In this document: one piece after another, positions 1-44,597 of the stretch
Layout of the letters: every line of letters begins with the position of its first letter
Position numbering within the stretch: position 1 is the stretch's first letter
Origin: Planctomycetota bacterium
GTDB lineage: Bacteria > Planctomycetota > Phycisphaerae > Sedimentisphaerales > Anaerobacaceae
NCBI GenBank assembly: GCA_014384025.1
Contig: JACNGQ010000249.1
Location: 1-44,597, forward strand
Direction of reading: 5' to 3'
Length of the DNA stretch: 44,597 nt
Position numbers and translations under genes: made by a program
Notes under the pieces: generated by a model
The model's database searches: none
What the model was told of the DNA's origin: nothing
What the model saw: only the letters and a program-made list of their open reading frames with translations

Positions 1-5
1 TTCAA

Positions 6-79
<74 letters not shown>

Positions 80-119
80 TTCAAATAAGTTAAACAAAAT
101 ATAATTACCTATAATAAGA

Positions 120-1112
120 CTACTTTTTCGACCTTTTATCCAATTTTGTGAAGAAATCTCTGAATATCGGGTCTCTATTAACAAAGTTTACGGATCTAAT
201 CAGATGCCTGGATTTATCAAAACTCAAAGTATAGTTGTCGGTTACTATCGGACTGTGCACAAGGTCGGAGGGCAGCCATTTGTCGTTGATAACCCAGGCA
301 ACTGCTGTCATATCCCATAATACCTTGGACCACGCAAAATGGTCTTTTCTATAATCCTTGAAAATCTTGAGTAAGTAATCGCCGATTTCACCCCGGCCGC
401 CTACATATCGCTCCATTTCAGGTACCGTGGTTGTAAAATGGGTAACAACAGGAGTACAAGGTAATTGCACAAAAGGTACACCACTGTCAAAAATAATTCT
501 GGAAGCATTTAAATCCTGTCTGAAATTGAATTCCCTTTGATGTGGCCAATTATGGCCGTTACCTCCCAGCCATACAACTACAATATTGTTAATTATGGCC
601 GGATCGATTAGAATCGCATTGCTGACATTTGTAATTGCCCCCACGGCCACAACATAGAGAGGATCTTCAGGACTGCTTTTCTTAGCCCTTTCAACCAAAT
701 CCATTGCAGCCGGACTTCTTTCCGGATTTCTTATGTCGTTCAGGTAACTCGTGCTGCCCCTGAAAGCAAAGCCCTCTGAAGATCTGCCTAATTTCCGCAG
801 GATTCTTAATATTTCTTCATAACTTTTTTCCATGCCGTCTCTTGGCCCTTTTGATCTGTTGTTTTTGAAAGGAGCGGCATAGACGGCTTTCACATCCAGC
901 TCAGGTGAAATTAAAGTATAAACCAGAGCAAACTGATCATCAATTTCATTATAGGTGTCTGTATCAAACACCATACGGACAGGTCGGTTATTCGGATGCT
1001 TTAGCATTTCGATACGTTGATTCTCTGAAACCGCCGGAAATTGTTGTCCAAAGAGAGACTGCCCTGTCACAATAACATTCAAAAGTAAGATTGCACTGAG
1101 TAATGTTTTCAT
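120..1112 (-). CDS. Exported nucleoside hydrolase-like protein
   Basis: Predicted 330-residue inosine/uridine-type nucleoside hydrolase, which cleaves the N-glycosidic bond of ribonucleosides to release base and ribose. The N-terminus is a Sec signal peptide (about residues 1-23), so it should act outside the cytoplasm. The calcium and ribose-binding aspartate cluster of the family is present as DTDTYNEIDD at residues 50-59, slightly longer than the usual DTDPGIDD. Later segments with VAVGAITN and WLGGNGHNW fit the same fold. The ATG at 1112 is preferred over an upstream start at 1160 because GAAAGGAG precedes it and the signal peptide begins there. It lies 44 bases downstream of the pseudopilin-like gene on the same strand. 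The true substrate is unknown; many planctomycete members sit in sugar-catabolic clusters. Confidence 0.8.
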   Translation of the reverse strand: MKTLLSAILLLNVIVTGQSLFGQQFPAVSENQRIEMLKHPNNRPVRMVFDTDTYNEIDDQFALVYTLISPELDVKAVYAAPFKNNRSKGPRDGMEKSYEEILRILRKLGRSSEGFAFRGSTSYLNDIRNPERSPAAMDLVERAKKSSPEDPLYVVAVGAITNVSNAILIDPAIINNIVVVWLGGNGHNWPHQREFNFRQDLNASRIIFDSGVPFVQLPCTPVVTHFTTTVPEMERYVGGRGEIGDYLLKIFKDYRKDHFAWSKVLWDMTAVAWVINDKWLPSDLVHSPIVTDNYTLSFDKSRHLIRSVNFVNRDPIFRDFFTKLDKRSKK

Positions 1113-1156
1113 TGGTTCTCCTTTCATAAAGACCGGACCTAATATTGGAAAGCAGA

Positions 1157-1963
1157 TCAAAGTCCCTTACTACCTATCAACTGGAAAACTATATAGTTGG
1201 CCGTTAATTCAGGAACCAAACCGTTTTCCATCCTATCCCATACATCATTATCGAAAATCCTTTGGTCATTACATAATGTAACATGGCCGTCCTTAAAAAG
1301 AGCATTGACCGCATGATTCTTCTGTCTCATATGGCTTATCTGTTGTTTGTGACGGATTAAGTCGGTCATATAGGGAACGTAAGGATCGAGCAAATCGATT
1401 CTTTTCGCTGTTTCATCTGGCATGCTAGTACTGCTGTTCTTGGGAGTTTTCGGGTCTATAGGAAGATATGTATATCCCATACGCACCCATTGATTATGTC
1501 CTTGTCCGTCTAAGGTATTGAAATTCTGGGGGAGTCTGCCCCATGGTTTAGGGCTGTTGTAAGACTCAAACCTGTAGAGCAGATTTTTATTCGAGGGACA
1601 ATAAAACACCTTCGGATCCGCTATGTAATTTCCTTCATATAAAAGAGCCAGTTTCATAGGAAGGGGCTTCCCGGCGGAATCAACAAAGAGACTTTCGCTC
1701 CGATACAAAGCATAGGAATGAATCAACAAATACGGATTAGAATTTGTGTTATTGGAGTTATATGAAGGCATGTAATTCTCATTGTCCGATGCGTAAGCCG
1801 TCACGGCTAAGCCTATCTGTTTCACCTGGCTGGAACAGACAACCCGCTTGGCAGCTTCCCGGACCCTGTGCATTGCCGGCAGCAGAATTCCCATCAAAAG
1901 AGCAATAATCGCAATTACTACAAGCAATTCAATCAAAGTAAAACCAACTTTGTTGATTTTCAT
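1157..1963 (-). CDS. Prepilin-leader protein of the planctomycete H-X9-DG type
   Basis: A 268-residue protein with a class III signal of prepilin type: a short basic leader, then [17 protein letters not shown], with the conserved Glu at +5 after the predicted cleavage site. Prepilin peptidase should cut after Gly7 and leave a membrane-anchored N-terminal helix. The rest is a globular extracytoplasmic domain with a C-terminal segment [12 protein letters not shown], close to the H-X9-DG signature of a very large planctomycete/lentisphaeral family (TIGR02532 leader plus DUF1559-like region). Such genes are often single copies beside exported enzymes, as here beside a nucleoside hydrolase. The function is unknown; a surface or pseudopilus-associated role is inference. 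It is unlikely to be part of the main operon, which is more than 20 kb away. Confidence 0.8.
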
Positions 1964-2059
1964 AATGCCCTTTATTTCCTGTTAAAACAGACCCAGCAGT
2001 ACCTCATTTCCTGAGGTTAATAATTCAGTCCCTTATAGTTGTTTATCAGTTTACTGCAT

Positions 2060-3820
2060 TTACTCCTGGTCCGCTGATATATACAGCCGGATATCATCAA
2101 ACAATACAGTGCCGAAACCGCCGGCAGCGCCAATCCTTTCAAAGCCAATACTAAGCGTCGTAACATGGCCAAGATCAATTCCAAAAGCAGCAAGATCAAT
2201 ATTCCACTCCTGCCAGGCGGCTTGCTGCAAATAATCCGGTTCACCATCATATATCACCTTAACGTCATTAAGCTTAAGGTACATTTGTTCTGTACTGGAA
2301 TTAAACGGGCCTCCATAAAACCACAATGATAACATCTTAAAATCGTCTAAAGTCCAATCAGTGCCAATAGCCAGGTCCGCAATATCTATAGTGGCCTCTG
2401 AATAAGTGGCATTAGCGTTGTTGTACGCTAATGGTACGGACTGCGCACCACTATGAACTTTCTCTGTTTCAAGAGAAAAACCTGTAACATAACCTATGGC
2501 GGATCCGTTAACGGACGGATTCCCGAAGCCGTCCAGCCATATATTATATACCAAGTTGCTGCCCTGCTCCCCATCCGGGATGTCATTGTAGCTCTCGAAA
2601 TCGTCCACTGCAACATAGTCAGCTATAGTAAACTCCCAGACAATGCCTTTCCATGGACTATTCGGGTCCAATTCATTGACTTCATCAATCCTCCAGTAAT
2701 AGGTCTTATCTAATTCAAGAGGTTCCGGATAATAACTGCAGGGGTCCTGGTTACCTTTGAACTGAGACCACATCCCGGGAAAATTGTTGGCATCATTGAC
2801 AGCATTGGGATCTGTACCGAAGTAAACATCATGGGAGTCGGCATATACTCCGGGCACCCAACTGAGAGCAGGTCCATCGAGCGTCCGCTCAACCGTATCC
2901 AAATGTCGAGGACTCGGATTCCAGGCCAGCTCCGGATCAAGCATCCTTGCCGTCACCATAGTCTGATTCGGATCTGAGGTATATGTAACATTCAATATAC
3001 CCAGTCCGCCATAGCCGACCATCCAGCCACGATTTATATATTCGCTTACTACCGATGTATCATCGCCGGCTAATATGAGGGTACCTTCTGTGACATCTAT
3101 CTGGCGGTTTCCAAAAACTTCGGCCGGACTACGCAGTCCGCCGGCGTTAATAGTGCCGCCATAAAGATACAAGCGAGCGTCGCCGGTAGTTTGCTCGGCA
3201 CTACCCTGTGCCAATTTGATTTGATCTTGAATGTTGATTTCACCACCGTATATATAGAAAAAACCTGTCCCACGCGATGCAATTTCCAGGTCGGTTGAAC
3301 TGCCCTGGAAGTTCATCGTTCCGCCGTACATATATACCGAACCGTTACCGCTCGCATTTTTCCCGATTTCGATTTTTTCATAAATGTTCAGCTCACCACC
3401 GTTCATAATGAAAGTGCCCTTCCCGTTCATCCCGACCCACAGTCTTCCATTTAGTGAAGTTGCAGTGCCGGCATCCATAATAAAAAAGGCGTTACTACCG
3501 GACGGCTCTCCTATGCGAATATGCCCCCCAGTAGTAAGGGTACCTCCGGTCATATTTAAAACACTGTTACTGTCAACGTACACAGTCTCGCAATCAGCAA
3601 CTACAGAGGAATCAATAACACAATTCGCATCAGGTGGGTCGGACAGATTAATTCGAGCGGTATCTGCAACACCGGGTACAACATCTGGATCCCAGTTCTC
3701 CGGGACATTCCACAAGAGCCCCTCACCGCCATTGTCCCACAGATACGTCGCGGCTGGAGCGATTCCGGTTAATAGTATCACAAGTATGAACGAGATTAAA
3801 CAGAACGCTTTCTTACACAC
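2060..3820 (-). CDS. Large secreted beta-repeat protein with fibronectin-like and C-terminal carbohydrate-binding-like domains
   Basis: A 586-residue predicted exported protein. It begins with a GTG at 3820, supported by GAGGAGG about 6 bases upstream, and a Sec signal peptide ending near APAA (about residue 24). Residues about 25-260 are glycine- and asparagine-rich repeats of the form xxMxGGTxNxxG, as in autotransporter-like beta-solenoids (pep-sorting type repeats). Residues about 295-395 resemble a fibronectin type III-like fold common in planctomycete surface proteins (DVYFGTDPNAV, TYYWRIDEVN). The last 180 residues (DDFESYN ... VLFDDIRLY) look like a jelly-roll carbohydrate-binding-like module. 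No catalytic motif was seen. The role is probably adhesion or polysaccharide binding at the cell surface; this is inference from domain style. Confidence 0.7.
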   Translation of the reverse strand: MCKKAFCLISFILVILLTGIAPAATYLWDNGGEGLLWNVPENWDPDVVPGVADTARINLSDPPDANCVIDSSVVADCETVYVDSNSVLNMTGGTLTTGGHIRIGEPSGSNAFFIMDAGTATSLNGRLWVGMNGKGTFIMNGGELNIYEKIEIGKNASGNGSVYMYGGTMNFQGSSTDLEIASRGTGFFYIYGGEINIQDQIKLAQGSAEQTTGDARLYLYGGTINAGGLRSPAEVFGNRQIDVTEGTLILAGDDTSVVSEYINRGWMVGYGGLGILNVTYTSDPNQTMVTARMLDPELAWNPSPRHLDTVERTLDGPALSWVPGVYADSHDVYFGTDPNAVNDANNFPGMWSQFKGNQDPCSYYPEPLELDKTYYWRIDEVNELDPNSPWKGIVWEFTIADYVAVDDFESYNDIPDGEQGSNLVYNIWLDGFGNPSVNGSAIGYVTGFSLETEKVHSGAQSVPLAYNNANATYSEATIDIADLAIGTDWTLDDFKMLSLWFYGGPFNSSTEQMYLKLNDVKVIYDGEPDYLQQAAWQEWNIDLAAFGIDLGHVTTLSIGFERIGAAGGFGTVLFDDIRLYISADQE

Positions 3821-4284
3821 AATACACCTCCTCTAAAAATATTCATTTAATTTTATATATCATAGTCATGTTTTTGGCGGGTAATAAACTTTAATAAACG
3901 TGTACGCAGCAATACTCATATAAAATACCGCCATAAACGATGGCACCTCACATATGATACGCTTCTTATAATCGAGTTATCGCAACAAAATATGGCTCTT
4001 ATAGAAAGGGCATTCCCGATTTGCCTTGTTTTGAAAACTCCTGAACACATTACATTTATAATACCGGAATCCTATTGGGATTTCAACATTTTTCCGTGAA
4101 TCTTCTTCAATCTGAGCTGTTAAAAATGTTCAGAAGCTGTTTTTATCCCGCGGATACAGTAACTTGCCGAATTCATCCGGCACCGGTATCACAACACTCA
4201 GGTGCAGGGTAAGGCACATATTGACATAGTCACAATTTTGCAGTTTCTGATTCAGACGACAATATGGACTATAGTACGCATTTA
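3821..4284. other. Intergenic stretch without a recognisable gene
   Basis: About 460 bases between two leftward genes. It is moderately AT-rich with stop codons in all frames. It should carry the promoter of the secreted protein ending at 2060 (its ribosome site is at about 3827-3833). No repeat, terminator or RNA gene could be supported by eye. Confidence 0.5.
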
Positions 4285-5445
4285 TTACTCTAAGAGGCTG
4301 CCGAGTTCATTGTTGCCGAGCAGGATTGGCTTGAGCACCTCGTAGAACGCATCAGCCTGACGCATAAAACCGAGATCAGTGGGATGGGATCCGTCAACCG
4401 TCGCCAGGTTGTCACGATCGTCCCCTAAAAGCCGGCTTCCGGGCAGGTAGTAAAGGTGCTTGACGCCTTCTGACTTGAGGCGAGAGTATATCCGGTGCAA
4501 TTCTCTACGGTTCTCAACATTTCGCTCTCGGCGAGATGGGATAAAGAAGGCGTCGGAATAGGTCCTGTCTTCGACCAGAAGTATCGGCGTCTCTGGATGC
4601 ACATCCCTGAGTTTCTTAACAAATGGAGCCACTCGCTCGGCGACTGTCTGTCCATTCATATTCGGCAGGCAGTCAAGGACGTAAACCGACGGGTCGAGTT
4701 CGGCAAGAAGGTCCGCCATCTCAGGCTCCATGCGACCGTTTCCGGAGAAACCAAGATTGATGACAGGATATTGGAACCGTCGCCCAAGGATAGCAGTGTG
4801 AACCATGCCGGTGCGCGAAGCACATCCGCCCTGGGTGATGGAGGTACCATAGAAGACAATTGGCTTGCGGTCTTCGGGATATGTAGCCGCCTTTCGAAGC
4901 ACCGAGCCTTTTGGAACGCCAATTTCAACCGATAAGACACCGTTATAAAGTGGAAGATAGAGAAGGTATTCCCATGTACCTTCCGGAATATCCTTTACGA
5001 GAGTCACCGAATTAATGGGGAACTGCGTGGGTCTTCCCACGGCAAGCCATTTCCATTTCCCATCCGTACCCTTCACGTAGATATCCAGGCCACTGACGCC
5101 GGTAGCCGGCATGTGCGGCATCGCAAGATTCTTCGATCGGAGTTCCCATCGTGCCTGGATTTCGTTGGCGTCAGTTACGAAACGTACGCACATTCCAGCC
5201 GAATGGCGACTCAAGTTCCAGACAGGCTCACGCACAATAGCTTCGGCCTTTGCGGGCAGACGGTCATAGAAGCTATTCACATCTGCCCAGCCCTTCCCCT
5301 CCACATCAAGATGATGAGTGTCATACCACGAAAGTGCATCCACTTTCTCGGCTGAAGGATCGATCCTCTCGGCGACGGCTGCCGGGCAGAGGATGTGAAT
5401 CACAAGTAGAAGGACGGTTCCTGAGTAAGCAATCATTTTGGCCAT
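4285..5445 (-). CDS. Exported SGNH/GDSL-family hydrolase
   Basis: A 386-residue predicted exported esterase, probably acting on acetylated carbohydrates. Residues 1-25 form a signal peptide. Residues about 30-180 are a jelly-roll-like N-terminal domain typical of two-domain SGNH hydrolases. The catalytic domain follows. Block I is GTSITQGG, with nucleophile Ser202. Block II is LGFSGNG, with oxyanion Gly near 233. Block III is the LPNMN region (Asn262/264). Block V is DGSHPTDLG, with Asp351 and His354. All elements of the Ser-His-Asp machinery are present. The ATG at 5445 has AAGGAGA upstream at slightly long spacing; the Met at 5436 is an alternative. The neighbours are also exported proteins, which fits polysaccharide utilisation. 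The exact substrate is unknown. Confidence 0.85.
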   Translation of the reverse strand: MAKMIAYSGTVLLLVIHILCPAAVAERIDPSAEKVDALSWYDTHHLDVEGKGWADVNSFYDRLPAKAEAIVREPVWNLSRHSAGMCVRFVTDANEIQARWELRSKNLAMPHMPATGVSGLDIYVKGTDGKWKWLAVGRPTQFPINSVTLVKDIPEGTWEYLLYLPLYNGVLSVEIGVPKGSVLRKAATYPEDRKPIVFYGTSITQGGCASRTGMVHTAILGRRFQYPVINLGFSGNGRMEPEMADLLAELDPSVYVLDCLPNMNGQTVAERVAPFVKKLRDVHPETPILLVEDRTYSDAFFIPSRRERNVENRRELHRIYSRLKSEGVKHLYYLPGSRLLGDDRDNLATVDGSHPTDLGFMRQADAFYEVLKPILLGNNELGSLLE

Positions 5446-5800
5446 AGCAGTAAATCTCCTTGAGATTATGACGATATCACTGTAGAGCGTTAGAGTTTTT
5501 TGATACTAAGTTACATATAATCATCCTACTTTTTGAGGAGGACTGCAAGCTTTTCTTTGGGCCTGTGAGGATGTCTGAGATTGCAGAGGTTTCTGTAGCT
5601 TCGCTCGGTTACGCCCCCCAGCCTCATCCCCAATTATTTCTTCTATAGTCCTTTGAAGAACAAAAAATCGCCTTTTTTTTGTTCTCTCCTTGCAGGAATT
5701 CGGGATTATTGCTAAGTTATGCACTTCTACAAGCCCCTTCAAAACCTGATTTGGAGTGTGGGATAACAAGTTATGATGGATGAACAACAGATAATTGCCT
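5446..5800. other. Divergent intergenic region between the SGNH gene and parE
   Basis: This 355-base spacer must hold the promoters for two divergent units. One visible element is an AT-rich inverted repeat, GAACAAAAAA (5658-5667) facing TTTTTTGTTC (5475 bases are not involved; the right arm ends at 5684). It could form a short hairpin upstream of parE. No convincing promoter boxes were found. Short reading frames here lack ribosome sites and family features. Confidence 0.4.
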
Positions 5801-7621
5801 ATGGCTAAAAATAAGCACGAATATACGGATGATAAGATTAAAACCCTTTCGTCGCTGGAGCATATCCGCCTGCGTACCGGGATGTATATCGGCCGTACAG
5901 GCAGTGGAACACACTATGATGACGGAATTTATATCCTGCTCAAAGAGGTCATCGACAATGCAATCGATGAGTTCATTATGGGCCATGGTAAAAAAATCGA
6001 TATCACCATCAAGGAAAACAGGGTATCCGTACGTGATTATGGCCGTGGCATTCCACTTGGCAAGGTCGTGGAGTGTGTGTCAAAGATCAATACAGGTGCA
6101 AAATATAATGACGATGTCTTCCAGTTCAGCGTCGGTCTCAACGGAATCGGCACCAAAGCAGTCAATGCCCTCTCATCCGATTTCATGGTGTTCAGTTATC
6201 GCGAGGGCAAATACACACAAGCCGGATTTGAGTTCGGCAAGTTAATCAAACAGAAAAAGGGCAGGACCGATGAGCCAAATGGTACATTTGTCAACTTTGT
6301 ACCGGATCCCGATATTTTCCCTAAGTACCAATTCTGTGAAGAGCATATTGAGCGGAGACTTCGCTTTTATACCTATCTTAATACGGGACTGCGCATCAAT
6401 TATAATGACCGACGTTTTGTGTCAACCGGCGGTATCATGGACCTGATTGAAGATGAGACATCCTTTGAGAAGATCTATAAACCATTGCATTACCGCGATG
6501 CCACCCTGGAATTTGCCTTCACTCACACCAACCGGTTCAATGAGGACTACTATTCATTTGTAAACGGTCAATATACCAACGATGGGGGTACGCACCTGAG
6601 CGGATTCCGCGAAGGCATCCTGCGCGGGGTGAACGATTTTGCCAAGAAGAAGTTCAGCGGCGATGATGTACGTGAAGGCCTGCTCGGTGCAATTTCGATC
6701 CGTCTGAAAGCCCCGATATTTGAGAGTCAGACCAAAAGCAAGCTGGGCAATGCGGAAATCCGCTCTGAAATTGTAGGTCGCGTGCAAGAGGCCGTACTGA
6801 AATTACTGCACAGCAATAAGACACAGGCAGACAAGCTGATCAATAAAATCCTCGAAACGCAAAAGTTCCGTAAGGAACTTAATGCGGTCAAAAAGCTGGC
6901 GCGTGAGCGATCCAAGGCCATCTCTATCAGGGTACCTCAGTTGCGCGACTGCAAAAAGCACTACAACCATGTGAAATGTCTGCACACAGACACTATGATC
7001 TTCATCACAGAGGGTCAGTCCGCAGCCGGTTCTATAGTGAGCTGCCGTGATGTTAAAACCCAGGCGATTTATACGCTCAAAGGCAAGCCTCTCAACGTGT
7101 GCGACCTCAAAAAGGATGCACTCTACAAAAACGAGGAAATCTTCAACCTAATGAAGAGCCTGGATGTAGAGGAAAACATAAATAATCTGCGATATAACCA
7201 TGTGATTTTAGCCACGGACGCCGATGTGGACGGTCTTCATATCCGTAACCTGCTGATCACTTTCTTTCTGCGTTTCTTTCAGTCGTTAGTAGAACGCGGT
7301 CACCTCAAGATTCTGGAAACGCCTCTCTTCCGCGTGCGTAATAAGAAAGAGACCCTCTACTGTTATTCCGAACAGGAGCGTGACGCGGCCATGAAGAAGC
7401 TGGGGCGTGCGCATGAAGTGACCCGATTCAAAGGGCTTGGAGAGATATCTCCATCAGAGTTCAAGGGTTTTGTCGGACATAACATGCGGTTAAAGCCGGT
7501 TACGATTTCAGGAGAGCACTCTATTGGTGAAACGCTCGCATTTTATATGGGAAAGAACACACAGGAACGCCGCAACTACATAATGGACAATCTTGTAATC
7601 GACGAAGAAATTCCAGTATGA
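5801..7621 (+). CDS. parE: DNA topoisomerase IV subunit B (GyrB/ParE-type ATPase)
   Basis: A 606-residue ATPase subunit of a type IIA topoisomerase, which relaxes or decatenates DNA together with the following gene product. The GHKL ATPase motifs are EVIDNAIDE (Glu49, Asn53), VRDYGRGIP and GLNGIGTKAVNALS. The TOPRIM domain has ITEGQSAAGS (Glu404) and ATDADVDGLHIR (Asp473/475/477), followed by RFKGLGEISP near the C-terminus. EGQSAAGS replaces the more usual EGDSAxGS and resembles the Bacteroidetes/Chlamydiae-like ParE branch. The compact length, with no long TOPRIM insert, supports ParE over GyrB. ATG 5801 is preferred to a TTG two codons upstream; no strong ribosome site is visible. It is translationally coupled to parC by an ATGA overlap. 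Confidence 0.93.
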   Translation: MAKNKHEYTDDKIKTLSSLEHIRLRTGMYIGRTGSGTHYDDGIYILLKEVIDNAIDEFIMGHGKKIDITIKENRVSVRDYGRGIPLGKVVECVSKINTGAKYNDDVFQFSVGLNGIGTKAVNALSSDFMVFSYREGKYTQAGFEFGKLIKQKKGRTDEPNGTFVNFVPDPDIFPKYQFCEEHIERRLRFYTYLNTGLRINYNDRRFVSTGGIMDLIEDETSFEKIYKPLHYRDATLEFAFTHTNRFNEDYYSFVNGQYTNDGGTHLSGFREGILRGVNDFAKKKFSGDDVREGLLGAISIRLKAPIFESQTKSKLGNAEIRSEIVGRVQEAVLKLLHSNKTQADKLINKILETQKFRKELNAVKKLARERSKAISIRVPQLRDCKKHYNHVKCLHTDTMIFITEGQSAAGSIVSCRDVKTQAIYTLKGKPLNVCDLKKDALYKNEEIFNLMKSLDVEENINNLRYNHVILATDADVDGLHIRNLLITFFLRFFQSLVERGHLKILETPLFRVRNKKETLYCYSEQERDAAMKKLGRAHEVTRFKGLGEISPSEFKGFVGHNMRLKPVTISGEHSIGETLAFYMGKNTQERRNYIMDNLVIDEEIPV

Positions 7622-9693
7622 GTAAAGAACAGCAGACATTTTTATTTGATGAAACACCTGCCCTACCTGAAGCAGAGGCCTCCGGCGGCGGTGATAGCAA
7701 TGCCCCCACGACTCCGAACGACCATCTTCCTGTCCATGAACGGCACGGTCCACTAACCGACCTGATTGACTTTAACTTCCTTCAATATGCCTCCTATGTC
7801 ATATGTGAACGGGCCATTCCCAATGTGGCCGACGGTCTCAAACCTGTCCAACGTCGCATCCTGCATGCACTGAAAGAAAAAGACGACGGACGCTTCATCA
7901 AAGTGGCCAATGTAGTGGGCCACACCATGCAGTATCACCCTCATGGCGACGCCTCCATCGGGGACGCTCTTGTTACACTGACCAACAAGCGATATCTCAT
8001 TGAAGGCCAGGGCAACTTTGGTAACATATTCACAGGCGACCAGGCCGCAGCCTCCAGATATATTGAGTGCCGCCTGAATCAACTTGCGCGCGATGAGCTG
8101 TTCAACAAAGACCTTACCAATTTTATCCCCAGCTATGACGGACGTAACCAAGAGCCGGTTACCCTGCCGTCCAAACTCCCGCTACTCTTGATGCTCGGTG
8201 CAGAAGGCATTGCCGTAGGCCTGTCCACGCACATTTTGCCCCACAATTTTATCGAGTTGCTGGAAGCCGAGATTCAGATAATCCAGGAAAGGAAGAAGGC
8301 CCCTGTAGAGATCAATGTAATGCCCGATTTCCAGACCGGCGGGGTAATGGATGTGAGCGAATACGACAAAGGATTCGGAAAGATCAAGGTCCGTGCACGC
8401 ATCGAAAAACAAGGCTCCAACAAACTGCTCATCAAGGAGCTTCCCTGCATGCAGACCACGGAAGCGGTCATTAGCTCCATTGAAGAGGCCGTAAAAAAGA
8501 AGAAGGTACCGGTACGTTCGATTAGTGATTTCACTGCAGAGAAGGTAGAAATTGAAATCGCCCTTTCGGTGGGCGCCAACCAGGACAAAGCCATCAAGGC
8601 ACTCTATGCCTTTACAAAGTGTGAGACATCTGTCTCCAGCCGTATCATTGTCATCTGTAACAAGCGCCCGGTGGAGATGAACACCGAACAGGTGCTCCGC
8701 ATGAATGTGAGCCAGCTCCTGGACATCCTTCAGCGAGAGCTGGCACTTAAAAAGCACAACCTCCTTGCGGCCTTTCACAACAAAACCCTGATTCAAATCT
8801 TTGTTGAAAACCGAATCTATAAACAAATCGAAGAGTGCAAAACATACGAAGCGGTTATCAAGGCCGTATTCGAAGGTCTCAAACCCTTCCGGTCCAAACT
8901 CAAGCGTAACGTTACGAGAGAAGATGTCGAAATGCTGCTGGGTGTACGCATAAAACGCATCTCTCGCTTTGATATCGAGAAGAACCGCAAAGACATTGAA
9001 GCTATTCTCAAAGAGTTGGCTGAGGTTGAAAAGAACCTCAAAAATCTCAAGTCTTATGCCGTTGATTACCTCAAAACACTCATAAAGACATATAAAAATG
9101 CATACCCGCGCTATACAAAGATCGACACGTTCAAAGCTCTTGACGTGCGTAAGCTCACGTCCAATGAGTTGAGTATCAACATCGATTCCGAGAAGGGCTT
9201 CCTCGGGCACTCCGTTAAAGGTGAAGAGCTGCTGAAGTGCTCTTCGCTCGATAAACTGCTTATCGTCAAAAAGGACGGTACGTTTGTTGTGATGCCGCCG
9301 CCGGAAACGTATTACATTAACGATATCCTTGTCTGGTGCGGCATCTATAAGCGTGAGCTGGCCTTTACTGCCGTATATACCGACTGGGGCGTTACTTATA
9401 TCAAGCGTTTTGAGATTGGGGGGGTCATAATGAATCGTGACTATGACTATATTCCTAAAAAGGCCCAACTTCAACTTTGTCAAATCAGCACGCCGGAGGC
9501 GATTTATGTTAAATATAAACCCGTTAAAGGGCTGCGGATCCATCAACAGGAATTCAAGCCGGAGCAAGTTCTTATTAAAGGAGTAAAGGCCAAAGGAAAA
9601 CAGATGACCTCTAAGATTATCGCCCGGATCGATACCAGGGCCGGGCGCTGGTGGGATAAGAAAATCAGGTCGCCAAAAGGGATTCTGTTTTAG
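7618..9693 (+). CDS. parC: DNA topoisomerase IV subunit A (GyrA/ParC-type)
   Basis: A 691-residue breakage-reunion subunit. After a variable 45-residue N-terminus, the winged-helix region has YASYVICERAIPNVADGLKPVQRRIL and YHPHGDASI, then AASRYIECRL with the catalytic Tyr148 that attacks DNA. The tower and coiled-coil region follows at about 330-500. The C-terminal part (about 510-691) is short, with only a few beta-pinwheel-like strands and no GyrA box (QRRGGKG). This supports topoisomerase IV rather than gyrase and suggests a reduced DNA-wrapping domain. The start overlaps parE by four bases (ATGA), so the two subunits are coupled. A 620-codon reading frame on the opposite strand over this gene is a shadow. 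Confidence 0.92.
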   Translation: MSKEQQTFLFDETPALPEAEASGGGDSNAPTTPNDHLPVHERHGPLTDLIDFNFLQYASYVICERAIPNVADGLKPVQRRILHALKEKDDGRFIKVANVVGHTMQYHPHGDASIGDALVTLTNKRYLIEGQGNFGNIFTGDQAAASRYIECRLNQLARDELFNKDLTNFIPSYDGRNQEPVTLPSKLPLLLMLGAEGIAVGLSTHILPHNFIELLEAEIQIIQERKKAPVEINVMPDFQTGGVMDVSEYDKGFGKIKVRARIEKQGSNKLLIKELPCMQTTEAVISSIEEAVKKKKVPVRSISDFTAEKVEIEIALSVGANQDKAIKALYAFTKCETSVSSRIIVICNKRPVEMNTEQVLRMNVSQLLDILQRELALKKHNLLAAFHNKTLIQIFVENRIYKQIEECKTYEAVIKAVFEGLKPFRSKLKRNVTREDVEMLLGVRIKRISRFDIEKNRKDIEAILKELAEVEKNLKNLKSYAVDYLKTLIKTYKNAYPRYTKIDTFKALDVRKLTSNELSINIDSEKGFLGHSVKGEELLKCSSLDKLLIVKKDGTFVVMPPPETYYINDILVWCGIYKRELAFTAVYTDWGVTYIKRFEIGGVIMNRDYDYIPKKAQLQLCQISTPEAIYVKYKPVKGLRIHQQEFKPEQVLIKGVKAKGKQMTSKIIARIDTRAGRWWDKKIRSPKGILF

Positions 9694-9763
9694 CACCCTG
9701 AATGGTGGTAAATAGGTCCCCTGTTGCAGGCCAAGGTAGCGGCTCTCTGGGATAAACTCACAT

Positions 9764-9945
9764 GAAATTGGGTTTGAATTGGGTTTGTTTTGGCTTAAAT
9801 TGGCTTTGTTTTGGGTTAAATTGGGTTTGAATTGGCTTTGAATTGGGTTTGTTTTTTGGCCTGAGCCAGCGGAAAAAATCATGTATATGCTTGTCATGTC
9901 TATATTTATGTTCATTTTGCCATTTCTGAAATTGGGTTTGTTTTG
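9764..9945. repeat. Degenerate AT-rich repeat built on AATTGGGTTTG
   Basis: The core block 9764-9852 repeats AATTGGGTTTG and AATTGGCTTTG joined by GTTTTGG or TTAA spacers, about seven or eight units. A separate unit, AATTGGGTTTGTTTTG, lies at about 9930-9945. Read on the minus strand it encodes runs such as QNKPN/KTNPI, which I recall as frequent spurious small proteins in planctomycete genomes. It is therefore more likely a dispersed non-coding repeat than a gene. Nearby, 9998-10025 has a degenerate GTATTGTGTATCGCGTATTG motif that recurs in related form at about 13866-13895, beyond the KAP gene. Confidence 0.75.
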
Positions 9946-10077
9946 CATAATTTGCTTATAAATTCGTACGTAAGAATTCGTAGAATTTATCTCGTGAAGC
10001 GTATTGTGTATCGCGTATTGCGTATTTTGGGCTTCGCTGGCCATTTAGAGTATTCCAAATTAAAGATGGACGATTTT

Positions 10078-10246
10078 GATCCCATTAGAGTTTAAGGCCC
10101 TCTAACGGGACAAGGCTTGGCTTTCTGGCCTGTAACTTCGCCTGCTGGCGATTTGAGTTAGCCATCTGGCTAATATATGACCCCGACAGGGAAGCAGGTG
10201 AGCTACCATCGAGGATAAACTACCCTCCGTTGGCTTTTTAGCCAAC
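10078..10246. repeat. Cluster of short perfect or near-perfect hairpins
   Basis: Four inverted repeats occur within 170 bases. CCCATTAGAG (10080-10089) faces CTCTAACGGG, a 10-base stem with one G-T pair. CGCC-TGCT-GGCG is at about 10139-10150. TTAGCCA-TC-TGGCTAA is at 10158-10173. GTTGGCT-TTTT-AGCCAAC is at 10229-10246. No reading frame spans them convincingly. They may be a structured repeat element or a relic of a mobile element. The last hairpin could also act as a terminator, but it lacks a following T-run on either strand. Confidence 0.55.
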
Positions 10247-10584
10247 AGAGTGTATTATAACATATTTTTTGCGAAAAATCAAAGGAAAACGGTTTTAAAT
10301 CTACTTGACTCATAACTGTATACATTATGTTCGTAAGTCGTTGTGGAAAAGGGAGATAAAAAATTTTGAAAATTAGATTTTTGTTTTTAAGAGTGAGCGT
10401 TTTGAAACGAAAATTAAAAACCAAATGTAAAAAGCAAAATTGAGGAAGCCCTTCGGGCATCTAATTTAATAGATTTCTAACATTAGAAAATTAGAGATTA
10501 ACAGGGATTTGGGGGGGGTGAGCGTTTTTCTTTGGTTTTTAGCGTTTTTTGACGAAAATTGTACGGTTTTTCGCACCACTTTGA
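10247..10584. other. AT-rich spacer downstream of the KAP gene
   Basis: This low-complexity sequence is rich in A- and T-runs. It contains a small GCCC-TTC-GGGC hairpin near 10448-10458, a run of eight or nine G near 10511, and two similar segments, GAGCGTTTT...ACGAAAATT, at about 10393-10420 and 10521-10560. No gene was seen. An 85-codon minus frame here (MPEGLPQFC...) resembles translated dispersed repeats and has no support. Confidence 0.45.
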
Positions 10585-13500
10585 CTAATTTCTCGGTGTC
10601 TTAGTACCAATTTTTTCAGCAAACTCCAATAAGGCTTTATCCTCAGACAGTTCTGTCTTTTGTCTAATTTTATCTTTTAAATCGACAGAATCATCACCAG
10701 ATTTTTTAATTATCTCTGCTATTCGCTCGCCATCTTTCAGAATCAAGTCGAGACAATCCTTGTCATCGATTACAGGTGTTAGGATCCTTCGGGTCACATC
10801 ATCTGCCCTTTTTGTTAACTGCCCATAATCTAATAATTTATGAAAAAAGAAAACAAATAACTCAGGTGAAATATCTACATTAATTATAAATATATCCCTT
10901 ATGTCTTTTAGAGTAGATTTTAAACTGTTTTTATTTATTTTTTCGTAAATAACATTATTCTTTTGAGACGGCACACCAGTCTTGGTATTAGCAATGTCCT
11001 TCAAATTGCTTTTATATGCATAAATAGTGCTTCCTGGTAGTTTTTTAATTTTATTTCCTTTTAACAGCCAGTAAGTTGAATTAAATAAATACGAATTCTC
11101 ATCTTTAAGCATACTAATCCATTCATCTTTGGTCACTGATTCCATATGCTCAATAAAAATATTAATTATCAAATTAGATAGTTCGCAATTCACTTCTATA
11201 GCGTGTTCGAAAAACTCGATATCTTGGATTATGTTCGTTATATTATCTGAATTTATTCTTTCTTTTGCACTATTCCTCCAACCATCCAATACTTTAATCA
11301 GTTCTTCAGGATCAACCGCAATAGCCTCGTAAATATCTTTAAAGCAAGGCAGAACTTTTACAATGTCCATTAGTGATGTCTCAGATGGATTTATAGTAAG
11401 CTCTTTAGCTACGTTTCTTAATAAGCTACTGTTCCAGTCTTTAGCTTCTAGAAGGATGTCTCCATAGTTAACAAAATACTCGATTCTCTTAGAAATATTT
11501 TTAACCAATTGATTATCAGTCTGATTTATAATCGCCTGTGAAATACCTCCTCTATCACCCCAAGAATGACCTTTCGCCATTCTCATTGCTATTAGATCAT
11601 AGTATCCTTCAGTGTCTTTTTCTGCCGTTTGTAGTAGTGTGTGAATTAGATTGTCATTAGGTATTGGTTTAATGGGCTTTTCAGTAGCAATAGCCTTGTA
11701 CAACGCATACACATTCGAGCAATTGACATTTGTAATAGATGGTATTACGTTTTCTATTTTATCTATCACAGAAGAAAATTCGTACTCTTTCTTAGTAAAA
11801 GCCAAATTACTGTAATCGTAATCAACTAATTTATCTGGTAATTTTTCAGCTATAAAATCATTTAGTTCTGATTCTTCACATACCAATTTATATTTTTTAT
11901 AATTTCTTTGCGCTTTTCGGAGATACTCCAAGAATACTTCAGGGGAAATTCTTTTTCTATGAAGTTTAGAAAATACATCGAAATTTATGCTGTTTTCTTT
12001 CAGATACTCACTTAAAGAGTCTATCGCTTCATAATATTTTCCCCCATCAAATTTGTCAAAGTTGCAAATCCCATCTATCCAATAGGTTAGAAATAAATCT
12101 AAGGATTCTCCAGACAGGTTTTTTATCAGTGCTTGATGAGTAATATTTAATTCCTGTTCTCCGATGGGGATCTGCTTACAATGCTCACCTAAAATGTTCC
12201 AAAGTGAAGCCAGCCTATTTTTCACTGAATCCTCTTCTGAAAAATCCTTGTCAAGCTGATCTAATATTATTGCGGCATTCTCAATGTCAGCAGTACCTCT
12301 GCGCAGTACTTGCTCCAAAATGTCTAAGAAATGAATATGTTGAGTTAACTCGTTGAGTTTTTCACCATCTTGATTTCTTATTGATATCTCTATTTCTCTG
12401 GTCAGTGTTACCTGACTTGCAGAAGTTAACGGAACATTATAAACTAATGCCGCTATACTATCTTGCAGATATTTATCTGAGCTAAATAATGCTTTGTCTG
12501 TTTTCAAAAAACTCATATTAATAATTTTACCAACAGGATTTTCAAGTATCTCTTTTTTCGTTGATACAAATACAGCTATATATCTTAATTTGATTTCATC
12601 TTTTACGATGCTCTTGATTGAAACCAACTCGTTTATAAATGCTATGATATCTCTTGGTGTAATATGGTCATGGTGAGAATCAAAAATTCTTTTCACGACT
12701 TCTCTTTCAGAGTTTAAATCTGAAAATGCTTCTTTGAATTTTATATCGAAAAACCGTTGCCAATCGGTCAGGACTGGAGGAGGAACTGTGAATATTACTG
12801 AAAAAGTCTTATTGATAAATTGGTTGGAGACTTCGCCGTTTTCGCTAAAAGCTGCTTTTAAATGTTCTCTGTCAAAAGTAACTACGGCCCATATTTTTTT
12901 AAACTGATTTTCAGAAAAAAATGTATGAATAGATGACCATAGTCGCTTTACTTTCTCAGGCGGCAATCTATCCATGTTATCGAAAACGACAATCAAGTCT
13001 TTTTCTAAATCTTCAGACAAGTCATTCATCCATGTTTGAAATTCACGAATAGAAGGCTCCTTTTCTGAAATCATTACATGAGTTGTCTCTTCTATTTCCT
13101 TCCCTTTGTATAAATATAACAAGTCGGTTATCTTTAACTGTTTTTTCTTGTTCAACAAAACTATAACCCAAATGGCTATGGCTAATAATAATGGGAGTGA
13201 AGTAAAAAGAATCTTTACAAAAACAATAGAATTGCTAGTAGTCTCACCAGAAGTGATAGCAGCAGGATTATCAAAAGCATCAGAAATTTGTTTGAATATG
13301 GGTGTTAAAAACGTAACCAAGGCCAAGGTAATAACAGCCCAGCTTAAACGAGGTATGGTCCTAGTGTTTGTTTCTCTTTTTCTTGCCAATAAGGTTTTTA
13401 ATTTTGAATTCCAGTCGCTCGATTTTATAATCTTGTTTTTAGAAAGGTTTTCGGTCAGACCTTCCAGAAAAGATCTTCTTTGTAAGTCTTCCTGATAACT

Positions 13501-13740
13501 CCATGCATCGTATGTAAATACATGATGTGTTTTTTTTAATAATCCCTCTAATATTTTTATCAAGTTTGATTTACCAGAACCCCAAACTCCATCAAGCCCA
13601 ATAAGTTTTCCTTGAATACTGTTGTTTGTTATTAACTCGGCAATGCTTTCCGCAATCTTTTCTTGAGATTTGCCAGCAAATAAATCTTTACCTTGTGGGC
13701 TAATATCAATATACTTTGGTTCGGGTTGTTCTTTATCCAT
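10585..13740 (-). CDS. KAP-family P-loop NTPase, membrane-anchored; candidate phage-defence protein
   Basis: A 1051-residue protein numbered from ATG 13740; the frame opens four codons earlier at a TTG. The KAP NTPase hallmarks are present: Walker A GVWGSGKS near residue 51, two transmembrane helices (about 133-150 and 173-196) inserted between Walker A and Walker B, and Walker B LIVVFDNMDR at about 249-258 followed by LPPEKVKRLW. A helical region and a long helical C-terminal half of unknown fold follow. KAP proteins include animal Kidins220/ARMS and plasmid F PifA, which excludes phage T7. The TM insertion places the NTPase on the inner membrane with the catalytic part in the cytosol. The gene is visibly more AT-rich than parE-parC and is flanked by repeats, which suggests horizontal acquisition. 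No partner gene is adjacent, so a single-gene defence role is plausible but inferred. Confidence 0.85.
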   Translation of the reverse strand: MDKEQPEPKYIDISPQGKDLFAGKSQEKIAESIAELITNNSIQGKLIGLDGVWGSGKSNLIKILEGLLKKTHHVFTYDAWSYQEDLQRRSFLEGLTENLSKNKIIKSSDWNSKLKTLLARKRETNTRTIPRLSWAVITLALVTFLTPIFKQISDAFDNPAAITSGETTSNSIVFVKILFTSLPLLLAIAIWVIVLLNKKKQLKITDLLYLYKGKEIEETTHVMISEKEPSIREFQTWMNDLSEDLEKDLIVVFDNMDRLPPEKVKRLWSSIHTFFSENQFKKIWAVVTFDREHLKAAFSENGEVSNQFINKTFSVIFTVPPPVLTDWQRFFDIKFKEAFSDLNSEREVVKRIFDSHHDHITPRDIIAFINELVSIKSIVKDEIKLRYIAVFVSTKKEILENPVGKIINMSFLKTDKALFSSDKYLQDSIAALVYNVPLTSASQVTLTREIEISIRNQDGEKLNELTQHIHFLDILEQVLRRGTADIENAAIILDQLDKDFSEEDSVKNRLASLWNILGEHCKQIPIGEQELNITHQALIKNLSGESLDLFLTYWIDGICNFDKFDGGKYYEAIDSLSEYLKENSINFDVFSKLHRKRISPEVFLEYLRKAQRNYKKYKLVCEESELNDFIAEKLPDKLVDYDYSNLAFTKKEYEFSSVIDKIENVIPSITNVNCSNVYALYKAIATEKPIKPIPNDNLIHTLLQTAEKDTEGYYDLIAMRMAKGHSWGDRGGISQAIINQTDNQLVKNISKRIEYFVNYGDILLEAKDWNSSLLRNVAKELTINPSETSLMDIVKVLPCFKDIYEAIAVDPEELIKVLDGWRNSAKERINSDNITNIIQDIEFFEHAIEVNCELSNLIINIFIEHMESVTKDEWISMLKDENSYLFNSTYWLLKGNKIKKLPGSTIYAYKSNLKDIANTKTGVPSQKNNVIYEKINKNSLKSTLKDIRDIFIINVDISPELFVFFFHKLLDYGQLTKRADDVTRRILTPVIDDKDCLDLILKDGERIAEIIKKSGDDSVDLKDKIRQKTELSEDKALLEFAEKIGTKTPRN

Positions 13741-14568
13741 AATCTCGCTCAAATTGAACTACTATTCATACAATTCAGAAGAAAATATTGAAAAATCACC
13801 CATTTTTTCTATTCTACATTTCATTATCAAACCACAAACCCGCAATTCCCGACAAAAATTTCATATCTCGTATTTTGTGAATCGTATTTCGTGTTGTTTC
13901 CGCTCCCTGTTGCTTCACGCCTTATAGAGGTAAAATAACATAAAGAAAGTAAAAATGCAAAAGGAAATTTAGAGAATTTGTTAATTGGAGATTGGAGATT
14001 GCCGCCCGTAGTTTAATTTTGAGTGTTGAGTTTTTAGTTTTTAGAGAGGATTTTAGATTTCAGAATCGTTGGCTTTCATTTGTATATATGTATGAATGAA
14101 TCAGCGCGTGTACCAGATCCCTCCACTCGGCTGTGCCTCGGTCGGGATGACATGGGGGGGAATTTAGTTAATTAGAGATTTGTTAATTGGAGAAAATAAG
14201 GGCAACCACGCGGGATTGCCCCTACATTGAATAATGCAATTGTACAGAAACGTCTTGAGGGCGGTTCACGAACCGCCCCTACAGCAATAATGGCAAGGCC
14301 TTTCAAATGATTATTTTGGTGATAGAAAATGGCCGACATGGTTTGTTGAAACTGCCATAAATTGTTGCTATTTCACTGAGATTTCTATAATATAGTATTT
14401 CAAGTTTTCAGGAGAGTTTCTGTGAAGTGTAAATGGGAAATCCCAGTTGATAATAAATCCTCATATTATCTGATCAGTCCTACTCGGTGGAAATTAAATT
14501 TTCTACCAGTTATGAAGTTCCGGTGATTCACTGAGATCCATAAGATTGAATAGAAAGAGAGAAATCCT
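13741..14568. other. Repeat-rich non-coding region upstream of the KAP gene
   Basis: About 830 bases without a credible gene. It contains a degenerate TCGTATTTTGTGAATCGTATTTCG motif (about 13866-13890), repeated TTAATTGGAGA segments (about 13980-14190), a segment with CTCGGCTGTGCCTCGGTCGG (about 14124-14145) and two REP-like palindromes. It should also include the KAP promoter near 13750-13900 and the promoter of the oxidoreductase at 14569. The style fits an accessory-DNA boundary. Confidence 0.5.
14200..14282. repeat. Pair of REP-like palindromes ending in GCCCCTAC
   Basis: The first element (14200-14225) is GGGCAA...TTGCCC with an imperfect centre, followed by CCTAC. The second (14259-14282) is a perfect GGGCGGTTC-AC-GAACCGCCC palindrome, 9+2+9 bases, followed by the same CTAC tail. 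The shared tail and orientation mark them as two members of one dispersed palindromic family. They may be mobilised by a REP-associated transposase elsewhere; none is encoded here. Confidence 0.7.
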
Positions 14569-15894
14569 ATGAGCATTGACAAAAGTACGAAACTCACGCG
14601 ACGTCGGTTTCTGAGGCGAGGAGTAATGGCAGCAAGTGCGATTGCGCTGCCTTATTATGTCCCGGCCTCGGTGCTGGGGCGTGGTGGAACTATTTCGCCA
14701 AGCGAACGAATCGTGATGGGCGGAATTGGAATGGGCGGCCGCGGTTCTTATGATTTGGGTTGGATGTTGAACGAGCCGGATGTTCATTGGGTTGCCGTCT
14801 GTGATGTCCTAAAAAGCCGGCGTCAAGCGGCCAAGAACATTGTGGACAGTAAATATGGCAATAAGGATTGTGCCGTGTATGGCGATATCCGTCAGTTCCT
14901 GGCCGAGCGGACGGATGTGGATGCCGTGTTGATTGCCACCGGCGACCGCTGGCACGCGCTGGCTTCGATCATGGCCATGCGGGCCGGCAAGGATGTCTAT
15001 TGTGAGAAGCCGGCTTGCCTCACGATGGCGCAGGGGAAAATGGTCGTGGAGACCGCGCGCCGGTATTGCAGGATCTATCAAACCGGCGCCCAACGGCTCA
15101 GCGAGGGGAATCACGTGTTTGCCATAGAAATGGCCCGATCCGGCCGTTTGGGCCAGATTCATACTGCTTACGCCGACATTCGCTGGCGCGATGGGTGGCG
15201 TCACGACTGGTTGCCAGCGGAACCGGAACCACCCAAGGATGAACTGGACTGGGATCTCTGGCTCGGTTCATGTCCCTGGCGTCCTTACAACGGCAGTTAT
15301 GTGAAAGGAGGGTGGTATCACTTTTATGATTTTGCAACCAATGTGGCGATGTGGGGCGCGCACACGGTTGCCCAAACCTTAGCTGGACTCGACATGACAG
15401 AGGTTTTCTTCATCGAGTTCGAGTATGAAAATCCTAATGAGACGATGGTGACACGCTTATCCAACGGTGTGAAGTTGGTTCTATTCCGAGTCAGTGGCTC
15501 AGTATGGGAACCATGCCAGTATTGGTACGGTGCTTGTGGTGAGCGGTTCGATGGTCCAGAAGGATGGGTCGCAGCCGCCGACGGTTATTCGAAGCCAGAT
15601 GTTTCATCTCCGGCATTTTTGCGCAAATACAAGAAAGTGCTGACCGAATACACGGGCCGGACACAACGGAAGATGAATCACGTGCGGGATTTCTTCGACT
15701 GCATCCGGTCACGCCGACCTACGGTGGCTAATCCTGACGTTATGTATCGGGCCATGAACATCTGCCTGGCTGCAGACATCTGTGAGCAATTGAAGCGGAA
15801 CCTGAAGTTCGATCTGCACAAGGCTGAGTTTGTCGGTGATCCTGAAGCTAACCGGATGCGATCCCGCGCGATGCGCGCCCCCTACACGATCTAA
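14569..15894 (+). CDS. Tat-exported Gfo/Idh/MocA-family oxidoreductase
   Basis: A 441-residue NAD(P)-dependent sugar dehydrogenase-like protein. A twin-arginine signal TRRRFLRRG (residues about 9-17) with a hydrophobic stretch indicates export in folded form, probably with cofactor bound. The Rossmann fold starts at about residue 48 with GGIGMGGRG. The characteristic EKPACLTMAQG lies near 146. The C-terminal alpha/beta domain follows with the family WDLWLGSCPWRPYN segment. Where many relatives have a GxHHxDxxQW catalytic-type motif, this one reads GAHTVAQ, so the usual His/Asp pair may be altered. Such secreted oxidoreductases are greatly expanded in Planctomycetota, usually with unknown substrate. 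ATG 14569 follows AGAAAGAGAG. Confidence 0.87.
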   Translation: MSIDKSTKLTRRRFLRRGVMAASAIALPYYVPASVLGRGGTISPSERIVMGGIGMGGRGSYDLGWMLNEPDVHWVAVCDVLKSRRQAAKNIVDSKYGNKDCAVYGDIRQFLAERTDVDAVLIATGDRWHALASIMAMRAGKDVYCEKPACLTMAQGKMVVETARRYCRIYQTGAQRLSEGNHVFAIEMARSGRLGQIHTAYADIRWRDGWRHDWLPAEPEPPKDELDWDLWLGSCPWRPYNGSYVKGGWYHFYDFATNVAMWGAHTVAQTLAGLDMTEVFFIEFEYENPNETMVTRLSNGVKLVLFRVSGSVWEPCQYWYGACGERFDGPEGWVAAADGYSKPDVSSPAFLRKYKKVLTEYTGRTQRKMNHVRDFFDCIRSRRPTVANPDVMYRAMNICLAADICEQLKRNLKFDLHKAEFVGDPEANRMRSRAMRAPYTI

Positions 15895-16490
15895 TTTAAC
15901 ACAATCCAATTTTCTTTAGGGGAAATAGGTGGCTGTCACAATCCTGTTAACGGTGGGGCAAGCCACTTACGATTGACTATTGTCTATTGTCTATTGACTA
16001 TTGACTATTGACTATTGGGATTGGGTCCCCGCTAAGAACATGCGAGGATGACAATATTAATGACGATTGATTATTTTGATTATCCAATTTTTTTAATAAG
16101 ATAATTGATCCTTAGCTCAGCCTGGCGCATTAGCCGAGAGAGAACTTGGTCCGATAGATAGTGTATATTCTGAAATACTCCCAAGTACGCCCTATAAGAT
16201 AGAGCGCCTGTCCTGCTATAGAGCCCCATTTAGTTTTAAGAAAAGATTTTGACAGTTCCGGCATTGTTTGGCGGTCTTATAACCTCATTTTACACGATAT
16301 ATTCATCAGTGTAATTCTATTGGCAGGAAAAAGCTGCTTTTATGAATAAACTTAATAGGGCATCTAAAGAGACCTCAATCGAAAACGTGTAGTTTGATAT
16401 TGATACGTCTTATTTTGGTCGTTCAGCTAATGGTTTAATCGCATTTTGAAAAAAGGATTATTAGCTACAGTAGAAACGAAGGATTAAGAA
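15895..16490. other. Long upstream region of the hybrid kinase
   Basis: About 600 bases with no credible gene. The left part carries the heptamer array described separately. The right part (16300-16490) is AT-rich and probably contains the promoter of the kinase gene; the segment AAGGATTAAGAA just before 16491 is a plausible ribosome site. No riboswitch consensus (for example c-di-GMP class I or II) was recognised. Confidence 0.4.
15976..16017 (+). repeat. Heptanucleotide tandem array (WCTATTG)x6
   Basis: Six uninterrupted 7-base units read ACTATTG, TCTATTG, TCTATTG, ACTATTG, ACTATTG, ACTATTG. It is a microsatellite-like array of the type known as short tandemly repeated repetitive sequences. 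It lies about 80 bases downstream of the oxidoreductase stop. No spacers are present, so it is not a CRISPR array. Confidence 0.9.
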
Positions 16491-19430
16491 ATGAGCGGTC
16501 GAAGACAATTATACAAAGAAGCAGACCTTACATCCGATGATAATGACCGAAAAGCCGCCTTATTCACGACTAAAAGATGTGTGTTGCTGCTGCTGGCTGC
16601 GGCAATAATATTATCGCTTCTTTCATGGCAAACCCGGCAATCATATAAGCATATCAGAACGACAGAAATTCAACTCGCGCAGATTAGAGGTTTAGAGAGT
16701 TCTACTATGGGCCATGACGAGATGCTTAGTATGTCAGCTATTATGGCCGCGGTCACCGAAATTTATGATTGGGAAACTCGATACAGGGAATTCGATCCAC
16801 GATTAAAAGCTGTTGTTAAGGAAATTCGACATGTTTTTAATACAAATACTGTGGATGCTAAAGATGCCGAGGAAGGTCTTAGGATTTTTGTAGATGACAA
16901 ACTTGACTCAATGGAGAATAAGGCCCTTGAATTAGTGAGTCAGAGAAAATATAACGATGCCGCCGCTTTACTCCAAAGTCCGGAGTATGAAGAACAAAAG
17001 CAGGCGTATAATCGTGGAATGAAAGAATTCTTCATAAATGCACACAGTGTTTTAATAGATCGGCGTAACAGTCATCAGCGAAAGTTTCTGGGAGCTTTTA
17101 CAGCGGGAAACATCATTTTTCTGGTAATCGTCCTTGCCTGGCTTGTTTTATACAAAAAGCGAAAAAATCATCATAATAAAAAATCAAAAGCAAAAGAAGA
17201 GTTTAATGTTTTTGCTCATGAATGGCACAAAACTTTTAACGCCATTACCGATGGCGTTTGTATCATTGATAAGGATGAAGACAAAATACTTCAATGCAAC
17301 AGCGCTATGACGCGTTTCCTGAAGAGGCCGTATAATGATATTATTGGCCGAAGCTGCTGTGAACTCCTTCACAATTCGTCAGAACCAGTAAACAGGTGCC
17401 CATTGACTCGCATGTATGAATCCGGCCGCAGTGAGACAAAAGAATTTGAAATAGGTGACAAATGGCTAAATATAAAGGTAGATCCTTTAATAGACAGCGA
17501 TGAGAATCTTGTTGGAGCTGTTCATATCATATCTGATATCACTGAGGAAAGGAAAGCAAGCAGAGCGTTACAAGACAGCGAAAACAAGTTCAGGCTGGCA
17601 TTTGCCAATGCACAGGATGCTATTGTGTGGATAGATGTCGGCAGCGGTGTTATCACAAACTGCAACAAGGCAGCCGAGGAACTATTCGAAAGAGGAAGAA
17701 AGCAGCTCGTAGGGCAACATCATACCTCACTCTACCCTGAGGACAAAGCTGAACATTATCATAGTTTATTAGTTCAATCCGGCAACGACCCAAAAAGCAA
17801 TATTGAAGCAGAAATCCTGACAGTAAACGGCGATAAAAGAACGGTAACTATTGCTGTTTCAACAATGGAGGTTGACAGGAAGAAGATTTTACAGGGAATA
17901 ATAAGAGATATAACCGATAGCAAAAGAGCAATCGAAGAAATCAAAAATTTAGCTAAATTCCCGAGCGAAGATCCTAATCCTGTCCTTAGAATATCAGAAG
18001 ATTGTAAAATTCTGTACGCTAATGATGCCGGCTCACCTTTGCTCAAGACATGGCAGATTCAAGAAGATAATCTTCTTCCCGAGCTATGGCGCAAGAGGAT
18101 AAAGGATGCTTACGAGTCTGGAAGCAGTGTGACATATGAGCAGGATTGCAATGATAGTCTTACGTTTTTCATAACTTTGCAGCCTATAGTCGGATCAGGT
18201 TATGTAAACGCCTACGGCCTCGACATTACCAAGCTTAAAAAGTCTGAAAAGGAAAAGATGGAACTTGAACTTCAGCTCAGCCAAAAACAGAAGATGGAAG
18301 CTGTTGGTACGTTGGCCGGAGGTATTGCGCACGATTTCAACAATATTCTGGGTGCAATGCAGGGTTACCTGGAATTATCGCTCGATGATCTTCCGGAGGA
18401 CAATTCCGTTCGTGATCATCTCGAGCAAATAATGTGCTGCGTTAACCGCGCAGCAAAACTGGTGAAGCAAATATTAACGTTTAGCCGAAAAGACCAACAG
18501 GAACAGGAAAAAGAACCGTTACAGATTAGCTCTATCGTCAAGGAAGTTCTTGGCATGCTTCGTTCATCGTTACCAGCAACAATAAAAATCAGCCGGAAGA
18601 TTCAAGCGGACTCCAGTATGGTTCTTGCCGATTCAACACAAATCCATCAAGTGCTCGTAAATCTGTGTACAAATGCCTCACATGCAATGGGCAAGAATGG
18701 CGGTCTGTTGGAAGTCAGCCTTGACAATATCGTTCTTGAGTCGGAGACCAGAATCGGGGATGAGCATCTGAAGCCGGGTCACTACGTGAAGCTGAGTGTA
18801 AGTGATTCAGGCTATGGAATCGAGAAAGAAGTTATGGGCCGAATCTTTGAACCTTTCTTCACCACAAAGAAGGCGAATGAGGGGACAGGGTTAGGACTTT
18901 CGGTAGTTCACGGAATCATCAAAAGCCATAATGGAGCTATAACTGTTAGAAGTACGCCTGGAAAAGGCACAACCTTTGATATTTTCATTCCCCGGATTGA
19001 AAGCGATAAGTTTCAGGAATCCCAATCGTCGCAGTTGACAACCAAGGACAAGGAGCTAATACTCCTGGTGGACGCTGAAGAGATGATAATTAATGCTACA
19101 CGTCAAATATTGGAACGCCTCGGCTTTGATGTTATTACCAAGACGAGCAGTATCGATGCTTTGGAAATATTTCAAGAGGAACCTGATAAATTCGATCTTG
19201 TAATCACCGACCAGGTCATGCCAAATATGACCGGAACACAGTTGTCCGAAAAACTCATTTCAATCAGGCCGGATATTTCAATAATTCTATGCTCAGTATT
19301 TCCTGAGGATGTCTGTCTTGAGGAGGTTAAGAGAATAGGAATAAAAGAGTTTATTGCCAAACCGATCAGCAAAAAGCAAATAAATAAAATTATTCGGACG
19401 GTATTGGACAAAATCAGCGTAAAAACGTGA
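16491..19430 (+). CDS. Hybrid sensor histidine kinase (TM-sensor-TM, PAS x3, HisKA, HATPase, REC)
   Basis: A 979-residue inner-membrane kinase. TM1 is about 29-46 and TM2 about 201-221; between them is a helical extracytoplasmic sensor (about 50-200) with a motif around DEMLSMSA...WETRYREF. PAS-like domains follow at about 240-352, 362-478 and 485-582. The first PAS has GRSCCELLHN...CPL, a cysteine pattern seen in some PAS sensors. The HisKA phosphorylation site is GGIAHDFNN, His614. The HATPase N box is VNLCTNASHAM, with G boxes DSGYGIEK and GTGLGLSVVHG. The C-terminal receiver has Asp907 (ITDQVMP) and Lys957, but the usual acidic pair is VDAEE. There is no HAMP domain. It probably relays phosphate to a separate phosphotransferase or regulator. 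The signal is unknown. Confidence 0.9.
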   Translation: MSGRRQLYKEADLTSDDNDRKAALFTTKRCVLLLLAAAIILSLLSWQTRQSYKHIRTTEIQLAQIRGLESSTMGHDEMLSMSAIMAAVTEIYDWETRYREFDPRLKAVVKEIRHVFNTNTVDAKDAEEGLRIFVDDKLDSMENKALELVSQRKYNDAAALLQSPEYEEQKQAYNRGMKEFFINAHSVLIDRRNSHQRKFLGAFTAGNIIFLVIVLAWLVLYKKRKNHHNKKSKAKEEFNVFAHEWHKTFNAITDGVCIIDKDEDKILQCNSAMTRFLKRPYNDIIGRSCCELLHNSSEPVNRCPLTRMYESGRSETKEFEIGDKWLNIKVDPLIDSDENLVGAVHIISDITEERKASRALQDSENKFRLAFANAQDAIVWIDVGSGVITNCNKAAEELFERGRKQLVGQHHTSLYPEDKAEHYHSLLVQSGNDPKSNIEAEILTVNGDKRTVTIAVSTMEVDRKKILQGIIRDITDSKRAIEEIKNLAKFPSEDPNPVLRISEDCKILYANDAGSPLLKTWQIQEDNLLPELWRKRIKDAYESGSSVTYEQDCNDSLTFFITLQPIVGSGYVNAYGLDITKLKKSEKEKMELELQLSQKQKMEAVGTLAGGIAHDFNNILGAMQGYLELSLDDLPEDNSVRDHLEQIMCCVNRAAKLVKQILTFSRKDQQEQEKEPLQISSIVKEVLGMLRSSLPATIKISRKIQADSSMVLADSTQIHQVLVNLCTNASHAMGKNGGLLEVSLDNIVLESETRIGDEHLKPGHYVKLSVSDSGYGIEKEVMGRIFEPFFTTKKANEGTGLGLSVVHGIIKSHNGAITVRSTPGKGTTFDIFIPRIESDKFQESQSSQLTTKDKELILLVDAEEMIINATRQILERLGFDVITKTSSIDALEIFQEEPDKFDLVITDQVMPNMTGTQLSEKLISIRPDISIILCSVFPEDVCLEEVKRIGIKEFIAKPISKKQINKIIRTVLDKISVKT

Positions 19431-19699
19431 TTATGCGGTATTTTTCTGCTGTCCAATATCCAATCTACTAAGAATTCCTTCTCTTTTCCCTGTTTGTAGC
19501 TGTTGTTATTGTGAAACACAATGTCTTTTCGGACCAAGAAATCTATATGTATTCGCTCAGCATTATTAAGCTGAGGGGCGTTTTGTAATGCGTCTCTTAT
19601 GCTTTAATGGAGTACCAAAATAAATCTTATAACACATCAAAAAAAAACAAAGTACCCTACTTATAGAGCCGATAACAAAGAAAAACTGGAGGATATAAT

Positions 19700-20071
19700 A
19701 TGATGACAGAAAACATAATCTTACAAGAGCTTTACGTTATTTCCTTGTCGTTAACATCCACTGAGAAGTGGAGAGCCGCCGGTTCGTTTGCTTCTCACAC
19801 CAAAGTCGAAGGATTGTTCACTGTATTGGCGATGATTGCTCTAATTACAGCGATCATACTTTTGTTCTGGGTGTTTTCAAAGTACAGATGTTCTGAACAT
19901 GATCTTACAATTCAGATCACCGGATTATCAGTAAACAATATAAAACTACGGCAAAAGAACGACGAATTAACCATCACCAATGAAAAACTACAGCAGGAAA
20001 ATACCCAACTCGCCCGAGAAAAAATAGAGGCCCTGAAAAGCGTAATAGGCAGCGGAGCACCAACGACGTAA
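19700..20071 (+). CDS. Small membrane protein with C-terminal coiled coil, unknown function
   Basis: A 123-residue protein, not recognised as a known family. The start at 19700 is well supported by GGAGG seven bases upstream; a second ATG follows immediately. Residues about 40-62 are one hydrophobic membrane helix (LFTVLAMIALITAIILLFWVF). Residues about 70-115 are a strongly heptad-like coiled coil rich in N, L, E and K (KLRQKNDELTITNEKLQQEN). It sits 270 bases after the hybrid kinase on the same strand and ends before a strong terminator. It could be an accessory partner for the kinase or a stand-alone stress protein. The function is open. Confidence 0.7.
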   Translation: MMTENIILQELYVISLSLTSTEKWRAAGSFASHTKVEGLFTVLAMIALITAIILLFWVFSKYRCSEHDLTIQITGLSVNNIKLRQKNDELTITNEKLQQENTQLAREKIEALKSVIGSGAPTT

Positions 20072-20160
20072 ATCGTTAAGAAATAAAAACCTTGAATGAA
20101 TTGGGCAAAAAGACAGACGGCTATGGCCTTTTTTTGAAATTGACGTAATTATACTATAGG

Positions 20161-20197
20161 AAAAGAGCTGTAAGCAAAAAACTTACAGCTCTTTTTT
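20161..20197. terminator. Bidirectional rho-independent terminator
   Basis: AAAAGAGCTGTAAG (20161-20174) pairs perfectly with CTTACAGCTCTTTT (20182-20195) around a CAAAAAA loop, with T-runs on both strands. It lies between the rightward gene ending at 20071 and the leftward gene ending at 20254, so it can serve both convergent units. Confidence 0.92.
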
Positions 20198-20253
20198 CTG
20201 CGCTTTGCTAAGCTCACAGCAGAATCTTGTTAACTATTGCCGGGCCACCAACA

Positions 20254-22112
20254 TCACCAATTCCAGCTAATTATCCAGACATTATCAAAGCCGTAGAAGT
20301 ATTCACCGTCCGCACTATCATCAAACCGACCGATAACCATTATTTCCACCGGGCCATCCGTTACATCGGCCGTTACTTCGTCCTTGGAAAAGCATGCAAA
20401 GACGCTGACGCGTAAAATTCCGAAGCTGTACCATGTAACAATCCGTTGACTGATTGCCTCAATGCCGTGTGGACTATCACCGGGATACAGTATAAGCGGC
20501 TGGTCAATATCGATGTCTTCTACGGTTGTGCCTTCAGGGAAACGAATCACTGCTAATATTTGTTGCAGCCTGCCTTCACGGTTGATTATTGAAGGGATTA
20601 TGCAAAGGTTCCCTTCTGTGTCCACGATCCTCACAGTGGACTGGCAAGTCGATGAATTACCGGATGCATCCGTAGCCGTGAAAGTTACTACCGTATCACC
20701 GGGCGGGAATACATCCGGAGCGTTGTGGGTAATGGTCGGATCCGGATCGCAATTGTCAGTTGCCGAGGCGCCGTCCAGGAAGGTCTGGATTCTCTCGTCG
20801 TCAACTGGCACCCCATCTGGACCCACAATCGTAGTGTCTCCAGGACAGCTAATTTCAGGCGGAGTAGTGTCCACCACCGAAATTGTCACGGTGTCAGGCT
20901 CAGAATCCACCTGCCCGTCATTGACAACCAAGGTTATCACATAAGCAGGCTGACAACCGATTAGTGTTACGGTCGGAGTTGCACCAGTTACAGTGCCTCC
21001 GCCTTCGACAAATAGCCCTGTCCATGTATAAGAGGTTAATGGATCACTATCCGGGTCGGATGAGCCTGTACCATCCAATGTGACTTGTGTACCCTCTGGT
21101 GTTTGGTTGCACATTCAACTATTTGATCAGGGCCGGCGTGGGCAGCAGGAGGTTCGTTAGTTACCCAGCCATCTTGATCAGCCCATGGGTATTCATCCAG
21201 TACGCCATAGTCGTTCTTATATACGCCGGTTCCACCGTAATCGTCCCAGTAGTTACCGCCTATAGGTTCACCAAGGTTAAACACGTTGCCAGTGCTATCA
21301 GTCACAGAGGCATGTAATCCCACGGTATTGATGAAGTTATTATTGTAGATAAGATTGTTATCAGATCCGACTTTAATGCGGAGTCCTCTGTAATTGCCAG
21401 AGAGGGTATTATTCCTCAGATTGTTGTTATCAGAATTAGAAAGGAGTATTGCATACGCATCGTTGGTCTGAATATTAGAAGAAATAGTATTACCTGCTAT
21501 GGATCCGGAAAAATTACTACAGTTAAAGAGTCCTATTCCAACCTCATTATCGGTAATTGTGTTGTTTGTAAGGTCGTTATTGTTTGTGCAATCCTGGGCG
21601 TAGATTCCATATCCGTTCGTACTATTCCTGGTAGTGTTGCCTATAATATTATTGTAGCCGGCATTCTGCTGGAGCCAGATTCCAGCGTTTAAGCTCTGGT
21701 CGGCTGTGTTGCCTGTTACTAAATTATCGTTGGAGCCGGCGAGCCATATTCCATATTGGCATTTATCTAGAGTGTTGTTCGATATAGTGCAATTGTCGCA
21801 AAATCGAAGTGAAATTCCAACGCCACCTTCAAAAACTCTCAGATTCTTGACAATGATACCACTCCCTTGATCAATATCAACTCCTTCATCCAACCCTGGA
21901 GTCACTGTGTACCCGGCTCCATCGAGAGTCAGGCTACCCTCCACAATATTTAGGCCTTCGGCCACATCTTGGGTCAAGGTGTATATCCGGGCATCAGGAT
22001 CCCACGAGCCGACTGAGTTGTTTGTAGGGATGTCAATTGCGATAGCTGGTTGTATTCCAGCGGCCAGGAATGACAAAAGAATGACTGTTGCGTACAAATG
22101 TTTCTTTTTCAT
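20254..22112 (-). pseudogene. Secreted beta-helix/PKD/HYR surface protein, split by a one-base frameshift
   Basis: Two overlapping minus-strand frames belong to one protein of about 620 residues. The first part (from ATG 22112, with AAAGGAGAAA upstream) has a signal peptide and a right-handed parallel beta-helix of NosD type (repeats such as NTLDKCQYGIWL and NLVTGN). It then enters a PKD-like domain at PPAAHAGPDQIVECA and runs off frame near 21107-21110. The other frame resumes at NQTPEGTQVTLDGTGSSDPDSD and finishes the PKD-like domain. A HYR domain (ISCPGDTT...DNCDPDPT...VTFTATDASGN) and a C-terminal region of about 110 residues follow. Restoring one A in GCAACC (giving GCAAACC) would rejoin them. 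This is either a real inactivating mutation or a sequencing or assembly error. The intact product would be a surface adhesin or carbohydrate-binding protein. Confidence 0.85.
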
Positions 22113-22780
22113 GATTGATTTCTCCTTTCGAAATGCCTTCTTTCACAACGAGATTTATCTTGTTAGTTGAAAGCTGAACGTTTCAACCTCTCCGCTAATC
22201 TCATGAAAGAAGATGACCCGGAATTTGCTATACCCATAGAAATTCCTATTTACGACTACTCAGTAACATAACCGAGCACGACTTTTGATAATATGTCATT
22301 ATAAACCATTATAACTTACTATTTTCCAGTGGTTTATACCTACGAAAACACATATACTATCATTAAGGCGAATCTGAAATAGAAAATGTTGATTGTTAAT
22401 TTAAGAATTATTTAATTTTTTTGCTGATTTGCATATTTAGGAGAAACTGTCATTCCTTTTATACTTGCGACTCAGAGACCGCTACATGCAAAAATTTTAG
22501 CAAAAAATATTGGAAAGCCATCTTTTGTGAGTGTTTAGAAACGAGGTAACATTCGTTTTGATAGACATTTATGAAAGCCGGCACCAAATTTCATGGTCGG
22601 CTGTCCCTTGTTTCCCTGACGAGGGACATAAGAGAAAGACGTCCCATGGACATCACTACGAAACCAACTAACATATTTCCCCTTTTTCAAAGTTTCGATG
22701 TTCCGGTCCCGGGTGGACGTGAGAACGAATTAACAACAATAATTTCAATCAATTATTTAAGACCAATTAGGAATTGAATT
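22113..22780. other. Intergenic region between two leftward genes
   Basis: About 670 bases, AT-rich, with no credible gene. An 8-base perfect inverted repeat, ATAAACCA (22301-22308) and TGGTTTAT (22330-22337), lies about 190 bases upstream of the beta-helix gene and could be an operator or a hairpin. A 68-codon plus-strand frame at 22571-22777 has no ribosome site or family features. The promoter of the beta-helix gene should lie in the right part. Confidence 0.4.
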
Positions 22781-24718
22781 TCACAAAATATGATCTGCAG
22801 TTACCGGTAAGAGATTTTGTGAAGTCTTAGGATCCAGAGGTAAAAAGACAGTAAAAGTACTGCCCCGGCCTACCTCACTTTCGACTTCAATTCTGCCGCC
22901 GTGCCTGGTCACAATTTTGTGAACAATAGAAAGGCCTAAACCTGTCCCCTGCACCTCCTCACGTTGATGTTTTGCACGGTAAAAACGCTCAAATATCTTT
23001 GGAAGCTCATATTTAGGTATTCCGAAGCCTGTATCGCTGACGCTTATAACCAATTCTTCGTTTCGATGTCGGACATTAAGACAAGCCTGTCCCCCTTTAG
23101 GTGAGAATTTAATCGCGTTACCAATCAGATTTATTAAAACCTGAACAATTCTTTCACGGTCAAATTTTGCCTGGGGTATGTCCTCAGCAAACTCATACAT
23201 CAACTCAATGCCATTTTTCTCTGCGTAGAGAACCATTGTTTCATGCACTTCCAGTGCAATCTGTTTTATATCGTTATTCTGTATATGCAGTCCTATATTT
23301 TCTGCTTCAAGCTTCTGAAAATCCAAAATATTATTAATCATATTCCCAAGCCTGTCGACATTCCTTTTTGCAATATTCAGGAATTTCTTTTGTTTTTCAT
23401 TAATCCTACCGACTACTTCATCCAGGACAATAGCGATACCTTCTTTAATAGCAGCGAGCGGCGTCCGCAGCTCGTGAGAAACTGTAGATATAAACTGCGA
23501 TTTTATCTCCATTGTCTCTTTGAGCTTTTCTTCTGCTTTCCTGCGCTCGGTCATGTCCCTGATGATGGCTATCGAATTTATGCGTTCATCTTCAGGATTT
23601 TTAAAAACACTGAGCGAAACATCGACATCGATTATGCTGCCGTCTTTTCGAATCATCGTTGTTTCTATTAAATGGTGCTGCAATCCTTTTTGCTTAACAT
23701 TACAAGCTTTTATTTTCCCCCACGCATCCGGAGGGTAAAGTGAGCTTACCTGCCTGAGAAACAGGTCTTCCCTGTCCATACCCAGCAGATCCTCAGCAAA
23801 CTTGTTCCAGGATATGAGTTTATTCTGCTCATCCGCCATCGTGATAGCAACCGCCGAATTTTCGAAAATCAACCTGTACTTCTCTTCCGCTAATCGGTGC
23901 TCGCTCTCCATCTTTTTATGTTCGGTTATGTCGTCAATCACAACAACCACATGCTTGCAGCCATCCATAATTACCGGTTTTGCACTAACACGCAGCCATA
24001 GTGTAATTTTTTTCTCATTGATTTTAAGCGTAATATGGGCTTCAACATCGTGAACGGGTTTCCCCGAATCCAACACACTTTTCAACGTTTTATATAACGG
24101 ACATTCCTGACAAAGTTGACTGTTTCGGCACGCATTCTCATTGCAGGTGCTGTTAATACATCCCAGAACATTGCCGAGTTTATGATTAATAATATGATGA
24201 TATTCTTTTTGAACCAGTTGCTTGATAGTATCATTGGCTCGAGTAACAATCATATTCTCATCGATTAACAGCATAGAACCTGGTGCCGCATCAAATATTG
24301 CCTCAAGATTCCTTTTCTTCCTTTCAAGAGCTTCCTCCATTTTTTTGTGTTCGACAGCATTTTTGATTGTTTTCGGAATAGCTTTAAGATAATTTCGTTT
24401 GATATCTTTTGTAATATAATCATAAGCACCCCTCCGCCAGGCTTGCGTGGCAACTTCTTCATCACCCACCCCGGTAACAATTATAATTGGGATATCCTTA
24501 GTAAAATCCAGTATATTAAGTGCTGTACCGTCTCCCAGCGAATAATCAGAAACTATGGCGTCAAAATCTTCGCACGCCAATATGTTATGGGCTTGTGAAA
24601 CGGATGATGCTATTTTGCATTCATACAGAGGCTTTTCATCCTTTAGAAACCGCTCGAAAGCCATCTGGTCAAACCTGTCGTCTTCAATCAATAAAATTTT
24701 ATACCGTGTATCGTCCAT
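22781..24718 (-). CDS. Receiver-PAS-PAS sensor histidine kinase
   Basis: A 645-residue soluble kinase with no membrane segment. Residues 5-120 are an N-terminal receiver with acidic pair Asp13/Asp14, phosphoacceptor Asp58 (VSDYS) and Lys104. PAS1 (about 137-265) contains a cysteine cluster C187-x4-C192-x4-C197-x5-C203-x2-C206, which could bind metal or act as a redox switch. PAS2 spans about 275-392. HisKA has STVSHELRTP with His415. The HATPase has NLIGNAIKFSP, DTGFGIP and GTGLGLSIVHK. A receiver placed before the kinase core suggests it is controlled by another kinase, perhaps the hybrid kinase at 16491. It is divergent from the secretion operon that starts at 25111 and shares its upstream region. 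Confidence 0.9.
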   Translation of the reverse strand: MDDTRYKILLIEDDRFDQMAFERFLKDEKPLYECKIASSVSQAHNILACEDFDAIVSDYSLGDGTALNILDFTKDIPIIIVTGVGDEEVATQAWRRGAYDYITKDIKRNYLKAIPKTIKNAVEHKKMEEALERKKRNLEAIFDAAPGSMLLIDENMIVTRANDTIKQLVQKEYHHIINHKLGNVLGCINSTCNENACRNSQLCQECPLYKTLKSVLDSGKPVHDVEAHITLKINEKKITLWLRVSAKPVIMDGCKHVVVVIDDITEHKKMESEHRLAEEKYRLIFENSAVAITMADEQNKLISWNKFAEDLLGMDREDLFLRQVSSLYPPDAWGKIKACNVKQKGLQHHLIETTMIRKDGSIIDVDVSLSVFKNPEDERINSIAIIRDMTERRKAEEKLKETMEIKSQFISTVSHELRTPLAAIKEGIAIVLDEVVGRINEKQKKFLNIAKRNVDRLGNMINNILDFQKLEAENIGLHIQNNDIKQIALEVHETMVLYAEKNGIELMYEFAEDIPQAKFDRERIVQVLINLIGNAIKFSPKGGQACLNVRHRNEELVISVSDTGFGIPKYELPKIFERFYRAKHQREEVQGTGLGLSIVHKIVTRHGGRIEVESEVGRGSTFTVFLPLDPKTSQNLLPVTADHIL

Positions 24719-25110
24719 AATCTTAGCTTTAAGAACGTATCTCCTGTTTTGACATTAGAGAAGGAGACAAAATAATATCAATCATCGTCAAATAATAATG
24801 GCTACATCATTGAAATGGAGAAATATATATCTTCAAATGAGCGGGAATGCAGCAAGAACATGCAAAATTTACTTAAACGTTATCAGAGTCGAAACAAGGC
24901 TGTGAAGCGCTCGCAATAGTGATTCTCAGCATCAATAATGAAATAATACGGGAAGTTTTCATAAATGTGGTCAGTCGGTCATTCAGCCCTGCAGCTTCAT
25001 GTTATGCGAGTTAAGACTGCTTTTGGGGGTGTTTGTCTTTAAGTCGTTATGAGACAGTGCCGATACTGAATAAATACAAGTGAGTCTCTTTCGCGGTCTA
25101 ATTAAAACGA
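24719..25110. promoter_or_regulatory. Divergent promoter region of the PAS kinase and the secretion operon
   Basis: This 392-base spacer must drive the kinase leftward and the gspE-to-secretin operon rightward. No clear -10/-35 pair, riboswitch or inverted repeat stood out by eye, and no strong ribosome site precedes gspE. The call rests on the divergent layout alone. Confidence 0.45.
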
Positions 25111-26820
25111 ATGATTATGGACAAGAAATACCCATTAATTTCATTCATTATGGAAGAGGGGATTCTCGATGAGAAAATCCTTCAGACCGTGGTAGATGAA
25201 CACGAAAAGACAGGTCAAGGTCTGATAAACATACTGAAAAAGGAAAAACTTCTCGATGAAGACCAATTAGCGAAGGTTGTTGCGGGTACGAATCAAACCG
25301 AGTTTATAAATCTTTCACCTGATATGGTTGAACCGATGGTGGCCCACCTGGTGCCCTATGAGGTAGCCAGTCGTTATAATGTTATTCCGATAAAACGAGA
25401 AGGTGATCACCTGCGTGTGGCAATGAGTTCTCCTTTGAATCTTTCAGTCCGGGACCAAATCGAGATGAAGACCGGCTACAAGATTATTCCGGTTGCCGCC
25501 ACTCCGAGTGCCATAAAACGTGCGATACATTATCATTTTGACGTAACAAGTGTAACAAAGCAGGCCATTGTCTCGATGCGAATGGAGGAAGAACCTGCGC
25601 AGCGCACACAAGATGGTGAGTTCGAGCACGAAACAATAAAAGCCGACAGTTCTCCTCTTGCAAAACTGGTTTCTTCGATAGTAGATGGAGCCATCGACGC
25701 CGGGGCAAGCGATATACATATAGAGCCGCAGGACTCCGATCTAAGGGTGAGGTACCGTATCGACGGAATCTTACGTCCAACGGTCAACATGCCTTTGTCA
25801 GTACAGCAGGAGATGATCTCACACATAAAGATTATGTCGGATATGGACATTTCTGAACGAAGAGTTCCTCAAGACGGCCATATGACTACCTCCCGCAGCG
25901 GCAAGGATTATGATCTTAGAGTCTCATCGCTACCGGCAATTGGAGGAGAAAAGATAGTAATCAGGATTCTCGATAAGGACGTAGATAAGTGGTCAATTGA
26001 TGAAGTCGTTACTTCAGCAGACGATAATCAGAAATTAAGAACATTAATTGACAATCCTTATGGAATGCTTTTGCTGACCGGCCCAACCGGTTCGGGTAAG
26101 ACTACTACTCTTTATTCAATGCTTCAATTACTCAATACACCCGAAAAAAATATCGTTACTGTAGAAGATCCGGTAGAATACCGTCTCAGGGGTATTACCC
26201 AGGTTCAGGCCAGACCGGTAGCAGGCAGGACTTTTGCCCTGGCTTTGCGTAGTATCCTCCGACAGGACCCAGACATCATCCTGATAGGTGAGATTCGTGA
26301 TGCTGAAACCGCCGAAATAGCCGTCAGCGCAGCTCTGACGGGCCATTTGGTATTAAGTACTTTACATACAAATGATGCTGCAGGTGCGATTTCGCGTTTA
26401 ATTGACCTCGGAATACCGCCATTTCTCGTATCCTCTGCCCTTCTGGGAACAGCAGCCCAAAGACTTATAAGGACGTCCTGTTTAAAGTGCCGAGAGTCCT
26501 ATAAACCATCTCAAGAAGAACTAAAGCGTTTACTCGGAAATAAGCCTGATATTGATAAGAATATTGAGCTGTACCACTCCAAAGGATGCGAAAATTGCTT
26601 CCACACCGGTTATCAGGGGCGAAAAAGCATTTATGAGATATTGCGTATTTCTCGGGAAATAAGGGGGATGATCATGAATGGAAGCAGCGATCAGGTTATT
26701 AAGGAGCAGGCAATGAAAGAGGGCATGAAAATCCTTTGTGAAAACGCGGCTGATGAAGTTTTGAATGGTGTTACGACAATGGAAGAAATGATGCGAATCG
26801 TGGATATTAAGGTGGTATGA
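25111..26820 (+). CDS. gspE: Type II secretion/type IV pilus assembly ATPase (GspE/PilB-like)
   Basis: A 569-residue hexameric motor ATPase that would drive pseudopilus assembly from the cytosolic face. Residues about 1-150 are an MshEN/GspE N-terminal domain. Walker A is GPTGSGKTTT at residues 324-333. The Asp box is around VTVEDPVEYRL, Walker B is IILIGEIRDAETAEIA, and the His box is STLHTNDAAGAISRL. A tetracysteine zinc motif is near 460-510 (CLKC...CENC), as in GspE/PilB. It ends in an ATGA overlap with the next gene. A second Met two codons in is a possible start. It is the first gene of an eleven-gene operon. No PilT-type retraction ATPase is nearby, which favours a secretion-type pseudopilus over a twitching pilus. 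Confidence 0.95.
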   Translation: MIMDKKYPLISFIMEEGILDEKILQTVVDEHEKTGQGLINILKKEKLLDEDQLAKVVAGTNQTEFINLSPDMVEPMVAHLVPYEVASRYNVIPIKREGDHLRVAMSSPLNLSVRDQIEMKTGYKIIPVAATPSAIKRAIHYHFDVTSVTKQAIVSMRMEEEPAQRTQDGEFEHETIKADSSPLAKLVSSIVDGAIDAGASDIHIEPQDSDLRVRYRIDGILRPTVNMPLSVQQEMISHIKIMSDMDISERRVPQDGHMTTSRSGKDYDLRVSSLPAIGGEKIVIRILDKDVDKWSIDEVVTSADDNQKLRTLIDNPYGMLLLTGPTGSGKTTTLYSMLQLLNTPEKNIVTVEDPVEYRLRGITQVQARPVAGRTFALALRSILRQDPDIILIGEIRDAETAEIAVSAALTGHLVLSTLHTNDAAGAISRLIDLGIPPFLVSSALLGTAAQRLIRTSCLKCRESYKPSQEELKRLLGNKPDIDKNIELYHSKGCENCFHTGYQGRKSIYEILRISREIRGMIMNGSSDQVIKEQAMKEGMKILCENAADEVLNGVTTMEEMMRIVDIKVV

Positions 26821-28016
26821 TGACGGTATATGATTATACGGCAAAAGATATAAACGGGGAGAAACTCATCGGCACATATGACGATGTTGATAGTGTTGCC
26901 CAGTTGCGTCAAGAACTGGATAAGATGGGTTATTCACTGCTAAAGGCCCGCCGGCATAAGGACATAACGCCAAAGCGCAGGAAAATAAAACAATCGGAAA
27001 TCGTTACTTTCATCTATAAGTTTGCGGAGATGTATTCTGCGGGTTTGTCAATCACAAGGTCTCTTGAGGTATTAGAGGAGCAAAGCAACAATCCGGCGCT
27101 TGGGAGCATAATTACCGAGATAAGACAAAACATCGAGAACGGTTCAAGCCTGGAAAAGGCTTTTGGCAAACACCGTAATATATTTTCAGATTTTTTTTGC
27201 GGGATGGTCGAGGCCGGTGAGTCCGGCGGGAAATTGTCGGAATCTCTTGAAATGAGTGCCGTATATCTCGAAAAGCGGATGGATATGAGGCGGAAGATCA
27301 AATCCGCTTTTACTTATCCGGTGGTTGTCTGTGTTGTGTGTGTTTTGGTTGTTTCATGCCTTATAGCTTTTATCGTGCCTATCTTTTCCAAATTATACAA
27401 ACAGCTACACGTCCAGTTGCCAGGTCCTACCCAAGCTCTTGTAATCCTTAGCTCAGTACTCAGGGGCTATTGGTGGTTGCTTCCTTTTATAGCGGCAGCA
27501 GTGGGGGCGGCAGTATGGTGGCTGTTGAGAAATCCCACTGTCAGAGTCAAATGGGATATTTTCAAGCTAACAATGCCTATTCTTGGGAAAGTTAATCGTA
27601 TGATTGTGGTTTCCCATTTTATGCGAACCTTTGGAATGTTGACATCTGTGGGAATTTCACCGATCAGAGCGCTGAGTGTGGCTTCCGATGTTGCTCATAA
27701 TCACAAAATTTCCGGAATTGCTAAAGAATTGCAGGACGCCATTGAAAAAGGTCTAAGTATCGGAGAATCATTGAAAAAACACGACATCTTTCCTTCGATG
27801 ATTGTCCAGCTGGCTCTTTCCGGCGAGGAGGTTGGTCAGGTCTCTCAAATGTTGAATAAAGGCGCCGATTTTCTTGATAAAGATATCACCAGAATGGTTG
27901 ACAGTCTAATTGTGAAATTGGAGCCGGCATTAACGGTTCTTATGGGAACAATCGTCGGAATTATCCTTATGGCGGTATATTTACCAATGTTCGATTATAT
28001 GCAGCATTTAAAATAA
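26817..28016 (+). CDS. gspF: Inner-membrane platform protein (GspF/PilC-like)
   Basis: A 399-residue polytopic membrane protein that couples the ATPase to pseudopilin assembly. It has two T2SSF domains. Each helical bundle contains the pattern FxYxFAEMYSAGLSITRSL or FMRTFGMLTSVGISPIRAL with downstream GEESGGKLS/GEEVGQVSQ-like motifs. Three membrane helices are visible at about 160-185, 215-238 and 370-392. The length is typical of the family. It starts inside the gspE stop (ATGA), which indicates translational coupling. Confidence 0.95.
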   Translation: MMTVYDYTAKDINGEKLIGTYDDVDSVAQLRQELDKMGYSLLKARRHKDITPKRRKIKQSEIVTFIYKFAEMYSAGLSITRSLEVLEEQSNNPALGSIITEIRQNIENGSSLEKAFGKHRNIFSDFFCGMVEAGESGGKLSESLEMSAVYLEKRMDMRRKIKSAFTYPVVVCVVCVLVVSCLIAFIVPIFSKLYKQLHVQLPGPTQALVILSSVLRGYWWLLPFIAAAVGAAVWWLLRNPTVRVKWDIFKLTMPILGKVNRMIVVSHFMRTFGMLTSVGISPIRALSVASDVAHNHKISGIAKELQDAIEKGLSIGESLKKHDIFPSMIVQLALSGEEVGQVSQMLNKGADFLDKDITRMVDSLIVKLEPALTVLMGTIVGIILMAVYLPMFDYMQHLK

Positions 28017-28111
28017 TCCGACGTAATATTTGTGTTAAAGTAGCTTGTATTTTCTACCGATAGTATTTATTAAAATTAGTCGAGATATAAAATCTTTTTT
28101 GAAAGGAAAGG

Positions 28112-28429
28112 ATGATGCGGAGTAATAAGGGTTTTACATTAGTTGAGTTGATGATTGTCGTTTTGATCCTCGGCGCATTAGCGGCAATTGCAATTCCAAG
28201 GATTATGGGAGGCGCACAAACCGCCAGGATAAGTGCCTGCAGTACAAATATCGATATGTTAAACTCACAGATCGAATTGTACAATGCAAACGAGGGTGTC
28301 TGGCCAGGATCTCTGGCAGTTCTAACTTCTGACCCGAACTATTTTCCCGACACCACTGCACCCACATGCCCACTCGGCACGGCTTATAATTATAATGCGA
28401 ACAATCGTATCGATCCGCACAGCCATTAG
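28112..28429 (+). CDS. gspG: Major-type pseudopilin (GspG-like), copy 1
   Basis: A 105-residue prepilin with a seven-residue leader (MMRSNKG) cleaved before FTLVELMIVV, with Glu at +5, followed by an N-terminal hydrophobic helix. The globular domain is only about 70 residues and contains NSQIELYNANEGVWP and the pair APTCPLGTAY. A Cys in the helical part (SACSTN) could form a disulphide with the Cys of TCPLG. The C-terminus is His-rich (RIDPHSH). The gene has a strong ribosome site (GAAAGGAAAGG) and its own 95-base leader after gspF. It is followed by a terminator, a layout suited to high expression of the main fibre subunit. A close paralogue follows. Confidence 0.9.
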   Translation: MMRSNKGFTLVELMIVVLILGALAAIAIPRIMGGAQTARISACSTNIDMLNSQIELYNANEGVWPGSLAVLTSDPNYFPDTTAPTCPLGTAYNYNANNRIDPHSH

Positions 28430-28488
28430 TTAATAGCTCAGTGGGCAGGTCAAAAGCAGGACCTAGTTTCTTATAGAAGTACATTAAC

Positions 28489-28525
28489 AAAGATGGCTGA
28501 CGGTCGGGTTTCAGCCATCTTTTTC
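28489..28525 (+). terminator. Rho-independent terminator inside the operon, between the two gspG-like genes
   Basis: AAAGATGGCTGA (28489-28500) pairs perfectly with TCAGCCATCTTT (28511-28522) around a CGGTCGGGTT loop, followed by TTCC. It lies 60 bases after the stop of the first pseudopilin and 20 bases before the next start. Read-through would give low expression of the minor components; termination would give excess major pseudopilin. Confidence 0.85.
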
Positions 28526-28546
28526 CTTTATTACTGAATTATACCA

Positions 28547-28924
28547 ATGAGACCAGATAAAAGACGAGCTTTCACTTTGATTGAACTGATGGTTGTCGTA
28601 TTGGTCCTCGGCGCACTGACGGCAATCGCTATTCCAAGGATTACCGGAGGCTCATTCACTGCCGGCGTCAATGTCTGCCGAAAAAATGTTGATATCATAA
28701 ACTCACAGATCGAATTGTATCATTCAAGAACCGGCTCATGGCCTGTTGACATTGGGGAAGTTATTAAAGACCCAAACTATTTTCCCGACGGCGTGCCTCG
28801 GTGCCCGTTTAAAACACCATATATATTGGTAAAGACGAACGGCAAGAATCGAGTCCCTGATCACGTGCATTTAGATAAAACATTAATAAAGAAAATCACA
28901 GAAAGTCTTCTTAGTAAAGATTAA
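28547..28924 (+). CDS. Pseudopilin (GspG-like), copy 2
   Basis: A 125-residue prepilin, paralogous to the gene just upstream. The leader ends in A/FTLIELMVVV (Ala at -1 instead of Gly), with Glu at +5. The two proteins share NSQIELY, DPNYFPD and CP[LF][GK]T segments and a His-containing tail (RVPDHVH versus RIDPHSH). This copy has 20 extra C-terminal residues. No strong ribosome site is visible, and a terminator precedes it, so it is probably made in smaller amounts. It could form a variant subunit or a minor tip component. Confidence 0.88.
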   Translation: MRPDKRRAFTLIELMVVVLVLGALTAIAIPRITGGSFTAGVNVCRKNVDIINSQIELYHSRTGSWPVDIGEVIKDPNYFPDGVPRCPFKTPYILVKTNGKNRVPDHVHLDKTLIKKITESLLSKD

Positions 28925-28928
28925 TTCA

Positions 28929-29393
28929 ATGAAATATCAAAGAGCAGCATTCAGCTTAGTTGAGCTGATAATAATAGTGACATTTCTCAGTATATTTGCA
29001 TTTATCGCCATACCGAGACTCAATTACGCCCTCATTTCAAAACAAAAAGCCGAAGCAACAGCCTGGAAAATTGTTACCGACCTTCGTCTGACACGCAGAC
29101 TTGCTATTTCAGATGCAGCGAATAATGTCAAAGGCTTTGAACTGAGTTTGATCGGTTCTGTTCCATATCATGCCTATAAAATTACAAATTTAAATACCAC
29201 CAAAATTATCTCATCACACACAACTGATTCAGCCGTTATTCTTAGCGGCCCGATCGGAATAAAATATGCGTATACTCCACTGGGAAATTTGAAACCTGCA
29301 AGTGCAAATAAGTTAATTGTCTCTGCAGAAGGCAGAAGTTTCACAATTAACGTTAATCCAGCAACAGGAATAGTAAAATGTGTCGAAAACTGA
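28929..29393 (+). CDS. Minor pseudopilin (GspH/FimT-like)
   Basis: A 154-residue prepilin with leader MKYQRAA cleaved before FSLVELIIIV (Ala at -1, Glu at +5). The hydrophobic helix is followed by a beta-rich domain with the GspH-type pattern KAEATAWKIVTDLRLTRRLAISDA. Such subunits belong to the initiating tip complex. It begins four bases after the previous stop and overlaps the next gene by 16 bases, so coupled translation is likely. The assignment to GspH rests on order in the operon and the LRLTRRLAI helix. Confidence 0.8.
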   Translation: MKYQRAAFSLVELIIIVTFLSIFAFIAIPRLNYALISKQKAEATAWKIVTDLRLTRRLAISDAANNVKGFELSLIGSVPYHAYKITNLNTTKIISSHTTDSAVILSGPIGIKYAYTPLGNLKPASANKLIVSAEGRSFTINVNPATGIVKCVEN

Positions 29394-29806
29394 CAAGATT
29401 GTTAAGAATTGAAAAACCAGCAATAAGAAAATCAGGGGGATTTACTCTCGCCGAGGTTGTTATCGCTTCGAGCATTCTGGCTATTGCAATAATTCCAATT
29501 CTAAAAGCTTTGACCAGTGCAAACGTCACTTCTTCAATGATCGAACGTAAAACAAACAGCCTCATACTCGCCCAAGGCAAACTCGATGAAATAAAGGCAC
29601 GTTCAATCTACGACTACTCAAGCTCATTTGCGGAAATCAACTCTTCTATCGAAGGTTCATACCTTTGCAATGTAGCTGATAGCTCGGTCAATGCCAACCT
29701 CAGACAGATAACCGTATCAGTCGGCGAAGACCTCAACGGCAACAGCACGCTCAATGCGGGTGAAATTGAAATTACCCTGTCCACACTCGTTGCAAAAAGA
29801 TTTTAA
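29378..29806 (+). CDS. Minor pseudopilin (GspI/PilV-like)
   Basis: A 142-residue prepilin with a longer, basic leader (about 21 residues) ending in GG/FTLAEVVIAS, with Glu at +5. The hydrophobic helix is SILAIAIIPILKAL. The LILAQGKLDEIKAR segment is the usual GspI/PilV signature after the first helix. In known systems GspI, J and K form the tip of the pseudopilus. The reading frame overlaps the upstream gene by 16 bases. A gap of about 375 bases to the next gene interrupts the tight operon spacing. Confidence 0.82.
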   Translation: MCRKLTRLLRIEKPAIRKSGGFTLAEVVIASSILAIAIIPILKALTSANVTSSMIERKTNSLILAQGKLDEIKARSIYDYSSSFAEINSSIEGSYLCNVADSSVNANLRQITVSVGEDLNGNSTLNAGEIEITLSTLVAKRF

Positions 29807-30182
29807 TCCCATGTTAGAAATAAGATGCCAGAGGTCTGCCCTGCTTTCATCAGGTAATTCGCTCGTATTCACAAAGGTATTCGCATGTTTGCGACAAGGA
29901 TTTGTAGATAAATTTATAGGACTTTTTCTTCGGCCTAAAAATTTATTTTGTGGTAACCAATAATACCCGATAAAGACGGCCAAACAACGCCAAATTGTTG
30001 AATTAATCACACTTTTTTATATTCTTTCTTTACTATTAAATAACACAAAACTAATCAAGACAAACCTTTGTTTTATGCCGAAAATAACAATCAGGAGCAG
30101 CAAAAATTTGCGCCAAAAATGTAAAGCAAAAGCGATTAATCCAGCAGGAAGGTGGGTAATCTATTATAGGTCGTTAACTGTT
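29807..30182 (+). other. Unusual spacer inside the operon; possible 50-codon frame
   Basis: This is the only long gap among otherwise overlapping genes. A 50-codon frame from ATG 29811 to 29963 (ending FLRPKNLFCGNQ) starts four bases after the gspI-like stop. It has no membrane helix or known motif and only weak ribosome-site support. It could be a repeat insertion, a decayed gene or a leader. The frame that becomes the next prepilin is open from 30075, but the prepilin leader points to a start at 30183. Confidence 0.35.
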
Positions 30183-32762
30183 ATGCCGTACAGAAACAGT
30201 ACAACACGTTCGGTCCGGGCTCTGACCCTTGTGGAGATGCTTATAGCAATGGCTATAATGGCCATTGTCTTTTCAGCCGTTGTGCCGCAGTTTAGAGTCA
30301 TACAAAACAATTGGGATTCAAAACAGGGTAATTCTGAAACACTCCAGAACGGCAGGGTCCTGATAGACTACTTAAACCGCAATCTCTCTAAAGCTGCTCG
30401 GATAACTGCTGTAAGCGGCCCGGCTGAAACCAACGGCTATATCGAATTTGAAGACAATGTTGCGAACAATCTAAGATTTGATATTAATGGTACAAGCAAC
30501 TATGTCGAGTTCGGCCCTGTCGGGACCCTTTCGGACCTGGCCGGCCCGGTCAGCCAGTTGCTTTTTACCTGCTACGATGGCAACGACTTCGATACACCAA
30601 CAACAGACGTTAACGACGTCCGCTTTATAAAAGTGCAGACAACCCTGACAAATCCGGCAGCAATAGGTCACGACAAAACATTCACCACCTATACATACCT
30701 CCGCGTCAACCCATATTCCCAGGACGAAGGGCTGGTCGGCTGGTGGAAATTCGATGAGACTTCCCAAAAAGATGCGGAAGACAGCTCCGGCTTCGGCAAC
30801 GATGGCAGATTGTACAATATGCTCGGCGACGAATGGACACCCGGCAATATTGGTGGATGTCTTAGATTTGATGGGGATAATGACTATGTAGATTGCGGGG
30901 ATGACGAAAGCCTTAACATCACTGATGAAATCACATTGTCTGCCTGGGTGTGGCACGAAGCGTTCATGATTGGTCAAATCGAGCGATACATAACGGTAAG
31001 ACCGGAAATCGCGGTGATTCGCAAGGAATCAGATGAACGACTGCATTTCTACATCAATACGGACGGCTCTTTCCGGCACCTGAGGGTCGGCGGTGTCCTT
31101 ACGGAAGGATATTGGTACCATGTTGCGGGCACCTGGGATGGGATCACACAGCGCCTGTATCTCGACGGTGTGGAGATTGACAACCAGACACCAGGTGGTG
31201 TTTTATGGGGTACTTTTTCAGGTGTACACATAAGTTCTGGTGGCGAGTCCCTTAATGGGCTCCTTGACGATGTGCGTATCTACAACCGCGCACTGAGTGC
31301 CGGGGAGATAGCATCGTTGGCTAATATCCTTACATACAAGGAACTCACCGAGACCAAAGCCGGTACCGGTGTAACATCGATTACGATTTCGACGCCCAGT
31401 GGTACCAGGGAAGGAGACTTGCTTATAGCGGCGGTCGCCACAGACGGGATTACTTCGTTCTCAATGGCCCCGCCCGCAGGTGAGGGATGGACGAAGATCA
31501 GCCTGAACAACTATAACAGCGGGGCGACGTTAGGCATCTGGTGGAAACTCGCAGATGCCTCAGAGTCGAGCAGTCACGAGTTTACCTGGTCGGGAACCCA
31601 GCAGGCCTACGGTTGGATGATGCGCTTTATGGGGCAAGACCCAATCGACCCAATTGAGATATGGACAGGCAACGGCGAAAGCAGCGTTAACCCAACCAGT
31701 CCGTCAGTGACGACGAGCGTTGACGATTGTATTATCCTGCGTCTGGGCGCTTTTGACGACGATTACATCACGCTGAATGACCCCGGGCTGAGCGGCCACA
31801 CGGCGATTACAATGGACAGCAGCAACCGCACCGATATATACTGGGCCGACGAGGAGGTCGATATGATCCGGCGAGCCGACCTTGACGGCTCGAATATCGA
31901 AGATTTGGTCACCGCTGCAGTAATGAAGCCAAGAGCCCTGGCACTGGACCTTACCGGCGGCAAGATGTATTGGGCCGACGAGGAGGTCCAGAAGATCCAG
32001 CGTGCCGACCTTGACGGCTCAAATATCGAAGACCTGGTCACCTCAGTAAATAAGCCAAGGGGCCTGGCGCTGGACATTGGGGGCGGCAAGATGTATTGGG
32101 CCGACGAGGATGTCAAGAAGATCCGACGTGCCGACCTTGACGGCTCTAATATCGAAGACCTGGTCACCTCAGTAAACAAGCCAACGGCCCTGGCGCTGGA
32201 CGTTTCCGGCGGCAAGATGTATTGGGTCAATGTGGATGTCGATAAGATCCGACGTGCCAATCTTGACGGGACGAATATCGAAGACCTGATCACCTCCGGA
32301 TCAATGAATCCAAGTGCCCTGGTCCTTGACGTTGTCGGCGGCAAGATGTATTGGGCTGACGACGGGGTAGATAAGATTCAGCGTGCCAACCTTGACGGGA
32401 CGAATATCGAAGACCTGCTCACCGGAGTAACAAGACCAAAAGCCCTGGGGGTGGATATTGCCGGCGGCAAGATGTATTGGGCCGACGAGGAGCTTGATAA
32501 GATAAGACGTGCCAACCTTGACGGCTCGAATATCGAAAACCTGATCGTCGCTGCAACAATGAAGCCAAAGGCCTTGGCGCTTGCCCTGAATGAAACGGGC
32601 AGCGGCACAGTCTCCGGTGGGGCCGGATACGTGAAACAAGCGACCAGCGGCTCCAGTGGATTGTCGAACTTCTCGCTAACCGCATCGCAGGAATCACGCG
32701 TCGTAACACTTGCCATAGCGCCGAATCCAGACAGAGGTGTGAGCGGAGGGATACAACCGTAA
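30183..32762 (+). CDS. GspJ/PilW-type minor pseudopilin fused to LamG and six-blade YWTD propeller domains
   Basis: An 859-residue protein, about four times the normal GspJ length. The prepilin leader ends in RA/LTLVEMLIAM with Glu at +5; ATG 30183 gives a 13-residue leader, and an ATG at 30075 would give 49. Residues about 14-178 are a GspJ/PilW domain. Residues about 182-380 are a LamG/concanavalin-like lectin fold (LVGWWKFDE, GSxDYVDCG-like strands, LDDVRIYNRALS). Residues about 385-549 are a beta-rich module (GDLLIAAVATDG). Residues about 551-801 hold six YWADE-type repeats with ADLDGSNIEDL, the LDL-receptor class B propeller signature. Residues 802-859 (GTVSGGAGYV...SLTAS) seem to continue the interrupted module. 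This would put a large binding head at the pseudopilus tip. Function is inferred. Confidence 0.85.
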   Translation: MPYRNSTTRSVRALTLVEMLIAMAIMAIVFSAVVPQFRVIQNNWDSKQGNSETLQNGRVLIDYLNRNLSKAARITAVSGPAETNGYIEFEDNVANNLRFDINGTSNYVEFGPVGTLSDLAGPVSQLLFTCYDGNDFDTPTTDVNDVRFIKVQTTLTNPAAIGHDKTFTTYTYLRVNPYSQDEGLVGWWKFDETSQKDAEDSSGFGNDGRLYNMLGDEWTPGNIGGCLRFDGDNDYVDCGDDESLNITDEITLSAWVWHEAFMIGQIERYITVRPEIAVIRKESDERLHFYINTDGSFRHLRVGGVLTEGYWYHVAGTWDGITQRLYLDGVEIDNQTPGGVLWGTFSGVHISSGGESLNGLLDDVRIYNRALSAGEIASLANILTYKELTETKAGTGVTSITISTPSGTREGDLLIAAVATDGITSFSMAPPAGEGWTKISLNNYNSGATLGIWWKLADASESSSHEFTWSGTQQAYGWMMRFMGQDPIDPIEIWTGNGESSVNPTSPSVTTSVDDCIILRLGAFDDDYITLNDPGLSGHTAITMDSSNRTDIYWADEEVDMIRRADLDGSNIEDLVTAAVMKPRALALDLTGGKMYWADEEVQKIQRADLDGSNIEDLVTSVNKPRGLALDIGGGKMYWADEDVKKIRRADLDGSNIEDLVTSVNKPTALALDVSGGKMYWVNVDVDKIRRANLDGTNIEDLITSGSMNPSALVLDVVGGKMYWADDGVDKIQRANLDGTNIEDLLTGVTRPKALGVDIAGGKMYWADEELDKIRRANLDGSNIENLIVAATMKPKALALALNETGSGTVSGGAGYVKQATSGSSGLSNFSLTASQESRVVTLAIAPNPDRGVSGGIQP
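31832..32585 (+). repeat. Six tandem 126-129-base repeats encoding propeller blades
   Basis: Each unit encodes YW[AV][DN]...R[AR]xLDG[ST]NIEDL...P.[AG]L.LD..GGKM in 42-43 residues. Several blocks are almost identical in DNA, such as GACCTTGACGGCTC and GGCGGCAAGATGTATTGGG, including at synonymous positions. This indicates recent duplication or ongoing gene conversion. Such arrays can expand or contract by slippage, which would change blade number. Minus-strand frames through the array are shadows. Confidence 0.9.
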
Positions 32763-32766
32763 AACT

Positions 32767-33171
32767 ATGAAAACGAAACTAAAAAATAATGGTTCGGTAC
32801 TTTTGATAACAATCTTCGCAACAGCGCTGCTGTCTGCGATTACTATCGGCATACTGCAAATGAATACCGAGGAAATACAGCTTATGCGAAATCAAATCTA
32901 CGCTGCTAAAGCCCAGGCTATCGCCGAAGCCGGCCTTAACGATGCTTTCAGCGAACTGCGCGTAGATTCGAGCTGGAACAGCGGCTTTAGCAATAAGGTC
33001 TTTGACGGCGGCTCATATACTGTGACTGTTTCGGGTATTTTACCGAATCTCACGATAACCTCGACAGGCACTTCGGTACAGGGCTTTGTTGCGAGAGTTG
33101 GAGCTGACATAAGAGTAGGAAGTATCAGCCCTTATAGAATAAGAATGGATAGTTTGAGGATAAACGAATGA
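32767..33171 (+). CDS. PilX/GspK-like minor pseudopilin
   Basis: A 134-residue protein with a short N-terminal region and a hydrophobic helix, SVLLITIFATALLSAITIGIL, then AKAQAIAEAGLNDAFSELR. The pattern of GxxLLIT and an alpha-helix with AxAEAGL is typical of PilX and GspK. The Glu at +5 is not evident, which is normal for GspK. It is shorter than GspK (usually over 300 residues), so it lacks the large K-specific insert. It starts four bases after the fusion gene and ends in an ATGA overlap with the next. It probably completes the tip complex. Confidence 0.8.
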   Translation: MKTKLKNNGSVLLITIFATALLSAITIGILQMNTEEIQLMRNQIYAAKAQAIAEAGLNDAFSELRVDSSWNSGFSNKVFDGGSYTVTVSGILPNLTITSTGTSVQGFVARVGADIRVGSISPYRIRMDSLRINE

Positions 33172-34682
33172 AATTTGCCGTCAAAACAGCACTTGGAATA
33201 GATATTTCGGACGGTATGATAAATATGGCACTGCTAAGGCAGAGCGCCAAAGGTATCGAGCTACTCAAGGCCGTCAGTGCCCCTGTTCCCAAAGGTGCAA
33301 TAACAGATGGCGACATCGAAAATCCTGCAAAACTTGCCAAAGCCATAAAGGACCTTAGGACTCGCAATAAAATACGGACCAGGCAAGCTGCGGTATCATT
33401 ATTTGCAAGACCAGTGGTTCTCCAGATTTTTGACATGCCCAAGGGAGGCATGACAAATGTCGGGCAGTTTGTTAGAAATGAACTGAAAAGCTACGTTATA
33501 TTATCGGGCATAGACTTTGCTTGCGATTTCTGCCGAACCAGCTCTGGAATGGGTCATGGAAGCCGTCTGCTTGCGGCTGCTACTGATAGTCACAACGTAG
33601 CCAAGCTTGCCCAAACAACCGATATGGCCGGCCTTAATGTCAAGATAATCGAGCCGCCGCTTTTATCCTACACCAGAGCATTATATGCAAAAAAGATAGA
33701 AGGGAAATTCGACAGCGATGTTCTCATAGCCATATTGCGCGATGGTGTTCTAAGGTTGTGTGTATTCAGAAAACAAATCCTGGATTTAGTAAGAATAGAG
33801 GATATAAGTGAAGAACAAGCCCGGCCGGATGAACTCAGCCGATGGCTTCCTGAGAAGATAAATGAGATTATACAATCTTATGATTTCGAGGTTGCGGACA
33901 GCTCCGGAAACTGGGAGATTACAGTAGTTGCAGATTGCATGGAATTACCTCAGAGCTTCGAAGAATCTTTGAAGACTGAAATTAAAAGCGAAAACGTGCA
34001 GGTCAGGAGCGGCCAAAGCATATGCCAGGACACGGTGGTTGCACAAAAGGACGGCCATGAAAAAGCCTCGTTAGTTGCTATTGGCCTGGGTATCGGGCTC
34101 TTGAATCAAAACGACAATGGTTTACGAATAAATTTAGTTCCGCCGGAATCGGCTGAGGTCAGAGCAGTCAAAAAACAATTGTTCGTAACCACAGCTATTA
34201 TCGCAGCGATGCCGTTGTTTATGGTGCTGGGCGGGACCAGCATGAGCTTGACCGCCAATAATGTTAAGGGAGACATCGCCCAGAAAAAACAGGCAGATTT
34301 GTCAGAGGATACATATACTCTGCTTAGAGAACAGGAGCTATTGGACAAACAAATCAAGCAAATATCCGACATACCCGCACGATTAAGCACCATTCTTGGT
34401 TCCCGTCCAAGTGTAAATTGGGCCAACATCCTGGAGGATGTCAGAAAACTGACCCCTAAGACCGTACGCATAATAAACCTATACAGCAGAGACAGTTCCA
34501 GGATGGCCCTGGAAGGCATGGCAATATCATATGAGACGATTCATTTGTTTGTGAAGATGCTAAACAACTCGGATTATATAAGTTCTGCTACTCTGACCGA
34601 AACAACAAAAGAAGACAAAGCGAACGATTTTATTATGTACACAATCGATTGTGAGCTCAAGCTGGAAAAGGAGGAAGGCTGA
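33168..34682 (+). CDS. PilM-PilN fusion (GspL-like) assembly protein
   Basis: A 504-residue protein that joins two pilus assembly proteins normally encoded separately. Residues about 1-320 form an actin-like PilM domain (ALGIDISDGMINMALL, then RQAAVSLFARPVVLQIFDMP and LNVKIIEPPLLSYTRAL). Residues about 335-504 form a PilN-like part: RINLVPPE just before one membrane helix (about 342-362), a coiled-coil region, then a ferredoxin-like domain (VRIINLYSRDSSRMALEGMA). The order equals GspL of type II secretion. It would recruit the ATPase to the membrane and link it to the PilO-like partner. Overlaps on both sides indicate coupled translation. Confidence 0.88.
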   Translation: MKFAVKTALGIDISDGMINMALLRQSAKGIELLKAVSAPVPKGAITDGDIENPAKLAKAIKDLRTRNKIRTRQAAVSLFARPVVLQIFDMPKGGMTNVGQFVRNELKSYVILSGIDFACDFCRTSSGMGHGSRLLAAATDSHNVAKLAQTTDMAGLNVKIIEPPLLSYTRALYAKKIEGKFDSDVLIAILRDGVLRLCVFRKQILDLVRIEDISEEQARPDELSRWLPEKINEIIQSYDFEVADSSGNWEITVVADCMELPQSFEESLKTEIKSENVQVRSGQSICQDTVVAQKDGHEKASLVAIGLGIGLLNQNDNGLRINLVPPESAEVRAVKKQLFVTTAIIAAMPLFMVLGGTSMSLTANNVKGDIAQKKQADLSEDTYTLLREQELLDKQIKQISDIPARLSTILGSRPSVNWANILEDVRKLTPKTVRIINLYSRDSSRMALEGMAISYETIHLFVKMLNNSDYISSATLTETTKEDKANDFIMYTIDCELKLEKEEG

Positions 34683-35269
34683 TGTTAGTCAAGCATCTTG
34701 TTAAAGCGAACCGTTCAACAAGATACGCAGTTTCGGCGTCACTGATTGTGATTGCAATATTGGCGATGTATAACTGGTTAGTTGCTCCACATATCGCCTA
34801 TCTGTCAGTGGTGCAGGGATATGAATCTGTTATAACCAAACTCGTAAACAAAAACAAAATTATCGACAACCATGTTAAGATCAAGAGCAAGAAGCTACAG
34901 GAATTACAGGAGAAGTCGGCAAAGCTTCAGAGCACACTGTTTACGTCCGACAAAGCGAGAGAATTTTTCAGCGATTTACAAGCCATTTCCGAACAGACAG
35001 ACTGCATGGTTTATTCGCTAAATATGGTTAAAAAAAATTCGAATGAGCCCTCAGAGAATACTTCGGGCATAGTTACCAAAAGTGCAATATTAAGCATTGT
35101 TGGATTATACAAAGACATACCGAGGTTAATACAAAGGCTGCAAGCGCGTCCCCAAAAAGTCTGGATAGACTCAATAAAAGTCCTGACCATCGAGTACAAT
35201 TCGGATCGACCCAGGTGTGATATAACTATTACTATTTGCGAAATACGGGATGAGGTGGATACCCTATGA
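34682..35269 (+). CDS. PilO/GspM-like alignment protein
   Basis: A 195-residue bitopic membrane protein. A short cytosolic tail is followed by one helix (about 16-33, YAVSASLIVIAILAMY), a long coiled coil (about 45-85), and a periplasmic ferredoxin-like domain (AREFFSDLQAISEQTDCMVYSLN...GLYKDIPRLIQRLQARPQKVWIDSIKV). The PRLIQRLQ...WIDSI segment matches PilO/GspM style. In known systems it pairs with PilN/GspL to form the inner-membrane ring. It starts within the stop of the PilM-PilN fusion (TGATG) and overlaps the secretin start by four bases. Confidence 0.85.
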   Translation: MLVKHLVKANRSTRYAVSASLIVIAILAMYNWLVAPHIAYLSVVQGYESVITKLVNKNKIIDNHVKIKSKKLQELQEKSAKLQSTLFTSDKAREFFSDLQAISEQTDCMVYSLNMVKKNSNEPSENTSGIVTKSAILSIVGLYKDIPRLIQRLQARPQKVWIDSIKVLTIEYNSDRPRCDITITICEIRDEVDTL

Positions 35270-36492
35270 ATAAACCGAAATATACAAAAAAGATTTTTCT
35301 CTTTATTATATTAACAATCTGTACGGGGTATAGTCCGACACAATCCCAGCCGACTTTAGATGCGCAGAAAATAACACAGGAAGTTGGGCGTGAAAATCCT
35401 TTTGCACAAATTCCCAGATCCGTAAAAACAGTTACTCCGATAGCTCTTCAATCTTCAGAATTAATTGAAGAAGTGCCGGAGCTGTTTGTCCAAACAATAA
35501 TGCTTAAATTTCTTGATGCTCAAAGTCTCAAGCAGGCTATAGATAAGATGTCTTCCAGACTTGGTACTATTGCAATCAATGAGAAAAACAATTCCCTGAT
35601 AGTCTGTGATACGAAGGAGCAGCTTGAAAAGATTATATCCGAGATTAAAAAGGCCGACAAAACTCCACGGCAGATTATGGTTGAGATGGTCATCGTTGAT
35701 GTACAACTGAGTGATGACACTGCAATCGGCATCAATTGGGACCTCCTCACCGACAAAGTACAGGATATGACATACAGACAAAATTTCACTACTCGCCTTG
35801 GTACAACTATTGAGAACACCGCCAATATAGGAGATGCTACGGCTTTTAATACCACCGGTCTTGGCAGTGACTTTAGCGTCATAAACGGTGATATTCGTAA
35901 CGTTGTAAGTATGCTCCAGCAGAAAAAAGACGTTGAGATTCTCGCCAGTCCCAGAATTATGGTCGTAAGCGGCAAGACAGCCTCAATCGAAGCGGTAAGA
36001 GAACTGCCCTATAACGAAGTCACAGATACATCCGCCGGTGGAAGTATGTCTTCAACAGAGTTCAAGAAAGTCGGTGTCACTCTGAATGTCACCGCAACCC
36101 TGACTGATGATAATCTGATATTTCTCAACGTTAACTCAGAACAAAACGTGGTTGTAGGGGAAAGCCTCACGGCCGTACCCATCATTGACACAAGAAACGC
36201 TAAGAGCGAGGTCTTACTTCAGGATGGTCAGGTTGTCATAATAGGTGGCCTTAGGCGACAGGAATTAACAAAAGAGACTAACCAGGTACCAATTCTTGGA
36301 GATATTCCTCTAATTGGTTTGTTATTCAGATATACTAATACGGTGGTTAACAATACCGAGTTGATAATTTTCCTATCGCCCCGTATTTACAAGGATGAAG
36401 AACCGATTCCTGCGGACGCAATGGAAAAGTTCCGGGAAATAAAAGACAGGCCGATGCCTTCGTTAAAAAAAACCGGAGACGATAAAAAATAG
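35266..36492 (+). CDS. gspD: Short secretin (GspD/PilQ-like outer-membrane channel)
   Basis: A 408-residue protein with a Sec signal peptide (about 1-28; a Cys at LTIC is not a convincing lipobox). One N-type domain is visible (about 75-140: LKFLDAQSLKQAIDKM...TIAINEKNNSLIVCDTKEQLEKI). The secretin domain follows, with RQIMVEMVIVDVQL, ASPRIMVVSGKTASI and the C-terminal hallmark VPILGDIPLIGLLF...TELIIFLSPRI. GspD and PilQ usually have two to four N-domains and over 550 residues, so this is a minimal form. It ends the operon. No GspC or pilotin is present nearby. Confidence 0.92.
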   Translation: MNKPKYTKKIFLFIILTICTGYSPTQSQPTLDAQKITQEVGRENPFAQIPRSVKTVTPIALQSSELIEEVPELFVQTIMLKFLDAQSLKQAIDKMSSRLGTIAINEKNNSLIVCDTKEQLEKIISEIKKADKTPRQIMVEMVIVDVQLSDDTAIGINWDLLTDKVQDMTYRQNFTTRLGTTIENTANIGDATAFNTTGLGSDFSVINGDIRNVVSMLQQKKDVEILASPRIMVVSGKTASIEAVRELPYNEVTDTSAGGSMSSTEFKKVGVTLNVTATLTDDNLIFLNVNSEQNVVVGESLTAVPIIDTRNAKSEVLLQDGQVVIIGGLRRQELTKETNQVPILGDIPLIGLLFRYTNTVVNNTELIIFLSPRIYKDEEPIPADAMEKFREIKDRPMPSLKKTGDDKK

Positions 36493-36656
36493 ATGCTCTC
36501 GAAAAATATAATTATCCACGACATCATTAGGTCCGTTAATTTTGGCGAAATAGTAAATATTTCCCTGCCATTTTATATCTGAGCAACCTTTTGCTAATCT
36601 CAGAGGGAATTTAGGTCGAATATAAAAACAAAATATATTTTTAGGACAATTGAAAA
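36493..36656 (+). promoter_or_regulatory. Possible structured leader before the first response regulator
   Basis: TTCCCT (36561-36566) can pair with AGGGAA (36604-36609), and within it CTGAG (36579-36583) with CTCAG (36599-36603). The right arms are contiguous, and the left arms are separated by 12 bases. The region probably also contains the promoter that separates the regulator gene from the secretion operon. Structure prediction by eye only. Confidence 0.3.
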
Positions 36657-37082
36657 ATGTTTGGATTGAAATCGTCTAAAAAGGAGTCTGATACAGCTAA
36701 AATACTCATCGTTGATGATGAACCCGACTGCATTAGCATCATCCAGTGCCGTCTTGAATGGTGCCACTATGAGGTTATTACCGCCACCAATGGAAAGGAA
36801 GGGTTGGAAAAAGCTGCAAGCGAGAAACCGGATTTAATACTATTAGATACCAACATGCCCATAATGAATGGTCACGATATGCTCGAACGCATGAGAAAGG
36901 ATCGAGTATTAAAAGATATACCTGTAGTAATGGTTACCGCGATATGCGAGGCAAAAGATATAGATAGGGCCTCTTCTTTTGGTATTTCAGATTATGTTAC
37001 CAAACCTATCGATTTCACAAAACTTATCGAAAAGATATCCAATATTTTGAGGAAGAAAACTTTAGTTAGTGCGAAAAAATAG
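36657..37082 (+). CDS. Single-domain response regulator (CheY-like)
   Basis: A 141-residue receiver with no output domain. The acidic triad is DDE (Asp20, Asp21, Glu22), the phosphoacceptor is Asp64 (ILLDTNMP), the switch Thr is Thr94 (MVTA), and the conserved Lys is Lys116 (TKPID). There is a basic C-terminal tail (about 129-141). It lies just after the secretion operon. It may act as a phosphate shuttle between kinases or bind a target such as the ATPase, in the manner of pilus-linked PilG/PilH. The partner is unknown. Confidence 0.9.
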   Translation: MFGLKSSKKESDTAKILIVDDEPDCISIIQCRLEWCHYEVITATNGKEGLEKAASEKPDLILLDTNMPIMNGHDMLERMRKDRVLKDIPVVMVTAICEAKDIDRASSFGISDYVTKPIDFTKLIEKISNILRKKTLVSAKK

Positions 37083-37430
37083 ACCCGAAAGACGGTGGAA
37101 CACTACCATTTACCGTATCAAAATATAAGATATCATTGCAACAAAATTCCTCGTCCGATAAATAAGGTTTTTCAGTATAAGGCCAAAATCTGTCAACATA
37201 GTTCGTGCAATAAAACATTAAATTGAGAGTGCTTATGATGTTAAGAAGCTACCTGAATAGATAAGTATAGATATCGGCCTTATTTATGAAAGTACCTGCT
37301 TTTTTTCGCCGAAACTTTACTATGATTATATTTCATAAACATGCAGAAGCTTTCTTAATAAGAGAAGACTCCAAGACAATAAAAATCACATTAAGGTTTA
37401 AGGGGGCACAATGAATTGGAGGTATAAAAA
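37083..37430 (+). other. Intergenic region between two response-regulator genes
   Basis: About 350 AT-rich bases with no gene. An 8-base inverted repeat, ATAAGGCC (37177-37184) and GGCCTTAT (37276-37283), is separated by 91 bases. A good ribosome site (GGAGG) precedes the next start. Some separate promoter is likely. Confidence 0.4.
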
Positions 37431-37844
37431 ATGGAAACGAGAACTGTATTGTTCGTGGACGATGACAGAATCGTCCTTCGTTCCTTAGAAAGAGGCCTTC
37501 TATACGAACCTTATAATAAACTTTTTGCTAATAGTGCTAAAATAACACTCGAAATACTCCAGCAGGAAAAAGTTCATGTAATCGTAACCGATATGTGTAT
37601 GCCTGATATGGACGGACTCGAACTTCTTCAAATCGTTGACAAAAAGTATCCCCACATCGTAAAGATAGTGCTCTCGGGATATGCTGACCAGGACACTGTC
37701 CAGCAGGCAATCCATCAGGGAGATATTTTTAAGTTCATACGTAAGCCATGGAAACTCGAAGAAAACTTCAAAGAAATTATCCTGGAGGCCATAGATCGCT
37801 ACAACCTCCAGCGTGAACACACGACTGTCGGGCAGCAGAGTTAG
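37431..37844 (+). CDS. Single-domain response regulator (RpfG-type receiver)
   Basis: A 137-residue receiver with acidic pair Asp10/Asp11, phosphoacceptor Asp54 (VTDMCMPDMDG), switch Ser82 (LSGY) and Lys105 in the motif IRKPW. The KPW ending is typical of receivers found in RpfG-type regulators and in partners of HEMNTP-type kinases such as the next gene. No HD-GYP output domain is attached. GGAGG lies about eight bases before the ATG. It is likely the cognate substrate of the kinase at 38003, which starts about 160 bases downstream. Confidence 0.9.
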   Translation: METRTVLFVDDDRIVLRSLERGLLYEPYNKLFANSAKITLEILQQEKVHVIVTDMCMPDMDGLELLQIVDKKYPHIVKIVLSGYADQDTVQQAIHQGDIFKFIRKPWKLEENFKEIILEAIDRYNLQREHTTVGQQS

Positions 37845-37917
37845 AATAGAGTAAAATCAAACTCAGTCGGCAAATTCCGGTAGGAAGAAACTTCAGGAAG
37901 CCAATATAAAGGAAGGT

Positions 37918-38001
37918 ATGAGAATTGAAGAAAAAAATAAAGGATTAATAGCAATCCAGTTTGTTTGGTATTGGCGTAAAACCAAAGATAGGGATTTTTG
38001 A
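37918..38001 (+). CDS. Possible 27-codon leader peptide upstream of the sensor kinase
   Basis: The ATG at 37918 has an almost perfect ribosome site (AAGGAAGG). The frame encodes MRIEEKNKGLIAIQFVWYWR and seven more residues. Its TGA (37999-38001) ends one base before the kinase ATG at 38003, which has only a weak ribosome site of its own. This layout suits translational coupling. The peptide has no known family. The alternative is that the kinase begins upstream in its own frame at TTG 37961. Confidence 0.45.
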   Translation: MRIEEKNKGLIAIQFVWYWRKTKDRDF

Positions 38002-38002
38002 G

Positions 38003-39817
38003 ATGCGAATAAGCCAGAGATTAATTCTTGGTTTTTTAGCTATTGCGATGTGGGTTGCAGTCGTAGGGCATATTTCACTGTACCAACTAAATCAAATTTC
38101 TGATCCCTTGAATAGTAAGATACCGGAAAGTGTAGAATCAATAGGCAAGACAGCATATTTAGACGGCTTAGCTCAAGTCATGCGTTACTATAATGAGGTC
38201 TTAACTCAATCTGCAAGAAATTATGCATTCACTCAAGATAAGAAATGGGAGCAACGCTACAAAGATTTCAGATCAAAATTGTCTCAAGTAATAAAGAACG
38301 CAATTGATAATGGAGAAGAAAAAGACCGCGAATTCTTTTTAAATATTGGACAAATAAATCTTGCCCATGTGGAGATGGAATCTAAATCCATCGAACTCGT
38401 TAATAATGGGCAACCCAAGGAGGCCATCAATATATTAGAGAGCAGCATCTATTGGGATCAAAAAAGGAGTGTTGAACAAGACCTTGAAAATTATGTCAGC
38501 AGGAGAGGGATACAATATGACGAAGCGCTTTCTAATTCTACCAGGGCAGTAACTTTGGCGACAGAACGAGCGCAATATTTAATCAAAACCAGTACACGGT
38601 TAATATTAATTTTTGGTGTAGTCGCTCTGTCTATATCTATCGGAGCAGGCTTATTGATCTCTCGCTCCATCTATGTACCCCTGCTCAAACTTAAAGCTGC
38701 CGCTGTTGAAATAGGCAAGGGTAAACTAAACACTCAAATAGAGGTTAAATCAAATGATGAAGTTGGCCAGCTTGCGACTTCTTTCAAAATAATGCTTAAC
38801 GATTTACGAAAGACAACTACTTCTATAGATAATCTCAACCGAGAAATAACAGAGCGCAGAAAAGCCGAGGAGAATGTGAGGCACGCTTATGAAGATCTCG
38901 AAAAGGCCAATCAAGAGTTGAAAGAAATGCAGTCTCAACTTGTTCAAAGCGAGAAACTATCATCCATTGGGCAACTCGCTGCAGGAGTTGCGCACGAGAT
39001 GAATACTCCAGTGGGCTTTGTCGCCAGTAATTTCGAGACACTGGAAATTTATATGGGAAAATTCCAGGAATTGCTTCAAATGTACGACGAACTTTTCGAG
39101 AAAATTGAAACTTCAGATAAAGCAGTACTGTTGGACAGAGTGGACGCCATAAGCAAATCCCGGAATGAGATGAAAATCGATTTTATTATGGAAGACCTAT
39201 CGGTATTGTTTAATGATTCAAGGGAAGGGATTGACCGGGTCACCCGTATCGTCCAGAATCTCAGAGACTTCTCGAGAATAGACCAGCCGGAAAACTTCGA
39301 CATATATAACATCAATGACGGGATTAAGACTACTCTGGTTGTGGCGCAGAATGAAATAAAAAACGATGCCGATGTCGAGATGGAGCTTTCCGAAGTACCT
39401 GATATTATCTGTAACACAGGCCAGATAAACCAGGTGCTTCTCAATATTATCATGAATGCCACTCAGGCAATAAAATCTCAGGAAAGAAACGACAAAGGAA
39501 CAATCACAATCAGGACATATACAATGGATGGTGACGTAGTCTGTGAAATCTCCGATGACGGTCCGGGTATCGAGCCTGATTGGTTAGATAAGATATTCGA
39601 TCCTTTCTTTACAACCAAGCCGATCGGTCAAGGCACGGGGCTGGGATTAAGTATCTCGTATGATATTATCGTAAACAAGCATAAAGGCATACTTCTTGTT
39701 GATAATTCTGTCGGCAATGGGACAAAATTCACAATAAAACTGTCAATTAACAAGAAAAGCGGGAAAAAAGAATTGGAGAAAGAAAACAGCAGAAAAGAGG
39801 ACAGTATTATTTGTTGA
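38003..39817 (+). CDS. Membrane sensor histidine kinase (TM-sensor-TM-HAMP-HisKA-HATPase)
   Basis: A 604-residue kinase counted from ATG 38003; the frame is open from a TTG at 37961. TM1 is about residues 6-24 and TM2 about 200-219. Between them is a helical extracytoplasmic sensor with NEVLTQSARNYAFTQ and WEQRYKDF, resembling the sensor of the kinase at 16491. A HAMP domain follows (about 220-270), then a coiled coil. The HisKA has GVAHEMNTPVGFVASN with His331. The HATPase has LNIIMNATQAI, DDGPGIE and GTGLGLSISYDII. The HEMNTPVGF type is often paired with RpfG-type receivers, which fits the regulator just upstream. The signal is unknown; presence of the shared sensor suggests a ligand common to both kinases. 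Confidence 0.9.
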   Translation: MRISQRLILGFLAIAMWVAVVGHISLYQLNQISDPLNSKIPESVESIGKTAYLDGLAQVMRYYNEVLTQSARNYAFTQDKKWEQRYKDFRSKLSQVIKNAIDNGEEKDREFFLNIGQINLAHVEMESKSIELVNNGQPKEAINILESSIYWDQKRSVEQDLENYVSRRGIQYDEALSNSTRAVTLATERAQYLIKTSTRLILIFGVVALSISIGAGLLISRSIYVPLLKLKAAAVEIGKGKLNTQIEVKSNDEVGQLATSFKIMLNDLRKTTTSIDNLNREITERRKAEENVRHAYEDLEKANQELKEMQSQLVQSEKLSSIGQLAAGVAHEMNTPVGFVASNFETLEIYMGKFQELLQMYDELFEKIETSDKAVLLDRVDAISKSRNEMKIDFIMEDLSVLFNDSREGIDRVTRIVQNLRDFSRIDQPENFDIYNINDGIKTTLVVAQNEIKNDADVEMELSEVPDIICNTGQINQVLLNIIMNATQAIKSQERNDKGTITIRTYTMDGDVVCEISDDGPGIEPDWLDKIFDPFFTTKPIGQGTGLGLSISYDIIVNKHKGILLVDNSVGNGTKFTIKLSINKKSGKKELEKENSRKEDSIIC

Positions 39818-39954
39818 TGAAGGTGTAACAATCTTGCATTCTATAAACGGAACGGGTGACAAGAGAACAGTAAGAATATGATTTCCTATCCTCCGAGGTA
39901 TGTTATTCAATGCAGCAGAAATGATATTCATCATAAAGTTGGATGGATCATAAA

Positions 39955-41937
39955 TCATTTCATTTTCGTAAAACGAAATTCAAGCTGATCTTTTTTGGCC
40001 TCGTTTTTAGTCTTCAAGCGAATCCGATAAAGATAGTCACCCCATATTTGCCTCAACTTTGAATCCTCTAATTGGATTGGTTCAATCTTCACCGAGAGTT
40101 TGGCCGAATCATATTCCAACAGCACCTGAACCTCTTCTTCTCGATCATTCATAATCAGCTTACCTGGCCTGTTATCGGTAACTTTACCGGCAACTACAAA
40201 ATTCTCGATAATGTCTTTTGAAGGCTCTGTTAATGTGTACGAATCCACAACCACGATAGCTTTCCCGCGGTTGAAACGAACGATTCGGTTCCATGATCGG
40301 ACACCAGCTGCTTTGGGATACGCTTGTGTGATATCCATTTCGATATGCGCACCAGAATCATTTTTATGATAAGATACATTTTCTGCGGCAAATTGTCTTC
40401 CCGCTTTCTGGTCAACGCCATTAATAGTAGGTAGATTGTGGAATCCCGATTGGAATGCCCAGATTTCATAGCGACGGCTGCTGAAGGTTTGGCGTCGATA
40501 CGTTGGCCTTCCAATATCGATGGCAATTGGTTTGCCATCCGCGAAGATAATAAAACTTCCAACGTCGTTATGGTTGTGACTTTGAGCGTTGTGCCCACCC
40601 CACGCGGCTAAATATAAGCCTTCCGCCTTGCCCTCTTTATCGCGTGAGGCCATCATCTGCATATTTTGATGTCCCAGCCACATATCCTGCAGCATGGGCT
40701 GCGAAGGTGGATTATGTTCAATCAGCTCCTGTCCGTTGAACAATAAATGCAGATAACGGTTTAAATCGTAATTTCTTTTCACACTCTCAAGTAAAGCCTC
40801 TTCTCTGATGCCATATGCACCCAATGCTTTAAGATATTCATCATCGATTCGTTTTCCAAAACGGAAGACCAGCTCCTTGGGGATGTTTATAAGGGCATCG
40901 CAATCACCCATGCAGATAAAATAATCATCCACGATATGCGCGCGATAGATAAACCGGGCGATCTCTTGTATCAACGGATGCTGGTAGTAATCAAACTGCT
41001 TGTTGGCTGCACTGTATAAATGCTCCAATGCATCAAACAAACTCGCCCCTGCACGTCCCCAATAACTTGGCCCTTCGTCGCAACTGCCATCGTGCGGGTA
41101 ATAGGTCAAAAAGTTATCCAAACAATCCAAAACCTTGTGAACCAACTGTGCTCTGCGTATTTCATCTTTTTCAGAAAGGAGGGCAGAGAGCAAAACATTC
41201 GAGCAAATCCATGGATTCCAATTGTTGGGATAGAGTTTGTTTCTTCTCGCGGAATAACCCATCCAGCCGAATTCCTTGGTTAAGAACGGCGTCAAAATCC
41301 GCCGCTCAATTTCCTTGTCGATCCGATCGCTTATCAATGGAGACACGGTATCGAGCTGCTCACCCAGCAAATAATTGGTCAACACAAGCGAATTTGATGT
41401 CTGTGCCGAAAAGAGGGCAACCACCTGATCATCGGCATCAGGCAAATCAGTACCCGCTTTTTGCGGATGAATATGCGCCGGCCAAGTCCAGGATGTTTCT
41501 TCACATATTGCCCAGATCAAATTTGTAATCGGATCAAGAAACCGGCCTTTGTTTTCGAGGCATTCGGCCACCACCAATACATGAAGCCGTTCCCGCCGCT
41601 CATACCAAATGTCCTGGTAATTGCTGCGGTTGCCGTTGCGTTTATACTGTAAATACACGGACGCCTGGAGAGCAGGCACTTCGAGCTCAGCTACTTCTTC
41701 CGCTTTTTGAATGATTATTTGTTGGATTGCGTCCGGTATTCGTTCCCACGCTTCTCGATCCGAGGCTTTCGGGAATGGACGCCATTGATTTAGAGGGATT
41801 AATATTTCCTGCAATTTTTCTTGAGGAAACGATTTTGCCAGCGAAATATCATTAGCTTGATAAGCCGCGTTCGAAATAGCTGTAAATAACAAAAGAATAA
41901 GTAGAAAAATACTTAAGTATATTTTTCTGCTCTTCAT
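39955..41937 (-). CDS. Exported heparinase II/III-like polysaccharide lyase
   Basis: A 660-residue protein with a signal peptide (about 1-24, ending SNA/AYQ). Residues about 90-400 are an alpha/alpha-toroid-like helical domain. The C-terminal half is the heparinase II/III beta-sandwich, marked by HNAQSHNHNDVGSFIIFADGKP at about 444-470, then AIDIGRPTY and an RxxWNRIVRFNRGK segment. The family cleaves uronic-acid-containing polysaccharides (heparin, alginate or related) by beta-elimination. The His-Asn-His motif may hold the metal and the catalytic base region. The ATG at 41937 follows GGAG at about 9 bases. Substrate cannot be told from sequence alone. The neighbours at 42214 and 43867 are also exported enzymes. 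Confidence 0.87.
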   Translation of the reverse strand: MKSRKIYLSIFLLILLLFTAISNAAYQANDISLAKSFPQEKLQEILIPLNQWRPFPKASDREAWERIPDAIQQIIIQKAEEVAELEVPALQASVYLQYKRNGNRSNYQDIWYERRERLHVLVVAECLENKGRFLDPITNLIWAICEETSWTWPAHIHPQKAGTDLPDADDQVVALFSAQTSNSLVLTNYLLGEQLDTVSPLISDRIDKEIERRILTPFLTKEFGWMGYSARRNKLYPNNWNPWICSNVLLSALLSEKDEIRRAQLVHKVLDCLDNFLTYYPHDGSCDEGPSYWGRAGASLFDALEHLYSAANKQFDYYQHPLIQEIARFIYRAHIVDDYFICMGDCDALINIPKELVFRFGKRIDDEYLKALGAYGIREEALLESVKRNYDLNRYLHLLFNGQELIEHNPPSQPMLQDMWLGHQNMQMMASRDKEGKAEGLYLAAWGGHNAQSHNHNDVGSFIIFADGKPIAIDIGRPTYRRQTFSSRRYEIWAFQSGFHNLPTINGVDQKAGRQFAAENVSYHKNDSGAHIEMDITQAYPKAAGVRSWNRIVRFNRGKAIVVVDSYTLTEPSKDIIENFVVAGKVTDNRPGKLIMNDREEEVQVLLEYDSAKLSVKIEPIQLEDSKLRQIWGDYLYRIRLKTKNEAKKDQLEFRFTKMK

Positions 41938-42213
41938 TACATAGTCTCCATATTAAATTGGTGAAGCGAAATGATAGAATGTCTTTTCAAACGAGCATAC
42001 TAAACCATAAGAAACCGATTATATCCAGATATTGAAAATTAGTCAAACTAATAGCTTTGTTTGCGACAACTCTGCTTGAACTCTAAAATTGTTCCTTCTG
42101 GAGACATAAATATTCTATGAATTATAGCATTTTACAGTTCAAGAAATAAGTCTGTTCCAGCAGTGACTTGTCAGTCTTCTTTTGCGGCAGTTTTGCTCGC
42201 CACTCTTCGTTCT

Positions 42214-43677
42214 TTAGTTCTTCACGATAGCGGCAACCCAGCCGCCCTTGTACGGCGCGGAGAGCGTTACAACACGACCGCTCTGGATGGTCTTATTCAT
42301 CAGGCGATAGCGCCCAGCGGCCGAGGTCTGTGTTGGTATGCCCATGGAGACACTAAGCCATGTCACATCAAAGGAGCCCGTTGCGCCGGACAGATCAAGC
42401 CCAACAGATCCGCCATTCGTGAAATAGAGCGCATAGCGTTCTCCGGGTTTCGCCGCCAGGTAGGCCTCGTTACTCTCGCGGTCCGAAAGCAGCTCCATCT
42501 TCGGGGTGATATCCCAGAACTTGATCAGCCCTTCCAGAATTCGCGCGGCCTTGATGCTTGCCTTGGCGAAGTCGTTGAGCCCGTTGCCGGCGTCCGGACG
42601 GTGGAACCGGGCGCTAGCTGAGCCGCCCAGGATATTTCGCCAGAATCGTTCAACACCATCCTCAGGCCCGCCAGTGCCAAAGCTATAGTAGCCGCTGCCA
42701 TATATCTTCGTATGATTGCTTGGGCGCGGATGCGTATTGACTTGCCGCAAAAGCCACTGCAGCCTTTCCCAGTGCGTCTGATCGTAGTTCCGGCTGTTCA
42801 CCTGCGAGATATCGGCAAACATGTAGTGCTCGGGGTCTTTGAAGATGAGCGAAGTATGCTTTGCTTTTTCGGCCATGTATGCATCGTCGAACATGTCGGT
42901 AGTGCAGACCTTCACGCCCTTTTCGGCGGCCCTGGCCTTGATGAACCGAATCCAGTACTGCCCCCACTGAGCCGGGGTGGACGTCTCATTGTCCATGCAG
43001 TAGAGCACATGTCCATAGTCCAGGCTGTAGGACAGCATCTTGGCGACGAATGCTTCCTGGTACGTCCGAATGAGATCGAGTTTCTTACTATACCGCAGCA
43101 TATCTTTAATCGAGTGAAAGAAAGGTTGTAAATCTTGGCCGGAATGCTTGGGGTACTCGGAAGCAAAGCCTGTTTGCTCGTAGGTATAGTTCACGTTGTT
43201 GCCGGGATTCCAAGGGCTTGTCTCCCAGTTCAGTGTCGAATAGTCGAAGCGGTCCCAAACCTCAATCTGCACAATGATTGCCCGCTCGACGGTCCATTTC
43301 AGCATGTCCTGGAAGCGCTTCCAGTATTCCTGGTTCCACTGATCGAGGTCGAACTTTCCATTCGGCAGCAGCTTGTGCGGCTTGAGATCCTTGCCCTCCC
43401 GCTGGCTCATCGTATTGCGTACGTAGTTGGCCCCGACCGCCTGTATCTCGTCGAGATGCATTTTGAGGTCATCGAGCAAAAAGATATGGTCGGTCTTGCT
43501 TCCGCCCAGCAGCATCACGGGCTTGCCTTCGTATTGCCAGTACCGCGGGTTTTTCGTATAGGGCTGAATGCGGTCGGCGTTCTTGTCTTCGGCCGACAAC
43601 CGCGAGACACCAGCCGTGTTCAAGACAACTGACACAACCGTAATCATAAGAAGAACTCGATATGAGAACCAATACAT
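42214..43677 (-). CDS. Exported DUF4038/apiosidase-like glycoside hydrolase
   Basis: A 487-residue protein counted from ATG 43677, chosen because AAAGGAGC lies six bases upstream and a signal peptide begins there; the frame is open 24 codons further. The mature part starts near AEDK. Residues about 35-370 look like a TIM-barrel of the DUF4038/apiosidase-like type: YWQYEGKPVMLLGGSKTD at the start, VGANYVRNTMSQ, IVQIEVWDRFDY, and YCMDNETSTP with a likely catalytic Glu. The end (about 385-487) fits the putative collagen-binding/beta-sandwich domain (SNEAYLAAKPGERYALYFTNGG...). These enzymes act on plant or algal glycans. The identity of the substrate is unknown. Confidence 0.75.
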   Translation of the reverse strand: MYWFSYRVLLMITVVSVVLNTAGVSRLSAEDKNADRIQPYTKNPRYWQYEGKPVMLLGGSKTDHIFLLDDLKMHLDEIQAVGANYVRNTMSQREGKDLKPHKLLPNGKFDLDQWNQEYWKRFQDMLKWTVERAIIVQIEVWDRFDYSTLNWETSPWNPGNNVNYTYEQTGFASEYPKHSGQDLQPFFHSIKDMLRYSKKLDLIRTYQEAFVAKMLSYSLDYGHVLYCMDNETSTPAQWGQYWIRFIKARAAEKGVKVCTTDMFDDAYMAEKAKHTSLIFKDPEHYMFADISQVNSRNYDQTHWERLQWLLRQVNTHPRPSNHTKIYGSGYYSFGTGGPEDGVERFWRNILGGSASARFHRPDAGNGLNDFAKASIKAARILEGLIKFWDITPKMELLSDRESNEAYLAAKPGERYALYFTNGGSVGLDLSGATGSFDVTWLSVSMGIPTQTSAAGRYRLMNKTIQSGRVVTLSAPYKGGWVAAIVKN

Positions 43678-43866
43678 AGTTTGCTCCTTTGTCACTATAT
43701 ATATTGCAGCCCGTAGGGTACATTTATTTATACAGGGCTCGAAAGACAATACTAACCAGTCGTCAAATCAGTTATTTATGTTATCCTTTGGATTTAAAGC
43801 ATGCAAGCTCTATCTGGAGTATAGTGATTTCTATGGAAATACCTTCTGGTCAGTCAGCCAAATTGC

Positions 43867-44556
43867 TCAAGGTATTGGACCTATCGTGCTTGAAAGGATG
43901 GCATTGAACAGCAGACGAAAGGTCCCATGTGACTGCCCACGATGTTGAACTCGAAATCCTAACAGAATGATTTTTCCCCTGCCGTATTGCATTTCCATAC
44001 CGGTTTTATCTTTCCATTGATCCGGCAACGAAATTAGCTGAAAAGCAATACCTGCCTTGAACAGACGGTTTATCAGGCGATAGTTATCATTCGAACCGGC
44101 CTGCACCACATAAGCGCTAGCTTGTTCAGGCAATTCTATAACCTTGCCTTGTGGCAAGGTCACAACCTCGAGTTTTCGCGATCGAGATTCAAATGGCTGA
44201 TATACACTCACAGTACGCACTCCCATCTGTAAAGGCAGAGTCCAGCCAGCTATGTCATATGGAGCTTCGGGCGGCCCTCCCAAGTAGTAGGACCGATTTG
44301 GATATACCTGCCGTTCCATCATATCGTTGAGATGAGAACGGTACGGCTGTGAGCAATAGAGGATGTATGTCCCGGCTGGATAGCGTACGCTGTCGGCGAA
44401 AATTTCTTCTTCCGCCTGATGAACCTCGACGCCAGTGGCGTGCAGAATAGACAGCATTTCGGTTGCGGTTCGATCATCGTACTGATCTGGAGGAACAAGC
44501 CATGCAAAAGGCGGCTCTGTTTTGCCACGTTCTATTGCATCAGTGTGTGAAATATT
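43867..44556 (-). pseudogene. C-terminal remnant of an M14-family carboxypeptidase
   Basis: The frame is open from 44556 to 43867 (about 229 codons). It begins just after a TAA at 44557-44559 and has no start before Met at 44457, although family similarity begins upstream of that Met (PPFAWLVPPDQYDDR). The segment matches the C-terminal domain of bacterial exported M14 zinc carboxypeptidases: YPAGTYILYCSQPYRSHLNDMME, GGPPEAPYDIAGWTLPLQMGV and GFRVQHRGQSHGTFRLLFNA. The zinc-binding HxxE...H catalytic domain would lie to the right and is absent in this frame within the window. Either an in-frame stop or an upstream frameshift breaks the gene. The window edge hides the rest. Confidence 0.7.
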
Positions 44557-44597
44557 TTACTGGCGCTCTGTAAGTGCCTGTTTTATAATGACTTATG

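Follow-up and report, generated by a model that had tools for sequence, protein, structure and literature searches.

A probable modular minor pilin of Sedimentisphaerales with a YWTD propeller nested in an exchangeable head

Modular pilins, in which a class III leader and a pilin module are joined to a large C-terminal module that is not pilus specific, are a described class with 264 architectures (Raynaud et al. 2021, PMC8179133). The LamG family, PF13385, counts as one of their 15 commonest modules (PMC8179133, PMC9934059). A solved precedent is S. sanguinis PilC, which has a glycan-binding ConA-like lectin module and a proposed tip location, and in type IV filaments the tip complex is built from a complete HIJK set (PMC9934059). 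The Saccharibacteria minor pilin PilX2, a proposed tip adhesin, has a C-terminal seven-bladed propeller and is required for T4P-2 function (PMC12206443). ComZ of Thermus is a tip pilin altered by the insertion of a large domain and has been proposed as a DNA receptor for competence (PMC6561018), and the PilY1/PilC tip adhesins have a propeller fold and present a variable adhesive portion at the tip of the pilus (PMC13190605). The order Sedimentisphaerales, from which the DNA studied here derives, is among the richest of its phylum in polysaccharide-degrading enzymes (PMC11131199), and according to a citation in the same source, type IV pili of another planctomycete, Fimbriiglobus ruber, are reported to aid chitin adhesion.

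The protein of 859 amino acids described here, referred to as the J pilin, belongs to the modular pilins as an unusually variable and nested form; it has a class III leader, and its extra modules PF13385 and PF00058 are not pilus specific. Leader, pilin module, and a large C-terminal module of this kind are shared with S. sanguinis PilC, but the J pilin has three domains, one of them nested, includes a YWTD propeller, and bears a head that varies by species at one conserved operon position. Like PilX2, it is a minor pilin with a C-terminal β-propeller; that of PilX2, however, is a seven-bladed RCC1 propeller on a protein with no predicted PilD signal, whereas that of the J pilin is a six-bladed YWTD propeller set inside another domain. 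In ComZ, a single domain is inserted into the pilin sheet itself and DNA binding is the proposed role. PilY1 is no pilin, and the propeller (PF05567) is what is conserved in it, while in the J pilin the propeller forms some of the variable portion; PF05567 was not among the Pfam matches of the 859-aa protein and was found nowhere in the genome, and control genomes were silent as well. As far as our tools reach, four things are new: the presence of a YWTD propeller on a pilin, for which a published protein combining N_methyl and Ldl_recept_b may nevertheless exist; the nesting of one head domain inside another; a single insertion slot that is used repeatedly; and frequent exchange of heads at one syntenic gene across an order.

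The window, that is, the whole stretch of 44,597 nucleotides analyzed here, contains the J pilin gene and its operon on the forward strand. The open frame spans 30075..32762 (895 codons), and a start at 30183, which yields 859 amino acids, is favored because orthologues begin at the equivalent position (MPYRN..LTLVEM against MRYRN..LTLVEM). The single frame of 859 residues proposed in an earlier sequence-only reading is intact. The leader reads MPYRNSTTRSVRA, followed by LTLVEMLIAMAIMAIVF, with glutamate at +5, and a Pfam profile search of the 859-aa protein identifies it as a class III prepilin leader (N_methyl, E 2e-5), in agreement with that reading. On the basis of this match, alignment, and homologues, the leader (MPYRNSTTRSVRA / LTLVEMLIA) and a pilin module of ~165 amino acids in the J position are assigned to 30183..30716. 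The hydrophobic α1 of the module forms a helix at residues 10-68 in an AlphaFold2 model, in which the pilin part as a whole appears, at low confidence, as a long helix and a sheet. The module had been called GspJ/PilW-like, which suits its place in the gene order; a search of 12 members of the pilin-module family against family models, with fast filters that may drop weak matches, gave no GspJ or PilW match at E ≤ 1, and weak ComGE-like matches were obtained. The letter J is therefore a statement about position.

The surrounding operon was assigned with family models and comprises an assembly ATPase (PilB/GspE) with an inner-membrane platform protein (PilC/GspF) at 25111..28016; two major-pilin-like genes followed by H-like and I-like minor pilins at 28112..29806; the J pilin; a short K-like minor pilin at 32767..33171 (NCBIfam GspK, E 4e-5), which lacks Glu+5 and reads NNG-SVLLITIF in this region; and a PilM-PilN fusion, a gene in the PilO position, and a short secretin at 33168..36492. 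Pfam matches within it include PilM_2, PilN, and Secretin, and the PilM-like and PilN-like domains share one reading frame at 33168-34682. In most of the loci fetched, the order E-F-G-H-I-J-K-PilMN-O-secretin is conserved around the J homologue, with J as the third gene of the H-I-J-K set, preceded by the I-like gene and followed by the K-like gene without Glu+5. Sensor kinases and single receiver-domain proteins flank the operon on both sides (16491-19430, 22781-24718, and 36657-39817), a Heparinase II/III-like protein is encoded downstream at 39955-41937, and a DUF1559-type prepilin (SBP_bac_10 with N_methyl) lies away from the operon at 1157-1963.

The machine built by this operon could be a type II secretion system (T2SS), in which case the head would be a substrate receptor at the pseudopilus tip, capturing CAZymes or other cargo for export. 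GspG-like pilins are present, matches to GspF, GspI, and GspK models range from weak to good, the genome comes from a polysaccharide-degrading group (PMC11131199), and pilT is absent from the operon. We nevertheless regard this as unlikely. PilM and PilN domains are present, PilB slightly outscores GspE for the ATPase (571 vs 550 bits) and PilQ outscores GspD for the secretin (195 vs 186 bits), with PilB, PilQ, and GspD/E/F all below the NCBIfam equivalog cut-offs, and four PilT-like genes are found elsewhere in the genome, as are about eleven further PilB/GspE-like stretches. In addition, the periplasm and the secretin would have to accommodate a head made of several large domains, and carbohydrate-binding families recur among the heads. 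Given the PilM and PilN domains and the slightly higher PilQ and PilB scores, the machine resembles a type IV pilus no less than a T2SS and, judged from its genes, is best called a filament of the type IV pilus/T2SS family, nearer a pilus. The earlier remark that no standard T2SS component is known with this architecture needs to be read in that light, and large heads on minor pilins had already been described.

Following the pilin module, a LamG or ConA-like lectin domain is encoded at 30717..31325 (residues 180-383). It matches PF13385 (Laminin_G_3) with 83 bits and E 2.6e-23, against a curated cut-off of 27.6 bits, and is modeled by AlphaFold2 with a pLDDT of ~90. The six-bladed YWTD (LDL-receptor class B) β-propeller at 31827..32591 is recognized by Pfam above its cut-off (Ldl_recept_b, PF00058, 123 bits, E 4.6e-36) and by six repeats at the DNA level, spaced 126-129 nucleotides apart and 60-79% identical to the first. 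The matches of leader, LamG, and propeller are all far beyond chance. A phmmer search of PDB sequences found LDLR/LRP propellers at E 1e-20 to 1e-140, and the AlphaFold2 model shows a closed six-bladed YWTD propeller in which 24 strands at residues 551-801 form six four-stranded blades (pLDDT ~95); compared with LRP4, LRP6, and LDLR by Foldseek and VIA-align, this model gives Z 35-39 and an rmsd of 1.3-1.9 Å, with 22-31% sequence identity. The LamG region and the propeller of six blades, both called from the letters of the DNA alone, are thereby corroborated. Unlike the propellers of the LDL receptor and LRP, the bacterial one is without EGF modules and is set inside a β-sandwich.

This predicted β-sandwich is a third extra domain, which the earlier list of leader, LamG, and propeller, correct in itself, had overlooked. 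Designated JR here, it comprises ~205 amino acids after LamG, is without a Pfam family, and is divided by the propeller into an N-terminal part at 31326..31826, ending ..GHTAITMDSSN, and a C-terminal part at 32592..32723 (..VSGGAGYVKQ..VVTLAIAP), corresponding to residues 382-548 and 804-847. Both parts were assigned by alignment with homologues. Relatives of JR occur in viral contigs and phage proteins and include two annotated minor tail proteins of Rhodococcus phages, and JR is a candidate new domain family. For one of the phage relatives, the model is all-β (mean pLDDT 71, pTM 0.76); its best match among PDB structures was a phage baseplate protein at an unconvincing E 0.17, and a profile search of the PDB for JR gave no match. 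A stand-alone JR-type β-sandwich protein, also without a Pfam family, is encoded on a viral contig (L227:1441-2112).

JR is uninterrupted in L054, where the slot is empty. The slot has the sequence GHTAITMDxS, insert, SGGAGYxxQ, and aligns to residues ~165-172 of the phage JR model, just before a strand at 172-180 and next to a stretch (157-167) with pLDDT below 50. Whole domains recur at this one site: a second JR in L057, L060, L123, L161, L162, and both L146 copies; a "FEDDFE" domain in L062, L064, and L070, for which "MAM-like" is a description and not a family match; another domain in L149; and the YWTD propeller in the 859-aa J pilin alone. Each of these may have been inserted independently, or one ancient insert may have been replaced by others. 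The ends of a closed propeller are neighbors, and such a domain can be inserted in a loop while leaving its host undisturbed; it is therefore conceivable that the JR fold stays intact around the propeller. In L146, a propeller of seven repeats is itself split into three and four by LamG-JR(JR)-JR, giving three levels of domain nesting, and two tandem copies of this arrangement lie at 2233-5790 and 6969-10466. In G047 (L066, L230) and G059 (L073), JR is found in another frame directly behind a pilin-LamG frame, which reflects either a sequencing frameshift or a broken head.

Among 161 genomes of the order, a profile search found the pilin module in 75, and of 397 genomes drawn evenly across the class, 52 gave a match, all from that one order; L050 ("Phycisphaerae bacterium isolate CSMAG_2302"), which is identical to L133, is among the matching genomes. 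Across ~80 homologues of this single order of Phycisphaerae, the pilin module and its neighbors are kept while at least ten kinds of head are found. When 81 usable pilin modules were classed with profiles built from the heads themselves, 21 carried a propeller of seven ~52-aa repeats ("WAVV"), 12 LamG and JR, 11 a DUF7305-like head, and nine LamG; seven had no head, three had JR alone, and two combined the seven-repeat propeller with LamG and JR. Two further unnamed head families account for six and five modules, a small unnamed family for two, and other heads for three. Named carbohydrate-binding families among the remaining heads are CBM9 (L127), CBM96 (L166), and GH115_C (L052).

A tree built from 83 pilin modules requires at least 36 changes of head label, or 29 when "none" and "other" are left out, whereas shuffled labels need 56, which indicates that heads are partly inherited yet often changed. 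Pairs with 68-76% pilin identity differ in their heads, as do the 859-aa J pilin and its sister L052, the pilin modules of which are 76% identical. Conservation of the fusion in relatives, raised as a check on the sequence-only reading, is consequently not what we observe, since the same gene bears different heads in other genomes and YWTD occurs in the 859-aa J pilin alone among the ~80 homologues. Conservation within the genus was likewise rejected, the L052 head consisting of LamG plus GH115_C, and so was the idea that relatives carry these domains as separate genes, because the other heads are found on the same gene.

It could be speculated from ComZ, in which a tip pilin has gained a large domain by insertion, and from the weak ComGE-like matches of the pilin module that the head serves as a DNA receptor for competence (PMC6561018). 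We consider this very improbable, as the named heads belong mostly to lectin or carbohydrate-binding families and vary strongly by species, a variation that a generic DNA receptor would not need.

The J pilin is instead probably a minor pilin of the modular kind, which belongs to a filament of the type IV pilus/T2SS family and bears an exchangeable adhesin head that binds polysaccharide or particle surfaces. Its pilin module would occupy the J position of an HIJK tip complex, and the rest of the protein would form an outward-facing adhesive head, LamG first and then JR holding the propeller in one loop. At the tip, this head may bind polysaccharide or other particle-surface ligands outside the cell. 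The large ligand-binding tip head suggested earlier agrees with the gene order, a complete HIJK set, and with the sugar-binding families in orthologous heads; the tip location is deduced from HIJK order and bulk, the ligand class is predicted from the families of the heads, and adhesion is the putative function. LamG and YWTD domains can also bind proteins or serve as spacers. In the course of evolution, pilin module, operon, and the short tail at the C-terminus stay constant, while the head is replaced, duplicated, or enlarged by whole-domain insertion, with the JR loop as a recurrent slot; a change of head would retarget the same filament from species to species. The tail, at 32724..32759 by alignment of homologues, ends hydrophobic-x-Pro (IQP). 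This ending is found in 51 of 79 homologues with a head and a terminal proline in 57 of 79, across unrelated head classes, against 0 to 19% with a proline ending in other operon proteins, counts that come from related sequences and hence are not independent.

A chimeric origin of the propeller, or of the entire head, through faulty assembly of a metagenome bin is scarcely credible: the genome is indeed fragmented (448 contigs, 4.4% contamination) and YWTD occurs in no other homologue, but the frame is intact and the operon conserved on both sides, the insertion lies exactly at the slot that other domains use in other genomes, and misassembly at the repeat array was rejected as unlikely because YWTD matches nowhere else in the genome, the repeats are divergent (60-79% DNA identity), and the flanking JR halves are continuous in relatives.

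The modules appear to differ in origin. In 61 related genomes, the seven-repeat propeller was found on the J pilin gene and nowhere else, and so was JR except for one weak case. By comparison, about 80 LamG stretches occur in the genome of the 859-aa J pilin, and the LamG of the pilin is 57-60% identical to that of a non-pilin secreted protein of the same genome but shares only 40% with the LamG of its orthologue within the genus, the pilin modules of the two orthologues being 76% identical. YWTD is rare, found in six of 294 genomes across the phylum at a strict limit. In relatives, YWTD propellers belong to secreted proteins, some of which have dockerin-like ends; no prepilin-like start was seen in the five other phylum YWTD frames with a readable start, and no YWTD relatives were found in viral contigs. 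From this occurrence on and off the J pilin gene, JR and the seven-repeat propeller look tip specific, and LamG and YWTD look recruited from a general pool of secreted proteins.

We judge the chances to be roughly even that, in this order, the J minor pilin serves specifically as a mount for interchangeable tools at the tip, in which the tip-specific JR, a relative of a phage tail-protein domain, accepts whole domains in one fixed loop and the filament is retargeted by lineage. If so, nested heads (propeller, second JR, or MAM-like domain) would let each lineage retarget one machine. With the conserved neighbors as a ruler, the rate and steps by which a tip binding tool changes become visible at one gene, including insertion of a domain within a domain at one repeated site. 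The idea of modular pilins thereby becomes a testable comparison, in which the same machine carries dozens of natural heads whose ligands can be matched with habitat, and the insertion slot suggests how bulky domains may join a pilin without disturbing assembly.

Several genomes carry more than one copy of the gene. Three copies lie in tandem in L159, with JR, LamG, and L053-type heads, and those bearing JR and LamG pair as sisters in a quick tree (SH-aLRT 96). In L161, one tandem copy has the seven-repeat propeller and one has LamG and JR, and further tandem copies are present in L056, L135, and L146. A short relic of a second J pilin module (L080:520-756; G000:C429), 76% identical over 38 amino acids, lies on another contig of the genome of the 859-aa J pilin, with a LamG protein ~3.5 kb away.
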